Assembly: GCF_023983475.1 (NCBI RefSeq)
Contig: NZ_CP092713.1
Location: 1,468,348 to 1,532,347 of the forward strand
Length of the DNA stretch: 64,000 nt
DNA from: Aliivibrio fischeri ATCC 7744 = JCM 18803 = DSM 507
Lineage (GTDB): Bacteria; Pseudomonadota; Gammaproteobacteria; Enterobacterales; Vibrionaceae
Direction: 5' to 3'
Shown: piece after piece, positions 1 to 64,000 of the stretch
Position numbering within the stretch: position 1 is the stretch's first letter
Layout: each line of letters opens with the position of its first letter
Made by a program: the position numbers and the translations under genes
The notes under the pieces: model-generated
Seen by the model: only the letters and a program-made list of their open reading frames with translations
Database searches by the model: none
Told to the model about the DNA's origin: nothing

Positions 1-144
1 GCGTTAGAAGATGATCGCATTGAGAGACACACAGAGCGTTTTAAAATTTTACTATCCGCTTTAGTTGAAGATCGCGTCGATACTGAAATAGCAAAAACGT
101 TGCCTAAACTAAATCACTCATTTGATAAATTTATTAAGGAATAA
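1..144 (+). CDS. KefF/KefG-like NAD(P)H oxidoreductase, C-terminal fragment
   Basis: An open frame enters from the left edge and stops with TAA at 142-144, so only the last 47 residues are visible. They are charged and helical (starting ALEDDRIERHTERFKILL), which resembles the C-terminal helix of the flavodoxin-fold KefF/KefG family. The stronger evidence is position: the next gene, 7 bases downstream on the same strand, is a KefB/KefC-type antiporter, and KefF/KefG ancillary proteins are normally encoded immediately upstream of it. KefF or KefG cannot be distinguished from this fragment. Confidence 0.6.
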   Translation, partial: ALEDDRIERHTERFKILLSALVEDRVDTEIAKTLPKLNHSFDKFIKE

Positions 145-151
145 AAGCATT

Positions 152-2068
152 ATGACTGGATATTTTTTACAAGCTTTTATCTACCTTGTTGCTGCTGTTA
201 TTGCGGTTCCAATCGCTAAACGTCTAGGGCTAGGCTCTGTTCTTGGTTATTTAATTGCAGGGGTGGTTATAGGACCTATCATTGGTCTTGTTGGTGAAGA
301 AACAACGACCATTCAACACTTTGCTGAATTTGGCGTTGTTATGATGCTATTTCTTGTCGGCTTAGAACTTGAACCTAAAATGCTATGGAATATGCGTAAC
401 CGTCTAATGGGATTAGGAGGACTGCAAGTTGTCGGCACTACTGCTGCTGTAATGGGTCTTGCTATGTTCTTCGGTCAATCATGGACTATTGCGCTAACCA
501 TTGGCCTAATCTTTGCCCTATCATCCACTGCGATAGTATTGCAAACATTCAATGAAAAAGGGTTAGCCAAAACAGAAGGCGGACAAAATGCTTTCTCTGT
601 ATTACTTTTTCAAGATATTGCAGTGATCCCAATGTTGGCTTTTATTCCACTATTAGCTTTACCTGAATTAGTAGAAAAAGCGCAATTGGCAGCAGCAACC
701 GCGTCTGAGCATCATGAAGAATTAAGCCTCGTTGCAGGCCTTCCTGGTTGGGCATATGGACTAGTGATTACCGCATCCATTGCATTAGTTGTCGTTGGTG
801 GCCATTATTTAAGTCGCCCTCTATTTCGCTTTGTCGCAAGCTCAGGCCTTAGAGAAATATTTACCGCTACAGCTTTAATGCTTGTTATTGGTATTGCTGC
901 TTTAATGAGTTTAGTTGGCTTATCTCCTGCTCTAGGCACCTTCCTAGCTGGTGTAGTATTAGCAAACTCAGAATTTAGACACGAGCTCGAATCTAACATA
1001 GACCCATTTAAAGGGCTTTTATTAGGATTGTTCTTCATTACCGTAGGTGCGGGGATCGATTTTGGTATTCTATTTGATGATTTTTTCCTTATCATCGGTT
1101 TAACAATCGGTGTCATGGTATTAAAGGCCGCTGTTCTATATATATTGGCTTTGATCTTCAAAATCAAAAACAGTAACCGTTGGCTATTTACACTTAGCCT
1201 AGCGCAAGCTGGGGAATTTGGGTTTGTTTTATTAAGCTTTACTGTTCAGAATCACGTTTTACCACAAGAAGTCGCTCAACCGTTATCACTGGTTGTTGCA
1301 CTTTCAATGTTCTTCACTCCTGGTTTGTTTATCTTGTTTGATAAAGTGATTCTTCCAAAATTTGAGCAGCAATCCAACGAAAGAGAAACTGATACGATTG
1401 AAGAAAAAGGGACGGTAATTATTGCTGGTGGTGGTCGATTCGGCCAAGTCGTCAACCGTTTCTTAGTATCTAACCATGTAAATACCGTTGTACTCGATCA
1501 TCAAGCTGATCAAGTCGATTCTTTAAGAAAAGTAAATACCAAAAGTTATTTTGGAGATGCAACACGACCCGATCTTCTTCATACAGCCGGCATTGAACAC
1601 GCCGCAATGCTCGTTGTAGCTATTGATAACCAAGAAAGCAGCATAGAATTGGTTAAATACGTAAAACACACATACCCTAACGTAAAAATTCTTGCTCGTG
1701 CATTTGATAGAGGTCACTCATATATGCTCCGTTGTGCTGGTGCTGATTTCATTGAATCAGAAACAACCCGCTCAGCACTTGAAATGGGAGCAGAAGCTAT
1801 GCGTAATTTAGGTCAACATCCATTCCATGTTGAACAACAAAAAATAGCATATAAAAAAGTAGAGAATCAAAGTTCAGATAAACTCTATCAAGCGTGGCTA
1901 GATGATTCTGAAGGTGAACGCTTTGATAACAACTATCGTAAACTTTTTATTGAACTAGAAGGGACAATCAAACATGCAATGAGCAAAGATCGCTCAGATA
2001 AACACAACCAATCAGAACGAGCATGGACTCCCCCACCTAAAGGCTACACTGATTATATTGATGAATAA
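152..2068 (+). CDS. Glutathione-regulated K+/H+ antiporter, KefB/KefC family
   Basis: Monovalent cation:proton antiporter-2 family protein of 638 residues, expected to export K+ in exchange for H+ during electrophile stress. The first ~380 residues are hydrophobic transmembrane helices. They are followed by a cytoplasmic TrkA-N (RCK) domain with the nucleotide-binding motif IIAGGGRFGQ near residue 435. I chose ATG 152 rather than the in-frame TTG at 122, because AAGGA at 136-140 is well placed and the TTG lies inside the upstream gene. The upstream KefF/KefG-like gene probably forms an operon with it. KefB and KefC are not separable by eye. Confidence 0.88.
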   Translation: MTGYFLQAFIYLVAAVIAVPIAKRLGLGSVLGYLIAGVVIGPIIGLVGEETTTIQHFAEFGVVMMLFLVGLELEPKMLWNMRNRLMGLGGLQVVGTTAAVMGLAMFFGQSWTIALTIGLIFALSSTAIVLQTFNEKGLAKTEGGQNAFSVLLFQDIAVIPMLAFIPLLALPELVEKAQLAAATASEHHEELSLVAGLPGWAYGLVITASIALVVVGGHYLSRPLFRFVASSGLREIFTATALMLVIGIAALMSLVGLSPALGTFLAGVVLANSEFRHELESNIDPFKGLLLGLFFITVGAGIDFGILFDDFFLIIGLTIGVMVLKAAVLYILALIFKIKNSNRWLFTLSLAQAGEFGFVLLSFTVQNHVLPQEVAQPLSLVVALSMFFTPGLFILFDKVILPKFEQQSNERETDTIEEKGTVIIAGGGRFGQVVNRFLVSNHVNTVVLDHQADQVDSLRKVNTKSYFGDATRPDLLHTAGIEHAAMLVVAIDNQESSIELVKYVKHTYPNVKILARAFDRGHSYMLRCAGADFIESETTRSALEMGAEAMRNLGQHPFHVEQQKIAYKKVENQSSDKLYQAWLDDSEGERFDNNYRKLFIELEGTIKHAMSKDRSDKHNQSERAWTPPPKGYTDYIDE

Positions 2069-2101
2069 CATATGAAATATTAATAACTTAAATGATAACT
2101 A

Positions 2102-2141
2102 CGCTTATACTTTTATTTCTGGATACTTAAAAGTATAAGCG
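2102..2141. terminator. Perfect 14-bp inverted repeat after the kef gene
   Basis: Arms CGCTTATACTTTTA (2102-2115) and its exact complement (2128-2141) enclose a 12-nt loop, 34 bases after the antiporter stop. It is placed like a terminator but has no following T tract, so it could instead be an mRNA 3'-end hairpin or an operator. Confidence 0.4.
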
Positions 2142-2493
2142 ATAAACCACACACCAATTGTTAACAATTAAATATAAAACTTAATTATTATTATTTTACT
2201 TTCATATCCAATCTTAATATTCGGTATGCAATTTCTTTCTTTTACTCTAGCGTATACAAAACCCTACAAAAAACCTATAAATAAGTGCTAATTTTTCAAA
2301 ACATCTTATTTATTTCTTTTTATTCAAACAGATAGATGATTTATTTTTTTTATCGTTATAAATAAAAACATTCATGGTTGATTTTGGTTTATTTATTGAT
2401 AATGAAGTTTCTTTCTTGATATGCTTGCCACTATAAAAACAATAATATTAATAATCCCTTTAGTTTTTCAGTTTCCTTTTCTTAGGTTACATA
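2142..2493. other. AT-rich intergenic region upstream of a ToxR-like gene
   Basis: About 350 bases with no credible ORF and very high AT content. It must hold the promoter of the regulator at 2494, but I could not pick one set of -35/-10 boxes with confidence. Long AT-rich leaders also precede the two paralogous regulators, a composition typical of H-NS-bound promoters (inference). Confidence 0.4.
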
Positions 2494-3594
2494 ATGCTCA
2501 AAAACAATCTTATACGATTTAAAGATATAACGTTTAACCCAAAAACAAACCAAATAAATAAAAACGATTGCACGATAAAGCTGACTCATAGTGAATCAAA
2601 AATTTTAAAGTTACTTTTAACCTCACCAAATAAAGTTTTCTCAAAAGATGATATTTTTACTTATGTTTGGGAAGGAACAGCAAGCAATATAGGTGTTGTA
2701 CCACAGACGATTTCAGTTTTACGCAAAAAATTACATTATAATGAAATCTATCTAATTGAAACAGTTAAGAAAAAAGGATACAAAGCAGATGTAAATGGTA
2801 CTTTTTTCGAAAAAAGAAAGATAAATAAGAATCATGTGCTTTTATCGGTTGCTATTATTATCTCTTTTTGTTTATTTCTGCTCGTTTTTGAGAAGCATAT
2901 ATCAAATGCAAAAAACAATAATGACATAAAATTAGAAGAGTTAATGCCAAATGTATTTCAAACAAGTGATTCGTTACCATTTATTTTTGATCCGACCGTT
3001 TTAAGAAGTAACACAACTTATTACATTAACCGACAATCAAATAACTTAAACATATCTACTTGTCGACAAATTGGTACACAGTGTGATTTAACATACAATA
3101 GAATTATATTCTTACAAAACAATGAATCAAATACAGTTATTACTCAATATATTCAAGATGTTAAGTTCACAGAAACAATGTATAAAGATGAGTTAAATAC
3201 AAATCCTATTCGATTTAATTATGCAGCCCGAATAGGCGTTAAAAGTGAAAATGATAATTATTACAGTGGACAAATAATTGCCAATTACAGCTTAAAGCAA
3301 AGAAATAATAAATACGTTTATAACAAAGTATCCATTGTTATTGATGAAACTGGATTTGCAGGACAATGCTCATACACTAGGGAACCAGAAAAGCCTTTCC
3401 TTGAATGTAATGAAGGTGACTGTACAAGCTATGTTGGATCTATATCTGATCCTAAAAAAGCGGTTGCGTATAAAAATTTATTTCAATACCCATCAACAGG
3501 GTTGAATATTTTACTGTTTCCGATCGATGAAGATGTATCCTTATTTTACAATACAGAATCAGGATTATCTTACTTAGTTTATCAGTATAACTAA
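2494..3594 (+). CDS. ToxR-like transmembrane winged-helix regulator (paralogue 1)
   Basis: A 366-residue one-component regulator. Residues 1-100 are an OmpR/PhoB-type winged helix with the recognition region GVVPQTISVLRKKL and wing IETVKKKGYKA. One transmembrane segment lies near 113-132, and a ~230-residue periplasmic domain follows, containing ISTCRQIGTQC and further cysteines (C-S-Y-T, LECNEGDC) that could form disulfides. Paralogues lie at 20168 and 27173 with the same architecture. It is a single-gene unit with a terminator directly behind. No ToxS-like partner gene adjoins it. Signal and target genes are unknown; function beyond membrane-bound transcription control is not assigned. Confidence 0.82.
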   Translation: MLKNNLIRFKDITFNPKTNQINKNDCTIKLTHSESKILKLLLTSPNKVFSKDDIFTYVWEGTASNIGVVPQTISVLRKKLHYNEIYLIETVKKKGYKADVNGTFFEKRKINKNHVLLSVAIIISFCLFLLVFEKHISNAKNNNDIKLEELMPNVFQTSDSLPFIFDPTVLRSNTTYYINRQSNNLNISTCRQIGTQCDLTYNRIIFLQNNESNTVITQYIQDVKFTETMYKDELNTNPIRFNYAARIGVKSENDNYYSGQIIANYSLKQRNNKYVYNKVSIVIDETGFAGQCSYTREPEKPFLECNEGDCTSYVGSISDPKKAVAYKNLFQYPSTGLNILLFPIDEDVSLFYNTESGLSYLVYQYN

Positions 3595-3602
3595 AATAAA
3601 AA

Positions 3603-3632
3603 ATAGCCGTTAAATCAATAGTTAACGGCTAT
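3603..3632. terminator. Bidirectional terminator between convergent genes
   Basis: Stem ATAGCCGTTAA (3603-3613) pairs with TTAACGGCTAT (3622-3632). A-rich sequence on the left gives a T tract for the minus-strand gene, whose stop codon overlaps the right arm. Confidence 0.75.
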
Positions 3633-5134
3633 CATTTATAACAGGTAGGTTTTCTAGGACAAACCGCACCACGAGAACATATCACTTTAGCATCACTCTC
3701 TACACCACGCTCAATCCAATTAATATTTAAAATTTTAGCTACACTAATAAGTTCTCGCTTAATATTTTTAGAAATTGAACTTTCTCCTCCATTTTTTACA
3801 CATGCTTTTTGTAAATCTCTAGCTAGGGCAACCGCATCTTTACCTTGTGCTTCTATTGCTGGATTTAAATCTACACCAGCACATAACACTCTATTATTCC
3901 CGGCAGGATCTGTCATGTTTACGGATTCACAGCAATATATTCGTGGTTCTTGACCTACATTTAAAATAGATATTTGAGCAGAACTGCCCTCTTTAGGTTC
4001 AGTTAATCGTCTGAATACCGCCCAATGCTGGCATGGATCATTAACCTGCTTCATGTTACCCCATGGCAGAGGGATCCCATTACCTCTATACACAGCCTTA
4101 AGCTTTCCAGGAGCATAAGCATCAAAGTAATGCCAATGAGGATAAGGCGAAACAACCGTCATTCTTCGCATGGCAACGGAAGGAGAAACACCAGCTAAAC
4201 GATGGGCGTCAACTTCATACCCATAACGGTCAAGTAATTGTCTAAATGGTACTTTGGGGCATAATAGAGCTCCAGCAAAAAAGCTTGATTCAAAATCACG
4301 CCACGCATGCAGTATATCTTGTGCATTCAAAGCACTGTCAGTGTGATGGACTTCTTCATCAAACACTCGGTGACTTCCTACAGATAACGAGCTTTTTAAT
4401 CCTTCTTTATTGTGTAAAACGCAATGACCAATATAAACGGCTAAATCATATTTCAGTCTTGTTGGATGCTGTTTTAGCATCTCATTTAAATAAACTGTAC
4501 AAGGGGGTTCAAAAAAAGAAGTCAGCAGTTCTTTTCCATTAACGCCAAATTCATCCACAACGGCCTTTGGTGTTTCTTTCACCCACTTTAAAACTAATCC
4601 ATGTTTTAATGCCATATCCATCATTTGCTCAACACTAAGAGGCAATTGCTTTAAACCTACCTCCTCTGCTGCTCGTTCTAGATCTGGGAAATGATTTTGG
4701 TTATTTTCTTGGTGTGCACGTATAAGAAGATGAGCAAATTGCCTTCCTGTTACCCCCGTTTGATTAAGCATTTCTGGAATCGCAATTTGGAGAATATCAT
4801 TAGAGAAAAGGAAACTTGGTTCAAGAACCATTCCACTAATCCCACCTTTTCTTCCTTTATCAGGTGTTATCGCTTGTGGCTCGGGTTCATTATCTAAAAA
4901 CCAACTACTATCTTTTTGAAATACGGTTGCAATCACTTCCAGCATATCAGCACTCGGAACACGCTTTCCTCTTTCGATCATAGAAAGGTATGAGACTGAT
5001 GGCGAGTTTTCAGGATCCACTCGAATACACCGAGTGGAAAGATCTTCCATCGTTAAGTGATTACGTTTTCTCAGATTACGAATTTTTGTTCCAAGAAAAT
5101 GGCTCTGTCTAATAATACTTTTTGACTGTCGCAT
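3632..5134 (-). CDS. XRE-family regulator with IrrE-like and C-terminal Cys-rich domains (ScfR/RamB-like)
   Basis: A 500-residue regulator. The N-terminal HTH (~14-75) contains SYLSMIERGKRVPSADMLEVI. A long middle region resembles the IrrE/ImmA-like part of short-chain-fatty-acyl regulators, and the C-terminus carries several cysteines ending VICSRGAVCPRKPTCYK, possibly a metal site. In actinobacteria and proteobacteria such proteins (RamB, ScfR, MccR types) control acetate, glyoxylate and propionate genes. The Vibrio version may carry the Pfam domain I remember as DUF3612, which I could not check. It is divergent from a malate-synthase-G-like gene 159 bases away, which supports a role in C2 metabolism (inference). 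Confidence 0.75.
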   Translation of the reverse strand: MRQSKSIIRQSHFLGTKIRNLRKRNHLTMEDLSTRCIRVDPENSPSVSYLSMIERGKRVPSADMLEVIATVFQKDSSWFLDNEPEPQAITPDKGRKGGISGMVLEPSFLFSNDILQIAIPEMLNQTGVTGRQFAHLLIRAHQENNQNHFPDLERAAEEVGLKQLPLSVEQMMDMALKHGLVLKWVKETPKAVVDEFGVNGKELLTSFFEPPCTVYLNEMLKQHPTRLKYDLAVYIGHCVLHNKEGLKSSLSVGSHRVFDEEVHHTDSALNAQDILHAWRDFESSFFAGALLCPKVPFRQLLDRYGYEVDAHRLAGVSPSVAMRRMTVVSPYPHWHYFDAYAPGKLKAVYRGNGIPLPWGNMKQVNDPCQHWAVFRRLTEPKEGSSAQISILNVGQEPRIYCCESVNMTDPAGNNRVLCAGVDLNPAIEAQGKDAVALARDLQKACVKNGGESSISKNIKRELISVAKILNINWIERGVESDAKVICSRGAVCPRKPTCYK

Positions 5135-5180
5135 CTTGTAAAATTCACACTGTTAATTTTTTGTTGTGAAATTGTATCCA

Positions 5181-5203
5181 AAATTAAGCTAAGCTTCAAT
5201 TTA
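5181..5203. promoter_or_regulatory. Imperfect dyad in the divergent promoter region
   Basis: AAATTAAGCT is followed after one base by AGCTTCAATTT, an inverted repeat with one extra base. It sits between the XRE regulator and the gene at 5294. It could be the operator for the regulator, but this rests only on symmetry and position. Confidence 0.3.
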
Positions 5204-5293
5204 AGTAAGCAAACAACTCTGACCAGTGTGACTTACCTAACAATGCCGATAATCAAATCGGTATTAGATAAAGACTTTTTCGAGGGTACCATT

Positions 5294-5854
5294 ATGGCGA
5301 TTACCAATATAAACAATGAAAGTAACACACAACATGAAACTCCGTTTATGGCTGAAGCTGTTTATGCCGTCGAAAAAATGGAAGCAAAACAAGAAGAGAA
5401 GCAACATCAAATCAAAGGTCTTCTTGATCAGTTATTCCCATTAACAAAAGGCTCACATCAAGATGTTACTAACTACTTACTTGATTATCATCATTTAGTG
5501 GTTTTCTTTAAAGATGGAGGTTGCAGTGGATTACGCAATCCAGGGAAATTCGTTGCTTTCACAGGACACAGATCATCACCTGATACTATTTTATTAAAAG
5601 ACAACAGTGGCAGTCATGTTGAAATTATTTTTGGTCTGCATACTCCAGGTAAAGATTCACTGGTTACTATAGCTGATGTAGAAATAGAAACATGCACAAC
5701 GTTTAGTCAGGACTTTAGCTTAGCTGCTATGCGTCATTGGATTAGTTTAATAAAGCGTGATAGCAATTCACATATTAAAGCTCATCAAGTAGATAAAGAA
5801 TATACAGCCAAGAATGGAGATGAATACCAACTAAACAGCTGCTTTAGTCTCTAA
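5294..5854 (+). CDS. Stand-alone malate synthase G-like alpha/beta domain protein
   Basis: A 186-residue protein without signal peptide or membrane segment. Segments such as LFPLTKGSHQDVT, NPGKFVAFTGH and SPDTILLKDNSGSHVEIIFG follow the order of the alpha/beta domain inserted in the malate synthase G barrel (roughly residues 130-265 of GlcB). A later stretch (VTIADVEIETCTTF...AMRHWISLIKRD) also parallels GlcB. The catalytic TIM barrel and C-terminal plug are absent, so malate synthase activity is not expected. I chose ATG 5294 because GAGGG at 5282-5286 is ideally spaced; the longer frame from 5228 lacks this. It is divergent from the XRE/IrrE-type regulator. The match is from memory of the family, not an alignment. 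Confidence 0.65.
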   Translation: MAITNINNESNTQHETPFMAEAVYAVEKMEAKQEEKQHQIKGLLDQLFPLTKGSHQDVTNYLLDYHHLVVFFKDGGCSGLRNPGKFVAFTGHRSSPDTILLKDNSGSHVEIIFGLHTPGKDSLVTIADVEIETCTTFSQDFSLAAMRHWISLIKRDSNSHIKAHQVDKEYTAKNGDEYQLNSCFSL

Positions 5855-5859
5855 TTAAA

Positions 5860-5884
5860 AGCCATTTTCATATCGGAAATGGCT
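5860..5884. terminator. Bidirectional terminator between convergent genes
   Basis: AGCCATTT (5860-5867) pairs with AAATGGCT (5877-5884). Read on the minus strand, the hairpin is followed by TTTTAATTAG, so it mainly serves the diguanylate cyclase gene. Confidence 0.7.
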
Positions 5885-5887
5885 GCT

Positions 5888-7243
5888 TTATTGATCGTTA
5901 TGTTTATTTAAATACATATTTTGATCTGCTTGGTGCAGTAATTCATCAGGACTTTTCATCTCTTCAAGATATAAAGCATAACCAATACTCGTCTCCACAC
6001 GTATTTCCCACTCTTTAAACTTAACTGGTGATGATGAAATACACATTTCAATTTTTTCCATTATCAACTCAATATCGTCTTTTTTATGGACTCTAGGTAA
6101 CAATATTAAAAACTCATCTCCCCCGACTCTTGCAACGACATCATTACTTCTTAATAAACTAACAATTCGTGTTGCAACGTCTTTCAAGACTGCATCTCCT
6201 GCAGCATGACCATAAGTATCATTAATTCGTTTAAATTTATTTAGATCCAAATTAACCAAAACAAATGACTTATTTTTCTTTTTCGCTTTCATAAATAGCG
6301 TATTTAAGGTGTACATGAAATAACGCCGATTAGGTAAATGAGTTAATTCATCTTCAAGCGAACTATTAATGGCCATGACATACAATCTAAAAATGATCAC
6401 TAACGCAAATACACCTAAACCAAAAAAAGCATAACCAACCAATCTAACAATTTGAATTCGATACCATGGATACCACATTTCTAGAGATTGTTTTTGTATT
6501 GCTAATTGCCAACTACCATAAGGCAAAGTTACTTTTTCAACCGCAATGGGGTCATCAAAAACACTTTCTTTACCAAGAAATAGTTCGCCGAATTCTCCTT
6601 GGCTATCCTTACCTCGCATCGCAAAAGGATATTTAACCTTTAGTTGATATACACCTGTACCATAAAACAAAGCATCAATATTTAAAACGATACTAATAGA
6701 CCCCCAGTATTGTGTATTAAAAGGAGGATCAAGAAAAACAGGCATTCTAGCTATAAACGCTTTTCCCCCTTGAAATAACTCCACAGGGCCTGCGATAAAT
6801 ATACTCTCATTATTGCGTGCTTTTTGAACAGTAATCCACTGTATTGGTATGCTTCTTAAATCAAGATCAATCGCTCGCTCATTTCCTTTGAGAGGATACA
6901 AATATTTAACTACATCATTTGGAGCGATCGCTAAATGACGTATATATTGAGAGTCTCGATAAAGTTCTTGAGCGATAGGATCCCATTGTTCTAACGTTGA
7001 TTCAGGATTAACCGTGAGCAGTGTAGCTAGACTGTTTGCATAGTAAATATCAGAATAGATAGCACTCTCAAGATCAGAGCGAACTTTTGCTAGCTCCACT
7101 TTTGCTTTATTACTAATTTGATTATGAAGAAAGTTATTTTGTTTTTGATGCAATTCTTCTATCACCCAGGTGACAAGAAAAAAACAGCAACAAATAAACG
7201 TAATGATACTTATTCTTTTAGTAAAAAATAACTTTGCTTTCAT
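5888..7243 (-). CDS. Membrane diguanylate cyclase with periplasmic CHASE-type sensor
   Basis: A 451-residue inner-membrane protein. TM1 is near residues 10-28. A ~225-residue periplasmic region resembles a CHASE domain (ELYRDSQYIRHLAIAPNDVV). TM2 is near 262-285, followed by a GGDEF domain. The active-site motif GGDEF is intact around residue 375, and the inhibitory I-site RSND sits five residues before it, so synthesis of c-di-GMP with product feedback is expected. It stands alone between a terminator and an unrelated yjbR-like gene. The ligand is unknown. Confidence 0.88.
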   Translation of the reverse strand: MKAKLFFTKRISIITFICCCFFLVTWVIEELHQKQNNFLHNQISNKAKVELAKVRSDLESAIYSDIYYANSLATLLTVNPESTLEQWDPIAQELYRDSQYIRHLAIAPNDVVKYLYPLKGNERAIDLDLRSIPIQWITVQKARNNESIFIAGPVELFQGGKAFIARMPVFLDPPFNTQYWGSISIVLNIDALFYGTGVYQLKVKYPFAMRGKDSQGEFGELFLGKESVFDDPIAVEKVTLPYGSWQLAIQKQSLEMWYPWYRIQIVRLVGYAFFGLGVFALVIIFRLYVMAINSSLEDELTHLPNRRYFMYTLNTLFMKAKKKNKSFVLVNLDLNKFKRINDTYGHAAGDAVLKDVATRIVSLLRSNDVVARVGGDEFLILLPRVHKKDDIELIMEKIEMCISSSPVKFKEWEIRVETSIGYALYLEEMKSPDELLHQADQNMYLNKHNDQ

Positions 7244-7350
7244 AATTCTCCTTTTAGTACCCTAACGATAAATACTTAAATGATTGAATTATCAATGGTA
7301 GCATTTGTGCAATTTTGTTGAAGCTTTAATCAACCTTCAAATTATCTTTT

Positions 7351-7725
7351 CTAATTATTAAGCTGACTTCTTTCTATTTTAGTTAATTTTGAAGTAACAA
7401 GAGAGTATGAGTTATCAATCCAAGCCTCAATCATACTTGCAGTGATCTCTTGAGAAGGTGTGATAGTAATCCAATGCTTTTTGTTCATATGATAGCCCCT
7501 TTCAATTGAGGCAAACTCTTCTGTTAAGAAGGTAACATCATCAGGAGTCGCTTTGAGAGTAAGACTCAATTGCCCATGTCTACATCCAATCAAAGCAAAC
7601 ATTTTATTAAATACCTTAAAAACATGAGCCTCAGGGCCAAACGGAAAGGAATCTTCGCAACATGGTTTCGCTAATAGATAATCAGTATATTCATTTTGTG
7701 TCACTTTGCTCTCCTTATCACACAT
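7351..7725 (-). CDS. MmcQ/YjbR family protein
   Basis: A 124-residue protein with the family signature PCCEDSFPFGPEAHVFKV, then MFALIG, a Thr/Asp-rich middle and GYHMNKKHWITI. YjbR-family members are small cytosolic proteins with a CyaY-like fold, proposed to bind DNA; the role of most is unknown. Length matches the family. It is divergent from the small membrane protein at 7792, with a 66-base gap. Confidence 0.85.
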   Translation of the reverse strand: MCDKESKVTQNEYTDYLLAKPCCEDSFPFGPEAHVFKVFNKMFALIGCRHGQLSLTLKATPDDVTFLTEEFASIERGYHMNKKHWITITPSQEITASMIEAWIDNSYSLVTSKLTKIERSQLNN

Positions 7726-7791
7726 CTACCTCTTTCTCATCAATACACTCGTGTTAAAGTAATAACAACACTAATTATCAATAAAAAGCCT

Positions 7792-7983
7792 ATGTCACCT
7801 GAACTAAAACTGATTCTAATTGCTATTCTCTGTGCCCTTCTATCTATTGTAGGTCATTTTATTCTAAGTAGCCTATTTTCAGGCGCTTATTGGCTCGAAA
7901 TGACAGCTGCCATCATCCCCTTAAGCTTTTTATTGATCGTATTTTTTTCTTTTAAATTCGCTCAAAAAAACGACCAGCGTTAA
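7792..7983 (+). CDS. Small two-helix membrane protein
   Basis: A 63-residue protein starting MSPELKLILIAIL, with two hydrophobic segments (about 5-27 and 37-55) and a short basic C-terminus (KFAQKNDQR). I chose ATG 7792; an earlier in-frame start at 7696 would run through the promoter and start of the divergent yjbR-like gene. No family was recognised. It ends four bases before the stop of the convergent AraC-type gene. Confidence 0.6.
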   Translation: MSPELKLILIAILCALLSIVGHFILSSLFSGAYWLEMTAAIIPLSFLLIVFFSFKFAQKNDQR

Positions 7984-7987
7984 TGCA

Positions 7988-8776
7988 TTATATTGAATGC
8001 TTTAATTTGTACTGCTCAGGAGTACAATCTGCATATCGTTTAAACATAGTAATAAAAGGACTGGTTTGGTTATAGCCTAAACTAAACGCAATTTCTTTAA
8101 TCGACATCTTCTTTCGTAATAAATCCAAAGAATAAAGGTATCGGATCCGTAAGCGCCACTCAGTAAAACTCATACCTAATTCATTTTGGCAATGGCGAGC
8201 CAATGTTCTTTCTGTTGTATGATTTCTTGCAGCCCATTGAGCTAAAGATGTTTCATCTGCAGGATTCGCTTCTAGCTCCTCTAAAATAGGTTTAAGCAAC
8301 TTATCTTGTGATGTAGGTAAAAAGCGCTCACTCTGCTTAGCAACTAACAATTGATCAAAAAGAACATGAATTAATCTTTCCTGCTGCTCATTCTGAGGTT
8401 GCTGGATCTTATTCTCACGTAATTCCGCAATTAGAACTTCAACTAAAGGGCTTACTTCTAATAAACAAGTGTGATCAGGTAATTGTTTCGCAAGTTCTGG
8501 AATAATATTCACCGAACAATACGCTATCGGTTTTCGATTATAACTTTGGTGTTGTACACCAGCAGGAACCCATATAGCAAAATGAGAAGGTGCTAAAAAA
8601 CGATGCCCTTCTGCTTCTAACTCTAAAATCCCACCACTGATAATTTGTAATTGCCCCCAAGAGTGAGAATGAGATCTTGTCTCTGTGTTAGAGCGAAATG
8701 CATCAAATAATAGATAAATGTCCGATGGCAAAGTATCAAAAGTAACCGACGCTTGAATATGTCTTGGTATAGCCAT
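7988..8776 (-). CDS. AraC-family regulator with N-terminal cupin domain
   Basis: A 262-residue regulator. Residues 15-100 form a cupin-like sensor (SHSHSWGQLQ, then PSHFAIWVPAGVQHQ), a pattern seen in YeaM/NimR-type activators. Residues 160-262 carry two helix-turn-helices (TLARHCQNELGMSFTEWRLR and SIKEIAFSLGYNQTSPFITM). I chose ATG 8776 because GGGGGTG lies immediately upstream; the longer frame starting at 8794 has no such site. The target is unknown, and the flanking small membrane gene could be regulated by it. Confidence 0.85.
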   Translation of the reverse strand: MAIPRHIQASVTFDTLPSDIYLLFDAFRSNTETRSHSHSWGQLQIISGGILELEAEGHRFLAPSHFAIWVPAGVQHQSYNRKPIAYCSVNIIPELAKQLPDHTCLLEVSPLVEVLIAELRENKIQQPQNEQQERLIHVLFDQLLVAKQSERFLPTSQDKLLKPILEELEANPADETSLAQWAARNHTTERTLARHCQNELGMSFTEWRLRIRYLYSLDLLRKKMSIKEIAFSLGYNQTSPFITMFKRYADCTPEQYKLKHSI

Positions 8777-9329
8777 TTCACCCCCTAAAAACACACAAAC
8801 AATTAACCATAAATTAATACATTACCTTAATAAAAGTATATCTAATCATATTTCACCATAGTGAACAAGTTATTAATAGAAAATGAATGGAATGTATTTA
8901 AAAACCTATTCCATACACATATTAAAATAACAATAACACTATAAAACACTTTCACATTAATTAATTAGATATTTATTCTATAAACTATTTGCAATACTAT
9001 CTAAATATGATTAATATGCAGCCATACAATCAATCCAATACACTCTTATTGGATAATAATCAATAGGATAGAGGTTAATAATTTACTTTTATCTTAACGC
9101 GCAACATCAAGTTACCATATATTTATGTTAACTCTTTTAGAATTCGAACTATTTAAAACGTTTTGTTATTGAAAAAAGAAACCCTAAAATAAAAGAGTAC
9201 ACCATTCTATTATTTAGAATAAAATCACAAAATGAACTTTATTTCTTATGTAACTATAAAAATTTGAAATATTATTTCTTTCAATAATGAAACCGTTTTT
9301 AAAAATTAACATTTCCGAGGTATATAACT
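8777..9329. other. Long AT-rich non-coding region with one dyad
   Basis: About 550 bases between the divergent AraC and XRE genes with no plausible ORF. One clear symmetric element is ATCCAATA (9033-9040) facing TATTGGAT (9047-9054) across 6 bases, operator-like in size. Nothing else structured was seen. Confidence 0.4.
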
Positions 9330-9710
9330 GTGTTAGATGAAAGCACCTCTATGGAAAGCATTTCTCGACGGATCGAGGCAAGAAAAACAGAGCTAGGATT
9401 GTCTAATTCTCAAATTGCTACAGCATGTGACGTCTCTACAAGAACGGTAATTAACTGGACTAGCGGACTTTCTAGCCCTCATATATCCAAATTAATTCCT
9501 TTAAGCTTTATTCTGAGAAAAGAGATTGGTTGGATCATTTCAGGTAGTGATAATATTCCCGACTGGCTAGGGGTCACAATGTCTGACGTTATTGAATTTC
9601 ATCAGGAACTATCAAAATACTCGAAATCAGAACGTACTATGTTGTTTAAATCTATTAGCAATTTAATTGAACAATTTGGTTTCATCTTAAAAGCTAAAGA
9701 TAAGAAATAA
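9330..9710 (+). CDS. Small XRE-type HTH regulator
   Basis: A 126-residue protein. Residues 10-65 form a lambda-repressor-like HTH (LGLSNSQIATACDVSTRTVI), with a short helical tail rich in Ser, Lys and Glu (ELSKYSKSERTMLFKSI) that may dimerise. The GTG start at 9330 is supported by CGAGG at 9316-9320; ATG 9351 is a fallback. It is a single-gene unit, followed by its own terminator. The target is unknown. Confidence 0.75.
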   Translation: MLDESTSMESISRRIEARKTELGLSNSQIATACDVSTRTVINWTSGLSSPHISKLIPLSFILRKEIGWIISGSDNIPDWLGVTMSDVIEFHQELSKYSKSERTMLFKSISNLIEQFGFILKAKDKK

Positions 9711-9720
9711 CTATTTTTAC

Positions 9721-9749
9721 TTAGCGCATATAATCTAAATATGCGCTAA
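9721..9749 (+). terminator. Rho-independent terminator after the XRE gene
   Basis: TTAGCGCATAT (9721-9731) pairs with ATATGCGCTAA (9739-9749), followed by a T-rich stretch (TTTGTTTTTTA). Confidence 0.8.
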
Positions 9750-9844
9750 CCACTTTGTTTTTTATGACCCATCGCAAACTTTAAAATACCTTTTTGATCA
9801 ATACTTTCACTCAATTTTGTTTTCAGTTACATAGAGTGAATATC

Positions 9845-11074
9845 ATGAAAGACCTTGTAGAACGCTTTCTTTCTTATGTGAGTATTGATACTCAATCCAA
9901 CCCTTCTGCACCGCAGTGCCCAAGCACTGAAAAACAATTCAATTTAGCTAACCAATTAGTTTCTGAATTAAATGAACTAGAACTTTCTGATGTCTCTATT
10001 GATGAAAATGGTTATGTCATGGGGCGGTTACCTTCAAACGTCGACTACGATGTGCCAGCGATTGGTTTCATTGCACATATGGACACAGCCCCTGATGCGT
10101 CTGGTGAAAATGTAAAACCACAAATCATCAATAATTATCAAGGCGACACAATAACCCTTGGCACTAGCGGTGAAGAGTTAACACCAAGCCAGTTCCCTGA
10201 CTTACTCAACTTAATCGGCCATGATTTGATCACCACAGATGGTACGACTTTACTTGGTGCAGATAACAAAGCAGGCATTGCCGAAATCCTAACAGCCATT
10301 GCTGTATTAAAAGCAAATCCAGAGATCCAACACGGTGATATTTGCGTTGGTTTCACCCCTGATGAAGAGATTGGTCGTGGTGCAAACCTATTTGATGTTG
10401 AGAAGTTCAATGCGAAATGGGCCTACACTATCGACGGCGGCCCAGTTGGTGAATTGGAATATGAAAACTTTAATGCCACTAGTGCAGATGTGATTTGTCA
10501 TGGTGTGAACGTCCACCCGGGTACTGCTAAAGGTAAGATGGTTAACTCCATGAATATCGCGGCTCAATTTCAAATGATGATGCCAGTAAATGAAACACCA
10601 GAAGGTACTGAAGGTTATGAAGGCTTCTATCATTTAAAATCAATGAACGCAGGTGTAGCCAAAACTGAGCTTGGTTATATCGTCCGTGACTTTACCCGTG
10701 AAGGCATGGCTAAACGTAAAACCTTCATGCAACAAAAAGTGAATGAGTTAAATGCAAAATTAGATAAAGGTCGTGTTGAATTAATCTTAACCGATAGCTA
10801 CTTTAATATGCGTGAAATGGTAGAACCTTACCCACACGTGATTGAACTGGCTAAAGAAGCAATGACGGCATGCGACATTCAACCTGATATCAAGCCTATT
10901 CGAGGCGGGACTGATGGTGCTCGTTTATCTTTTATGGGTTTACCTTGCCCTAATATCTTTACGGGTGGTTACAACTTCCACGGTATTCATGAATTCATTA
11001 CGATTAATGGCATGAAACAAGCGGTTGATGTGATTGTGAAAATTGCAGAGTTGAACGCTATCAACAATAAATAA
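9845..11074 (+). CDS. pepT: Peptidase T (tripeptide aminopeptidase)
   Basis: A 409-residue M20-family di-zinc aminopeptidase that removes the N-terminal residue from tripeptides in the cytosol. Metal-site motifs are in order: [11 protein letters not shown] (His/Asp), [21 protein letters not shown] (catalytic Glu pair), [11 protein letters not shown], and the C-terminal [12 protein letters not shown]...NFHGIHEF. Length matches E. coli PepT (408). ATG 9845 gives the family N-terminus [19 protein letters not shown]; the in-frame start at 9794 would add an unrelated leader. Confidence 0.95.
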
Positions 11075-11096
11075 TTACGTTTTTACCCATATAAAA

Positions 11097-11129
11097 AATG
11101 CCCGATGATTACTCAAATCATCGGGCATT
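11097..11129. terminator. Strong bidirectional terminator between pepT and the formate dehydrogenase gene
   Basis: AATGCCCGATGATT (11097-11110) pairs perfectly with AATCATCGGGCATT (11116-11129) across a 5-nt loop, with T-rich flanks on both strands. Confidence 0.9.
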
Positions 11130-11149
11130 TTATTTACCTTAACCGTTAT

Positions 11150-14100
11150 TTAGCACATTTCAGGTTCTGGTTGTAATACCTTTTCTACCTTCACAGCTGC
11201 GACTTTAAACTCGGGGATCTTCGCATGAGGATCGAGTGCTGTTGTGGTCAGTTTATTCGCTGCCGCTTCCACAAAATGGAACGGTACAAATATCACCCCT
11301 TCTTGCATACGCTTAGTCACAAACGCTGGTGCTTCAATCGTGCCACGGCGTGTTGATACTCGAACCATCTCACTGTTTGAAATGCCTAAACGCTCAGCAT
11401 CTGCCACACTCATCATAGCGCGCGGACCAGCAAGGTTGTTCAACCCTTTGGTTTTACGTGTCATGGTACCTGTGTGGTACTGCTCTAATAAACGTCCCGT
11501 TGTGAGCACTAATGGATACTCTTCATCAGGCAGTTCAGCCGCATATCTAAATGGAACCGCTGCCATTTGACCTTTACCACGTAAGAACTGTTGATTATGC
11601 ATAATGCGAGTGCCTTGTGGGTTCGCATCATTACATGGCCATTGAAGTCCATTTTTACCAATGGCATCCCAATGCATACCTTGGTATTGAGGCGTCACTT
11701 GAGTGATCTCTTCAGTAATGTCTTCAACAGATTGGTAATTCCACTCTCCACCCATTGCATTGGCAATTTCTTGAATGATCCACCAATCTTCTTTCGCTTC
11801 GCCCGGAGGATTTACTGCAGGTGAGATACGCTGAACACGGCGCTCAGTATTGGTAAAATGACCCGCTTTTTCTGCAAACGAACACGATGGTAAAATCACA
11901 TCAGCATACGCTGCAGTTTCTGTCATAAAGATATCTTGTACAACTAGGAAATCTAATTTCTCTAAACCGTGAATAACGTGTGCTTGGTCAGGGTCACTCA
12001 ACACTGGGTTCTCACCCATAACAAATAAACCTTTTACTTGTTCATGGCAGGCGGCATCAATGATTTCTGTTAATGTTAAGCCTTTCTTACTTGGCAATGT
12101 TGGTTTATTCCACGCTTTTACAAATTTCTCGTAAACTGCAGGATTCTCCACTTTTTGGTAACCAGGGAAATCCGTTGGCAAGGCTCCCATATCACACGCA
12201 CCTTGTACGTTTGATTGACCACGAAGTGGATTAATACCACCACCTTCAATACCAATGTTGCCACACAGCATTTGTAAGTTAGCAATAGATCGAACGTTAT
12301 CATGACCCGTCGTATGCTGCGTAATACCCATTGAGTAATAAATAGCAGTACGCTTGGCTGTACCAATGTAACGTGCCATTTCAATCACATCTTGTGCTTT
12401 TACGCCTGTGATTAACTCAATTTTCTCAGGTGAGTACGCCTCTGACATCACTTCTGCTTTTAGTTCATCAAAACCTTCAACACGTTCAGCGATGTATGCC
12501 TGATCGTGCCAGTTATTTTTGATGATCTGCTGCATAATACCGTTAAGTAACATCACATCCGTACCCGGACGTTGTGCTACATACAGCTCTGCATGATCAG
12601 AGATATCTACTTGCTTTGGATCCGCAACAATCAAACGAGCACCGTGATGACGGATGGCTTGTTTAATGTGAGAAGCAATGATCGGGTGAGCAGATGTCGT
12701 ATCTGAACCAATAATAAAGATCAGATCAGAATGTTTGATACTTGGAATATCATTGGTCATTGCCCCACTACCAATAGACGCTTCTAAGCCCGTTACTGTC
12801 GTTGAGTGACATAAACGTGCACAGTGATCAAGGTTATTGGTTTCAAACTCACGACGTACCAATTTTTGGAATGCGTAGTTATCTTCATTGGTGGTTTTTG
12901 CCGACGAGAATCCAGCTAGCGCATTACCGCCATGTTGAGATTTAATGGCGCTGAACTTATCAGCTACTAATGTGATCGCCTCTTCCCAACTTGCAGGAAC
13001 TAACTTACCATTTTTACGAATTAACGGTGTTTTTAAGCGCTCATCGCTGCTGACAAAATCAAAACCAAAGCGACCTTTAACACACAGCATGCCTTCGTTC
13101 ACTGGAGACGATTTAGCGCCTTGAACGTATTTAATTTTGTTTGTTGATTCATCAACCATCATGGTTAACTTACAACCTACACCACAATAGGTACAAATCG
13201 TATCAACCGGTTTTAAAACTTCGATTCGACCTTGAGATTTATCACGAGAATCAACCAATGCGCCAACAGGACACGCTTGAACACACGCACCACATTGCAC
13301 ACAGTTTGAGTTACCCATTTGATAACCGTGCTCAAACCCTGCACGACATTCAGGACGAGAGGCATTGGTTCCGTCTTCATTTTTCATGAAGCTTAAGACG
13401 CCATGCACGCCTTTTTCGTTACACGCTTCAACACATTGACCACAACTAATACAACGGTTGGCATCAAACACGATGAATTCAGAAGTGGTATCGATAGCAA
13501 ACTTCTGTTTACTTTCGTTGCTTAAATCCGTTTCATCCGCCTTATATTCCGTTGCATAATCACGCAGCCCACAATTGGTGTTAGCTTGACATGCACACTC
13601 TAAGCAACGCTCCGCTTCACGAATCGCATCTAAATTATCAAAACCCGTTTCAACTTCATCAAAGCTTTGCTCACGCTGCTCAGCGGTTAACTCAGGCATG
13701 ATGACGCGCATTGCTTTTTGAATATGTTCAAAATGCTTAGGATCAACTTGCTTAGTCTTCTTCTCTTTTTGAGAATTAAACGGTTTAGTTGGAATTTTCT
13801 CCATGTTACCGTTAAAGAAACGATCAATCGCTTCTGCAGCAATACGACCATCAGCAACCGCTTCAATTGCCGTTGCAGGACCACGACGAAAATCACCGAT
13901 GCTAAAAATATTTTTCACACCACTGTGCATTGTCAAACTGTTTGCATCAGCGGTATTCCAACGAGTCAGTGGCAAATCAATCGTATCGTTCTCTAAAAAG
14001 CTTAAATCCGGTTTTTGTGATACCGCAGAAATTACAGTATCAAACTCTTCAATAAAAAATTCACCGGTTGCCTGAGGACTACGACGACCAGATGCATCTG

Positions 14101-15310
14101 GCTCACCCAATGCCATTTTCTCCAAGCGAACTTGAGTTACTCGCCCATTTTCATCGGCAATATTTTCAACAGGGTTGGTTAAGAAATGGAATTTAACGCC
14201 TTCATGCTCAGCCTCAACTACTTCGTAATCTTCAGCGGGCATCTCTTCACGAGTACGACGATAAATAAGTGTAGTATCAGCGCCATCACGCACCGCTGTA
14301 CGAGCACAGTCAATCGCCGTGTTACCACCACCAATAACCGCTACTTTTTTGCCTGTCGTTAATTTAGATTCTGTTACGTAATCTTTTAAATAATCAACAC
14401 CTAAGTAGCAACCACCAAGCTCACTGCCTTGATAATGCATTTCAACGGCTTTTGAAGCACCGACTGCCAAACAGACAGCATCATACTCATCACTTAACTG
14501 TGTTAATGAGAAATCCTCACCTAATTTCACAGAAGTTTGAACTTCCATACCGTTACGACACATCAATTCGATTTCTTTATCTAAAATCGATTTTGGTAAA
14601 CGATATTCAGGAATACCATAACGTAGCCAACCGCCTGCTTTAGGCATCGACTCAAACACCGTTACACTGTAACCCTCATTAGTCAGATAATAACCACAGG
14701 TTAATCCACCCGGACCACTACCAATCACAGCAATGGATTTTCCTTTGTCTGCTTTCTTTGGTGGCACATAAGATTCTTGAGCATGCAAATCCACGTCAGC
14801 CGCGTGACGTTTTAATTGACGAATAGCTAATGGCTCATCAACCAAACCACGACGACATTCCGCTTCACAGAACGCAGGACAAACACGACCAATAGATAAT
14901 GGCATTGGCAATGTTCGTTTAATGACTTCAATGGCTTTTTGATGGTCATCTTGTGAAATGTGGTACAGATATGACTGTATATCTACGCCAGCTGGGCACG
15001 CAGTTTGGCACGGCGCTTCACAATCAGCGTAATGATCTGAAAGAATTTTGTTTAATGCACTTTGACGACGTTTTGCTAACGCTTCAGACGAAGTGATCAC
15101 TTGCATACCATCAACCGCTTGAGTTTCACAAGCACGTTGAATTCCTTGACCTTCAATTTCAACTACGCATAAATCACATGGTACTTTCTCACCATTGATA
15201 TTGTTTCCGCATAGTGAAGGGATTTCGACATTGCATTCCTTTGCAGCTGCTAAAAGTGTTATCTCTTCATCGATAGTGAATGTTTGTTTATCTATAGTTA
15301 TTTTCATCAT
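11150..15310 (-). CDS. Fused formate dehydrogenase: ferredoxin + GltD-like flavoprotein + molybdopterin subunit
   Basis: A 1386-residue multidomain enzyme predicted to oxidise formate in the cytosol and pass electrons to a pyridine nucleotide. Domains in order: [2Fe-2S] ferredoxin (Cys34, 45, 48, 61); Cys-rich linker; GltD-like FAD/NAD(P) module (~185-510, GSGPGG and GGGNTAIDCART); two [4Fe-4S] clusters (CISCGQCVEAC, CVQCGACVQAC); molybdopterin domain from ~705 (CTYCGVGC). The residue equivalent to the selenocysteine of FdhF is Cys834 (CARLCHST), so this is a Cys enzyme. The C-terminal MGD-binding domain is present. Fusion of the reductase into one chain replaces separate FdsB/G-like subunits. 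It is divergent from glpA across 295 bases. The exact acceptor, NAD or NADP, cannot be read. Confidence 0.85.
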   Translation of the reverse strand: MMKITIDKQTFTIDEEITLLAAAKECNVEIPSLCGNNINGEKVPCDLCVVEIEGQGIQRACETQAVDGMQVITSSEALAKRRQSALNKILSDHYADCEAPCQTACPAGVDIQSYLYHISQDDHQKAIEVIKRTLPMPLSIGRVCPAFCEAECRRGLVDEPLAIRQLKRHAADVDLHAQESYVPPKKADKGKSIAVIGSGPGGLTCGYYLTNEGYSVTVFESMPKAGGWLRYGIPEYRLPKSILDKEIELMCRNGMEVQTSVKLGEDFSLTQLSDEYDAVCLAVGASKAVEMHYQGSELGGCYLGVDYLKDYVTESKLTTGKKVAVIGGGNTAIDCARTAVRDGADTTLIYRRTREEMPAEDYEVVEAEHEGVKFHFLTNPVENIADENGRVTQVRLEKMALGEPDASGRRSPQATGEFFIEEFDTVISAVSQKPDLSFLENDTIDLPLTRWNTADANSLTMHSGVKNIFSIGDFRRGPATAIEAVADGRIAAEAIDRFFNGNMEKIPTKPFNSQKEKKTKQVDPKHFEHIQKAMRVIMPELTAEQREQSFDEVETGFDNLDAIREAERCLECACQANTNCGLRDYATEYKADETDLSNESKQKFAIDTTSEFIVFDANRCISCGQCVEACNEKGVHGVLSFMKNEDGTNASRPECRAGFEHGYQMGNSNCVQCGACVQACPVGALVDSRDKSQGRIEVLKPVDTICTYCGVGCKLTMMVDESTNKIKYVQGAKSSPVNEGMLCVKGRFGFDFVSSDERLKTPLIRKNGKLVPASWEEAITLVADKFSAIKSQHGGNALAGFSSAKTTNEDNYAFQKLVRREFETNNLDHCARLCHSTTVTGLEASIGSGAMTNDIPSIKHSDLIFIIGSDTTSAHPIIASHIKQAIRHHGARLIVADPKQVDISDHAELYVAQRPGTDVMLLNGIMQQIIKNNWHDQAYIAERVEGFDELKAEVMSEAYSPEKIELITGVKAQDVIEMARYIGTAKRTAIYYSMGITQHTTGHDNVRSIANLQMLCGNIGIEGGGINPLRGQSNVQGACDMGALPTDFPGYQKVENPAVYEKFVKAWNKPTLPSKKGLTLTEIIDAACHEQVKGLFVMGENPVLSDPDQAHVIHGLEKLDFLVVQDIFMTETAAYADVILPSCSFAEKAGHFTNTERRVQRISPAVNPPGEAKEDWWIIQEIANAMGGEWNYQSVEDITEEITQVTPQYQGMHWDAIGKNGLQWPCNDANPQGTRIMHNQQFLRGKGQMAAVPFRYAAELPDEEYPLVLTTGRLLEQYHTGTMTRKTKGLNNLAGPRAMMSVADAERLGISNSEMVRVSTRRGTIEAPAFVTKRMQEGVIFVPFHFVEAAANKLTTTALDPHAKIPEFKVAAVKVEKVLQPEPEMC

Positions 15311-15503
15311 TCAATACCTAAGATTGACTATTAATTTTCTCGATTATATCACCACTTTTAGTCTGGTTTTGAACCAGATCGTATCTTTACAAAATCCCAA
15401 CCAAACAAACGACATTTATTCTCATTACCCCTCTCAATTCTCAACTTTTTTCTGTTCGTTCATTTATTTCCATGTGACATATCCACCAAAACGAAAACGA
15501 GAC

Positions 15504-15553
15504 GAATGCGCGAACGAACATTCTTGCGTTAGATCAAAGAATGTGTCGAACAT
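15504..15553 (+). promoter_or_regulatory. GlpR-like half-sites upstream of glpA
   Basis: Two copies of CGAACAT, the right half of the GlpR operator consensus, occur at 15515-15521 and 15547-15553. Their left halves are poor. The second ends 53 bases before the glpA start. The 295-base gap also contains AAAACGAAAACGAGACGAA, a run of related CGAR units. Confidence 0.45.
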
Positions 15554-15605
15554 TAATATCATGATGATTTCATACATCAAAAGTGGTAAAAAAAGAGACT
15601 AAATT

Positions 15606-17258
15606 ATGGACAAAACTTCTCGATTAGAAACTTCCGTTATCATTATTGGTGGCGGAGCAACAGGCACCGGAATTATGCGTGATTGTGCTTTGCGAGGTAT
15701 CGATTGTATTTTAATTGAGAAAGACGATTTAGCTTCTGGTACCACAGGTCGAAATCATGGTTTACTTCACTCTGGTGCCCGCTACGCCGTGACAGATAAC
15801 GAATCAGCGAAAGAATGTATCCATGAAAACAAGATCTTAAAAAACATTGCTAAACATTGTGTTGAAGATACTCAAGGCTTATTTATCTCTCTTCCCGATG
15901 ATGATTTAGAGTTTCAAAAACAGTTTATTGATTCATGTGAATTGGCGGGTATTGAGGCAAAACAACTCACACCAAAAGAAGCCTTATTACTTGAACCAAA
16001 TGTAAATCCTAACTTAATTGGAGCCGTTCAAGTCCCAGATGGAACGCTCGATCCTTTTCGTTTATGTGCAGCGAATGTCCTTGATGCGAAAGAACATGGT
16101 GCGCGTTTGCTCACACATACCCATGTAACTTCTCTTATCCGACACCAAGATACGGTGCTCGGAGTGAACTGTATTGATATAAAAACCAATCAGAAAATTG
16201 AAATCTTTGCGCAACAAGTCATTAATGCCGCAGGTATTTGGGGCCAAAACATTTGTGAATACGCCGATTTAAGCATCAAAATGTTTCCAGCAAAAGGTTC
16301 ATTACTGATCTTAGATTATCGTATTAATAACTTAGTGATTAACCGTTGTCGTAAACCATCTGATGCCGATATTTTAGTGCCAGGGGATACGATTTCACTT
16401 ATCGGAACCACATCAGAACACATTGATTATGACAAGATTGATGATTTGCATGTAAGTGCTAAAGAAGTTGATATTCTCATGCGTGAAGGTGCAAAACTCG
16501 CACCAATCATGGTAAACACCCGTGTTTTACGCGCCTATGCAGGTGTCCGCCCATTGGTTGCGGTTGACGACGACGGTACAGGCCGAAACATCAGTCGAGG
16601 CATAGTGTTACTCGACCACGGTGAAAAAGATGGTTTAGACGGATTTACAACCATTACTGGAGGTAAACTAATGACCTCTCGTTTAATGGCAGAAATGACA
16701 ACAGATCTGGTGGCTAAAAAGATCGGAAATAACCAAGAATGCACCACTCATATTCGTCCGCTACCGGGCTCAAATGGCGCATCAATTACCGCAAAAAAAA
16801 CCGCAAGTCTTGCAAAACCCGTTTACCAAAGTGCCATTTATCGACACGGTGAACGTGCTCAACAGTTTTTAACCGATGAAGCTAAAGATCAAGCCGTGAT
16901 CTGTGAATGCGAAATGGTAACCCAAGGTGAAATTAACTACGCCATTAACCAATTAGATGTTCACAACCTGGTTGATCTTCGTCGCCGCACTCGCTTAGGT
17001 ATGGGCCCCTGCCAAGGAGAACTATGTACCTATCGTGCCGCTGGACTATTTGAAGAGTGTGGACAAATTAGTGGTAACCAATCAAGCCAACTATTAACTC
17101 ACTTTTTAGAAGAACGCTGGAAAGGCATCAAACCTGTATTCTGGGGAGATGCACTACGAGAAGCAGAATTTAGCTATTGGATTTATGAAGGTCTGTTCGG
17201 AGCAAGTGACATTCCAAAACAACACTCTGAACAAGAATCAAAAGAGGCAATATTATGA
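15606..17258 (+). CDS. glpA: Anaerobic glycerol-3-phosphate dehydrogenase, subunit A
   Basis: A 550-residue FAD subunit that oxidises sn-glycerol-3-phosphate to dihydroxyacetone phosphate during anaerobic growth. The N-terminal dinucleotide motif VIIIGGGATGTGIMRD and SGTTGRNHGLLHSG are typical of the GlpA/GlpD family. A C-terminal BFD-like [2Fe-2S] region (CECEMVTQGEI, MGPCQGELC) distinguishes GlpA from GlpD. The gene is slightly longer than E. coli GlpA (542). The stop overlaps the glpB start by four bases (ATGA), so translation is coupled. Confidence 0.95.
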   Translation: MDKTSRLETSVIIIGGGATGTGIMRDCALRGIDCILIEKDDLASGTTGRNHGLLHSGARYAVTDNESAKECIHENKILKNIAKHCVEDTQGLFISLPDDDLEFQKQFIDSCELAGIEAKQLTPKEALLLEPNVNPNLIGAVQVPDGTLDPFRLCAANVLDAKEHGARLLTHTHVTSLIRHQDTVLGVNCIDIKTNQKIEIFAQQVINAAGIWGQNICEYADLSIKMFPAKGSLLILDYRINNLVINRCRKPSDADILVPGDTISLIGTTSEHIDYDKIDDLHVSAKEVDILMREGAKLAPIMVNTRVLRAYAGVRPLVAVDDDGTGRNISRGIVLLDHGEKDGLDGFTTITGGKLMTSRLMAEMTTDLVAKKIGNNQECTTHIRPLPGSNGASITAKKTASLAKPVYQSAIYRHGERAQQFLTDEAKDQAVICECEMVTQGEINYAINQLDVHNLVDLRRRTRLGMGPCQGELCTYRAAGLFEECGQISGNQSSQLLTHFLEERWKGIKPVFWGDALREAEFSYWIYEGLFGASDIPKQHSEQESKEAIL

Positions 17259-18622
17259 ATTTCGACACCATTATCATCGGCGGTGGCATGGCTGGTTTAA
17301 GCTGTGCTTTACGTTGCTTAGAAGCCGGATTAAAAACCGCGGTTATTGCCTCAGGTCAAAGCGCTCTGCATTTCTCATCAGGTTCGATTGATGTTCTTGC
17401 CAAAACACCTTCAGGTGAACCTGTTTCTAACCCAATGACTTGTATTGAAACCTTTGCAAAAGAGTATCCTAGCCATCCTTACGCGACCTTAGGTAAAGAA
17501 ACAGTTGAACGCGCTATCGATTGGTATAGAAACACATTATCAGCTATTGGTGTCCCATTAACATCACAAACAAATGGACTAAATCATTATCGATTAACAC
17601 CATTAGGAACAATGAAATCGACCTGGCTATCACAACCTTTTGTACATCAATTCCCTATGGATTTAGATAAAAACAAAACACAAAAAATGGTGTTGGTTAC
17701 CATTGATGGGTTTCGTGATTTCCAACCTAAATTAGCTCAAGATAATTTAAAGAAACTCACTCAATTATCTGCTCTTGAAATAACAACTGCAAACATATCT
17801 CTTTCTGCATTTAACGAGATTAAGCGTAACCATTGTGAATTGCGCTCAATTGACTTATCCAGATTATTATCCAAGCGAGCACACAGACAAGAACTCGCTT
17901 ACGCTTTACAACAACATGCTCAACCCGGTGATTTAGTAGTAATACCTTCTATTTTTGGTAATGGTACTGGATTAACCTACCTCAGAGAAATTGAGCAGCT
18001 AACCAAATTAACTCTATGTGAAGTTCCTACCATGCCGCCATCTTTATTAGGTATACGTTTAGAAGAAAGCATGAAGCATGCATTTATTGAGTTAGGCGGC
18101 ACTATGCTAAATGGTGATCATGTCGTTCAAGGTGAATTCTCTTATGTTGATAAAAGCGATCCTGAGCACTCTCATTATCGTTTAAACCGCATTTTCACTA
18201 AAAACCATGGTGATTTCCCTCTTCAGGCGAAACATTTCGTCTTAGCCACAGGCAGCTTCTTTAGCCAAGGATTAAAAGCCACTGTTGATTCAATGATTGA
18301 ACCTATTTTTGGTTTAGATATAGCACAAAGTGATAAAAGAACAGATTGGTATAATCACGATTTTTTTAGCGCTCAATCTCACCCTTTTCTAAATATGGGC
18401 ATAGAAACTACAGCTAAATTTCAAGCGATAAAATCAGGACATGTGATAGATAACTTATACTGCGCTGGCGCAATTCTATCTGGTTATAATCCTATATTAG
18501 AAGGCAGCGGCAGCGGTGTTGCAATTAGTTCAGGATTTCATGCTGCAGAGTCCATTATAGATCAATTGAACCCTAGCTATTCTTCTACAAATAATAACAT
18601 CAAAGCAGAGGTCGCATTATGA
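17255..18622 (+). CDS. glpB: Anaerobic glycerol-3-phosphate dehydrogenase, subunit B
   Basis: A 455-residue flavoprotein subunit of the GlpABC complex. It has the N-terminal FAD fold IIIGGGMAGLSCALRC and, near the end, CAGAILSGYNPILEGSGSGV, typical of GlpB. It transfers electrons between the GlpA catalytic subunit and the iron-sulfur subunit GlpC. The gene overlaps both neighbours by four bases, giving a tight glpABC operon. Length is a little above the E. coli protein (419). Confidence 0.93.
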   Translation: MNFDTIIIGGGMAGLSCALRCLEAGLKTAVIASGQSALHFSSGSIDVLAKTPSGEPVSNPMTCIETFAKEYPSHPYATLGKETVERAIDWYRNTLSAIGVPLTSQTNGLNHYRLTPLGTMKSTWLSQPFVHQFPMDLDKNKTQKMVLVTIDGFRDFQPKLAQDNLKKLTQLSALEITTANISLSAFNEIKRNHCELRSIDLSRLLSKRAHRQELAYALQQHAQPGDLVVIPSIFGNGTGLTYLREIEQLTKLTLCEVPTMPPSLLGIRLEESMKHAFIELGGTMLNGDHVVQGEFSYVDKSDPEHSHYRLNRIFTKNHGDFPLQAKHFVLATGSFFSQGLKATVDSMIEPIFGLDIAQSDKRTDWYNHDFFSAQSHPFLNMGIETTAKFQAIKSGHVIDNLYCAGAILSGYNPILEGSGSGVAISSGFHAAESIIDQLNPSYSSTNNNIKAEVAL

Positions 18623-19890
18623 GCAGCCCATTATTTAAATCGTCATTTCTGAAAGACAGCGTATTAAAAGACAATCTTATTTTTAGAGCGCCGGCGAATA
18701 CCAGTTTTGATCAATGTTTAAAATGCACCGTTTGTACCGTTTATTGCCCTGTAGCAAAAGAAAACCCTGATTATCCGGGGCCAAAACAATGCGGTCCAGA
18801 TGGCGAACGCCTACGCTTTAAAAGTCCTGAATATTATGATGAAACCCTTAAACTCTGCACAAACTGCAAACGTTGTGAAACCGCTTGCCCATCTGGAGTA
18901 AAAATTGGTGACATGATTGCCGTTGCTCGTGGAAAATACGGCAAGCCAGCATACAACATGAAAGGTCTTCGTGATTTTGTATTAAGTCATACCGATCTAT
19001 TTGGTTCAATTGCCACTCCTGTAGCACCCGTTGTAAACGCAGTAACCAGCGTTCCCTTAGTAAAAAAAGTAATGCATAAAACCATTGGTGTACATGACCA
19101 TAAATCGCTTCCTAAATACTCTCATGGGACATTTAGAAAGTGGTATAAAAAAGAAGTGAATGATCAGAGTGTATTTGAGCGACAAGTGCATTATTTTCAT
19201 GGCTGTTTTGTCAACTACAACCACCCACAACTAGGTAAAGACTTCATTAAAGTAATGAACAATATGAACATCGGGGTTCAATTGTTAGATAAAGAAAAAT
19301 GTTGTGGTGTCCCTCTTATTGCTAATGGTTTTCATAAAAAAGCACAGAAGAATGCAGAATTTAATGTGGCTAACTTAGAAGCTGCGATTGAACGTCAAGA
19401 TGTTCCGATTCTATCCACCTCTTCAACATGTTCATTTACTTTGCAACAAGAGTATCCTCATGTTTTAGATGTAGATAACACCAAAGTAGCCAAAAAGATT
19501 GAATACGTTACTCGTTTCTTATTAAAAGAAATCATGAATGGTCGAGGACCTAAAATGAAGCCTCTAAATAAGAAAATTGTTTATCACACTCCTTGTCATT
19601 TAGAACGCAGTGGCGGCAATATTTATACTATTGAGTTACTCCGATCTATTCCTGGCTTAGAGGTGCAGGTATTAGATAGTGAATGCTGTGGTTTAGCGGG
19701 CACTTATGGATTTAAAACTGAAAACTACGAAACATCAGTTGCTATAGGTAAGAATATATTCGACAAAATTAAAGCTGCCAAACCTGATTACGCAATTACT
19801 GATTGTGAAACTTGTAAATGGCAAATCGAAGAAAACACTAACACTACAACCATCCATCCGATTTCACTGCTTTGTGAAGCTCTAATCTAA
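18619..19890 (+). CDS. glpC: Anaerobic glycerol-3-phosphate dehydrogenase, subunit C
   Basis: A 423-residue iron-sulfur, membrane-associated subunit that passes electrons to the menaquinone pool. Two [4Fe-4S] motifs are near the N-terminus (CLKCTVCTVYCP and CTNCKRCETACP). Two CCG-type modules follow (KCCGVPLIANG and ECCGLAGTYG), as in heterodisulfide-reductase-like subunits. It is the last gene of glpABC. A small hairpin follows at 19902. Confidence 0.94.
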   Translation: MSSPLFKSSFLKDSVLKDNLIFRAPANTSFDQCLKCTVCTVYCPVAKENPDYPGPKQCGPDGERLRFKSPEYYDETLKLCTNCKRCETACPSGVKIGDMIAVARGKYGKPAYNMKGLRDFVLSHTDLFGSIATPVAPVVNAVTSVPLVKKVMHKTIGVHDHKSLPKYSHGTFRKWYKKEVNDQSVFERQVHYFHGCFVNYNHPQLGKDFIKVMNNMNIGVQLLDKEKCCGVPLIANGFHKKAQKNAEFNVANLEAAIERQDVPILSTSSTCSFTLQQEYPHVLDVDNTKVAKKIEYVTRFLLKEIMNGRGPKMKPLNKKIVYHTPCHLERSGGNIYTIELLRSIPGLEVQVLDSECCGLAGTYGFKTENYETSVAIGKNIFDKIKAAKPDYAITDCETCKWQIEENTNTTTIHPISLLCEALI

Positions 19891-19901
19891 CCTTTGTATA
19901 T

Positions 19902-19922
19902 TTGTGGGTATAACGCCCACAA
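19902..19922 (+). terminator. Possible hairpin terminator after glpC
   Basis: TTGTGGG (19902-19908) pairs with CCCACAA (19916-19922) across 7 bases, 11 bases after the glpC stop. There is no clear T tract, so factor-independent termination is uncertain. Confidence 0.4.
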
Positions 19923-20091
19923 GTATCACTTCAAGCAATCACACCCAAGATATAAATTCACCAGAAAAATACCAAAACATTACCAAAGCCCATAATAGCA
20001 AGAAAAAATATTTACCCTTAAAATACAAAGAGTAACAATAAGTGATCAAAATCAAATACTTAGAAATATAGTGTTCGTTTTTGATACAAAC

Positions 20092-20123
20092 TTGACATCT
20101 GTATTGACAATCTTATATATAAT
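20092..20123 (+). promoter_or_regulatory. Sigma-70-like promoter for the ToxR-like gene at 20168
   Basis: A consensus -35 box TTGACA (20092-20097) is followed after 16-20 bases by an overlapping TATATA/TATAAT block (20114-20123). A second TTGACA is at 20104-20109. Start of transcription would be about 35-40 bases before the ATG. Confidence 0.5.
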
Positions 20124-20167
20124 AACAATTAATACATCGAATATATAAAATACAGTCTATTCACTCT

Positions 20168-21331
20168 ATGCTTAAACGAATCAAAATTGAGCACCGCGAT
20201 TTCATATTGAACATCGCGGATAACTCGATTTCCAAAAAAAATAAAATAATTAAATTAACCGAAACAGAATGTAAAATTCTCACGTTACTTCTCTTAGCGC
20301 CAAAACAAGTATTCAGTAAAGAAGAAATTTTACGCTACGCTTGGGATCAAGAATTAAATAACTATATTAGTGTTGTTCCACAAGCTATCTCTGTGTTACG
20401 AAAAAAATTATACCGTTATGGTATTGATGCTATAGAAACAGTGAAAGGAAAAGGATATAAAGCAACACCAAGCAGAAAACGTTGCTTATCTAAACGAAAG
20501 AAAAAATGTTGTATTACAATCGCAATACTTACGTGTAGCATAACCACATATGGTTTTTATATTCAAAAGCCAGATGAACAACCAAAGATTGCTCAATCAC
20601 TGCTTAAAGTCGATGATAATATTTATCAAACTGCAAACTCAGCCCCTATCATAGTAAACCCTGAAATACTTAATGAAAATATTAAGTACTTTATACATGT
20701 ACAAAGAAAAGCGATAAGTTTATCTGCTTGTAAAATAACCAATCAAAAATGCACAAGTATATATAACAAAATACTCTTCATTGATGATGAAAATAGCAAA
20801 ATCGATATGAATAAACTGATCAGTGACGTGTCTTTTAAATTCGATAAACCAAAGGGAGAACCTGTTTTTTATCATTCAAATAAACACAGTAACTACAAAG
20901 TTTCAAGTAGCATAAACTTAAGAGCTTTAAATAATGAATCTTATATAGGACATGTATTTGTTAATTATGATGTAAGTCAAATAGATAAAACTCATTACAA
21001 AGCAGAATTATCTGCCTATGTAAAAGAATCTGGTTATATTGGTAGCTTTGGATACTCTGTTAACCTTAATGCAGAAACAAAAGAAATCACAAATCAATCA
21101 AATAAACATTATATTTCTAAAATAAGTAGAGATATGAAATACAGTGGCATTAAGTCAGGTCGACAACAATTTGGAACCATAAAAGATCAAAGTCAACTGT
21201 ATGCTTTTCCTCTTATGAAAAATGGAACTCATTCCACTTACTTTAATCATATTTACCCAATGGGGAATGGAGTGAAGTATATTTATATGGAAAGTGCAAA
21301 CATCGGCTACTTAACCTTTTTCTATAAATAA
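20168..21331 (+). CDS. ToxR-like transmembrane winged-helix regulator (paralogue 2)
   Basis: A 387-residue protein with an N-terminal winged helix (~1-100; SVVPQAISVLRKKL, then IETVKGKGYKA), one membrane segment near 116-134 and a ~250-residue periplasmic domain. The periplasmic part shares CKITNQKC..YNKI, NYDV and ESGYIGSFGYS with the paralogue at 27173, and more distantly with that at 2494. It is a single-gene unit between glpC and a convergent chemoreceptor gene, closed by a perfect hairpin. No co-encoded ToxS-type protein. Signal unknown. Confidence 0.82.
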   Translation: MLKRIKIEHRDFILNIADNSISKKNKIIKLTETECKILTLLLLAPKQVFSKEEILRYAWDQELNNYISVVPQAISVLRKKLYRYGIDAIETVKGKGYKATPSRKRCLSKRKKKCCITIAILTCSITTYGFYIQKPDEQPKIAQSLLKVDDNIYQTANSAPIIVNPEILNENIKYFIHVQRKAISLSACKITNQKCTSIYNKILFIDDENSKIDMNKLISDVSFKFDKPKGEPVFYHSNKHSNYKVSSSINLRALNNESYIGHVFVNYDVSQIDKTHYKAELSAYVKESGYIGSFGYSVNLNAETKEITNQSNKHYISKISRDMKYSGIKSGRQQFGTIKDQSQLYAFPLMKNGTHSTYFNHIYPMGNGVKYIYMESANIGYLTFFYK

Positions 21332-21364
21332 CAATAGGCTGTATCAAATTGATACAGCCTATTG
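21332..21364. terminator. Perfect 16-bp hairpin between convergent genes
   Basis: Arms at 21332-21347 and 21349-21364 (CAATAGGCTGTATCAA and its complement) are almost contiguous. The hairpin loop will use the inner AATT bases. It probably terminates both the regulator and the chemoreceptor genes. Confidence 0.75.
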
Positions 21365-21374
21365 AGTTTATTCA

Positions 21375-23336
21375 TTACACATTAAAAAAAGCTAACTTGG
21401 ATTTTTGACCTTCAGACAGCTCTGATAAATGATTGCTGGCCTGAGAGCTTTCTTTTATTCCTTCCACATTTTGATTTATGCTCTCACTAATCACATTTAC
21501 ATTTTCGCTTATCGAAGAAATAGCTCTGTTCTGCTCATTCGCAGCTGCAGCCATTTCCGAATTCGTTAATGTTATTTCTTCTATTGCATCAGAGATATCA
21601 CCTAGCTTCTGATTAGTCTCTTCACTCATTCGTGTTGTTTCATGAATGATCTGAATTGACTCATCAACAGACTGGACTACATCAACAGATTTTTGCTGTA
21701 AATTATCAATAATTTCTTGAATATTTTGTGTTGATTGTTGAGTTTTTGCTGCTAAGACTCGAACTTCGTCTGCAACTACAGCAAACCCTCGACCACTTTC
21801 CCCTGCTCTAGCAGCTTCAATTGCTGCATTTAGCGCTAATAAATTCGTTTGCTCCGAAATAGATTCAATAACAGTAATCACTTCACTGATTTTATCGGTT
21901 TGAACTTTTAAATTAGTCACTTCTTCTGAGGTCAGATCCATTTGCTGCACAAGAGAACTACTCAAGTTAGCACTTTCATTCGCACTTTTGGACCCTTCTA
22001 CCGTCAACGATAAAACATGTCGTGCTCGTTCATCTGCTTGCGAAGCCGAAGCATCAACTTGCGCAGAAGACGCGGATAATTCAGTTACTGCTGCCGCAAT
22101 GAGCTCTACCTGTGATTTTTGATCACTTGCATTAGCTTCACTCTGCACCATTACTGCCGCTAATTCTGTTGAAGCGGATGACACCTCATCTCCAACGTTC
22201 CTTAAATCATTAATCAAACTTTTTAAGTGAGTAACCGTATCGTCTGTATTGATACACAATTGACCTATTTCGTTAGCTCCTTCTAATTTAGTTAAATAAG
22301 TCAAATCCCCTGATGCTACAAGCTTCATTTGCCCTTGTATTTCAAGAATAGGTGACGCAATTACTTGAGCAGTAACCCATCCAATAATCATAGATAAAAG
22401 TAATCCTCCGATTAAAGATCCAATGATGACACTTTCGCTGTCTTCAATTAACACGGTACTATCCAAGCTTAACTCATGAGTTCGAGCTATTATTATTTCT
22501 AATAACTCACTAATTATGCTATCAGTCTTAGAACCATACAAAACGATATTATTATTATTTTCATTTATTATTCTAGCCTTTGACCATAAAAGTTCATTGA
22601 CTTCTTTATAATCAGAAAAACCAGCAAGGAGAATTTCTTTCGCTTTCTTATTCTCAATTTTATTTACTTCTGCAAATATAAATTTAAATTGTTTAACTAA
22701 ATCACTTTGTATCTTATCTGATAAATCTAGTGAGTATACAGATGACATTCTAACCACAATAATACTAGCCGAAGAATATAAATTTTTCCTAATCTGTCTC
22801 CATTCTTGATTATTTTCCGGACTTAAATTCGACTCAAGAATAATATCATTCGCATTATTAATATAATCAGATATCCATGGAAGAGAAGACCAAGATTTAC
22901 TCATGAATTCATAAGACTCAGAATTATTATTTAAAAAAATTCCATATTCTGCCAATAATTTAGTAACTTCATCCAAACTTTTTTGAAACTCTTGTGAAGA
23001 TGTGATTTGACTATTTGACTGTTTTATCTCATTAAAGAGCTTAATAACATCTGAATTTGTCGATTGAAAATTTTTTACAGCTAAATTTAATTCACTTGGA
23101 ATCCCAATAGATCGGCTAGTTGCGATTCTTAAATGAAGAAATTCTTCTTGAGCTTTTGATAAATTAGAACTATCTAATGAGTTATAATCCATCGCCAATG
23201 AATTCTCAGATAAATCTTTGTAACTATTTAAAACAATAGCTGACGATATCAACATGATAGTGATTGTTATTGTTACAGGTAACAGTACTTGGTACCTAAC
23301 TTTAAGATTCATAAAAATGCGTTGAAAATATTCCAC
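21375..23336 (-). CDS. Methyl-accepting chemotaxis protein
   Basis: A 653-residue chemoreceptor. TM1 is at ~17-35, followed by a helical periplasmic ligand-binding region of ~270 residues. TM2 is near 300-325, followed by HAMP and the signalling hairpin with tip motif around [20 protein letters not shown]. It ends LAFFNV, without a CheR-binding pentapeptide. GTG 23336 is preferred as start because AAAGGA lies 7 bases upstream. The ligand is unknown. A small ORF is encoded 13 bases upstream on the same strand. Confidence 0.93.
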
Positions 23337-23349
23337 GGTTTATCCTTTG

Positions 23350-23553
23350 TTAACGACGATTGTCCATTTGACTTGGAAATGAGTGAACAAAAATAATTTT
23401 TACGTCCAGCAAAGTTTCAATAAAAAAAATCTCTTCAGAGCTCAAAACAGAACGCATTGATACATCACATTCAACTTGTTCTTTGCCTTTTAAAGTTTGT
23501 TTTTTGACTATGACGTTTTGTTCATACATATTTTTGTTAACTACCATTTCCAT
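23350..23553 (-). CDS. Small hypothetical protein upstream of the chemoreceptor
   Basis: A 67-residue ORF ending 13 bases before the chemoreceptor start, so probably co-transcribed with it. The sequence has no signal peptide or membrane helix (...LKGKEQVECDVSMRSVLSS...). No family was recognised. The start is uncertain; three in-frame ATG codons occur in the first nine residues and the ribosome site is weak. Confidence 0.45.
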   Translation of the reverse strand: MEMVVNKNMYEQNVIVKKQTLKGKEQVECDVSMRSVLSSEEIFFIETLLDVKIIFVHSFPSQMDNRR

Positions 23554-23864
23554 TTATATTTTTAAAAGTTAAGTCTACATGACTAAATTGTTAGTAAGGA
23601 GTAGGCCGCAACATAAAAAAAGAGGTAAATAGCTACATATCAATTACTTAATGCTCTTTAATTTAAAATATTTTAGATTAATTTACTCATAACGTTATAT
23701 TCATAACCACCATCTTAGATGGGTAATTAAAATATGGATTCTCAAATACATAAATAATCAATTTGTAAATGTGATCAAGATCTTGATTTATACTATAAAT
23801 ACTCAAAGTCAATATAAATAAAGCGTGATACATTAGCGACAATCTTTCTAGTAAAATAATAACG

Positions 23865-24623
23865 ATGATTAAGAATAAATACTTCATTTATCAGCCTAAC
23901 TTTTTTGAAGGTTCTGTTGTTTCTTACGAAGCATTAATTAGATTTAAAGGCTATACCGTACTTCCACACGAGTTCATTGAATCACTTAAAGATAAAATGT
24001 CTTTTGATAAAGAAGTTATTTCACATGTTGTTGCAGACAAATTAACTTTAAAAAACAACGAAAGCATTCACATGTCAATAAACGTATTCGCGAAAAGTCT
24101 AGAATCAAATGAATTTATTGAGCACTGCGAAAAAACATTTGCTCAACACCAAGGATTTACTCTAGAACTTAACTTCAAAAATCAAAATTATGATTTAGAT
24201 AAAATAAATCATAATATGAAACGATTAAGGGCATTAGGTATACTTTTTACTCTTGATGATTATGGAACTGAGTGTAAGCACTCTGATCCATTACTAGAAC
24301 TCAATTTTGATTATATAAAAATTGACCGTTCTCTTATTAGTACGATTAGTGATGACTATTTATCATTTTGCTTTTTACGCTCTTTATATCATAAATTGCA
24401 TAAATTCCTCGGTTATAAAGTCGCGATAAAAGGAATTGAAAATATAAATCAGTTAAACTTAATTAATTCCTTTGGCTCTGTCATATCACAAGGTTATCAT
24501 TTATCGTATCCGTTAGAACTAAATGAATTAAATTCACGACATAAAGAAAAAAGTAATCCTTCATTAGACAATGATAATAAATACAATGAACCCATTGATC
24601 GTTTTATTTATAATGTAAACTGA
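23865..24623 (+). CDS. Degenerate EAL-domain protein
   Basis: A 252-residue cytoplasmic protein consisting mainly of an EAL fold. EAL itself is present (SYEALIRF), as are DDYGTE and FDYIKIDRSLI. However, the metal and catalytic positions are altered: the second motif reads LELNF instead of an E-T-E type, and the AEGVE-type motif reads AIKGIEN. It is therefore probably not an active c-di-GMP phosphodiesterase and may instead bind c-di-GMP or a protein partner. It is immediately followed by a GGDEF gene, suggesting a functional pair. Confidence 0.75.
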   Translation: MIKNKYFIYQPNFFEGSVVSYEALIRFKGYTVLPHEFIESLKDKMSFDKEVISHVVADKLTLKNNESIHMSINVFAKSLESNEFIEHCEKTFAQHQGFTLELNFKNQNYDLDKINHNMKRLRALGILFTLDDYGTECKHSDPLLELNFDYIKIDRSLISTISDDYLSFCFLRSLYHKLHKFLGYKVAIKGIENINQLNLINSFGSVISQGYHLSYPLELNELNSRHKEKSNPSLDNDNKYNEPIDRFIYNVN

Positions 24624-24777
24624 ACTCACTGTCGCCCTTAGCAACCTAAAACGTCAAGATCCATTTAATTTACTTGGTATTGATTATAATAATTTTAATT
24701 TAAGTGCATTAAATTTAAAGTATCAAGAACTACTTGATGGTATTAAAAGCCCATCAATTCTTTTTACTACAAATTTA

Positions 24778-25554
24778 ATGAAGCACTGTAATTGCCTTTT
24801 CATTTTGCGGGATGAACACGGCGTTGTAATCTATAATAATCAAAAACATATCGACTATCTGGGATGTAGTTTGGTTGGGATGCCAGTTGACGAAGTGTTG
24901 GCCAGATATCCTGACTATCAGACCTGCTTGCAACTTGATCAACAATTATTAAACAAAAGCTCAGATATTCTGATTTCCAATGAGACGGTAGAAGTCGGAA
25001 GTTGTACGCAATACTTTCATACTTATAGACAGAAAATTAAATACTTTGATAAAACTTTCATTATGACCTTCGTCTACGAAGATGTTCAAGAAGGAAATGC
25101 TACGATAGACCCATTAACAGGCTGTTTTACAAAGATAAAGTTAAATCACATAGATACAAATTTGTATAACACCATGGCGTTTATTGATTTGGACGGTTTT
25201 AAAAGTATTAATGACGAGCTCGGACATCAATGTGGTGATCTACAACTCAAAGAAGGTGCGCGCTTAATTAATAAATACTTAAGAAAAGAAGATTTATTAA
25301 TTCGTTTTGGTGGAGATGAGTTTATTTTATGCTTTGATTCAACCTCCACAACAAACATAAGTAAAAAATTAGCCGCTATACGAACGAGTTTTGAAGAACA
25401 TTTTCAACAAAAAGGTTTAGATTTATCCTTCTCTTTTGGTGTCTCTTCAATAGAACACGACGTAAAAAGTGCGTTAGAGCAAGCTGATAAAGCGATGTAC
25501 ATTAACAAGCGGAAACGCAAGAAGTCGAAGAAAAATAAGCTTCACCCAGCATGA
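24778..25554 (+). CDS. PAS-GGDEF diguanylate cyclase with unclear N-terminus
   Basis: From ATG 24778 the protein has 258 residues: a PAS-like domain (CLFILRDEHGVVIYNNQ...) and a GGDEF domain. GGDEF is intact (RFGGDEFILCF) and an I-site RKED precedes it by five residues, so cyclase activity is likely. The start is doubtful: the same frame is open back to 24619 (TELTVALSNLKRQDPFNLLG...) and looks coding, but contains no ATG, GTG or TTG before 24778, which lacks a ribosome site. Just before it lies ATG TAA (24613-24618), as if codon 2 had become a stop. The upstream EAL gene ends at 24623, overlapping this extension. Confidence 0.75.
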   Translation: MKHCNCLFILRDEHGVVIYNNQKHIDYLGCSLVGMPVDEVLARYPDYQTCLQLDQQLLNKSSDILISNETVEVGSCTQYFHTYRQKIKYFDKTFIMTFVYEDVQEGNATIDPLTGCFTKIKLNHIDTNLYNTMAFIDLDGFKSINDELGHQCGDLQLKEGARLINKYLRKEDLLIRFGGDEFILCFDSTSTTNISKKLAAIRTSFEEHFQQKGLDLSFSFGVSSIEHDVKSALEQADKAMYINKRKRKKSKKNKLHPA

Positions 25555-25565
25555 AGCTTATTTTT
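25531..25565 (+). terminator. Rho-independent terminator of the GGDEF gene
   Basis: AAAAATAAGCTTCA (25531-25544) pairs with TGAAGCTTATTTTT (25552-25565). The stop codon lies in the right arm and a T run follows. It also works on the other strand for the convergent gene. Confidence 0.85.
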
Positions 25566-25575
25566 ATTTAATAAA

Positions 25576-26664
25576 TTACAATCCACCAGTCACATCAATC
25601 ACATGAAAACGCCCTGAATCGAGTGGGCGTTTCACCTCTTCTTTTTGATTAAAGTCTATTTTAGTTAAATCTACTTTCTTAATCGTACTATCTCGCATTG
25701 TTTTATAAAAAAATGCGCCATTAGTTTGATCAATTACCGAGGTCCACTGAGTTGCGCTAGGTAAATCAGGAATATGTTCTTTAGCACTAAACTCACTACC
25801 AATTGGAATATCAAAGTTATTCAAAATATGGAATGCTTGTGATACCGCTTGCCCTTCTGTTTTCATAACAGGTGCTGAATTCACATAAAATGCAGCTCGC
25901 ACAAATCGAGATGGAGGCGTAATATCCCCAGGAAGACCTAAGAAACTTGAACCGACACCAAATGAAAAGGCATTTACCTCATTGATTTTCTGCCCTTGGC
26001 TTGAGCCTGGAGATAAATGAATATAATTATTAAGATTAGTCACTTGCCATTGGTAGTCAGGTGCATTAGTTAATACCTTCGCCGTATTCTTATGAACATT
26101 CACTTCACCATTGTTCATTATTTCAATAACGATATTATTCCCTTGTTTATCAGCAACTCGCCAGTGTGCCGTCGGTGATGGAATACCTTTCGCGTCAATA
26201 TACACTGGAACAATTTTAATTTTATTAATCGCTTGCTCTACTTCAACTACCGTTTTAAATTGCGATAACATCCAACGGTTAAAATCCATATCTGTAATGG
26301 TTCTTGTCGTATCACTTGGGTCATACTTCTCTAGCGAACCATAATTCTTAAAATAAAACAGTCCAGCTGTTAACCCTTCTTCGTTAACACCATCTGCAAT
26401 AAATCGGTCATCACTTACTGAAATACCGACAAATCCATATTTAGAATTCCAGTTTAATCCTTTTTTTTGATCTGGCATCGTTGAGACGTAAGCATGGTTA
26501 CGCGGAGAGATAATAAGCTTACTATTAAGATCATTTTGTCCCCACTCAATCGTCCTCGCTTGAATATAATCATGCTCAGTTGTTGAAAGAGAGATACCAG
26601 TACAAGCACTGGCTGAATAGGCAACACAAGAAGCAACAAGCATAGAGAGAATTTTTATTTTCAT
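25576..26664 (-). CDS. Secreted choloylglycine hydrolase-family (linear amide C-N) hydrolase
   Basis: A 362-residue Ntn-hydrolase of the penicillin V acylase / bile salt hydrolase family. A signal peptide (1-20, ending ASA) places Cys21 at the mature N-terminus, where it is the expected nucleophile (CTGISL). Further family features are RTIEWGQ, ADGVNEEGLTAGLFYF and NAPDYQWQ. It acts on an amide bond in the periplasm or outside; the substrate (bile conjugates, acyl-homoserine lactones or penicillin V) cannot be told from sequence. A ToxR-like gene lies nearby (27173) but is divergently oriented and not in an operon. Confidence 0.87.
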   Translation of the reverse strand: MKIKILSMLVASCVAYSASACTGISLSTTEHDYIQARTIEWGQNDLNSKLIISPRNHAYVSTMPDQKKGLNWNSKYGFVGISVSDDRFIADGVNEEGLTAGLFYFKNYGSLEKYDPSDTTRTITDMDFNRWMLSQFKTVVEVEQAINKIKIVPVYIDAKGIPSPTAHWRVADKQGNNIVIEIMNNGEVNVHKNTAKVLTNAPDYQWQVTNLNNYIHLSPGSSQGQKINEVNAFSFGVGSSFLGLPGDITPPSRFVRAAFYVNSAPVMKTEGQAVSQAFHILNNFDIPIGSEFSAKEHIPDLPSATQWTSVIDQTNGAFFYKTMRDSTIKKVDLTKIDFNQKEEVKRPLDSGRFHVIDVTGGL

Positions 26665-26750
26665 TTTGAGATCTCACTGTTAATGGTTGCTTGATATTAC
26701 TCCTATCAAATCAGTTTCCAAGTATTTATTAGTTAGTGTGTAAATTTATC

Positions 26751-26948
26751 TTAGAAGTAACCATCTTTGACTAATTTGGTCACGGACAAACCATTACCAC
26801 TTTTATCTTTTAACCGTTTTTCCATCCATTTAAAATCACTTAACTCGACGATAAAGGTACAGTGAACAAAACATGAGGTAACTAAATTATTTTCACAAAG
26901 ATCCATAAATGATTGCATTGAGTTACATATAAGAGTGATTCTTTCCAT
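26751..26948 (-). CDS. Small hypothetical protein
   Basis: A 65-residue ORF (MERITLICNSMQSFMDLC...) with four cysteines in the first half and a basic C-terminal part. ATG 26948 is chosen because AAGGA lies about 9 bases upstream; a longer frame to 27005 has no such site. It precedes the hydrolase gene on the same strand by 86 bases. No homology was recognised. Confidence 0.45.
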   Translation of the reverse strand: MERITLICNSMQSFMDLCENNLVTSCFVHCTFIVELSDFKWMEKRLKDKSGNGLSVTKLVKDGYF

Positions 26949-27172
26949 ATAAATATCCTTATAATATATATCGATTAAATAAGAAATAGAATTCAATCCT
27001 CTCATAACTGCGACATCGTTAGAAATAAAAAAAGCAAAAAAAATAAAAACAAATAAATTACTTAAATAGAATCCTATATAATCAAATTAATCTAAAAATA
27101 ATCACCAATAATCATAGACATTTTAAATATCATATTTGAGAATCATAGGTCATTTAGAATATAGGGATTACA

Positions 27173-28294
27173 ATGTCTAATAAAATTAAATTTCATAATT
27201 TCACATTACTGATAAATGAAAAAAAGATCATCACAAAAAATAATAAGGAAATAAAATTAAACTCAGTAGAACGAAATATTCTATCTTTACTGATACAAAA
27301 TCCTACCGTTATCTTTACTAAAGAGGAGATTCATAACCACTCATGGTGTAAAGAAATTAAATGTCATTCATCAGTCGTTCCGCAAGCTATCTCCTTACTA
27401 CGCAAGAAGTTAAGTATGCATGACTTAGAACCAATTGAAACCGTAAAAGGTAAAGGGTACAAAGCGGCGCATCTTGTTCAAGATCAAAGTATGGGAATGT
27501 ATTCTGCTTTGGTTTTATTTTTAAGCATAATATCTATATTAATATTAGAATACCCAGTTTCTAACTTAGGAAATGAGAAACTGACATCATTTAAATTCAA
27601 AAAAATAAACAATAATATAGTAACTACATCTGCATCAAATAAATTCGATACTAGCAAGTTGAAATTAGAAGATAATGTTAAATATTTTATAAATAATCAA
27701 AATAATTTCATCTCAATTTCAGCATGTAAGATTAAAAAAAATATATGTACTAACGTTTATAATGCCATTTATTTTAAAAAAGAATCAACACCAATTAAGA
27801 TGGCAGATTTAATATCTAATGTTAAATTTGATGATGATATGGATTTATTATTAATGAGAAAAGATAAATTAACTTCGTTATCAGCAGAAATACAATTAAG
27901 ATCGTTAAATAACAAAAAATATAATGGAGAGTTATTTATAAACTTTGACTTAGAAAAAACAAACAACAATGATTATTTTTCAAAAAAGACAACTTATATC
28001 AAAGAGTCTGGCTATTCTGGAGGGTTTGGCTATGCCTCAGTCAATAAAATAACCCCAATAAAGAATAAAAATCATCATAAATATTTAATAAAAAAAATTG
28101 ATGACGATAATCTGCTTTCACTACGATTTCAATTTGGTATGGTAAAGAATAGCAAAATGACTTATGCATACAATCTGCTATCAGGCCCTAGAGAAAAACA
28201 ATCTTATAGTTATTCATACCCTATATCTAAAAACATAAATTATTATTTTAATGATGAGATGAACATTTCATACATTGCTTATACGCATACATAA
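27173..28294 (+). CDS. ToxR-like transmembrane winged-helix regulator (paralogue 3)
   Basis: A 373-residue protein with the same build as those at 2494 and 20168: winged helix (SVVPQAISLLRKKL; IETVKGKGYKA), membrane segment near 107-126, and periplasmic domain with CKIKKNIC..YNAI and ESGYSGGFGYA. Near its end it shares the pattern RFQFGMVKNS...YPISKNINYYF with paralogue 2. AGGGATTACA precedes the ATG. It is a single-gene unit with its own terminator, between the secreted hydrolase and glpD. Ligand and regulon unknown. Confidence 0.82.
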   Translation: MSNKIKFHNFTLLINEKKIITKNNKEIKLNSVERNILSLLIQNPTVIFTKEEIHNHSWCKEIKCHSSVVPQAISLLRKKLSMHDLEPIETVKGKGYKAAHLVQDQSMGMYSALVLFLSIISILILEYPVSNLGNEKLTSFKFKKINNNIVTTSASNKFDTSKLKLEDNVKYFINNQNNFISISACKIKKNICTNVYNAIYFKKESTPIKMADLISNVKFDDDMDLLLMRKDKLTSLSAEIQLRSLNNKKYNGELFINFDLEKTNNNDYFSKKTTYIKESGYSGGFGYASVNKITPIKNKNHHKYLIKKIDDDNLLSLRFQFGMVKNSKMTYAYNLLSGPREKQSYSYSYPISKNINYYFNDEMNISYIAYTHT

Positions 28295-28296
28295 AA

Positions 28297-28320
28297 AAAG
28301 CAGCCAATCATGGCTGCTTT
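28297..28320. terminator. Bidirectional terminator between the ToxR-like gene and glpD
   Basis: AAAGCAGCCA (28297-28306) pairs with TGGCTGCTTT (28311-28320) around a 4-nt loop. An A run lies to the left and T-rich sequence to the right. Confidence 0.85.
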
Positions 28321-28323
28321 CGT

Positions 28324-29871
28324 TTATATCACATTCTGAAGTTTTACTTTATGTCTATGGCTTAAATAACTTTCGATATATAACGCTATTTGTTTCTCTT
28401 CTTCTTCTGTCAAATATAGGCCAAGTTTAGTTCTTCTCCATAGAACATCTTCTGCGTTCTTAGCAAATTCATGTTTAATTAAATAGTCAATTTCAGCTTG
28501 ATAAACACCTTGAGCAAACAACTCTCCCATATCAGATTGACACTCAATGCCCTCTAATAAAGTCCAGGTTAATGTTCCAAATTGATTAACATAACGTGTC
28601 ACTGTTTCTTTAGCTAACCATTGGTGTTTACTACAGATATTATCGAGCAGTTGATGTCGAGGATAATCAAAATCACCACCAGGTAATGCAACATTTCTGG
28701 TCCATGGCGTCCCCATTTTAGTAAAATATGGGTTCAACATTTTCATCGCCGTTTCACCTAACTTACGATAGGTCGTTAATTTTCCACCAAAAATGGAGAG
28801 TAATGGAGCTTGATCTAACTCTTGCTCTAATTCTAACGTATAATCTCGGGTAATCGCTTGAGGTGAATCGGATTCATCATCACACAGTGGTCGTACACCA
28901 CTATAAGTCCAAACAACATCATCACGTTTTATTTGATCAACAAAGTGCTGGTTAACAACATCAATAAGATAATTAACTTCTTCTTCAGAAATTTCTACTT
29001 TTCTTGGGTCACCTTTATATTCAACATCGGTAGTACCAATAATTGAAAAATCTTCCATATAAGGAATAACAAACACAATGCGATTATCTTTATTTTGTAA
29101 AATATACGCTTGTTCTTCATTGTGAATTTTAGGTACCACAATATGCGAGCCTTTTACTAAGCGAATATTGCGAGGAGACTCGTCTTCTAAACTGTCATCA
29201 AAGAACTGTTTTACCCATGGTCCAGCAGCATTAACCAATGCCTTAGCTTTACGTTCAAAACGAACATTCGCTTGCACATCAAAAACCGTTACATGCCAAA
29301 TATTATCAACACGAATCGCCTTTTCTACTCGGCAATAGTTTTTAACTTCAGCTCCATTTTTTTCTGCAGCCATCGCATTTAAAATAACTAAACGAGCATC
29401 ATCTACCCAACAATCCGAATATTCAAAACCTTTTGTTATTTCACTTTTAAGTAAACTGGATGCAGCAAGATCAACTGAATGGCTAGCAGGAAGTGTTGTT
29501 CGTTTACCCAAATTATCGTAAAGGAAAAGACCAGCACGGATCATCCATGCAGGGCGTAAAAATGGACGATGGGGTAAACGAAAACGCATTGGTTTTGCAA
29601 TGTGTGGTGCTTTAGCCAATAACACTTCACGTTCGGCTAATGCTTCAGAAACTAAGCGAAACTCATAATGTTCTAAATATCGTAAGCCTCCATGAATGAG
29701 CTTTGAGCTAGCCGATGAAGTTGCAGAAGCAAAATCAGATGCTTCATATAAACCTACGGTTAGCCCTCGGCCAGCAGCATCTGCAGCAATACCTGCGCCA
29801 TTAATACCGCCACCAACAACAATGACGTCTAAAACTGAATCGGCTATATGAGTTTGATTTTCATTATTCAT
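28324..29871 (-). CDS. glpD: Aerobic glycerol-3-phosphate dehydrogenase
   Basis: A 515-residue membrane-associated FAD enzyme that oxidises glycerol-3-phosphate and reduces ubiquinone. The N-terminus has the dinucleotide fold DVIVVGGGINGAGIAADAAG, followed by SSASSKLIHGGLRYLE. GVRPLCDDE and GGKLTTYRKLGE are typical of GlpD. No BFD-type iron-sulfur tail is present, unlike GlpA. ATG 29871 is chosen because AAAGGTC lies between it and the in-frame ATG 29889. A GlpR operator lies upstream at 29957. Confidence 0.95.
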   Translation of the reverse strand: MNNENQTHIADSVLDVIVVGGGINGAGIAADAAGRGLTVGLYEASDFASATSSASSKLIHGGLRYLEHYEFRLVSEALAEREVLLAKAPHIAKPMRFRLPHRPFLRPAWMIRAGLFLYDNLGKRTTLPASHSVDLAASSLLKSEITKGFEYSDCWVDDARLVILNAMAAEKNGAEVKNYCRVEKAIRVDNIWHVTVFDVQANVRFERKAKALVNAAGPWVKQFFDDSLEDESPRNIRLVKGSHIVVPKIHNEEQAYILQNKDNRIVFVIPYMEDFSIIGTTDVEYKGDPRKVEISEEEVNYLIDVVNQHFVDQIKRDDVVWTYSGVRPLCDDESDSPQAITRDYTLELEQELDQAPLLSIFGGKLTTYRKLGETAMKMLNPYFTKMGTPWTRNVALPGGDFDYPRHQLLDNICSKHQWLAKETVTRYVNQFGTLTWTLLEGIECQSDMGELFAQGVYQAEIDYLIKHEFAKNAEDVLWRRTKLGLYLTEEEEKQIALYIESYLSHRHKVKLQNVI

Positions 29872-29890
29872 AGTCTGACCTTTACACAAA

Positions 29891-29906
29891 ATGAGCGAAC
29901 GAGCAT
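29891..29906 (-). promoter_or_regulatory. Possible GlpR-type site near the glpD start
   Basis: ATGAGCGAACGAGCAT has half-sites like the GlpR consensus, but with 2 instead of 4 bases between them. A near-identical element occurs upstream of glpF (33551-33566). It sits 20 bases before the glpD start. Confidence 0.4.
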
Positions 29907-29956
29907 GATTTACGATAAAAATACGATAACTTAACTTTCGTTTGGAGTCACTTTAT

Positions 29957-29974
29957 ATTTTCGAATTCGAACAT
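29957..29974 (-). promoter_or_regulatory. GlpR operator upstream of glpD
   Basis: ATTTTCGAATTCGAACAT matches the E. coli GlpR operator core (ATGTTCG, four bases, CGAACAT) at all half-site positions except one G to T. It lies 86 bases before the glpD start and after the glpR terminator. Confidence 0.7.
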
Positions 29975-29997
29975 TTACTGTGATACAGATATAAAAA

Positions 29998-30025
29998 ATC
30001 CCTGATCTCAATCAAGAACAGGGAT
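29998..30025 (-). terminator. Terminator of glpR
   Basis: ATCCCTG (29998-30004) pairs with CAGGGAT (30019-30025). On the minus strand the hairpin is followed by TTTTTTATATC. Confidence 0.7.
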
Positions 30026-30048
30026 CGTTTATCGGTCAAAAATGAGAG

Positions 30049-30816
30049 CTACTTTGAAATTACTTCATAAGGGATCTCATTATCTTTTAGGATAGTTACA
30101 ATTTCTTCTGGTGGCTCTTGATCGGTGATAATCATATGCAATTCAGTAATGCTACCTAAATTAACCATAGCATTACGACCAAATTTCGTATGATCCACAG
30201 CAAGATAAACACTACGACTGTTTTCAATAATTGCTTTCTTTACTCGCACTTCATGATAATCAAAATCCAGTAGTGAACCATCATAATCAATACCACTGAT
30301 CCCCAAAATACCAAAATCTAAACGGAATTGTTTAATAAAATCTAATGTTGCTTCACCAACAATTCCACCATCACGATTACGAACTTCTCCACCAGCTAAA
30401 ATCACTTTAAAGTCTGGATTTGCCATCAAAATCATAGCAACATTGATATTGTTAGTAACAACACGTAGGTCTTTGTGATTCTTTACTAAGGCTTTAGCGA
30501 CGGATTCAGGCGTGGTTCCGATATCAATAAACAGTGTTGCGCCATCAGGGATATGCTTTGCTAATGCCTCTGCAATGGTGTCTTTTTCATTTAATTGCAT
30601 TACCTTACGTGTTGTATAGGCTGTATTAACTGAACTAAGAGGAATGGTTGCCCCACCATGGTGACGACGAATTTTATTTTCATCGGCTAATTCATTCAAA
30701 TCACGACGGATGGTTTGTGGGCTAACTTTAAATTGCTCAACTAAATCTTCAGTACTGACGTATCCGTGTTGCTGTACTAAGTTTACGATTTCTTGATGTC
30801 TTGATAATTGCTTCAC
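30049..30816 (-). CDS. glpR: Glycerol-3-phosphate regulon repressor
   Basis: A 255-residue DeoR-family repressor. The N-terminal HTH (~6-57) contains VSTEDLVEQFKVSPQTIRRD, and the sugar-phosphate-binding DeoRC domain follows (FIDIGTTPESVAKAL). It is expected to be released from operators by glycerol-3-phosphate. The GTG start at 30816 is supported by GGGGAG just upstream. It sits between glpFK and glpD, all on the minus strand, with terminators on both sides, so each is a separate unit. Confidence 0.92.
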   Translation of the reverse strand: MKQLSRHQEIVNLVQQHGYVSTEDLVEQFKVSPQTIRRDLNELADENKIRRHHGGATIPLSSVNTAYTTRKVMQLNEKDTIAEALAKHIPDGATLFIDIGTTPESVAKALVKNHKDLRVVTNNINVAMILMANPDFKVILAGGEVRNRDGGIVGEATLDFIKQFRLDFGILGISGIDYDGSLLDFDYHEVRVKKAIIENSRSVYLAVDHTKFGRNAMVNLGSITELHMIITDQEPPEEIVTILKDNEIPYEVISK

Positions 30817-30948
30817 GAATTACTCCCCTAATTACGAACAATCAACAACTTAATATTTTACTCAATAAAGTGTACAAAGAAGCGAATAAAATTGGAAATA
30901 ATTGCGATGAATATGCGTGATATATATCAATTAAAGTTCGGAAAAGAA

Positions 30949-30977
30949 AAAAGGAGCACTATATATGTGCTCCTTTT
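30949..30977 (-). terminator. Terminator of glpK
   Basis: AAAAGGAGCAC (30949-30959) pairs with GTGCTCCTTTT (30967-30977), followed on the minus strand by a T run (TTCTTTTC). Confidence 0.85.
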
Positions 30978-31004
30978 GTATGATTATTCATCAAAGTAGA
31001 TTAA

Positions 31005-32519
31005 TTACTCTTCATCATGCAACTCTGCCCATGATTGTGCACATTTTACTGCGCGTTTCCAACCACGGTAACGTTGATTACGCTTTTCTTCATCATGATG
31101 TGGTTCAAACGAACGGTCAATGACAGCTTTATCTGCTAACTCATCAAGACCATTCCAAAAGCCAACGGCTAAACCAGCAAGGTATGCAGCACCAAGTGCA
31201 GTAACTTCTGTGACTTTTGGACGATGCACGGCCACATCCAATACATCTGACTGGAATTGCATTAAGAAATTGTTCGCTATCGCACCACCATCAACTCGAA
31301 GTGCAGATAACTTAATGCCAGAATCCGCCTGCATAGCATCAATTACATCACGAGTTTGATAAGCAATACTTTCAAGCGTTGCACGAATAATATGGTTAGA
31401 ACCACAACCACGAGTTAAACCCACAATCGTACCGCGAGCATAAGCATCCCAATATGGCGCGCCAAGACCAGTAAAAGCTGGAACAACATATACACCATTA
31501 GAGGTGTCTACTTTGGTCGCAAAGTACTCCGAATCTTTAGCATCGGCCAACAATTTCATCTCATCACGTAGCCACTGGATAGAAGCTCCGCCCATAAACA
31601 CGGCACCTTCAAGAGCATAAGATGCTTCACCTCTAGGACCACAAGCTAATGTAGTTAGCAGGCCATTACGAGAGGTTACTTTTTCTTTTCCTGTATTCAT
31701 TAACAAGAAGCAGCCTGTCCCATAAGTATTTTTTGCTTGGCCTTGTTCAACACACATTTGCCCGTAAAGTGCTGCTTGCTGATCACCTGCAATGCCTGCA
31801 ATAGGAATACGTGTTCCACCTTTACCACCTATGTTTGTTTCACCATATACTTCTGATGATGATTTCACTTCAGGCATCATTGAAAGTGGAATATCTAATT
31901 CTTTTAGCAGTTTTTCATCCCATTGAAGTGTATTAATATTAAACACCATAGTACGTGACGCATTAGTATAATCTGTCACGTGAACACGTCCTTGTGTCAT
32001 TTTCCACACAAGCCAAGTATCTACGGTACCAAACAATAATTTGCCTGCTTCAGCATCTTCTCGTGCACCTTCTACGTTATCTAGAATCCACTTAATTTTG
32101 GTTCCAGAAAAGTATGGGTCGACAACTAAACCAGTATTTTCACGAATGTATTCTTCTAATCCTGCTTCTTTTAATTTCTCACAAGTATCAGCAGTTCGAC
32201 GACACTGCCAAACAATGGCGTTATATACAGGCTTACCCGTCTCTTTATTCCAGACAATCGTTGTTTCACGCTGATTGGTAATACCGATACCTGCGATTTG
32301 ATCACTTCGGATCCCCGCTTTTGCTAACGTTTCGACAAGTGTAGAGCTTTGTGTTGCGTAGATTTCTAGTGGATCATGCTCAACCCATCCAGCTTCTGGA
32401 TAAATCTGAGTAAATTCACGCTGAGAAACACTGACAATATTAGCATCGTGGTCAAGAATGACAGCACGAGAACTCGTAGTACCCTGGTCAAGTGCAACAA
32501 TGTATTTTTGCTCAGTCAT
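31005..32519 (-). CDS. glpK: Glycerol kinase
   Basis: A 504-residue FGGY-family kinase that phosphorylates glycerol to glycerol-3-phosphate. It has the N-terminal phosphate loop [16 protein letters not shown], the conserved [14 protein letters not shown], and the C-terminal [20 protein letters not shown]. Length matches E. coli GlpK (502). It follows the glpF reading frame by 65 bases and should be co-transcribed with it from the glpF promoter. Confidence 0.96.
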
Positions 32520-32584
32520 GATGAGTTTCCTTTATTATATTTAATTGTAGGGTGTTATTTGTTAGATATTACTTATTCTAATAA

Positions 32585-33440
32585 TTATGCTTCAGCAGTT
32601 TTATTATCTTCATCTTTATCACATTGATTCGGAATCGTACAACCTTGCCCTGCCGTAGGTAGATAAGCACCAATCATTTTTGGGTATGCCCAACCACCAA
32701 AACATGCACCAGCAATAGGAGCTAAGATTGGAATAATAAAGTACGGAATTTCTTTCGCTCCAGTTAAGGCATAATCCCATCCAGCTAGATATGCAAATAA
32801 TTTTGGTCCGAAATCACGAGCAGGGTTCATTGCAAAACCAGTTAGCGGCCCAAGCGAACCACCAATAACAGCGATTAAAATACCAATAAGTAATGGGTTC
32901 ATTGGTCCACGAGAAGCACCATTATGCTCATCTCCTAGTGCCAAAATTCCAAACATAAGCACAGCAGTAATTACAAATTCAACAGCAAAAGCACCAAGTA
33001 TCGACAAAGAGGGATGAGGATAAGTTGAGAAGATACCTGCAGTGGATAATGCGGCTTCACTGCTTCTTAGGAAACCATTTGCGATTTCATAATCCGCAAA
33101 TAAATTACTGTATAGAGAGTAAACTAATGCTGCTGAGCAAAAAGCACCAAGCATTTGTGAGACGATATAAGGAAGCACTTTCGCTTTATCAAAACCATGA
33201 AAAGCAAGCAAGTGCAATAGTAACTGCTGGGTTGATATGAGCACCTGATACCCCAGCAGTACAATAAATAGCGATAGCAACACCAAAGCCCCATATAATA
33301 CTGACTTCCCATTGACCAAATTCAGCTCCAGTTAACACTAAAGCGGCAACACAGCCAACCCCAAAAAAGATCAGTAACCCTGTTCCAATGAACTCTGCAA
33401 GGCATTCACCAAACAAGGTATGTTGTTTGTTTTGTCTCAT
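32585..33440 (-). pseudogene. glpF: Glycerol facilitator, interrupted by a one-base frameshift
   Basis: Aquaglyceroporin of the MIP family for glycerol entry. The first part (33440 to about 33203) gives MRQNKQHTLFGECLAEFIGT through AGVSGAHINPAVTIALACF and then stops. The remainder continues in the next frame as HGFDKAKVLPYIVSQMLGAF through GFAMNPARDFGPKLFAYLAG to 32585. Both NPA boxes are present. The total of 856 bases is one more than a multiple of three, and the shift maps to a run of four A at 33200-33203 (T on the coding strand). The ATG at 33440 has a good ribosome site (AAAGGAATC). A real mutation or a sequencing error is possible. Confidence 0.85.
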
Positions 33441-33550
33441 GATTGATTCCTTTATGCGTTTTATTCGTTATATGTAGGTACAGCATTCACGTTAAGCACC
33501 AAGAAATGTACTCTTATTATTAATATTTAAAATATCAACACAATCAAAAT

Positions 33551-33566
33551 GAGCGTTCGAGCACAG
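33551..33566 (-). promoter_or_regulatory. Possible GlpR-type site upstream of glpF
   Basis: ATGAGCGTTCGAGCAC shares ATGAGCG and CGAGCA with the element at 29891-29906 before glpD, again with 2 bases between the half-sites. Confidence 0.4.
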
Positions 33567-33684
33567 AAAGCACGTGTCAGAATTCTAAAAAGAAGATCTA
33601 AAGCATAAAACAAGCAAACGAACAGGTCTGACCAACTTGCGCAGCAAGATTGCTTGAAATATCACCATAAAAAACGAAAGTTAT

Positions 33685-33702
33685 ACATTCGTTATCGAAA
33701 GG
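33685..33702 (-). promoter_or_regulatory. GlpR operator-like site upstream of glpF
   Basis: ACATTCGTTATCGAAAGG keeps the perfect core TTCGTTATCGAA of the GlpR consensus, while the outer bases diverge. It lies 245 bases before the glpF start, far for simple repression, so it may serve the divergent gene or act through looping. Confidence 0.5.
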
Positions 33703-33826
33703 AGAAAAACAAGATAAATGATCTTTAGGCAGAAATTTAAAAGGCTAAGTTGAATATGCTATCAATACAAATCTAAATAACTATTAGTATGGTGAACTGA
33801 AATCCATCATTTTTTGAGCCATAGTT

Positions 33827-34223
33827 ATGAACATATTAATAGTAAGTAATTACTTTCTTATCAAAGATGTAGCAAATAAAGTACTGAGTGAATTAAATGA
33901 TGTACATGAGACAAAGACAATGACAGTCTCAAATTTTCATAAACTCACAGAAAAAGATATGCATTAAGATCCCAGTGCCAGATCTCGTTGTTTATGATTT
34001 AGACAGTGAAAAGTACACTATCGAAGATAAAATGGAACTCCTCAGTGAGAAGTCTTTCAATCCATTCACCGCAGCTCAAAATGTCATCTTAATGGGATCA
34101 TTCGAAAAATTATTAGAAATGAAACAATATAATTTTCCTAAGCAAACAATACTAGAGAAGCCTTTTTCAATAAAAACCTTAAAAAATACAGTAAAGAAAA
34201 ATATTACCCTATACCATAATTAA
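33827..34223 (+). pseudogene. Single-domain response-regulator receiver, frameshifted
   Basis: The first frame gives MNILIVSNYFLIKDVANKVL to LTEKDMH and stops at 33965-33967. The next frame continues as VPDLVVYDLDSEKYTIEDK to LEKPFSIKTLKNTVKKN and ends at 34223. Together they form a receiver-like fold: beta-1 hydrophobic strand, candidate Asp in VYDLD, and Lys in EKPFS. Total length is one base over a multiple of three. The break maps near the A run at 33951-33955, and a corrected product would be 131 residues, normal for a receiver. It is followed after 18 bases by a hybrid histidine kinase on the same strand. Confidence 0.65.
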
Positions 34224-34241
34224 CAAAGGAAAAGACAACTA

Positions 34242-36452
34242 ATGCTTTTGAAAAACAAATTCTTTGTTGCTCTTGCTGGTAGCATAATTGCCTATTCGGT
34301 CTTTATTTCTTTTACTTCATATAAGATAATTACTTCAAACCAAGAAGAAATAAAAACAATTGCTGCAAATGCTGAAAATAAATACTTGCATGAAAGTGCA
34401 TTACGTTACTCATTTGACATAAGCAATTCATTAAACCGTAAAATGATTGAGATAAAAAACATATCTAATCGATATGTAGAATTAATCAAAAACATTAGCT
34501 CAATAAAATCTAGAGATATTTTAGACACTGCTGTAGCAGAACTTAGGAAATACTCAACAAGTGTCGTCATTAGCGACACTAAAATAAAGTTTAACAAAGA
34601 AGAAACATACACGACTCAACAATATAAAATAAATGAAAGCACCTATTTAATATTTCAGACGGATGTAACCCAACTTCTAAACACATTAAAAAACAAAAAT
34701 TATTACTCAGATTTTGTTACTATTATTATTGATAAGGACATGAATGTTGTCACTGATAACTTAGATAGTAAAAATTATTTATCTCTATATAAACAAAAAC
34801 TTAAAGATATAACAAAGCTGGATGAAATTTCATATGATTTAATGATTGCAATGCGAAAAATTGAAAGAAAAGAAACATGGGATTCAGAAATAAAAATAAA
34901 CGGTGAAGATCATATCATTGCAATTCAACCAGTAAAAGACCTCCCATGGAGCATAGTGACTCTTATAAAGAAAAAGCTCTCTGTTAATTATGACCAAGAC
35001 CTTACCAATAAAATTGATGACAACTACATCCTTTTTAGCAATAAGTTATTTAATACTATAATATTAGTTACCTTATTCACCCTTATAACATCAATTTTAA
35101 TCACCTATTATGTGAAAGGTCCATTAATATTATTTAACGAATGGATAAAAGAAATCCAAAGAGGCAATTATGAATATAATAACCCTTTACTATATAGAAA
35201 AGATGAGCTAGGAACATTAGCAAGAAATGTATCTTTAATGGCACAAGATATCTCAATTTTAGTTAATAATTTAGAAAGTAAGATAACGGAAAGAACAAAA
35301 TTACTTTTACAATCTAAAGAACAAGCCGAAAAAGCCAATATTAACAAATCAAAATTCATAGCTAATATTTCTCATGAATTAAGAACCCCATTAAATGCTA
35401 TATTAGGTCTAAGTTTATATCTTATTGAAAAAGAAGAAAATAGTGAGAAAAAGAAAACATTAGAGACATTAAATAAAGCAGGACAAGGTTTATTAGAAAT
35501 GGTAAATGACATTCTAGATTTAAGTAAAATTGAAGCCGACAAAATCATTGCTCATAATAAACCAAACTCGATTGATAATATCATTTCGGATATTATTGAT
35601 ATTACACAATTTCAATCAAAATCAAAGAACATCCAAATTCAATACAAAAAAACGGAATTTCATCATTTAAATATAGATAAAAAATATATAAACAAGATAA
35701 TAATGAATATCTTAAGTAATGCCATCAAGTTTACTGAAGACGGAGGGAAAATAGATATTGATGTTAAGTATGAAAACTCAACACCCACAACAACCGATCT
35801 TATCATGGTATTTACAGATAATGGACGAGGTATTGAAGAAAAAGATTTAGACCGTATATTTAATCCATTTGAGCAACTCTATGATAAAGATAGAGAATAT
35901 GGTACTGGCCTTGGCTTGTTTATCACAAAGAAAATCATAGAAGATATGAATGGCAACATTTCAATTAAAAGCAAGGTTGGAATAGGAACATCTATTTGTA
36001 TTAAATTAAAAGATGTTGAAATAATAAAATCTAAATTGACCGAACAATACCATACAATGCGTCGAAATGTGACTAAGTTTACAGGAACAAAAAGAATTGC
36101 AATTATTGATGATATTGAGTTCAACCGCGAAGTACTAAAAAAGAAAGTTGAAGATTATGGATTTGAAATCATCGAGGCAATACATGGTCAAGACATGCTA
36201 GAGAAACTTGAATCAGCAACAGATTTACCTGATATTATTTTTACTGATATCAAAATGCCAATTATGGATGGCATAGAACTGACCAAACACATCAAGTCAT
36301 CAGAACGAACACATCATATACCTGTCATAGCAATTACGGCGCATGGTATGGTTCATGAAGAGCTTGAGATTAAAAAACATTGTGACGGTTATCTTGCAAA
36401 ACCAATTGAAAATAAAGAATTAGATTCAATAATAACAAAATTTTTTAAATAG
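34242..36452 (+). CDS. Hybrid sensor histidine kinase (HisKA-HATPase-REC)
   Basis: A 736-residue inner-membrane kinase. TM1 is at ~8-26. An extracytoplasmic sensor of ~240 residues follows, probably of the Cache type (WSIVTLIKKKLSVNY near its end). TM2 is near 272-290, then HAMP, then HisKA with phosphorylated His378 in ISHELRTPLNAILG. The ATPase has N-box NILSNAIKFT and DNGRGI, and the C-terminal receiver has Asp669 in FTDIKMP and CDGYLAKPI. Kinases with a terminal receiver usually signal through an HPt; one is encoded at 49343. AAAGGAAAAG precedes the ATG. The upstream receiver gene may be its partner. Confidence 0.92.
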   Translation: MLLKNKFFVALAGSIIAYSVFISFTSYKIITSNQEEIKTIAANAENKYLHESALRYSFDISNSLNRKMIEIKNISNRYVELIKNISSIKSRDILDTAVAELRKYSTSVVISDTKIKFNKEETYTTQQYKINESTYLIFQTDVTQLLNTLKNKNYYSDFVTIIIDKDMNVVTDNLDSKNYLSLYKQKLKDITKLDEISYDLMIAMRKIERKETWDSEIKINGEDHIIAIQPVKDLPWSIVTLIKKKLSVNYDQDLTNKIDDNYILFSNKLFNTIILVTLFTLITSILITYYVKGPLILFNEWIKEIQRGNYEYNNPLLYRKDELGTLARNVSLMAQDISILVNNLESKITERTKLLLQSKEQAEKANINKSKFIANISHELRTPLNAILGLSLYLIEKEENSEKKKTLETLNKAGQGLLEMVNDILDLSKIEADKIIAHNKPNSIDNIISDIIDITQFQSKSKNIQIQYKKTEFHHLNIDKKYINKIIMNILSNAIKFTEDGGKIDIDVKYENSTPTTTDLIMVFTDNGRGIEEKDLDRIFNPFEQLYDKDREYGTGLGLFITKKIIEDMNGNISIKSKVGIGTSICIKLKDVEIIKSKLTEQYHTMRRNVTKFTGTKRIAIIDDIEFNREVLKKKVEDYGFEIIEAIHGQDMLEKLESATDLPDIIFTDIKMPIMDGIELTKHIKSSERTHHIPVIAITAHGMVHEELEIKKHCDGYLAKPIENKELDSIITKFFK

Positions 36453-36705
36453 GCTCACTTGAGCCTATTTTTATTTTGTTTAAAAATAAATAAGTATTAT
36501 TATTTTCTAAAAATAGTCCATTATCATCTTGATAAAATGCAATCATTGACAAATTACTAAAAAAACCATCACAAGTTAAAAAATTTGATTCATTTGAATA
36601 TAATTCTGAACTTAACAAAACATACTTATTATCTTTTATATGATTTAAAGAAAATAAGCACATATGACTTGAAAAATCGTTCAAACCATAGGTTGCTTTA
36701 TTCAC
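36445..36705 (-). CDS. Small probable periplasmic ORF, second part of a ToxS-like partner
   Basis: An 86-residue frame starting at GTG 36705, overlapping the preceding small gene by four bases (GTGA). The sequence is beta-rich (LNHIKDNKYVLLSSELY, NNNTYLFLNKI) with two cysteines and no membrane helix or signal peptide, so alone it would be cytoplasmic. One added A in the run just upstream would join it to the preceding membrane ORF, giving a ~139-residue protein with one N-terminal membrane helix and a periplasmic domain, the topology of ToxS or VtrC. No family was recognised by sequence. Confidence 0.5.
   Translation of the reverse strand: MNKATYGLNDFSSHMCLFSLNHIKDNKYVLLSSELYSNESNFLTCDGFFSNLSMIAFYQDDNGLFLENNNTYLFLNKIKIGSSEPI
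36447..36470. terminator. Bidirectional terminator after the hybrid kinase
   Basis: AAATAGGCTC (36447-36456) pairs with GAGCCTATTT (36461-36470) across a 4-nt loop, followed by TTATTTTG. The kinase stop codon lies in the left arm. Confidence 0.85.
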
Positions 36706-36860
36706 GATGATTTTTTATAATCAATAATAGTAACCCTATATTTACATTTATCTCCAGACAATTCAGTTAATGTACCTACATAGTTTTCTTTAACCTCTTT
36801 TGTTATTAGGAATAATCCAGCAATAAAAAAAATGGTTAATATAAGAGAATTATTAACCAT
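36702..36860 (-). CDS. Small membrane-anchored ORF downstream of a ToxR-like gene
   Basis: A 52-residue frame from ATG 36860 (MVNNSLILTIFFIAGLFLIT). It has one membrane helix at ~4-20 followed by a short periplasmic part with GTLTELSGDKCKYRV. It starts one base after the stop of the ToxR-like gene (36862), so translation is coupled. Its stop follows a run of six A, and the next ORF starts at once in the -1 frame. It is probably the N-terminal part of a ToxS/VtrC-like partner, either truncated or expressed by frameshifting. Confidence 0.5.
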   Translation of the reverse strand: MVNNSLILTIFFIAGLFLITKEVKENYVGTLTELSGDKCKYRVTIIDYKKSS

Positions 36861-36861
36861 T

Positions 36862-37497
36862 TCACTTTTCTGTATAAACAACTTTTTCATCAAAAGTAGA
36901 TAGTACATAGCTCTTACTCTTTGAAAAATTATCCTTAATCGTTGAACAATCCAATTTAGTTGTTGATAATATAATATTATCATCAGAGCAACTTAACTTA
37001 ACAAAATTATCATTCATTGTTTTAAAATTAGGGAAAAACACAGTTCTATTTACTAAATAAATAGAAATCATTACTGAAATTAGTAATAATAAAACAATTT
37101 CTTTATTAAACACTTTATCATTGAAGTCGAATATAAAGGTATTGACCTCTTTTTCTGATTTTATTTCACTAGATTTAAACCAGTTATCTACAAATGTATA
37201 ATTTTGATTAATTTCTATTGAGTAGCCTTCTCCTCTTTGTGATTTTATTTTAAATACATGTTCCAATTGCTTTAAATGTCGCCTTGTCTTAGATATTAAT
37301 TGTATTAAGTTTGAGTTGTCTTTTTTATCATCATTCCATATTCTACTTATTAAATCATCATTTGCTTGATTTACTCCTGGCAACTCTAATAAACAAATAA
37401 AGAGCTTGAATTCATATTTAGTTAAATACACATTCAAACTCATGTTATCTGTCAGCAATCTCTCTTTCTTGTTTACATGCACATCTATATTATTCAC
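36862..37497 (-). CDS. ToxR/CadC-like transmembrane winged-helix regulator at the end of the Tad locus
   Basis: A 211-residue regulator. The winged helix is at 1-105 (LTKYEFKLFICLLELPG; LIQLISKTRRHLKQLE; SQRGEGYSIE). A linker leads to a membrane segment near 137-155 (VLLLLISVMISIYLV), and a short periplasmic tail of ~55 residues carries two cysteines. It differs clearly from the three long ToxR-like paralogues, having a shorter tail and another recognition helix. It is followed directly by small membrane or periplasmic ORFs, as in ToxR-ToxS, TcpP-TcpH and VtrA-VtrC pairs. It lies behind the Tad operon on the same strand, separated by a likely terminator. Confidence 0.8.
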   Translation of the reverse strand: MNNIDVHVNKKERLLTDNMSLNVYLTKYEFKLFICLLELPGVNQANDDLISRIWNDDKKDNSNLIQLISKTRRHLKQLEHVFKIKSQRGEGYSIEINQNYTFVDNWFKSSEIKSEKEVNTFIFDFNDKVFNKEIVLLLLISVMISIYLVNRTVFFPNFKTMNDNFVKLSCSDDNIILSTTKLDCSTIKDNFSKSKSYVLSTFDEKVVYTEK

Positions 37498-37528
37498 AAC
37501 AAACTATTAATTTTAGATAAAACAAAAC

Positions 37529-37592
37529 AGAATAGAGCAACAATAAAACTATAGAATATTACATTCTAAAATTTCATTATTACTCTATTCTG
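37529..37592 (-). terminator. Likely terminator at the end of the Tad operon
   Basis: CAGAATAGAG (37529-37538) can pair with CTCTATTCTG (37583-37592), with an inner TAGAAT/ATTCTA stem. On the minus strand it is followed by TTTTGTTTTATC. It separates ompA from the downstream regulator. Confidence 0.55.
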
Positions 37593-37617
37593 AGCCAAAA
37601 AATCAAATTTAAATTAA

Positions 37618-38313
37618 TTAAATTTTCTCAATTTCTACTCGTCGGTTCTTCTCTCGTCCATTTGCAGTTTTATTTGTTTTAATAGGCTCTCGCTCACCTT
37701 TAGTAACCACAGAAAACTGATTAGGTTCAGCTCCTTGTTGGACTAAGTATTGATACACAATATTCGCTCTTTTTAAACCCAGGTCGTAGTTATAGGTAGT
37801 GCTGCCTTTTGAATCAGTATGACCTTCAACTTTCAATTTAATGTCCTTCTCGCCCATTTTCGAGTAAAGCTTATCAAGCACATACTCTGAGCGCTTAGTT
37901 AATGTTGATTTATCAAAATTAAAATAGACACGAGCTAATACTGCATTTTTATTTACTAATGCATCAGATGTATTACTGATTAAAAATTCAGAACACGTTG
38001 ATTCAACATCAATGCTATCAAGCTCACGATTAACAAATGCACCTTTAGGTTCAATTGGTTCAAGATGCTGAATTTGATAAAAACCACCTTCGTTAAGCGA
38101 AAGTCTTTTTCCTTCAGCCACATTCACTTCTTTTTGGTACTCTTTGTTTGCAGAACCACAATAAATTAAAACTGATTGCTCTGATTTTTTTATATCTTCC
38201 ACTTTCTCATTAGCATTAGCATTAGCATTAGCATTAGCATTAGCATTAGCATTAGCATTAGCATTAAAAGATAACCCTAAAACAGCAGCAACTATAATTA
38301 AAATTTTATACAT
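37618..38313 (-). CDS. OmpA-family outer-membrane/peptidoglycan-binding protein of the Tad locus
   Basis: A 231-residue secreted protein. A signal peptide (MYKILIIVAAVLGLSFNA) runs directly into an Asn-Ala repeat of about 20 residues encoded by a hexanucleotide repeat. A mid region with cysteines follows, then a C-terminal OmpA domain (ARVYFNFDKSTLTKRSEYVL, KVEGHTDSKGSTTYN, NGREKNRRVEI) that binds peptidoglycan. It is the last gene of the Tad cluster; OmpA-like genes often close Vibrio tad loci. It may anchor the apparatus at the cell wall. Confidence 0.85.
   Translation of the reverse strand: MYKILIIVAAVLGLSFNANANANANANANANANANEKVEDIKKSEQSVLIYCGSANKEYQKEVNVAEGKRLSLNEGGFYQIQHLEPIEPKGAFVNRELDSIDVESTCSEFLISNTSDALVNKNAVLARVYFNFDKSTLTKRSEYVLDKLYSKMGEKDIKLKVEGHTDSKGSTTYNYDLGLKRANIVYQYLVQQGAEPNQFSVVTKGEREPIKTNKTANGREKNRRVEIEKI
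38209..38266 (-). repeat. Hexanucleotide tandem repeat inside ompA
   Basis: Nine perfect copies of ATTAGC (GCTAAT on the coding strand) occupy 38209-38262, followed by ATTA. Each copy encodes Ala-Asn. A change in copy number keeps the frame and only alters the length of the linker after the signal peptide. Confidence 0.95.
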
Positions 38314-38352
38314 TTTTTACTCTCTACTTTAAACGTCTTACACGTCAAATTA

Positions 38353-39624
38353 TTATTTTAAATGGCCAATTTCTTCGTTTATTAACTCTAGAATTATGTC
38401 TTCGACCTCATCAGCATCTTCTGCTTTATATACATTCTTTTCTCCAACACAATCTTTAAGCGCCTTATTTGCAAAAGGATTATAATCAAAGCCAATCACC
38501 GCCATTTTCGCCGCTATTGGTCTCCTATCAGGTGTACGATCCGATTCCAAACCACTCTGAATATCACGACACATACCTTCGCTAACTAACCCATCAGCTA
38601 ACTTAGTATCATTATCCATACCATCGGATAACACGATTAATAAACGACGTGAATTGTTTCCTTTTATTAATAATTGCGCTCCACGAATTAGTGCTTGGTA
38701 AGACGCCGTTCCTCCGCCAGCATAAAAGCTACCTATTTGACCATTTAAATAATTAAAATTTAAAGTTAAATTGACATCATGAAAACCAGCATAGGCACCC
38801 GATTTGCAATAATCTTCTGTTTTTTGATTCCAAATGTTAGCAACCGTATTTACTGCTTTAACTGGTCGAGACCTATTCCCAGGTTCATTTCTGCTGTTAA
38901 CACCTTGAGATAAAGAGCACTGAATACCGGTATCCGATGTGAATGAATTGGTAAAGGTGCTAAATGCCGATATTCCCATCGTGCTTTTATCGCGGTTCTC
39001 TGGTAAATCATTAAACTTCTGCAATTCAACAGAAATATTTCTAATGATCTCAATTAGATCAATATATTTAGGATTAGAGCTACCACTCCAAGTATCTAGC
39101 ATTGAACCGGAAAAATCGGCAGCGAACATCACATCAACGGCCTCACTTTGATATTTACTAGCCAAGGACTTGCCACGTGTTGAAAACGTCTCTCCCATCC
39201 CTTCTATAGCTTCATTACCAGGAAACCATGAGTTTTGTCTTGTTGTTACATCAATCTCATGCTCTAAATAACGCGCATCCCCTTTATATAAACCAGCTAC
39301 GCAGTCAGAAATTAATTCACAACGTCTTTTTGCCACTTTAATATCTGTAACAGCATCAATATCACTAATGTAAGCATTCACATAATCCACGACTATTTGT
39401 CTATTTCTAGTGCTTGGAGTATAAGTACCATCATCAGGCTGAGCAGGGTCATTGTGAGCAGAAATGGCAAGAGCTGCCACCTCACTTGCGTCTTCTATTC
39501 TTGCTTTAGTTTGAATAGCTCTAGCTCCATCGCTAGCTAAAGCAAATATTCCAAACAACGCAGGTATCATCATTGCAAATAAAATGGCAGCGTGACCTTG
39601 CTGATGCTTTCTTAAATTTCTCAT
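38353..39624 (-). CDS. tadG: TadG-like pilus assembly protein with von Willebrand A domain
   Basis: A 423-residue membrane protein of the Tad machine. An N-terminal helix with RKHQQGHAAILFAMMIPALF resembles the TadE/G pseudopilin-like segment. A vWA domain follows, with MIDAS motif DFSGS (FAADFSGSMLDTW) and LIVLSDGMDNDT. Several cysteines are present in the extracytoplasmic part. I chose ATG 39624, which has GGGAGG directly upstream; the longer frame starts at a TTG inside this site. It lies one base after the preceding tadF gene. Confidence 0.85.
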   Translation of the reverse strand: MRNLRKHQQGHAAILFAMMIPALFGIFALASDGARAIQTKARIEDASEVAALAISAHNDPAQPDDGTYTPSTRNRQIVVDYVNAYISDIDAVTDIKVAKRRCELISDCVAGLYKGDARYLEHEIDVTTRQNSWFPGNEAIEGMGETFSTRGKSLASKYQSEAVDVMFAADFSGSMLDTWSGSSNPKYIDLIEIIRNISVELQKFNDLPENRDKSTMGISAFSTFTNSFTSDTGIQCSLSQGVNSRNEPGNRSRPVKAVNTVANIWNQKTEDYCKSGAYAGFHDVNLTLNFNYLNGQIGSFYAGGGTASYQALIRGAQLLIKGNNSRRLLIVLSDGMDNDTKLADGLVSEGMCRDIQSGLESDRTPDRRPIAAKMAVIGFDYNPFANKALKDCVGEKNVYKAEDADEVEDIILELINEEIGHLK

Positions 39625-39625
39625 A

Positions 39626-40168
39626 CTACCTCCCAATCATCACTGACGATGAAATGACATCTGTGTATGACTCACCAACAACTGAACCAAACATATTGTC
39701 TGTTTGATAACATAAGGTGACACGGTATAACGTTGCTTGCCTTTCCCATGTGGTAACCACTGATAAATAGTCAAGCTCACCGATCCTTTTAGATAAAGGA
39801 CAGGAAAAAGAGCCATAGTTATACGTAACGGGTGTATTCGGTGCACCAATATCACGAAAAGTTAACTCTTCAATAACGGCACCAAAACGAGCATCTTCAT
39901 AGCTTCCCAATGTGCGGCGCAGTGAGTTTTGTGCAATATTAAATATTTCACTACTTTCACTGTTTGTTATTAGATAGTCTTCGTCATATAACTGTGTACG
40001 TTCTTTTAAAACATTAACAAGGGAGTAAGAGAGTCGATCTAACTTACCTTTTATTGATAGCTTTATTATTACATCAGCACTAAATATAAAAATTAAACTA
40101 AGACCTAACCCTACCATTGCGAACTCAACGGTAAAGTTTCCACGCTGTTTAGACTCTAAAGGCATCAC
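39626..40168 (-). CDS. tadF: TadF-like minor pseudopilin
   Basis: A 180-residue protein. QRGNFTVEFAMVGLGLSLIF is a type IV prepilin-like motif with Glu at +5, likely processed by the prepilin peptidase TadV. LDRLSYSLVNVLKERTQLYD follows, as in TadF proteins. The start is GTG 40168 or ATG 40165; AGGAG lies just upstream. It overlaps the end of tadE by 20 bases. TadF is assigned over TadE by position and by the RERTQ-like motif. Confidence 0.75.
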   Translation of the reverse strand: MMPLESKQRGNFTVEFAMVGLGLSLIFIFSADVIIKLSIKGKLDRLSYSLVNVLKERTQLYDEDYLITNSESSEIFNIAQNSLRRTLGSYEDARFGAVIEELTFRDIGAPNTPVTYNYGSFSCPLSKRIGELDYLSVVTTWERQATLYRVTLCYQTDNMFGSVVGESYTDVISSSVMIGR

Positions 40169-40637
40169 GTTCGTACTCCTGAATTACAATATCTTCTCGG
40201 CTGAAAATGCCTTCAAATCCCATAAAATAAGTAAAAATGGGTGAAAAACGATAATCAATTCGATAAACAGCAATCGCACTATTATATGATGAGCCACATT
40301 CAGCAGTGCTTTCACTATCGGGAACGACACATGGCTCAACCAATGAACCTAATTCATTTACACTCTTTAAATATTGTATCGACATCGTAAATTTACTTGG
40401 GTCAACCACATTACCCCATATCGATTGATTCTCATTTACGGCATCAGTAAATGCCTGCAAATAATCCGAGTCTTCTGTTTTGGATTCTCGGGCTGATTCA
40501 GAAATAATGAGATCGCTTATTGCTGATACATATGACATATAACTCATTTCAACCCAAGCCATACAAATCAACCAAAAGATCATGAATCCCATTGCGAATT
40601 CAATACTGGCTACACCCCTATTCTTTTTAATCTTCAT
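40149..40637 (-). CDS. tadE: TadE-like minor pseudopilin
   Basis: A 162-residue protein beginning MKIKKNRGVASIEFAMGF, with a processing site after Gly8 and Glu at +5, then a hydrophobic helix and a periplasmic domain with a pair of cysteines (EPCVVPDSESTAECGSS). I chose ATG 40637; GGAG within the end of tadD supports it, while the longer frame to 40715 lies inside tadD. Pseudopilins TadE/F are needed for Flp pilus assembly. Confidence 0.82.
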   Translation of the reverse strand: MKIKKNRGVASIEFAMGFMIFWLICMAWVEMSYMSYVSAISDLIISESARESKTEDSDYLQAFTDAVNENQSIWGNVVDPSKFTMSIQYLKSVNELGSLVEPCVVPDSESTAECGSSYNSAIAVYRIDYRFSPIFTYFMGFEGIFSREDIVIQEYERDAFRV

Positions 40638-40641
40638 GATG

Positions 40642-41385
40642 TTAATCCGCTCCAAACAGGTTTGTATCATCACGATGTGATTCAGTATTTTTAAGAATTG
40701 AGTAGCGCCTTTCAATTTCTTGTTTACTGAATTGCGGCGACAATACTTTTTCCATAAACTCTAAATCACCTGCTTTGGCCATTGCTAACATTAAATTAGC
40801 TTGTACTAAGGCATCATTTTTATTACTCATATATATTGGTAATAATAATTTAACCGCTTGGTCATATTTGCCTTCAATAATATTTAAAATAGCCAAATTA
40901 TTTTTTATCGTAATATCACTGTATAAATGCTTTCTTGCTAAATTAAAATAATGACGAGACTTATCTAAATCACGCTTACTCGCATAAATAACACCTAATA
41001 AATTTTCAATTTCAGGGTTATCCTCATTTAATTTATATACACGATTTACTGTATCTAAAGCCGGCTCTAGCATCCCACATTCTAATTGCGCATTTGCTTC
41101 AATTAAAAATGAAGAAATACTTCTAGAATCGTCATCCTCATTAAGATATTGGATAGCAAAAAGAGCTGAATCAGGGTCTCCAGAATCTAAATAGGCTTGT
41201 GCCAGTTTTTCACGAGTATAGGGGTCTTCTGATACTTTTAACTGGTTCTTATAAAAAATAATTAAATCTGAATAATTGTTTGTTTTAATAAGAATTTTCT
41301 CTTTTGTCTCTTCAGTATCAGGACTAGATGAACACCCAACTAACGTAACAAAAAGTAAGCCTATTACTATTTTTTTAATATACAC
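40642..41385 (-). CDS. tadD: TadD-like TPR lipoprotein
   Basis: A 247-residue protein with a lipoprotein signal (MYIKKIVIGLLFVTLVGC; lipobox LVGC, Cys18). Tetratricopeptide-like helical repeats follow (LAQAYLDSGDPDSALFAIQ; LLGVIYASKRDLDKSRHYF). TadD is thought to act as a pilotin or scaffold for the secretin. Its start overlaps the end of tadC by 11 bases. Confidence 0.87.
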   Translation of the reverse strand: MYIKKIVIGLLFVTLVGCSSSPDTEETKEKILIKTNNYSDLIIFYKNQLKVSEDPYTREKLAQAYLDSGDPDSALFAIQYLNEDDDSRSISSFLIEANAQLECGMLEPALDTVNRVYKLNEDNPEIENLLGVIYASKRDLDKSRHYFNLARKHLYSDITIKNNLAILNIIEGKYDQAVKLLLPIYMSNKNDALVQANLMLAMAKAGDLEFMEKVLSPQFSKQEIERRYSILKNTESHRDDTNLFGAD

Positions 41386-42256
41386 CTGTCATCATCCTCA
41401 TTACTCCTGGAGCAGCAATTAATATCACGACGGGGATCATGATAAATAAAATAAGTGGTACCGACATTTTAGCCGCGAGTTTCCCCACTTTTTCTTCTAA
41501 TGAAAGTAAGCGAACACTACGAATATCAGCAGCTAATGTATTTAATATTTCATATATCGAACTACCATAATGTAAGCTTTGTTTTAACGTCATAACAAAA
41601 CTTCGCATTTCGTTAGTCGGCACCCGTACATAAAGTTCATCTAGAGCTGGCTCTAACCCAACAATATTGGCTCTATCATTCGTTCTTGCAATCATATGAG
41701 CTAAGTCTTTATCAAACCCTTGCATTTCTTTAGCAAGGTAGCTTAATGATGATTCGATCGTCATTCCGGTATGTACACACATTGCTAGCAAATCTAATAA
41801 ATACGGTAATTGGCCAGACAGTTTTTCTTCCAATGCTTTTTTTCTTGAACTTAATATGGCATCAGGAATAGAAATACACACAACTAACCAAATACACATT
41901 AATGCAACTTGTGTTGTCATTGAGGAATCGTTACCTAGTAATAAATAAATTATCCCCGAGCCAATAGCTGCAGATAAATATTTAACTGGCATATATAAAT
42001 GAGCGTATTTTGATTCATATAACCCCGCAGAATAGAACTTCCGTTCAATACTGTCCGCATCATTCGAAGCAACACTAGGTAAAAATCGCTCTACTTTATC
42101 AAATACATTATCATCTTTATTAAATTCTTTATGCTTTGCTAAATATTTACCTAATAATTTACGCTGTAATAATACTTGGACTAACAGCCATAAAAATAAA
42201 GAGATACCGGTAAATATTGAAACTAACTCAATAAATAATATTGTTTGTGAATTCAT
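41375..42256 (-). CDS. tadC: TadC inner-membrane platform protein
   Basis: A 293-residue T2SF-domain protein. It has N-terminal helices, a cytoplasmic GspF-type domain (LPYLLDLLAMCVHTGMTIES; LKQSLHYGSSIYEILNTLA) and C-terminal helices (MSVPLILFIMIPVVILIAA). It forms the assembly platform together with TadB. I chose ATG 42256, overlapping the tadB stop (TAATG) with GGAG upstream; a longer frame to 42286 runs inside tadB. Confidence 0.9.
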   Translation of the reverse strand: MNSQTILFIELVSIFTGISLFLWLLVQVLLQRKLLGKYLAKHKEFNKDDNVFDKVERFLPSVASNDADSIERKFYSAGLYESKYAHLYMPVKYLSAAIGSGIIYLLLGNDSSMTTQVALMCIWLVVCISIPDAILSSRKKALEEKLSGQLPYLLDLLAMCVHTGMTIESSLSYLAKEMQGFDKDLAHMIARTNDRANIVGLEPALDELYVRVPTNEMRSFVMTLKQSLHYGSSIYEILNTLAADIRSVRLLSLEEKVGKLAAKMSVPLILFIMIPVVILIAAPGVMRMMTGVY

Positions 42257-43179
42257 TATGCGCGAACTCCTCTCATTAATAACCATATAATGAGTATTCC
42301 AATACTTTCACTGATTAACACATAATACAATATTGGTCTTCCCGCAGGATTAAACATCACAAATTCATAGTTTTCTGGACTGAGGTATTGCAACATAAAC
42401 AAGAAAATAAACGGAATTGCTGCGACTATTTTTGCTGATGCTCTAGCCTCAGAAGTTAGCGCTAGTTTTTTCTTTTCAATAGCTCTTGCACCGAACATCA
42501 ATCTATTTAAGCGTTTCATCACCTCTTTTAACTGTCCGCCACGTTGCATACTGGTTCGCAAGGTAATAATAAAAAATTGAAATGATGGATATGGGAATCG
42601 TTCACAAGACTTTCGAAAAACAGTATCTGGAGACTCTCCCAGTTGTAGCTGCTCCCCCATTCTTTTGAATTCTTTCCCAACCTTTCCATCTAACGAGCGA
42701 CCAACAAACACCACGGCCTGCATAATGCCTTCACCAGCACTCACCGCACTGGACATCATATTTAATGCATCAGGAAATGATTCTTCAAATCGATTTTTTT
42801 CTCGTTTTCTTAGCCATACAACACCAAAAATCAAACCGATAATCTCTGTAATTGTAACAATAATTATTGGATTAGCCTGAAGAAAACTTTTATTTATATA
42901 TATCCCAAGAACAATTAAAAATGCACAATAAACTGGTATTTTAATGTTCGCTAGAGAATCAATTTGTTGATAAGTATTATTAAAAAAACGAAGCAATGCT
43001 TGTTTTAATGTTTCATCAGACAATGATTCTAATTTTACTGCCTGCTTATCTTCGTCATTTGATAAATCAGAACTTGAAAAATTACTACCTTTTAAATATT
43101 CATGATGTTTTTTGCTCTGAGGCATTAACAAATAAAAAATAAGCAAAATACCAATAGCTAATGCAATAAAATAAATCAT
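42256..43179 (-). CDS. tadB: TadB inner-membrane platform protein
   Basis: A 307-residue T2SF-domain protein. A membrane helix at the N-terminus and two more near 80-125 precede a GspF-type domain (SFPDALNMMSSAVSAGEGIM; TLRTSMQRGGQLKEVMKRL) and two C-terminal helices. It starts within the last codons of tadA (four-base overlap at 43176) and ends on the tadC start, so the three genes are translationally coupled. Confidence 0.9.
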   Translation of the reverse strand: MIYFIALAIGILLIFYLLMPQSKKHHEYLKGSNFSSSDLSNDEDKQAVKLESLSDETLKQALLRFFNNTYQQIDSLANIKIPVYCAFLIVLGIYINKSFLQANPIIIVTITEIIGLIFGVVWLRKREKNRFEESFPDALNMMSSAVSAGEGIMQAVVFVGRSLDGKVGKEFKRMGEQLQLGESPDTVFRKSCERFPYPSFQFFIITLRTSMQRGGQLKEVMKRLNRLMFGARAIEKKKLALTSEARASAKIVAAIPFIFLFMLQYLSPENYEFVMFNPAGRPILYYVLISESIGILIIWLLMRGVRA

Positions 43180-44462
43180 ATCGCCTCATCAAATTTATTA
43201 AATACTGCTTTCAATTGTTGCTCTAACCCAAAGAATCGAGCTTTTTCAACCAGCACAGATCGTTGCATTAAACCAGTTGTAGAGTAATTACCTATAATTT
43301 TACCTTCAGGAGTATTCTGACCTGTTGATTCAAATTTATAGAGTTCTTCTAATACAACGTTATTACCTTCAAGACCGATAACTTCTGTAATGCTCATTAC
43401 TTTACGGCTTCCATCATGTAATCGGCTGATTTGAATTACGATATCAACGGCGCTCACGATGGTTCGACGAATGGCTTCTAATGGTAAATTGTTACTTGCC
43501 ATCATCACCATTGCCTCTACACGAGCCATTGCATCACGCGGTGTATTCGCATGGAGCGTTGACATTGAACCATCATGACCGGTATTCATTGCTTGAAGCA
43601 TTTGAAAAGCTTCGCCACCACGACACTCACCAACAATTATTCGGTCAGGACGCATACGTAAGGCATTAATAACAAGGTCTTGCTGAGTAATTGCACCATT
43701 ACCTTCAATACCTGAATTTCGAGTTTCTAATCTCACTACATGCGGTTGAAGTAATTTCAGTTCAGCTGCATCTTCTATTGTTACGATACGCTCTTTTTCT
43801 GAAATATATTGCGATAACGCATTAAGCATTGTCGTCTTACCAGAACCCGTACCACCCGATATTAAAATATTCAAACGACAACGTGATGCGATCATTAATA
43901 ACTGCGCCATTTCTGGACTCAACGCACCAAATTCAGTTAATTTCTCTAATCCTATACTGTCTTTTTTAAATTTACGTATAGACATAGAAGTTCCATCAAT
44001 CGCAATTGGTGGGATAACAATATTTACACGACTACCATCAGCTAAACGCGCATCACAAGTTGGCGATGAATCATCAACACGTCGTCCAACTTGAGAAGCA
44101 ACACGCTTAGCAATATGCAGTAATTGTTCTTCATCAATGAAGCTGACCGGTGCGACTTCAACTAAACCTCCTCGTTCGATAAAAATCTTATCGTGTCCAT
44201 TAATCATAATGTCACTAATAGATTCATCTTCCATTAATACCTGAAGAGGTCCAAGACCTTGCAATTCATTTACTAGACTTGTTACGTATTCAGCTCGTAC
44301 AATTGTACTTACTGGCCATTCATGGCGTTCAATTAACAGATCTATCGCATTACTTAATTGATTATGTAGCTGCTCTTTACTTAATGAATTAACCGTTTCT
44401 GCATCTAATACATCAAAAATTTGAGCTCGAATTTCGATATAAATTGATTTATTTTGGTCCAT
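43176..44462 (-). CDS. tadA: TadA/CpaF-type pilus assembly and secretion ATPase
   Basis: A 428-residue GspE-superfamily hexameric ATPase that powers Flp pilus extension and perhaps retraction. It has the N-terminal GLGPLQVLMEDESISDIMIN, Walker A ISGGTGSGKTTMLNAL around residue 200, the Asp box (VTIEDAAEL), Walker B (RPDRIIVGECRGGEAFQML) and the His box GSMSTLHANTPRDAMARVE. All key residues are present, so an active ATPase is expected. Confidence 0.95.
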   Translation of the reverse strand: MDQNKSIYIEIRAQIFDVLDAETVNSLSKEQLHNQLSNAIDLLIERHEWPVSTIVRAEYVTSLVNELQGLGPLQVLMEDESISDIMINGHDKIFIERGGLVEVAPVSFIDEEQLLHIAKRVASQVGRRVDDSSPTCDARLADGSRVNIVIPPIAIDGTSMSIRKFKKDSIGLEKLTEFGALSPEMAQLLMIASRCRLNILISGGTGSGKTTMLNALSQYISEKERIVTIEDAAELKLLQPHVVRLETRNSGIEGNGAITQQDLVINALRMRPDRIIVGECRGGEAFQMLQAMNTGHDGSMSTLHANTPRDAMARVEAMVMMASNNLPLEAIRRTIVSAVDIVIQISRLHDGSRKVMSITEVIGLEGNNVVLEELYKFESTGQNTPEGKIIGNYSTTGLMQRSVLVEKARFFGLEQQLKAVFNKFDEAI

Positions 44463-44464
44463 AT

Positions 44465-45682
44465 TTATAACCTTTTAATTAAACGCTTAAGTAAACTTGA
44501 TCTCTTGATTTCTTCTTCACCAAGCAATAAAGCAGTAATACGATTTAAACTTTGAGCAATTTCTATATCTTTTGTATAAATACTGTCTCTATGTAATAAA
44601 TACGTACCTAACTTAGGTTCAAATGGACAAATCACATCTATATTTTTATTAATATACTTTTCTACTTCTTGTGACTCTATTGTTGAGTATTTTTCAGGTT
44701 TAGTATGATTAACAACCACAATCACGCGGATTGGAAGGTTCTTTTCTTTAATTGTATTAACGACTAAAGCGGCTTCTCGTAAACTCGATACCGTTTGATC
44801 CGCAACAAGAACCACAGCATCAACATCAGCTGATTTAGTTAGATAACTGAGTTTCTCGCTCGCCGAACCAGAAAGGTCTTCAATGATAAAATTAGCTTGA
44901 AGCGCAAGTTGCGAAGTCAGTACACTGATGTATTCTTTCATTTCTTCAATTGAAAAACTGTCAGATTCAATTGAGAGTAATGAAAGCATATCATTCAACT
45001 TAGTGACCATATTGGTAGCGTAATCAACATCCAAATTAGAAAGAAGCATACCTTGGGTTAGCTTTCGTCTTTTAAAGTGTTTCATACCAAGCATAATATC
45101 TAAGTTGCCGCCTCGAATATTATGATCAACAACAACACACGAACTATTGCGGCTACCAGATAATTCTTTACTAAGCTCTGCTGCAATAAACGAAGTTCCA
45201 ACTCCACCTTTAGCACCTAGCACAGCAATTTTCTTTGCTTTTCTTGTCGTACTTCCTAACTCTTTCTTCATGTTCTTCTCATTGATTTCACTTACAAAAT
45301 CAAAGAGTTCAGTTTTAGTTGCAGGACAAAATAAATAGTAATAGCCCATGTCTTTTAATGCACGGATAACAGATATTGAATTCTCTTTTCCTAACACGAT
45401 AACTGGTGCATTATTAGGTAAAAGATGGCTAATACGCTCAATATCATTCACTACATGATGGCTATTATTAAGTTCAATCATAATGATATGATTTGGGTAC
45501 TTTCTAGCGTGCTGTGCAACGACTTCTTCGTTATTATCTAATACAAGAGGCTCCGATACCCCTTCAAAACGGAAAACTTCTTCTATTAATTGTCGGTATT
45601 CATCTGTTTGGTGAAAAAGAACAAGCTCTAAATTTTGCTTTTTATTCACAGGCAGATTCATTGAGTTTGATAAATCAAACAT
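44465..45682 (-). CDS. tadZ: TadZ/CpaE-like localisation ATPase
   Basis: A 405-residue protein. The N-terminal ~130 residues have a receiver-like fold without a clear phospho-acceptor site. A ParA/MinD-type domain follows, with deviant P-loop IAVLGAKGGVGTSFIAAELS, where the usual Lys-Thr/Ser pair is Thr-Ser. This deviation is common in TadZ and suggests weak or no ATP hydrolysis. TadZ directs the Tad machine to the pole. It starts two bases from the rcpB-like gene upstream. Confidence 0.87.
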   Translation of the reverse strand: MFDLSNSMNLPVNKKQNLELVLFHQTDEYRQLIEEVFRFEGVSEPLVLDNNEEVVAQHARKYPNHIIMIELNNSHHVVNDIERISHLLPNNAPVIVLGKENSISVIRALKDMGYYYLFCPATKTELFDFVSEINEKNMKKELGSTTRKAKKIAVLGAKGGVGTSFIAAELSKELSGSRNSSCVVVDHNIRGGNLDIMLGMKHFKRRKLTQGMLLSNLDVDYATNMVTKLNDMLSLLSIESDSFSIEEMKEYISVLTSQLALQANFIIEDLSGSASEKLSYLTKSADVDAVVLVADQTVSSLREAALVVNTIKEKNLPIRVIVVVNHTKPEKYSTIESQEVEKYINKNIDVICPFEPKLGTYLLHRDSIYTKDIEIAQSLNRITALLLGEEEIKRSSLLKRLIKRL

Positions 45683-45683
45683 A

Positions 45684-46220
45684 TTATTCCTCCTTTCCAG
45701 GCGCTGTTGCTTCAGCTTCTTTATGCTCTTGATCTACTGATGGTGTTATTAACATTTTCTGTGGATTAACCATTGATGACCAACGCGCATTTTCAATAAA
45801 ACACCCTGTTGCTACTGTGTTAATAGCTCCAAGTTCAGCATATTGGCAACTAGATACTTGTGTTTTATGCACAACGATAGAAAATTTAATATCGAAATAC
45901 ACATCACCTTTTTCACCCTGAGAAATAATAATTAAATCTTTATTTACGCCTTCTTTAATTAATTGTTTTTTTATTTCGCTCGCCCAACGATTTCCAGAGT
46001 TACTCACCCACTGAATATTTGCGCCATAGTTAATAAGCTCTTTTTTATGATCGCTGATAAAAGTAGATAGCGACATTTTTGATTCACGAGTATTAGATAA
46101 AGACACTGAGTACGTTACAGGAAATACATCTATTTCTGGGCCAAAACGTTCATTTACTTTTTCAACACAACCAGTCATCAATACTAATGGGAGAAATAAC
46201 ATTCCTTTCCAATTGATCAT
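45684..46220 (-). CDS. rcpB: RcpB/CpaD-like outer-membrane lipoprotein
   Basis: A 178-residue protein with a lipoprotein signal (MLFLPLVLMTGC; lipobox). A periplasmic domain with two cysteines follows (QVSSCQYAELGAINTVATGC), then an acidic Ala/Glu-rich tail. CpaD/RcpB proteins accompany the secretin RcpA in the outer membrane. Its start overlaps the rcpA stop by four bases. The family assignment relies mostly on position, lipobox and size. Confidence 0.7.
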   Translation of the reverse strand: MINWKGMLFLPLVLMTGCVEKVNERFGPEIDVFPVTYSVSLSNTRESKMSLSTFISDHKKELINYGANIQWVSNSGNRWASEIKKQLIKEGVNKDLIIISQGEKGDVYFDIKFSIVVHKTQVSSCQYAELGAINTVATGCFIENARWSSMVNPQKMLITPSVDQEHKEAEATAPGKEE

Positions 46221-47539
46221 TTTTTAAATCCTCCAATAGCTAATAACTCTTTAGCCCATTTATCGCCAGCTGTTACATATGAATCTTCTAATGCAAAAAA
46301 GCGATTTAATGTGGTTGTTTTTCTCATCATTGGCAGTTGTATTTGCGAAGAATGAATTGGTTTAACTAAATTTACCGTTGCTACAATAAGTAACTCTGTT
46401 TTATTTCGCTTAGTCGAAGAATCTCTAAATAAAGCACCTAAAATTGGAATATCACCAATGAAAGGAATTTTTTGAAGACTCTCTTTATCTTCTGAGCTCA
46501 ATAACCCACCTAAAACAAAACTTTGTCCATCGCCAAGTTCGACCGTTGTACGTGCACGACGAGTTTTTAAAGCTGGTAAATCATATGAATCATTTTCATA
46601 TTGGATATCTAATGAACTAACTTCAGGAACTAATGAAAGCGTGATCTTGTCATCTTTCTTAACCTTTGCCATTAATTCGAGTCTCACACCATATTCTTTG
46701 TACATTACATTGGTGCTGTTATTTACGGTTGTTACCACAGGCAATTCGCCACCAACTAAGAAGCTTGCGCTTTCTCCAGAAACTACCGATAAATTTGGTT
46801 CTGCTAATATTTGTCCTACCGTATCGCTACCAATAGCAGTAATAACGGACATAATGTCTGACGAACTAAAATGGGTAAGTGGTTGAATAAATACACCTGC
46901 CTTATCTGTACCATATTGAATACCAATATCTTGTAAGAATAATTGTGATACTTCAGCAATTGAGATTTTTACATTCACTTGTTTTGTTGTAGCTACCTCA
47001 ATATTATTTACAATGCCTTTGTAATCTGTTCTCTCCATGAACTGAATTTCATAATCTTGGTCTTCCATATCTTGCTCAAAAGTGAATTTCTCATCATCTT
47101 TATCAAGCAATTGTCCAACAATATTGTTTATTTCATCTTTCTCTTGTTCTGTTGAAACCGTTCCACTTAATACAACTTGATCACCTATATTAAAAACGTC
47201 AACATCAACATCCGGGTATTTAACTGATATATATTGCTTTATAGAGTCGAGGCTTTTATTTACAATAACCTTCTTATTAGCAAGAGTATGGCCATTTCTA
47301 TCAAAAACCATCACAGAGCTTTGCCCTATTTTTTTTCCATAAACAATAACTTTTTTCTTTTCTATTACTTGGTAATCTGCAATTTTTGGATCAGATACAA
47401 AAACAGAACCAACGTCTTTATTAGCTAAGATGACTTGCGAATCACCTTCTGACATATTAATAATATTGCCTGCTAAACTAACAAATGATATAGGTAATAA
47501 AACTAATACCAACAGTGCTCGATAATAATTATTCCACAT
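46217..47539 (-). CDS. rcpA: RcpA/CpaC outer-membrane secretin
   Basis: A 440-residue secretin that forms the outer-membrane channel for the Flp pilus. A signal peptide (~1-23, ending SLAG) leads to the N-terminal domain (MSEGDSQVILANKDVGSVFV). A BON-like segment (VDVFNIGDQVVLSGTVS) follows, then the C-terminal secretin domain (VSGESASFLVGGELPVV; LGDGQSFVLGGLLSSEDKES). Length and order match RcpA/CpaC. Confidence 0.92.
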   Translation of the reverse strand: MWNNYYRALLVLVLLPISFVSLAGNIINMSEGDSQVILANKDVGSVFVSDPKIADYQVIEKKKVIVYGKKIGQSSVMVFDRNGHTLANKKVIVNKSLDSIKQYISVKYPDVDVDVFNIGDQVVLSGTVSTEQEKDEINNIVGQLLDKDDEKFTFEQDMEDQDYEIQFMERTDYKGIVNNIEVATTKQVNVKISIAEVSQLFLQDIGIQYGTDKAGVFIQPLTHFSSSDIMSVITAIGSDTVGQILAEPNLSVVSGESASFLVGGELPVVTTVNNSTNVMYKEYGVRLELMAKVKKDDKITLSLVPEVSSLDIQYENDSYDLPALKTRRARTTVELGDGQSFVLGGLLSSEDKESLQKIPFIGDIPILGALFRDSSTKRNKTELLIVATVNLVKPIHSSQIQLPMMRKTTTLNRFFALEDSYVTAGDKWAKELLAIGGFKK

Positions 47540-47549
47540 TTTATTTACT

Positions 47550-48335
47550 CTATTTAATAGTAACTTTATTTGCGCGATATTCTGTCACCGCTCTAAAATC
47601 ATCTAGTACGTCACCAGCATTTGCTTTTAAATCTTCGATACTGTAATTACCAATTGATTTATGAACTTCAATTTTTGCCGCTTCTTTTGCAACGATAAGC
47701 TCAACAGCTTGACTACGAGTAAGTTCAAGAATAAGTACTATGCCTTCTTTTGCTGGCTCTATACGAGTCTCAGGAATAACTGTTCGTTTTACTTGTAATA
47801 CTTTAACGCTTGTAAAAATTGGTGTAATCGATAGCGTTTTTTTCGTTGCGCGATTTGAATTACGAGTTTCATCACTTTTGGTAAGAGCTAATACATCAAC
47901 AAAACTACCATTACCGATTACACCACCAATAATATCCGGCGAATCAATAGGTAATGGAAATGGAACTCGATTTGGAGCAATTACATATTCAATATAATTA
48001 TCTTCTTCTGGAGTAATAAAATCCTCCATTGAGATGTAAGCACCCTTTTTAAGATCGTGTCTATAAATCGTTCCTCTATTCCAGTTAATTGGCACATCTT
48101 CTGAAAAACTCAATTTATTAGCTTCTGATTCAGGAAGAAGAACAAGAGAAACTAAGCGTCGATTAATTTCATCTCTAGCGTTTACATCTTCTTTTAATTG
48201 CCAAACTTTTATTTTATTTTCTTCTTTTGGTTTTATTATATTTTGAGGAGCGAACATAGATAAACTACCTGCTAGGCCATATAACCCAAACAAGATAGTA
48301 ATCATTGCTAACACAACGATTATTTTAGCTTTCAT
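47550..48335 (-). CDS. rcpC: RcpC/CpaB-like SAF-domain protein
   Basis: A 261-residue protein with an N-terminal membrane anchor (IIVVLAMITILFGLYGLAGS). A SAF domain follows (INWNRGTIYRHDLKKGAYIS), then a region with FPLPIDSPDIIGGVIGNGSF, as in CpaB/RcpC pilus assembly proteins. It is encoded between the prepilin peptidase and the secretin, its standard position. Confidence 0.85.
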   Translation of the reverse strand: MKAKIIVVLAMITILFGLYGLAGSLSMFAPQNIIKPKEENKIKVWQLKEDVNARDEINRRLVSLVLLPESEANKLSFSEDVPINWNRGTIYRHDLKKGAYISMEDFITPEEDNYIEYVIAPNRVPFPLPIDSPDIIGGVIGNGSFVDVLALTKSDETRNSNRATKKTLSITPIFTSVKVLQVKRTVIPETRIEPAKEGIVLILELTRSQAVELIVAKEAAKIEVHKSIGNYSIEDLKANAGDVLDDFRAVTEYRANKVTIK

Positions 48336-48343
48336 AAATTACC

Positions 48344-48778
48344 TTAAAGTGATGCTGCAACACCAAATAAGCACCCAATGCAGATAGGAACTCCATAAGG
48401 AACTGTTATTGTTGTATTTTCTTTATTAATTACCTTATGAATTAATAGGACTATAGATATAACCCCACCAGCAAATAGAATAATAGTAAAAGTCAACAAT
48501 TGATAATTTTGGTTAATTGCAATAAAAAAAGAAGATATAAGCTTCACATCACCTGCTGCTATAATTTTTTTTATAAAAAGTATAAATCCACCGATAAATA
48601 TTATTAATGAATAATATAATGAAGAGTAGTTACCACTTTTTATAACAAGGCAAATGCAAATAATAAGAACTATAATACACATTTGATTTGATATAGTTCG
48701 TCTGGTTATATCTTGATAGCAAATAATACACGACATGGTGAACAAGAGTGCCCACCATATCATTGAATGATTATTCAT
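48344..48778 (-). CDS. tadV: TadV/CpaA prepilin peptidase
   Basis: A 144-residue A24-family aspartyl peptidase, almost entirely transmembrane. Both catalytic Asp motifs are present: YQDITRRTISNQM and AAGDVKLIS (G-D-x-K type). It cleaves and processes the Flp prepilin and the TadE/F pseudopilins. It lacks the N-methylase domain found in PilD, as is typical of the family. Confidence 0.9.
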   Translation of the reverse strand: MNNHSMIWWALLFTMSCIICYQDITRRTISNQMCIIVLIICICLVIKSGNYSSLYYSLIIFIGGFILFIKKIIAAGDVKLISSFFIAINQNYQLLTFTIILFAGGVISIVLLIHKVINKENTTITVPYGVPICIGCLFGVAASL

Positions 48779-48787
48779 TCGGCTATA

Positions 48788-49000
48788 TTAAGAGCCAGTA
48801 TCATTTGCCGATGTAATATTATCTGAAATTGTACCAATTGCATCAATTAAGGCTTGTTGAAGTGTACCATTAAACATCAATAAGATAATAGCTGAAATAG
48901 CTACACCAATAATTGCATATTCAATAGCTGTAACGCCACGCTCATCATTTTTAAAGTTTTGGATTGCGTTCTTAGAAAATTCAAAAAACTTAACTAACAT
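48788..49000 (-). CDS. flp: Flp-type pilin
   Basis: A 70-residue prepilin, first gene of the Tad operon. A 22-residue basic leader ends in ERG. The mature start VTAIEYAIIGVAISAIILL has Glu at +5 and Tyr at +6, the Flp signature, followed by the long hydrophobic assembly helix and a short polar C-terminus. AAGG precedes the ATG. It is the only pilin-like gene seen upstream of tadV here. Confidence 0.95.
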   Translation of the reverse strand: MLVKFFEFSKNAIQNFKNDERGVTAIEYAIIGVAISAIILLMFNGTLQQALIDAIGTISDNITSANDTGS

Positions 49001-49311
49001 TGTTTTTACCTTATTTGTTAAAACTCATAGAGTTTATATACTGACTTATTAAAATTTAATACACGCAAATCAAAGTAATTCTGTGTATTAAGAAAGAGAC
49101 GAAATAATAAAGGTTGACATAAAAAACTAACAAGGCATGTACATTATAAAAATAAAACAAAATGCTAAATTATTAGGAGTGTGTTGTTTATATGTATAAT
49201 CAAGCATAATAATTATAAATATATAACACTAAAGTGGTAGCATCTCATTTAAGTTATAATTACTGGATCAAGATCTATATTTAAATGTAATTACTCTTTC
49301 TTTAGAAACAA
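49001..49311. promoter_or_regulatory. Promoter and leader region of the Tad operon, with two dyads
   Basis: A non-coding stretch. AAACTC-ATA-GAGTTT (49021-49035) forms a small perfect hairpin 20 bases before the flp start, which could affect translation. Further out, TTAATACAC (49056-49064) faces GTGTATTAA (49083-49091) across 18 bases, an operator-like dyad. No confident -35/-10 pair or sigma-54 site was found. The rest is AT-rich. Confidence 0.5.
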
Positions 49312-49339
49312 AAAAAGCATAGTCGAAACTATGCTTTTT
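49312..49339 (-). terminator. Terminator of the HPt gene
   Basis: AAAAAGCATAGT (49312-49323) pairs with ACTATGCTTTTT (49328-49339) around CGAA. T runs are on both strands. It isolates the XRE/REC/HPt operon from the Tad promoter. Confidence 0.88.
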
Positions 49340-49342
49340 ATT

Positions 49343-49663
49343 TTAGGCTAAAAATTGTTCATCGTTTACAACGGTTTGATACTCCCGATGCAATACTTCT
49401 TTAACTAATTTGAATCTCATTACTTGATGATAATGTTCAAGTCTCATACAGACTTCATGCATTCTATTTAACCCTGCGTAACTCGATATCCCTTTTATTG
49501 CATGAATCGTATCTTGGACACCGTCAGTTTCAATTTCCTTCAGCTCTTTCTCTATTCCTTCTACTATCATTCTTTTAAAGTAATGAGCTTCTTCACTGGA
49601 ATGAGATGTTGAAGTTCCATTTTCAAAGTCTTTAACATTGAAAGTTTTCAGTTTCTGATTCAT
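49343..49663 (-). CDS. Stand-alone histidine phosphotransfer (HPt) protein
   Basis: A 106-residue helical protein. The HPt motif is DTIHAIKGISSYAGLNRM, with phosphorylated His54 and the following Lys-Gly. Such proteins shuttle phosphate between the receiver of a hybrid kinase and a response regulator. It overlaps the end of the REC-EAL-like gene by 32 bases and ends before a strong terminator. No kinase is in this operon; the hybrid kinase at 34242 is a candidate donor (inference). Confidence 0.87.
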   Translation of the reverse strand: MNQKLKTFNVKDFENGTSTSHSSEEAHYFKRMIVEGIEKELKEIETDGVQDTIHAIKGISSYAGLNRMHEVCMRLEHYHQVMRFKLVKEVLHREYQTVVNDEQFLA

Positions 49664-50780
49664 AAGCGTTAATCCATTTAGCTAGTTTATCATTTCTCAT
49701 TTCCGATGTGATGAAATCACCTTGTAAACATTCAAAACCATAATCTAATGATGCTTGTTGCTGATTTACTTTTTGAATGTTGCCTATAATGATAGGAATA
49801 TCTTTACCATGCATTTCTTTAAATCTCTTGATATCCTCAAATACATTTTTCTTATATTCAAAACAAATATTAGAGAGAGCTATTCCTTGCTCTAATAGCT
49901 TGCACTGCATATCATTTTCAACCAATTCAATGGATATCCGAACTCCATCTGCGAGTAATGTCTCCAGATTTTCTGTTAACTTATCAAGTAACACAACATC
50001 GTCTGAAAACTCAACAACCACAATGATCTTATCCTTCGTTTCCTTTTCAATTTTATCAAAAACATGATTAATAAAATCATCATCGCATATTAAAATATCC
50101 TTCACATTTATACGAAACGTATAACGATAATCAGAGAATTTACTCTTGATATCACGCTCAAGCAGTGTGAACATCAAGTTCATAAACCCAACAGTATTTT
50201 TCATATCATTAATGTCTGGTAGAAACACACTTTCGGCAATAGCACTTGCCTTTTGATTTTTCCAATGAGGAGAAACCTGAACGCCATCAATTCGATGAGA
50301 GCTGAAATTAACTATTGGTTGATAATATAATTCAACAAGATCATTTTGCTTTACATCTTCAAACAACATCTTGCGATCTTCAATTCTGTTCACATTAAAA
50401 AAATCAATGGTCGAAATGACTTCTTCAGCTGAAATGGGTTTATTGTAAGAATTAACAATCGTAACCCCACTGACTTCAGCAAGGTCCATTACTTTTTCCA
50501 AAATATTCGCTTTTACAGATGACACAATAGCCACTGGTATGTGGTAATTATTTTCAGATAGCACTTTAATTAAATCTAAACCATCCCCATTAGGCATCAT
50601 TATATCTGTTATAATTCCGTGTATTATATTCTTTTTATTTAAAATATTTACCACATCATTACAGCTTTTTGCTTCTATGATATTAACTTGATCATGAAAA
50701 TTCTTCTTTATAATAAATGAAACCACTTTCCTTGAAAAATCAACATCATCTACCAATATTACATTTATTTTACTTTTCAT
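49632..50780 (-). CDS. Response regulator with receiver and degenerate EAL domain
   Basis: A 382-residue protein from ATG 50780. The receiver (~1-125) has acidic VILVDDVDFSRKV, phospho-acceptor Asp59 in ITDIMMPNGDG and Lys in NKPIS. An EAL-fold domain follows (LVELYYQPIV), but the EAL motif reads GVQVSPHW and the DDFG-type motif is lost, so phosphodiesterase activity is unlikely. It probably acts as a phosphorylation-dependent binding protein. It overlaps the upstream XRE gene by 11 bases and the HPt gene by 32. Confidence 0.85.
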   Translation of the reverse strand: MKSKINVILVDDVDFSRKVVSFIIKKNFHDQVNIIEAKSCNDVVNILNKKNIIHGIITDIMMPNGDGLDLIKVLSENNYHIPVAIVSSVKANILEKVMDLAEVSGVTIVNSYNKPISAEEVISTIDFFNVNRIEDRKMLFEDVKQNDLVELYYQPIVNFSSHRIDGVQVSPHWKNQKASAIAESVFLPDINDMKNTVGFMNLMFTLLERDIKSKFSDYRYTFRINVKDILICDDDFINHVFDKIEKETKDKIIVVVEFSDDVVLLDKLTENLETLLADGVRISIELVENDMQCKLLEQGIALSNICFEYKKNVFEDIKRFKEMHGKDIPIIIGNIQKVNQQQASLDYGFECLQGDFITSEMRNDKLAKWINAYESETENFQC

Positions 50781-51660
50781 ATTCCATTCTTCTAAAATCA
50801 ACAAGAAAATGTAATGCATCTTTTGAGTGATTAATATTTAACTTAGTTACTTCAGATAATTTATAGTTTTTATCATCAATAAATTCATTAAATTTAATCT
50901 TAGAATTTAATTTAACAAATAACTTATGTATGTTTTTTTCACCTGAAATAAAATACAGTTTTGAATCTATATTTGGTATATCTAAAAAGTTAGTCAAAAT
51001 TCTGCCTAATATATATTTAAGGCTATCATTAGTTGACGCATAAAATGATATTATTAATGGATTATTTGATGCGTAATTTTTTATTTTTGTATAATCTATT
51101 TCATTACACATTAAATCTTTTAAAAAATCTGGTGATACATACAGCGTAATAGAATGTGCAATTAATCGAGATTTATACTTACAAATGATAATCTCAGCAT
51201 TTAGTTTTGCCATTAATGATTCTATTGATTTTTTTATACTATTTTTTCCAGTGGATTTAATTAACTGCTTAAAATAATAGTCACTATCAATTATTAATTC
51301 CATTTCTTCAAGAACAGAATCTAAACCTGATAACGTATTTCGATTTAATACATGCGTAACAAAATCACTATTTCCATAGGTATAGTAATCAATATCGAAA
51401 TAATTCTCATTATCTATTTTTGGTAATTCTATATTTGAATCAATGATTTCATCTATAGGATCGACACCTAATAACTGATATATCTCAATTTGTTTTTTGA
51501 ACGGAGGAATAGTGATCCCTCTTTCCCAGCGACTAAATGTTACGTTATCTAGTTTTTTTAACTTCGAAGAATTATGGCTCAATAAGTCCACCATAATCTC
51601 TTGAGTAACGCCGCTTTTCTCTCTATATTTTTTTAAAATTTGTTCAAAAAGATACTTCAT
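50770..51660 (-). CDS. XRE-type HTH protein with uncharacterised C-terminal domain
   Basis: A 296-residue protein. The N-terminal HTH (~8-68) contains SGVTQEIMVDLLSHNSS and FSRWERGITIPP. The remaining ~220 residues, alpha/beta with many Ile/Tyr, are of no family I recognise. Its C-terminal part has LHFLVDFRRMEYE. It is the first gene of an operon with the REC-EAL-like and HPt genes, next to the Tad promoter. It could be the operon's output regulator. Confidence 0.72.
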   Translation of the reverse strand: MKYLFEQILKKYREKSGVTQEIMVDLLSHNSSKLKKLDNVTFSRWERGITIPPFKKQIEIYQLLGVDPIDEIIDSNIELPKIDNENYFDIDYYTYGNSDFVTHVLNRNTLSGLDSVLEEMELIIDSDYYFKQLIKSTGKNSIKKSIESLMAKLNAEIIICKYKSRLIAHSITLYVSPDFLKDLMCNEIDYTKIKNYASNNPLIISFYASTNDSLKYILGRILTNFLDIPNIDSKLYFISGEKNIHKLFVKLNSKIKFNEFIDDKNYKLSEVTKLNINHSKDALHFLVDFRRMEYEK

Positions 51661-52136
51661 GTGTTGAACCGACCCTTTACTTAGCCATTATAAGCTTTTA
51701 AGCACTGACATCCCAAGGCATTTGCAGCAAACAAATAAATAAAAATGCCTAATAATAAAATTATTCTATAGAAATTATTTCATAAATAAAACGTTATTAT
51801 TAATATAATTATCTGTTAAATATGCATTTTTTAAATTTAATCTATTTAGGTTTTTTTTATATTTAGTAAAAACACTCAATATTATCTAAATCTCAGCCAA
51901 TTAATAATTATACTTTTCATTTAATTCAATGATCTAGATCTCACTTAGAAGTGAAGACTGCCTTATATATGAGACTTATTTTCCATGAGACCATAAATTA
52001 GACTTTAAGCTGTTTTCCGTTCTATTTTATTTTCTAATCAATATCTCGATATTTTCACATAGTTACTGAACTCATTTTCCTTTCCAGCTATATTTCTCTT
52101 TAGTTATTTTCAATACTCAGTGGTTAGGTAACATCA
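51661..52136. other. Divergent AT-rich intergenic region
   Basis: About 475 bases without an ORF, between the XRE gene (minus) and a LysR gene (plus). AGGCATTT (51716-51723) and AAATGCCT (51743-51750) form an 8-bp inverted repeat near the XRE start. GATCTAGATC at ~51930 is a short palindrome. Promoters for both genes must be here but were not resolved. Confidence 0.4.
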
Positions 52137-53045
52137 ATGCAGAACAAAGATCTAAATTTGCTCAAACTTCTCGTCATCCTGAATGAAGAAAGGCAAACCA
52201 TTTTGGCAGCAAAACGAATGAATTTAAGCCAACCTACGATCAGTATTATGCTAAAAAAGTTACGAGACCAATTTGATGATCCTTTGTTCATTCGTGATAA
52301 AAACAACCTTACCCCCACAATCAAATGCAAAAACATATTAGCGACGCTTCCTGCTCTTTTGACTCAGCTAGATAAACTCTATTCAGATAATACTCAGTGG
52401 GATATATCTCAATTGAATGGTGATTTAAACTTACTAATTTCACCTCCTTTAATTCCAACATTAGGCTCACAGTTAATTAAAAAACTGACGTTACTGGCTC
52501 CAGAATTAACCGTCCAATGCTCACATTGGGCAGGAGATACACCACAACGTTTAGAAAACAACCCCCATCAGCACTTTGGAATTACTTATTTGCCAATGGA
52601 GACAAATAAAACCCTATTAGAGCAAGAGATTGGTCGTGATGAGTTTGCCTTTGTAGTCAGTAATGAGCATCCTTTACAGCAAGCATCAATTGAAAACGTT
52701 CTCTTATATCCTTTGGCTATTTGTCTTATTCCTGGAGGGATTACTGGTCCATCAAAAGCAGAGCAGTTAATTCGTAACCTTAAAATAAAGAAAAAAATCA
52801 ATTTACGAACCAGTGATATTTCATTAATGACCAATTTACTTAAAGAAAGTAATTACGTTGGCGTTATGCCACGTACTCTTCAAGCATTGATGCAACCTCA
52901 TTTTCGCTTTTTACCGATACCTCATGAAATTGTACCTCAAAGCTATCAACGTAAAATTGCCTTATTTTGTCATCAAACAAATCGCAATCAACCATTAACT
53001 GAATGGCTAATTAAAGAAGCAAAAGAAATTTTAAATTCAATTTAA
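52137..53045 (+). CDS. LysR-family transcriptional regulator
   Basis: A 302-residue regulator. The N-terminal winged HTH (~3-65) contains LLKLLVILNEERQTILAAKR and LSQPTISIMLKKLRDQFDDP, followed by a substrate-binding domain. The neighbouring DUF1254 and sulfatase genes on the same strand are likely targets, though LysR genes usually face divergent targets. The inducer is unknown. Confidence 0.9.
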   Translation: MQNKDLNLLKLLVILNEERQTILAAKRMNLSQPTISIMLKKLRDQFDDPLFIRDKNNLTPTIKCKNILATLPALLTQLDKLYSDNTQWDISQLNGDLNLLISPPLIPTLGSQLIKKLTLLAPELTVQCSHWAGDTPQRLENNPHQHFGITYLPMETNKTLLEQEIGRDEFAFVVSNEHPLQQASIENVLLYPLAICLIPGGITGPSKAEQLIRNLKIKKKINLRTSDISLMTNLLKESNYVGVMPRTLQALMQPHFRFLPIPHEIVPQSYQRKIALFCHQTNRNQPLTEWLIKEAKEILNSI

Positions 53046-53068
53046 CTATTATTGATAGCGAAATAACA

Positions 53069-53097
53069 ACTCTCTATTAATATTCTTAATAGAGAGT
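53069..53097 (+). terminator. Hairpin after the LysR gene
   Basis: ACTCTCTATTAA (53069-53080) pairs perfectly with TTAATAGAGAGT (53086-53097) across 5 bases. It lacks a T tract, so it may be a terminator or a processing element. Confidence 0.45.
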
Positions 53098-53157
53098 ATA
53101 GAGATAATTTTGAACCAAAAAACATAAGATCCCTTTAGTTATATAAAGGAGTTATTT

Positions 53158-54600
53158 ATGTTTAAAAAACGTATTTCTACCATAATCATTTCCATCCTTT
53201 TAATGAGTTCTTTAAGCATCAATGCAAAAGAAAAAGAAGCTCATCCCCTTTTATCTCCAACAGAACAAATTCAAGAAAACCAAGCGTCTAACTGGCTTGA
53301 TCAAGAAAGTTATATTTTAGCGACCAATGCTTATTTATGGGGCTCTACCTTAGTTCACATGGAGCAAATAGCTCGAAAATATACAGATATGTCTCAGCCA
53401 CAAAATGATACAAGCTATCGAGCACCATTAAATCACTTTGGACATGCTCGTAGGCTTCCTACTGATCTAGATACGGATATGCCAACCGCTAACCGTGACA
53501 CTTTATATTCAAGTGCTGTTGTTGATGTCTCCAATGAACCGATCATATTATCAACACCAGCAGTTAAAGATCGCTACTTTGTAATCGATTTATTTGATAT
53601 GTGGCACAATCTTTTTAAATACGTAGGAACAAGAGAAACAGGCGAAAATGCACAAGAGATAATGATTGTGCCACCAAATTGGGTTGGAGATATACCAACA
53701 GGTTTAACCGTTATCGAAGCGCCTACTACAAAAATATGGCTATGGGGACGAACTCAAGTATTTGGCGAGAAGGATTACCAGAACGTCCATGATATCCAAA
53801 ATCAATATACTTTAACGCCATTAAGTAAATATCTAGCCCACGATTCAAGTGATTTTGTATCCCAACCTCTCCCCTCCCGTATTGGAAAACAAAACGATCC
53901 ACTTCGCTTCTATGAAGAATTAGGGGCTTATATAAAAGCAAACCCTATTCCAGAACGTCAACAAGCCTTATTAGGTCAATTTAATAAAATTGGTCTAAGT
54001 AAAGATGGTTTCGACCGAACAAAGCTGACTTCAAAAATGAAAGTTCAACTTGAAAAAGCCATTAAAGACGGTCAAAAAATAGTTTCAGTTCAAGCATCAA
54101 ACCCTGTCACTTTAAAAACAAAAGATGGTTGGTTCTATTCATTTGTTTTAGACCAATTTGGTGATGACAATGCACTTCGCTCTCTGGTGGCCCACCCTTA
54201 TCTTGGTGGCCAAGGAGCAAAAGAAGCTATGTATCCAATCGCTTACACAGATGTAAACAATCAATTTCTTTCAGGTGAGAAAGACTACAGCATACATTTC
54301 GATAACCAACCACCCGTTGCTGCTTTTTGGTCAATTACCGTTTATGACGCCCAAACAAAAATGTTAGTTGCTAATGATATTCATCGTTTCAACATTAATG
54401 ATCAAACCCCTATCCAAAAAAATAGCGACGGTTCTTTCGATCTTGTTCTCTCAAATAAAAAGCCAACAAATCCTAAAGACTTAGCAAACTGGTTGCCAAT
54501 CCCAAAAGGTAACTTTTATGCCATCACTCGTCTTTATATACCGTCTCAAGAAATCCTTAATATGAAATGGACAGTACCACCAATTCAACCAACAAATTAA
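53158..54600 (+). CDS. Secreted DUF1254/DUF1214 protein
   Basis: A 480-residue exported protein: signal peptide ~1-23 (ending INA), DUF1254 region (ATNAYLWGSTLVHMEQIARK; TANRDTLYSSAVVDVSNEP; RYFVIDLFDMWHN) and DUF1214 region (AFWSITVYDAQTKMLVAND; PKGNFYAITRLYIPS). The biochemical function of this family is not established. AAGGAG precedes the ATG. It is followed at 41 bases by a sulfatase, suggesting an operon. A broken paralogue lies at 60202-61586. Confidence 0.88.
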   Translation: MFKKRISTIIISILLMSSLSINAKEKEAHPLLSPTEQIQENQASNWLDQESYILATNAYLWGSTLVHMEQIARKYTDMSQPQNDTSYRAPLNHFGHARRLPTDLDTDMPTANRDTLYSSAVVDVSNEPIILSTPAVKDRYFVIDLFDMWHNLFKYVGTRETGENAQEIMIVPPNWVGDIPTGLTVIEAPTTKIWLWGRTQVFGEKDYQNVHDIQNQYTLTPLSKYLAHDSSDFVSQPLPSRIGKQNDPLRFYEELGAYIKANPIPERQQALLGQFNKIGLSKDGFDRTKLTSKMKVQLEKAIKDGQKIVSVQASNPVTLKTKDGWFYSFVLDQFGDDNALRSLVAHPYLGGQGAKEAMYPIAYTDVNNQFLSGEKDYSIHFDNQPPVAAFWSITVYDAQTKMLVANDIHRFNINDQTPIQKNSDGSFDLVLSNKKPTNPKDLANWLPIPKGNFYAITRLYIPSQEILNMKWTVPPIQPTN

Positions 54601-54641
54601 ACAACACCATATAAATAAATTTTTACTGCAAGGTAATAAAT

Positions 54642-56180
54642 ATGAAAACAAAAACGATAGCAAAAACAGCACTAGCTCTTGCCGTTACCTCATTTGGAAC
54701 TCATGCAGCACAAACTCAACCGAACATTGTAACCATAATGGTTGATGACGTTAGCCCTATGGATATTTCAGCTTACCATCGAGGGTTAGGCGCAATTAAC
54801 ACGCCAAATATTGATCGTATAGCCAAACAAGGCATGATGGTAAGTGATTATTATGCACAAGGAAGCTCTACTGCAGGACGAAGCGCCTTTATTACAGGGC
54901 AATATCCATTTAGAACGGGATTAACAACGGTTGGCCAACCAGGCTCTAATATTGGTTTACAAAAAGAAGACCCCACTCTTGCTGACATGCTAAAAGCAAA
55001 AGGTTACGACACCATACATGTTGGTAAAAGTCATTTAGGCGATCGCAATAAGTTTTTACCCACGGTTCATGGCTTTGATGAATTTTATGGTTTTCTTTAT
55101 CACTTAAATGTAATGGAAATGCCAGAGCAACCTAATTTCCCCAAAGACCCTGACTTTATTGGCCGTCCACGAAATATGCTTCACAGCTTTGCCACAGAGA
55201 ACTACGACAAAACCGTACAACCTCGTTGGGGTGAAATTGGTAAACAGCGTATCGAAGATAAAGGTCCTCTTGGCTCTGAGCGAATGAAAACCATTGATGA
55301 TGAATACGTTGAGTTCACAACGCAATGGTTAGAAAAGCATGAAGCACAAACACCAGATAAGCCTTTTTTCTTGTGGTTTAATCCATCACGTATGCATCAA
55401 CAAATACACGTAAAAGATGAATATTTAGGAGTCAGTGGTCACACTGAATATTTTGATGCGTTAAAAGAGTTAGATGACCAAATAGGTGTATTACTCAATA
55501 AATTAGATGCTCTGGGTGAGACAGACAACACCATCATCATGTTTACGTCTGATAACGGCATTAACCTTGATCACTGGCCAATGGCTGGTACCGCCGCTTT
55601 TCGTGGTCAAAAAGGAACAACGTGGGATGGAGCATTCCGAGTACCTATGCTGATCAGTTGGCCTGGACATATACCTGAAGGCGAATATACCGATGGATTT
55701 ATGACATCAGAAGATTGGGTTCCAACCTTAATGGCTGCTGCAACTGGTGATACCAAAATTAAGCAAGAGCTACTAAAAGGCAAAGAAATTAATGGAACAA
55801 AATACAAGGCTCATTTAGATGGCTATAACCAAATGGACATGCTAACTAAAAAAGGCCCAAGTAAGCGTCATGAATTCTTCTATTACAATGAACAAGATTT
55901 GAACGCTATCCGCGTAGACAATTGGAAAGTGCATTTAAAAACGAAAACAGAATGGACTGAACCAGCAAAAGCATGGCCTCTTGGCATTATCTTAGACATA
56001 AAAGCGGATCCATGGGAGCGAAGCGTTGATACGAATGGTTGGTTCTTATGGATGAAGGAACGTTCTTGGATAGTCCCTACACTACAGAAAAAAATTGGTG
56101 AATATAAAAAATCATTGAAAGCTTTCCCACCACGCCAAAAATCAGGTGGTATTGGAATGTCTGATAATTCTGTGAAATAA
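54642..56180 (+). CDS. Periplasmic Ser-type sulfatase
   Basis: A 512-residue alkaline-phosphatase-superfamily hydrolase. A signal peptide (~1-23, ending THA) exports it. The sulfatase signature is SSTAGRSAFITGQYPFRTG: Ser76-x-Ala-x-Arg, so Ser76 would be converted to formylglycine by a radical-SAM maturase such as the one at 61747. Metal ligands are suggested by MVDDVSP and FTSDNGINLDHW. A later HVGKSHLG also fits. The sulfated substrate cannot be deduced. It is encoded directly after a DUF1254 protein and followed by a strong terminator. Confidence 0.87.
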   Translation: MKTKTIAKTALALAVTSFGTHAAQTQPNIVTIMVDDVSPMDISAYHRGLGAINTPNIDRIAKQGMMVSDYYAQGSSTAGRSAFITGQYPFRTGLTTVGQPGSNIGLQKEDPTLADMLKAKGYDTIHVGKSHLGDRNKFLPTVHGFDEFYGFLYHLNVMEMPEQPNFPKDPDFIGRPRNMLHSFATENYDKTVQPRWGEIGKQRIEDKGPLGSERMKTIDDEYVEFTTQWLEKHEAQTPDKPFFLWFNPSRMHQQIHVKDEYLGVSGHTEYFDALKELDDQIGVLLNKLDALGETDNTIIMFTSDNGINLDHWPMAGTAAFRGQKGTTWDGAFRVPMLISWPGHIPEGEYTDGFMTSEDWVPTLMAAATGDTKIKQELLKGKEINGTKYKAHLDGYNQMDMLTKKGPSKRHEFFYYNEQDLNAIRVDNWKVHLKTKTEWTEPAKAWPLGIILDIKADPWERSVDTNGWFLWMKERSWIVPTLQKKIGEYKKSLKAFPPRQKSGGIGMSDNSVK

Positions 56181-56201
56181 ATTTGATACTCTAGCCAATC
56201 A

Positions 56202-56234
56202 ATAAAAGAGGAGCGTTCATCGCTCCTCTTTTAT
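56202..56234. terminator. Strong bidirectional terminator
   Basis: A 14-bp perfect stem (ATAAAAGAGGAGCG at 56202-56215, complement at 56221-56234) with a 5-nt loop closes both the sulfatase unit and the convergent histidine-kinase unit. Confidence 0.9.
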
Positions 56235-56247
56235 ATTTCATTTTAAC

Positions 56248-57672
56248 TTATTGCTCTTTTGGAATGATGACATTAAATGTAATCACTTGTTCATCTGTAT
56301 AATCAACAGATAGTTCATAGTTATTTACATGAGCGATATTCTTCACTATCGACAACCCTAACCCATGTCTCCCTGTATGCGTTCTTGATTTATCTACTTG
56401 ATAAAGAGGCTTAAACAGGTTTTCAAGATGCTCTGTAGTTAGTTTTGTTAACGTTCTATTTTGCACTTTTAGTACAAAATGATCTGTATCGTAATTATCA
56501 ATTGAAGCAACAATTTCAGAACCTTCTTCACTATAAAATAAGGCATTATCTAATAAGTTTTTAACGACAGTTTCTAGACTAAAACGATCAACATAAATGA
56601 CTGGTGAAGACAATGTCGAAATAAACGTTAAACGCTTTTCTGCATCTGGGTATTTAAACTCTAAATCAATACTGATTTCTTTAGCAAGATCCCGTATATC
56701 AACCTCACTTTTTTCAATATGATAATGGCTCGAAGAACTTTGATTTAACGCCATCAACTGATTCACAATATTCTTCATATTGTTCGCAATCGATAGCACA
56801 TCTTCTTTATATGTCGCCGAAATCCTTACATCATCGGGAAAACGAATATTCATTTCACTAAGACTAATTATCTCTGCAATCGGCGTTTTAAGCTCGTGAG
56901 CAATATCAGATGAGAGACGTTTTTCATTAGCCACATTTTGAATATTTAATTCAATATATCTATTTAACTCTTTGCGAATAGGTGCGATTTCTTTACTCTC
57001 TTTTGGGTTTTCTTTTATCTGCTCGGCATTCACATCCAGTTCTGATATCTCTTTGTTGAGTATATAAAGCGAATCTAATTCTCTATCCACCACTTTTGTT
57101 ACCACGGTTCTGACACCAAAAATAGCAGTAATAAATACAAACAAAAGTCCCAAATCAGCAAATAATAATATGTTTGATACACGCTGATTTGAAATCGCAA
57201 GAGTTAAGTACATTGAGCCAATATAGGTTACATCTTCAGGTTTCACATCATGTGATAATTGAGGCTGAAAGCGTGAAGATATGGCTTTTCCCATACTGCC
57301 ATCAGGTAATTTTATCGTAAAGATACGACTGTCATGTGTCGCTACATCACGATAATCAAGGTCAATATTTTCGTAATAAGACAGAGACTGAGATTTCGCA
57401 AAAGTTTGTTCATCTAGCCAAATCTGAAAGTATTGCGCATTTTCTTTACGCTCAAATTGAGGCATAAACCCGTTATGATACTCAAACTCAATGCCATCAT
57501 TTTCCACTTCTACCAAGGATTTAAAATAATTTGATTTCTCAACTAAAGCATCATCAAATTGCTGATCAACCCATGCATCCAAAATAAAATCTAATGACAA
57601 AAACACCACTAGCAAAATGACGCCAATAATCACGGTTAAGGCGTTAACTAATCGATCCTTTATTGAGTACAT
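56248..57672 (-). CDS. Sensor histidine kinase, EnvZ/PhoQ-like topology
   Basis: A 474-residue inner-membrane kinase. TM1 is at ~10-30, a periplasmic sensor of ~140 residues follows and TM2 is near 170-190. The dimerisation helix carries His259 in SSDIAHELKTPIAEI, and the ATPase motifs are NLLDNALFYS and GRHGLGLSIVKNI. Paired with the OmpR-type regulator that overlaps its start by 13 bases. Beside an EptA-type gene, it resembles CarRS/PmrAB-type systems that sense cations or antimicrobial peptides and modify lipid A (inference from context). Confidence 0.9.
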   Translation of the reverse strand: MYSIKDRLVNALTVIIGVILLVVFLSLDFILDAWVDQQFDDALVEKSNYFKSLVEVENDGIEFEYHNGFMPQFERKENAQYFQIWLDEQTFAKSQSLSYYENIDLDYRDVATHDSRIFTIKLPDGSMGKAISSRFQPQLSHDVKPEDVTYIGSMYLTLAISNQRVSNILLFADLGLLFVFITAIFGVRTVVTKVVDRELDSLYILNKEISELDVNAEQIKENPKESKEIAPIRKELNRYIELNIQNVANEKRLSSDIAHELKTPIAEIISLSEMNIRFPDDVRISATYKEDVLSIANNMKNIVNQLMALNQSSSSHYHIEKSEVDIRDLAKEISIDLEFKYPDAEKRLTFISTLSSPVIYVDRFSLETVVKNLLDNALFYSEEGSEIVASIDNYDTDHFVLKVQNRTLTKLTTEHLENLFKPLYQVDKSRTHTGRHGLGLSIVKNIAHVNNYELSVDYTDEQVITFNVIIPKEQ

Positions 57673-58346
57673 GCGTCTTTTTCCACGTAATAGCCAAAAC
57701 CTCTTTTATTCTTAACTGGCAGCTCTCCACCTAGAGCTTTCACTTTTTTACGAACAGAAGACAGATGCGATTCAATGGTATTTTTTGATAATGAATCAAA
57801 CGATCCAACCACATAGTCACTGATATTTTCAGTGGTCATTACCTGATTTTTTGATAAGAACAAACATTCAATGATTTTGTATTCATTTTTCGTTAAATCA
57901 ATAAACTTCGTATCAAATTCCAAGGTTTTCTTTGCAAGATCAAGCTTAAATAAACCAATACTTATATCATCATCGCTATTTTTCACCTGCCCTCTTCTTC
58001 CTACCGTTAGTATTCGGGCATGAAGTTCATCAAAAGAGAAAGGCTTTACAAGGTAATCATCGGCGCCAGACATCAAACCTTCAACACGATCTTCTGGTTG
58101 TGATTTTGCAGATAAGATAATCACTTTTACATCATTACCCATTTTACGAATGCTTTTAAGAAGAGTAATGCCATCCACATTGGGTAGCATAAGATCTAAG
58201 ATAATAAAGTCATAATCATTGGTGATCGCCATCGATAACCCTTTTGAGCCATCACCTGTTTCATCAACAGTAAAACCTAAATTACTTAATCCGACGATCA
58301 AACTTCGGCGTAAATGCTCTGAGTCTTCAATCAACAATATCTTCAT
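57660..58346 (-). CDS. OmpR-family response regulator
   Basis: A 228-residue regulator. The receiver (1-120) has phospho-acceptor Asp51 in FIILDLMLPNVDG and Lys in LVKPFSFDEL. A winged-helix DNA-binding domain follows (FIDLTKNEYKIIECLFLSKN; NTIESHLSSVRKKVKALGG). It forms an operon with the kinase. The upstream eptA gene on the same strand is the likely target. CarR/PmrA is the nearest functional analogue, without proof of orthology. Confidence 0.92.
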   Translation of the reverse strand: MKILLIEDSEHLRRSLIVGLSNLGFTVDETGDGSKGLSMAITNDYDFIILDLMLPNVDGITLLKSIRKMGNDVKVIILSAKSQPEDRVEGLMSGADDYLVKPFSFDELHARILTVGRRGQVKNSDDDISIGLFKLDLAKKTLEFDTKFIDLTKNEYKIIECLFLSKNQVMTTENISDYVVGSFDSLSKNTIESHLSSVRKKVKALGGELPVKNKRGFGYYVEKDACTQ

Positions 58347-58386
58347 CGTTCTATCACCTTATATTTTTATAAGCAGATAATAGCAA

Positions 58387-58420
58387 AAATAGGCTAACCA
58401 TTCTCATGATTAGCCTATTT
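58387..58420 (-). terminator. Hairpin between eptA and the two-component operon
   Basis: AAATAGGCTAA (58387-58397) pairs with TTAGCCTATTT (58410-58420), and a T-rich stretch (TTTTTGCTATTA) follows on the minus strand. It ends eptA transcription; leakage could feed the regulator gene 41 bases further on. Confidence 0.75.
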
Positions 58421-58444
58421 CTATTCGATGTAAGCTGGTTTTAA

Positions 58445-60073
58445 TTAATTTGCCATAATATCTAACGCATTATCTTTGGCTTTTGTTGTTACACCATATA
58501 AGCCCAAAATAGTATGGAATAAATTATCATGTGAATAATCACCCGTTGCTGAATTATCGATTACCGCCGCTTTATCAATGCCTTTTTGATTTGCATAATC
58601 ATCACTCATCCAGATATACCATGGCACATGAGTTTGCTCTTTAGGTGCCATCATATAAGGTGCGCCATGAAGGTAAAGTCCATTCTCTCCTAATGACTCA
58701 CCATGGTCAGAAATATAAAGCATAACTACATTGTATTTATCTGAATAGCTTTGTAATTTTTTAACCGTTTGAGCAATAACATAATCGGTATAAACCAAAG
58801 TATTATCATATACATTCGTTATTTCGGCATCACTGCAATTCTCAATATCGCTGCGGTTACATGCAGGACCAAACACCGCCATCTCTTTTGGATAGCGCTT
58901 CCAGTAAGTAGGACCATGACTTCCTATCATATGCAGAGCATACACTTGGTTACCTTGTGCCTTTGCAATTCGTTTATCCAATCCTTTTAATAAAATTTCA
59001 TCATAGCAGCTCGAACCATTACATAAGTTAGATTCTGAATGATCCGTAATCATCTCTTTTTCGATATTTTTTGCTACTGCTTTATCACCACCATCGTTAT
59101 CAATCCATACTGCTTTCACACCAGCGTGGGTTAATACGTCTAATGCATTATCTTGATTATTCGCACGATCTTTATTGTAACTAGTTCGTGTCATATTAGA
59201 GAACATACAAGGTAAAGAGTGCGCTGTTGCGGTTCCACAAGAAGTCACATTCTGAAAAGTAATTAACCCAAGGTCTTTTGTATATGGGTTTGTTTCTCTT
59301 TCATAACCGTTATAAGCACTGTTCTGTGCTCGAGCCGTTTCACCAACTAAAATAACCATTAACGTTGGTTTGCCATTTTTAGCAGGGGTAACAACGGCGT
59401 CTTCTCCAATCGTGATGTACTCTAAAGGTGCAGTCAGGTATTCATTTTTAATGTATTTAACAGTATTAAATGCATCAGCAGGGTTAATCATTTTATTTAA
59501 ATAGGAATTATTACGACCAATCGATGCGTAATCTTTAAAATAAAAAACTGAGATTAAAAGTAAACCAACAATCGCAACACTCATTAGTATCGCACGATGA
59601 AAAAGCTCTTTTAACCAAGAGGCATGACGCACAATATTCACTTTCAATAATAAAATCGATGGAATAAGTCCAAACACAATTAAATAACCAATAGATGCAG
59701 AGCTTAAATATGACGAAGCTTCATCTACATTGGTTTCAAAAATGTTTTCTATCATTGCGTAATCAAACATGGTGTTATATTGAAGAGCTGCATAAAACGC
59801 CATAGCAGACGTTATGGTCAATACAACGACAATACCTTTAAACACATAAGGAAAAGCAATAAAGGAGAAGATAATAATAAAAGCACAAGTAAGCAGCGCC
59901 GGCGTTAAAAAGAGAAAAACCTCTTGTCCTTGTGAGAGTTGATAAATTTTTTCATTGATTGGATAGTTAAATACCACAGCAAAATAAAGTGAAACTATCG
60001 TGATAAGTGACACCATATTCATCGATATTTTATGGCTTTTAATTTTTGAGATCAGATTAGACAAAACAAGCAT
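58445..60073 (-). CDS. eptA: Lipid A phosphoethanolamine transferase, EptA family
   Basis: A 542-residue inner-membrane enzyme that transfers phosphoethanolamine from phosphatidylethanolamine to lipid A, reducing binding of cationic peptides. Five N-terminal membrane helices are followed by a periplasmic sulfatase-fold domain. The motif SCGTATAHSLPCMFS contains nucleophile Thr283 between two cysteines, as in EptA and MCR proteins. Zn ligands are suggested by LVGETARAQN, HMIGSHGPTYWKRYP and ISDHGESLGENGLYLHG. Encoded next to a two-component system on the same strand. Confidence 0.92.
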   Translation of the reverse strand: MLVLSNLISKIKSHKISMNMVSLITIVSLYFAVVFNYPINEKIYQLSQGQEVFLFLTPALLTCAFIIIFSFIAFPYVFKGIVVVLTITSAMAFYAALQYNTMFDYAMIENIFETNVDEASSYLSSASIGYLIVFGLIPSILLLKVNIVRHASWLKELFHRAILMSVAIVGLLLISVFYFKDYASIGRNNSYLNKMINPADAFNTVKYIKNEYLTAPLEYITIGEDAVVTPAKNGKPTLMVILVGETARAQNSAYNGYERETNPYTKDLGLITFQNVTSCGTATAHSLPCMFSNMTRTSYNKDRANNQDNALDVLTHAGVKAVWIDNDGGDKAVAKNIEKEMITDHSESNLCNGSSCYDEILLKGLDKRIAKAQGNQVYALHMIGSHGPTYWKRYPKEMAVFGPACNRSDIENCSDAEITNVYDNTLVYTDYVIAQTVKKLQSYSDKYNVVMLYISDHGESLGENGLYLHGAPYMMAPKEQTHVPWYIWMSDDYANQKGIDKAAVIDNSATGDYSHDNLFHTILGLYGVTTKAKDNALDIMAN

Positions 60074-60201
60074 ACCTTCAGCACCTTAAGAATGAGACGA
60101 GTGTCACACATCAAACTTAAGATTCACTGAAGATAAACTTATGGTTTACTGTTTTTTCATTTATTTAGTTAATACGTTTTTATTTAACAAACCCACCTAA
60201 T

Positions 60202-61586
60202 TTATTGCTTAACCACCTGCGGAAGCTTGTAAGCATTATCTAATACAGCTTGAGTTGGCTCGTACAAACGCATATGTAAATAAAAATCATCTTTTGGCGC
60301 AGGAAGCCAATTGCAGTTCGTATCTGTAGGCTTATTATTTTGAATACATACCGTTAATGACCCATCTTTATTATAAATAAGCTCATCTTCTCGATTTGTT
60401 GATATTGAATAGCGATCAATGCTATTTGGAACCATAAACAGATTTTTCGCATCATACATAGTTAAAGACCAAAAAGCCTTAGCAGGAGCATCTGCCGGCA
60501 TGGTCATGCGGTATTTATTTTTACCCGATAATTGCTGATCGTTCGAATCCGTATAACGATTTGGGTATAAGGCGCGCTCTTTTGTATTTAAACCTGCAGC
60601 ACGAAAATTAATGCTAGCACGACTCAAGAAATCATTACCGTAGCGCCCTCCCTCGTACATCATTGCCCAGCCGTTATTTTTCGTCCCTAAATCACGACTT
60701 GCATATTGAATAATTTGTGGGGCAGCATTAAGTGCTCGCACCAATCCTTTTTTCTGATCTTCTGTTAAGTTATCAGGATTAAACTGCTCCTCTCCTCCGA
60801 TACCAATATATTTAAATTGATCGACAATTGACGCATCTGATGCAATTGGATTATTGCGCAGCTCTTTATCAATCAAACTAAACCACCCTAAACCTTTTGG
60901 TTGAGGAACAGGAGAAATACCTGTTTTGGCATGAGTTAATTGTACTGGTTTATGACTTTTACCAAGTTCTGATAACGGGTAATTAATAAAACCATCATGT
61001 ATTTTTAATGCAGCCGCTAGATCTTTATTTCCCGAAACACCAGTACGTTGGATATACCAAACTAGTGGCGTTCTCGATTCAATAACGCCATCAATACCGT
61101 CAGGAATACCCCCTTCTATACCTTTCCAGCCTTTATTAACTAATAAGAACTTGCCACCATCTTGACCAACATTCTCTTCAATTAAATTACCAACAGCCTC
61201 TGAATAATCATCAAGCAATTGCACAATAAAATAACGGTTATTTGTTGGCGGGATTTCAATAACTAATGGGCCAGTATCATTTAAGTTAATATGAGATTGG
61301 GAATATAAAGTGTCGTTATTAACCGTTGGAACAACTCTATCTTCTGGCCCTGCTAACTTAAGTGTTTTGGTGCAGCCCCATTATCCATAGGCGCATCAAC
61401 ATTGGTTGAAGCGGCCCTTACCTGAGCCACGGTTAAAGGACTCGCTCCATAAATAAAGGCTTGAAGTCCTAAATTATAAGCTAACTCTTCTTGGGGATTT
61501 ACCGGTGTTAATTGAGCTGCGAACACGCAAGTGCTACTTAACATACTGCTGGCAATAACCGTAGTCATCAATGCTTTTTTCATCAT
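60202..61586 (-). pseudogene. Second DUF1254/DUF1214 gene, frameshifted
   Basis: The N-terminal part (61586-61353) has a signal peptide (MMKKALMTTVIASSMLSSTC...) and LGLQAFIYGASPLTVAQVRA and ends at TAG. The next frame resumes at once with TLKLAGPEDRVVPTVNNDTL and IEIPPTNNRYFIVQLLDDYS, and runs to 60202 with AFWSLTMYDAKNLFMVPNS and APKDDFYLHMRLYEPTQ. The total is one base short of a multiple of three, and the break lies at an A run near 61372. Corrected length would be about 461 residues, similar to the intact paralogue at 53158. It is divergent from the sulfatase maturase gene. Confidence 0.8.
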
Positions 61587-61746
61587 TCAACCTCTATTAA
61601 GAAATACACTTTTAGACTATCGACTCACAATAAAGAAGAACAATTGAAAGAATGAATATCCTCTATTAAAAAATGCAATTCGACTATATAGGAGGAATTC
61701 ATTAAATTAATAAGTGTCAGCAATGATCATTTAATGAGGCACAATA

Positions 61747-62916
61747 ATGACAGAACAGTTAGCAACTACATCATCAACACCATATGGTTTATTTATTAAA
61801 GCTGAAAGTGCGAGATGCAACCTAGATTGTCATTACTGTTATTATTTGAAAAATGAAGATAAAAACAAACCAGGAATGGACACAGAAACACTAGATAAAC
61901 TGGTTTCTAATCATATTCAATCTCAACCACCACAAATACCTGTTATTGATTTTATTTGGCATGGCGGAGAACCTATGATGAAAGGGTTAGCGTTTTATCA
62001 AACTGCGATAGAGCTTCAACAAGCGCATCAATCTACAACTCCAATCCAAAATACAATTCAAACCAATGGCACCCTCATTAATGAACGTTGGGCAGCTTTC
62101 TTTGCCCAACATCATTTTATGGTCGGGATCAGTATTGATGGGCCACAGCTCATTAATGACATTGCGCGTATAGACAAATCTGGTCACTCTTCTTTTGAGC
62201 GAACCATCCGTGGCATGCGACACTTAAAAGATCACCATGTAGAGTTCAATACTCTTACAGTCATCAATAACAAAAGTTACAAACATGGCAAAGCCATTTA
62301 TCGATTTTTAAAAGAGAATGGCAGCACTTATCTACAATTTCAGCCATGTATTGATCACGAAATGGATCGTCGCTTTGATTACGATTGGACACTATCAGGT
62401 AAACAATGGGGGCAATTTCTGTGTGATGTATTTGATGAATGGGCAGCCAATGATATTGGTAAAACCTATGTGCAATTTTTTGAAAACTGCTTAATGATCT
62501 TAATGGGTAATCAAAGCCAAATGTGCCACCATGCAGAAACTTGCGGCCAACAATTGATGATAGAATCTAACGGTGACGTTTTTAGTTGTGATCATTACGC
62601 CTATAACAACTATAGAATAGGTAATATCAATGATAATAATGCCTCTTTAGCACAGATGGTTAACTCACCAGAGCAAATGCTATTTGGGCAAAATAAACAC
62701 GATTCGTTGAATCAAAAGTGTTTTCGTTGTGATTTTAAACCCTTGTGTAATGGTGGGTGCCCTAAAAATAGAGTAGATAAAACCAATAATGGTGAAGATC
62801 ACAATGTATTATGTGAAGGCTACGAAATATTCTTTAAACACGCTCTGCCTGTAATGTTAAAAATGGTTGATGCGATGAAGCAAGGCTATTCACCAGTCCA
62901 TTACCCTATGTTTTAA
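61747..62916 (+). CDS. Anaerobic sulfatase-maturating enzyme (radical SAM)
   Basis: A 389-residue radical-SAM/SPASM protein. The CxxxCxxC motif is Cys24-Cys28-Cys31 (CNLDCHYCYY), with FIWHGGEP typical of anSME. Auxiliary-cluster cysteines lie in QMCHHAETCG, GDVFSCDHYAY, CFRCDFKPLCNGGCPKNR and VLCEGYE. It oxidises Cys or Ser of sulfatases to formylglycine without oxygen, before export. Ser76 of the sulfatase at 54642 is the obvious substrate within this window. Confidence 0.93.
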   Translation: MTEQLATTSSTPYGLFIKAESARCNLDCHYCYYLKNEDKNKPGMDTETLDKLVSNHIQSQPPQIPVIDFIWHGGEPMMKGLAFYQTAIELQQAHQSTTPIQNTIQTNGTLINERWAAFFAQHHFMVGISIDGPQLINDIARIDKSGHSSFERTIRGMRHLKDHHVEFNTLTVINNKSYKHGKAIYRFLKENGSTYLQFQPCIDHEMDRRFDYDWTLSGKQWGQFLCDVFDEWAANDIGKTYVQFFENCLMILMGNQSQMCHHAETCGQQLMIESNGDVFSCDHYAYNNYRIGNINDNNASLAQMVNSPEQMLFGQNKHDSLNQKCFRCDFKPLCNGGCPKNRVDKTNNGEDHNVLCEGYEIFFKHALPVMLKMVDAMKQGYSPVHYPMF

Positions 62917-62944
62917 AAAACTATTAATGAATAAAGTGGAATAA

Positions 62945-63109
62945 ATGGAGGCTAGATGTATAAAAAGGACTTTAGAAGACCATTTTTGGATAAGAAATTC
63001 AGAGAAACCATCGCTATTTATCTGTAAGCGTGAAGCATTACCTCAGTTTTCAGGCTCTGATCATAGTGCGGTGATGACGTACCTTTCGACTAAATCAACA
63101 CCAAACTAA
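62945..63109 (+). CDS. Questionable small ORF between anSME and the MFS gene
   Basis: A 54-residue frame starting MEARCIKRTLEDHFWIRNSE. It overlaps the stop of the convergent MFS gene by four bases. A second start at 62956 in another frame has GGAGG upstream but yields only 23 residues. No family was recognised; it could be a remnant of a longer gene or non-coding. Confidence 0.25.
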   Translation: MEARCIKRTLEDHFWIRNSEKPSLFICKREALPQFSGSDHSAVMTYLSTKSTPN

Positions 63110-64000
63110 TTACTTGGTATTTCCTTCTCCGCCCACTTATATAACCCAATCATTAACACAGAAAGAACAAAACAAGCAATAAACAGAGGAGTCGCACCAC
63201 CAAGTTGAATAAGCACTCCGCCAACGAGGGGAGCAAGTGCAAACCCTAGCCCGTAGATCGCGGCGGCACCAAAATAACTACCTCGTAAATGTTTAGGCGC
63301 TAATTGATCTATTTGTACATTTAAGGTTGGAAAAGCAATCACCTCTCCCACACTTAAAATAAAGCACGCCATTAGCCAGCCTGCTGGGAAATCAACTGGC
63401 ACCATTAAAAAACCAATTTGAGCTAACGCCATCATTACCATACCAATTCGAGTACGTGTAAATAATGGAACATTCTCAAGCAGCTTTAACATTGGAAACT
63501 GTAATACAACAATCGTCAGTGTATTCACTAACACCAAGCCACTTATAAACTTAGCAGCATCGACAATATCGGTACGCACAATAACTTGAGGGATCGAAGA
63601 TTCATACTGACCATAGACAAACATCATAATTAAATTTGCGGCAATCAATTTAATAAATAGCTTGTCTTCACTTATGATCCGAACGGTTGAGAAAAAGGAC
63701 GTTACATCACTTATGCTTTTAGACAGTAATGTTTCGCTATTACTTTTAGCAAAAGAGATAAACAAAAAGAGGCCAAACGCTAAATAAGTAATCCCTGTGA
63801 CTAAGAACAATACTTTTGGATGAGCTAAACCTAAAGTAATACCGATTAGAGGGCCAATTGCCCCACCTACATTAATCAAAAAATAACGAATATTAAGCGC
63901 GAGCTCCCTGTCTTTGTCATCATCTAAGTTATCTCCAATCACCGCCTTTGCAGGAGCTTCTATCATTGGTCGCATTAAGCCACACATACCGACTAAAACA
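63106..64000 (-). CDS. MFS transporter, C-terminal part (runs off the window)
   Basis: The open frame continues past the right edge, so the first part of the gene is outside. The visible 298 residues carry a loop before RYFLINVGGAIGPLIGITLG and at least eight hydrophobic helices, then end KWAEKEIPSN. The layout fits a 12-helix major facilitator of the drug:H+ or MdtH-like group. The substrate is unknown. Confidence 0.82.
   Translation of the reverse strand, partial: VLVGMCGLMRPMIEAPAKAVIGDNLDDDKDRELALNIRYFLINVGGAIGPLIGITLGLAHPKVLFLVTGITYLAFGLFLFISFAKSNSETLLSKSISDVTSFFSTVRIISEDKLFIKLIAANLIMMFVYGQYESSIPQVIVRTDIVDAAKFISGLVLVNTLTIVVLQFPMLKLLENVPLFTRTRIGMVMMALAQIGFLMVPVDFPAGWLMACFILSVGEVIAFPTLNVQIDQLAPKHLRGSYFGAAAIYGLGFALAPLVGGVLIQLGGATPLFIACFVLSVLMIGLYKWAEKEIPSN

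Follow-up and report, generated by a model that had tools for sequence, protein, structure and literature searches.

The locus and the question

Behind the Tad pilus locus of Aliivibrio fischeri ATCC 7744 lie a gene for a membrane-bound regulator and two small open reading frames (ORFs), which raises the question of what kind of system they constitute and whether it controls the pilus. The window, i.e. the whole stretch of 64,000 nucleotides that was analysed (contig NZ_CP092713.1, positions 1,468,348 to 1,532,347), contains the following features:

38353..49000, minus strand, Tad pilus locus: flp, tadV, rcpC, rcpA, rcpB, tadZ, tadA-G (Pfam matches and position)
48788..49000, minus strand, Flp pilin gene (Flp_Fap, 1.3e-12)
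37618..38313, minus strand, OmpA-domain protein, last Tad gene before the cassette (OmpA, 3.5e-22)
37527..37591, no strand, inverted repeat of 65 bases, near-perfect, separating the regulator gene from the OmpA-domain gene
36862..37497, minus strand, membrane winged-helix regulator, 211 aa (GTG start; Trans_reg_C, E 1.6e-9)
36702..36860, minus strand, first partner piece, 52 aa: contains the membrane helix and the initial strands of the predicted barrel
36445..36705, minus strand, second partner piece, 86 aa, in the other frame: remaining strands of the predicted barrel
36447..36470, no strand, terminator-like hairpin (one found, against a mean of 0.3 in shuffled sequences)

The initial annotation described these ORFs as a possible new ToxR/ToxS- or VtrA/VtrC-like cassette, and its coordinates, lengths, minus-strand order, one-base gap and GTGA overlap were all reproduced. 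The position beside a Tad locus was likewise borne out by the Flp pilin gene and by Pfam matches to prepilin peptidase, RcpC, secretin, T2SSE, T2SSF (two genes) and TadF. The TadE-like protein fell slightly below the Pfam cut-off, at the TadG position no Pfam match was obtained at E 1e-3, and the names rcpB, tadZ, tadD and tadG were assigned by position only, after the tad operon of A. salmonicida (PMC6420764). The 65-base inverted repeat is likely the terminator of the Tad operon and possibly an operator; a mobile repeat was ruled out, as it occurs once in the genome. The hairpin at 36447..36470 separates the partner gene from a convergent gene for a hybrid histidine kinase. Taken as a whole, the locus is considered a probable two-gene sensor cassette of the VtrA/VtrC type behind the Tad genes, likely controlling the pilus, with its partner gene split.

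The small ORFs correspond to one partner gene

The 52-aa ORF starts with an ATG one base past the end of the regulator gene and contains the single membrane helix ascribed to it earlier, seen as a hydrophobic stretch at residues 1-19; an in-frame ATG further upstream (36888-36890) is a possible alternative start, with which the partner would overlap the regulator. In the related genome G003, a single ORF of 137 aa (L002:2138-2551) spans both small ORFs. The five homologue clusters of the G003 partner found in the protein database, where proteins of at least about 75 aa were taken in, all have lengths of 136-153 aa and align with 96-100% of that protein; four of them are named A. fischeri. The nearest cluster, P0006 (16 member sequences), is by eye nearly identical to the two window pieces. 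At the level of sequence, the window thus carries a single partner gene split between two frames, the reading frame shifting within a short A run. Taken apart, the two pieces gave dN/dS values of 0.16 and 0.44 against G003, both indicative of constraint.

The earlier proposal of two separate small genes, each with a functional protein, was consequently abandoned. The stop/start overlap GTGA would permit coupled translation of two proteins, but all relatives seen carry the partner as one gene, neither a hydrophobic signal nor a membrane segment is encoded in the 86-aa piece itself, and the frame change interrupts the predicted barrel; with single full-length proteins present in the relatives, the two-protein reading is extremely improbable and was ruled out. 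The regulator P0010 and the partner P0004 both originate from contigs of 465,558 bases, as expected for a linked pair. P0026 (86 aa), considered as a second split copy, turned out to be a fragment of Vibrio type from a contig of 588 bases and offers no evidence.

The frame break

The split may have arisen by decay or by an assembly error in a homopolymer, in which case the strain has an intact pair and the sensor explanation would stand. The latter is a serious possibility, somewhat short of even. The frame changes in an A run, which argues for an assembly or slippage event, the nearest homologue cluster of the partner is intact, and two neighbouring genes of the window (glpF and a receiver-like gene) are split as well. 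These three were the only window-only gene breaks recognised in our reading of the G003 comparison against ORF lists over roughly 33 kb. All of them, however, lie within about 3.5 kb, with none in the rest of the ~33 kb, and the glpF break is outside any plain homopolymer. In addition, the regulator of another pair of the same genome (C2:623 kb) is apparently interrupted by a short duplication, which is untypical of read errors. The clustering of the breaks thus mildly favours real decay. Both neighbours are intact elsewhere: an unbroken glpF of 284 aa occurs in G004, G009 and G011, and an unbroken receiver-like gene of 131 aa in G004 and G005, while in G003 itself four Tad genes and the receiver-like gene are each found in two frames.

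Since the second piece carries no export signal, no periplasmic barrel would be formed. The split of the partner probably impairs the switch in the window genome, and the regulator would be unpartnered there, probably unstable or deaf.

The regulator

The N-terminus of the regulator (residues 1-100) is a winged helix-turn-helix domain (wHTH) of the OmpR/CadC type without a receiver domain, followed by a linker, a single predicted transmembrane helix (about 131-152) and a short C-terminal tail. The helix was seen both in the hydropathy profile (2.1 at 134-152, with 59 residues beyond the membrane segment) and in the structure model (132-151), and the tail is predicted to lie on the periplasmic side. 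Two cysteines of the tail, Cys170 and Cys184, are invariant in 11 of 11 rows of the A. fischeri-type alignment, and the regulators of Vibrio sp. AND4 and G121 have two at 195 and 210, so that the residues of a cysteine pair are present in the predicted periplasmic part. The model of the tail is of low confidence (pLDDT 46-64 by blocks), including a C-terminal hairpin at 197-210, and because of this no interface between regulator and barrel could be seen.

In one pairwise comparison of the window and G003 regulators, dN/dS was 0.11 for the DNA-binding part and 0.58 for the remainder. Between these two alleles, the DNA-binding part appears conserved and the rest fast-evolving, a pattern that seems to fit the fast-evolving cassettes described by Kinch et al. 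2022 (PMC9214523).

Predicted fold of the partner

The partner gene lies on the same strand, adjacent to and downstream of the regulator, and its product has no Pfam family. When the intact relative P0001 was modelled, an N-terminal transmembrane helix and an eight-stranded lipocalin-like barrel were predicted. Foldseek returned weak E-values for this model (best 6.8e-3), with apolipoprotein M and plant fibrillin ranked between ToxS and VtrC and the lower ToxS score level with other lipocalins. A search of the PDB with the partner profile gave three weak matches (best E 0.037) and no relative among them. With 16 partner rows as queries and E-values of up to 1 admitted, ToxS (PF17323) was not among the Pfam families found, and hhalign of the partner against the ToxS profile gave a probability of 1.3%, the ToxS side consisting of two rows. 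Identity with ToxS by sequence was thus rejected, there being no Pfam or profile match. A separate ToxS is present in all 14 genomes of the genus, the window genome's own ToxR/ToxS being located at C1:856 kb, and two further pairs occur outside the window, at C1:1188 kb and C2:623 kb. Compared with the Aliivibrio pair at C1:1188 kb, the partner profile gave a probability of 0.7%, which is uninformative with two rows only.

The likeness to VtrA-VtrC and ToxR-ToxS noticed at the outset holds for gene order and for the predicted topology and barrel, but does not extend to a ToxS match in sequence or profile. According to Kinch et al. 2022 (PMC9214523), members of the superfamily are obligate heterodimers with a hydrophobic ligand; the regulator has a periplasmic alpha/beta domain, the barrel being extended by the C-terminal strand of this domain, and a cysteine pair is present in all but VtrA. 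Regulator and partner very probably form a co-component pair.

Distribution and synteny

Matches to the regulator at E 1e-3 were found in 6 of 14 genomes of the genus, full-length only in the window genome and in G003 (66% identity, E 5.6e-89). Among 329 genomes of the family, a near-full-length regulator was detected at E 1e-9 in five, namely the window genome, G003 and three of the genus Vibrio. With the G003 regulator as the query and E 1e-6, seven of the 329 genomes matched; the extra two (G131 and G248, both of the genus Vibrio) are alike mainly over the DNA-binding part and stand outside the count of five. No Tad gene match occurred in them within the 19 kb fetched, and only the regulator was matched among the window proteins. 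Vibrio sp. AND4 and Vibrio sagamiensis are among the three Vibrio-genus genomes with the cassette.

The cassette stands behind the Tad locus in all five genomes with full-length relatives, which represent two genera. In the three Vibrio-genus genomes, the start of the regulator overlaps the preceding gene and the start of the partner overlaps the end of the regulator. This preceding gene was found at E 1e-15 in exactly 3 of 329 genomes and is OmpA-like by eye, the AND4 copy being without a Pfam match at E 1e-3. The Vibrio and A. fischeri partners share 17-20% aligned identity, with 9 invariant columns among 7 rows. As a direct query, the Vibrio partner detected 3 of the 329 genomes and missed the A. 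fischeri partners (G000, G003), and the low E-values of the Vibrio partners in the profile search were obtained with a profile that already contained Vibrio rows. Homology of the partners across the genera is suggested by position, aligned identity and profile, leaning on position and profile because the direct search misses the A. fischeri partners. When a collection of 84,980 species was scanned once for two short peptide patterns, three loci were obtained, two from Vibrio and one from Gracilibacillus, the last matching over residues 2-92 only.

A relative of TadG is present in 6 of the 12 other genomes of the genus, and the main Tad region was read in five of these six (G004, G005, G009, G011 and G013; the sixth is G002). 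Behind the OmpA-like gene and before the convergent kinase, G004 has a gene for a PAP2-family membrane protein and G005 a look-alike, while in G009 and G011 about 70 bases with a hairpin separate the two; in G013, other genes take the place of the cassette. No cassette was found in any of these five main Tad regions, nor was such a pair present in the stretches read around the second TadG-bearing locus of G003, G009 and G011 (40-41% TadG identity). Syntenic pairs in other Aliivibrio were thus found as far as G003 is concerned, but not in G004, G005, G009, G011 or G013.

Relation to hbtRC

A membrane-bound pair is already known from V. fischeri ES114, namely HbtR/HbtC (VF_A0473/VF_A0474), described as homologues of TcpP/TcpH, which represses litR and leaves expression of the tcp pilus homologues unchanged (PMC7468203). 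The species group and the architecture are in common with the window pair, which might thus simply be the hbtRC of this strain. This is improbable, as the genome harbours another pair at C2:623 kb, the partner of which is 96-98% identical in G002 and G003. The intact G002 regulator matches the TcpP DNA-binding domain with an E-value of 5.3e-4, compared with 0.55 for the window regulator, and for this reason the C2:623 kb pair appears likelier than the window pair to be the hbtRC of PMC7468203; the G002 regulator matches ToxR better still (1.6e-5). Judging by these matches, the window pair is probably not HbtRC.

Possible control of the Tad pilus

The Tad operon with its Flp pilin gene is likely the nearest obvious target of the regulator, and the region upstream of flp likely a regulated promoter. 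By analogy with VtrA/VtrC and ToxR/ToxS (PMC10624426), the regulator tail, with its C-terminal hairpin and two cysteines, would dock on the partner barrel, its C-terminal strand completing the barrel. A hydrophobic periplasmic signal bound by the barrel would then stabilise the tail and guard the regulator from proteolysis, as in the case of TcpP/TcpH (PMC11323476), and the DNA-binding domain would switch transcription of Tad (flp) from the membrane.

Whether the cassette controls Tad is, in our estimation, an evenly balanced matter. No binding site linking the regulator to the flp promoter was found in their upstream regions: a ToxR-box pattern was absent from both, and the only words in common were AT-rich ones of 11 bases, with up to one mismatch. 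Further points against the preferred explanation are that a strong hairpin parts the cassette from the Tad operon in A. fischeri, that the cassette is lacking at the same Tad locus in other Aliivibrio and that the tad genes of A. salmonicida respond to LitR and RpoQ (PMC6420764). A real co-component pair with targets elsewhere (quorum sensing, motility or envelope genes), for which the Tad linkage is a tolerant insertion slot, is conceivable yet rather unlikely. In its favour, HbtR/HbtC acts on litR and not on the tcp homologues (PMC7468203), and what follows the OmpA-like gene of the Tad locus varies between genomes (G004, G005, G009, G011). On the other hand, the linkage to Tad in five of five genomes of two genera, together with the overlap with the preceding gene in the three Vibrio-genus genomes, argues for a shared function.

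A broader and more doubtful idea is that Tad operons carry an exchangeable 'sensor slot' for lineage-specific co-component pairs, with barrel alleles diversifying so as to recognise various lipids of the host or the envelope, thereby setting pilus output directly, and with frame changes in A runs switching the receptor off in some strains.

Significance and comparison with known systems

Our verdict is that the cassette, linked to Tad pili, very probably belongs to the VtrA/VtrC-like co-component superfamily (Kinch 2022) as a member of new sequence. If this is true, the Tad pilus would be linked to a co-component receptor in a species group that includes a model squid symbiont with established methods for gene removal and colonisation assays, and a testable signal input for Tad pili would be offered. 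The superfamily, so far described chiefly from enteric pathogens, would also gain a candidate pair, HbtR/HbtC being a possible earlier symbiont case. The locus shows how the family hides, with a partner that falls outside the Pfam families and resembles two small ORFs in this assembly. Among the top-ranked results of a literature search, few of which were read, no membrane co-component pair tied to Tad was found; the search of Kinch et al. 2022 began from 18 pathogen genomes, and both Aliivibrio and Tad are absent from the main text (PMC9214523).

Of the known systems, VtrA/VtrC of Vibrio parahaemolyticus (solved as 5KEV, 5KEW and 8DML) shows 13-15% identity over aligned residues. It is associated with T3SS2, the window pair with the Tad locus, and VtrA is without the cysteine pair of ToxR (PMC10624426), while the window regulator has two cysteines. 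From ToxR/ToxS (8ALO, 8U2F) the cassette differs in that its partner has no ToxS match in Pfam or profile. TcpP/TcpH and HbtR/HbtC consist, like the window pair, of a regulator and a single-pass partner, the match of the TcpP DNA-binding domain to the window regulator being weak (E 0.55). TcpP/TcpH control a pilus, and TcpH, predicted with low confidence as a lipocalin (PMC9214523), shields TcpP from proteolysis through direct interaction (PMC11323476). By description, PsaE/PsaF, YqeI/YqeJ, GrvA/FidL and further pairs of Kinch et al. 2022 also resemble the window pair, each being a fast-evolving two-gene cassette of a wHTH-transmembrane regulator and a lipocalin-like partner.

Genes flanking the Tad locus

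The Tad pilus locus has signalling genes at either end, and a near-perfect inverted repeat separates its last gene, which encodes an OmpA-domain protein, from the cassette regulator:

34242-36452, + strand, hybrid histidine kinase on one flank of the locus
37527-37591, intergenic, near-perfect inverted repeat of 65 bases
49343-50819, - strand, Hpt protein and receiver-EAL protein on the opposite flank

Since the kinase lies on one flank and the Hpt and receiver-EAL proteins on the other, a link of the pilus to a phosphorelay and c-di-GMP is suggested. The intergenic stretch holding the repeat is 95% identical to that of the cassette-bearing relative G003, and the repeat itself occurs in one copy genome-wide.

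Frame-split genes

Two genes near the cassette are read in two frames in the window:

32585-33440, - strand, glpF (glycerol channel)
33827-34223, + strand, receiver-like gene (131 aa)

Comparison of the ORFs with those of other genomes of the genus revealed that glpF is undivided (284 aa) in G004, G009 and G011, and that the receiver-like gene is whole in G004 and G005; in G003 the latter is also in two frames, split differently from the window copy. Four Tad genes of G003, at the tadE, tadF, tadZ and rcpA positions, are likewise read in two frames (L019, the fetched stretch G003:C2:248000-267000), and their window counterparts are intact. The splits of these four Tad genes may represent decay, phase variation or an assembly error.

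Other ToxR-like proteins and co-component-like pairs

The window encodes three related proteins of 366-387 aa, in each of which a ToxR-like winged helix is combined with a long C-terminal portion:

2494-3594, + strand
20168-21331, + strand
27173-28294, + strand

A protein that looks similar is encoded at C2:1422938. Two further co-component-like pairs were located in the window genome:

C1:1188 kb (fetched stretch L008:1465-2792), 285-aa winged-helix regulator and 159-aa single-pass protein
C2:623 kb (fetched stretches L083:842-1632, - strand, and L085-L090), third pair

The two genes of the C1:1188 kb pair overlap, and the pair is present in G013 too. The C2:623 kb regulator stops directly past the membrane helix in G002, G003 and G011, without a periplasmic domain; the window genome's own copy appears to be interrupted, and the relatives in G004, G005 and G013 retain the periplasmic domain.
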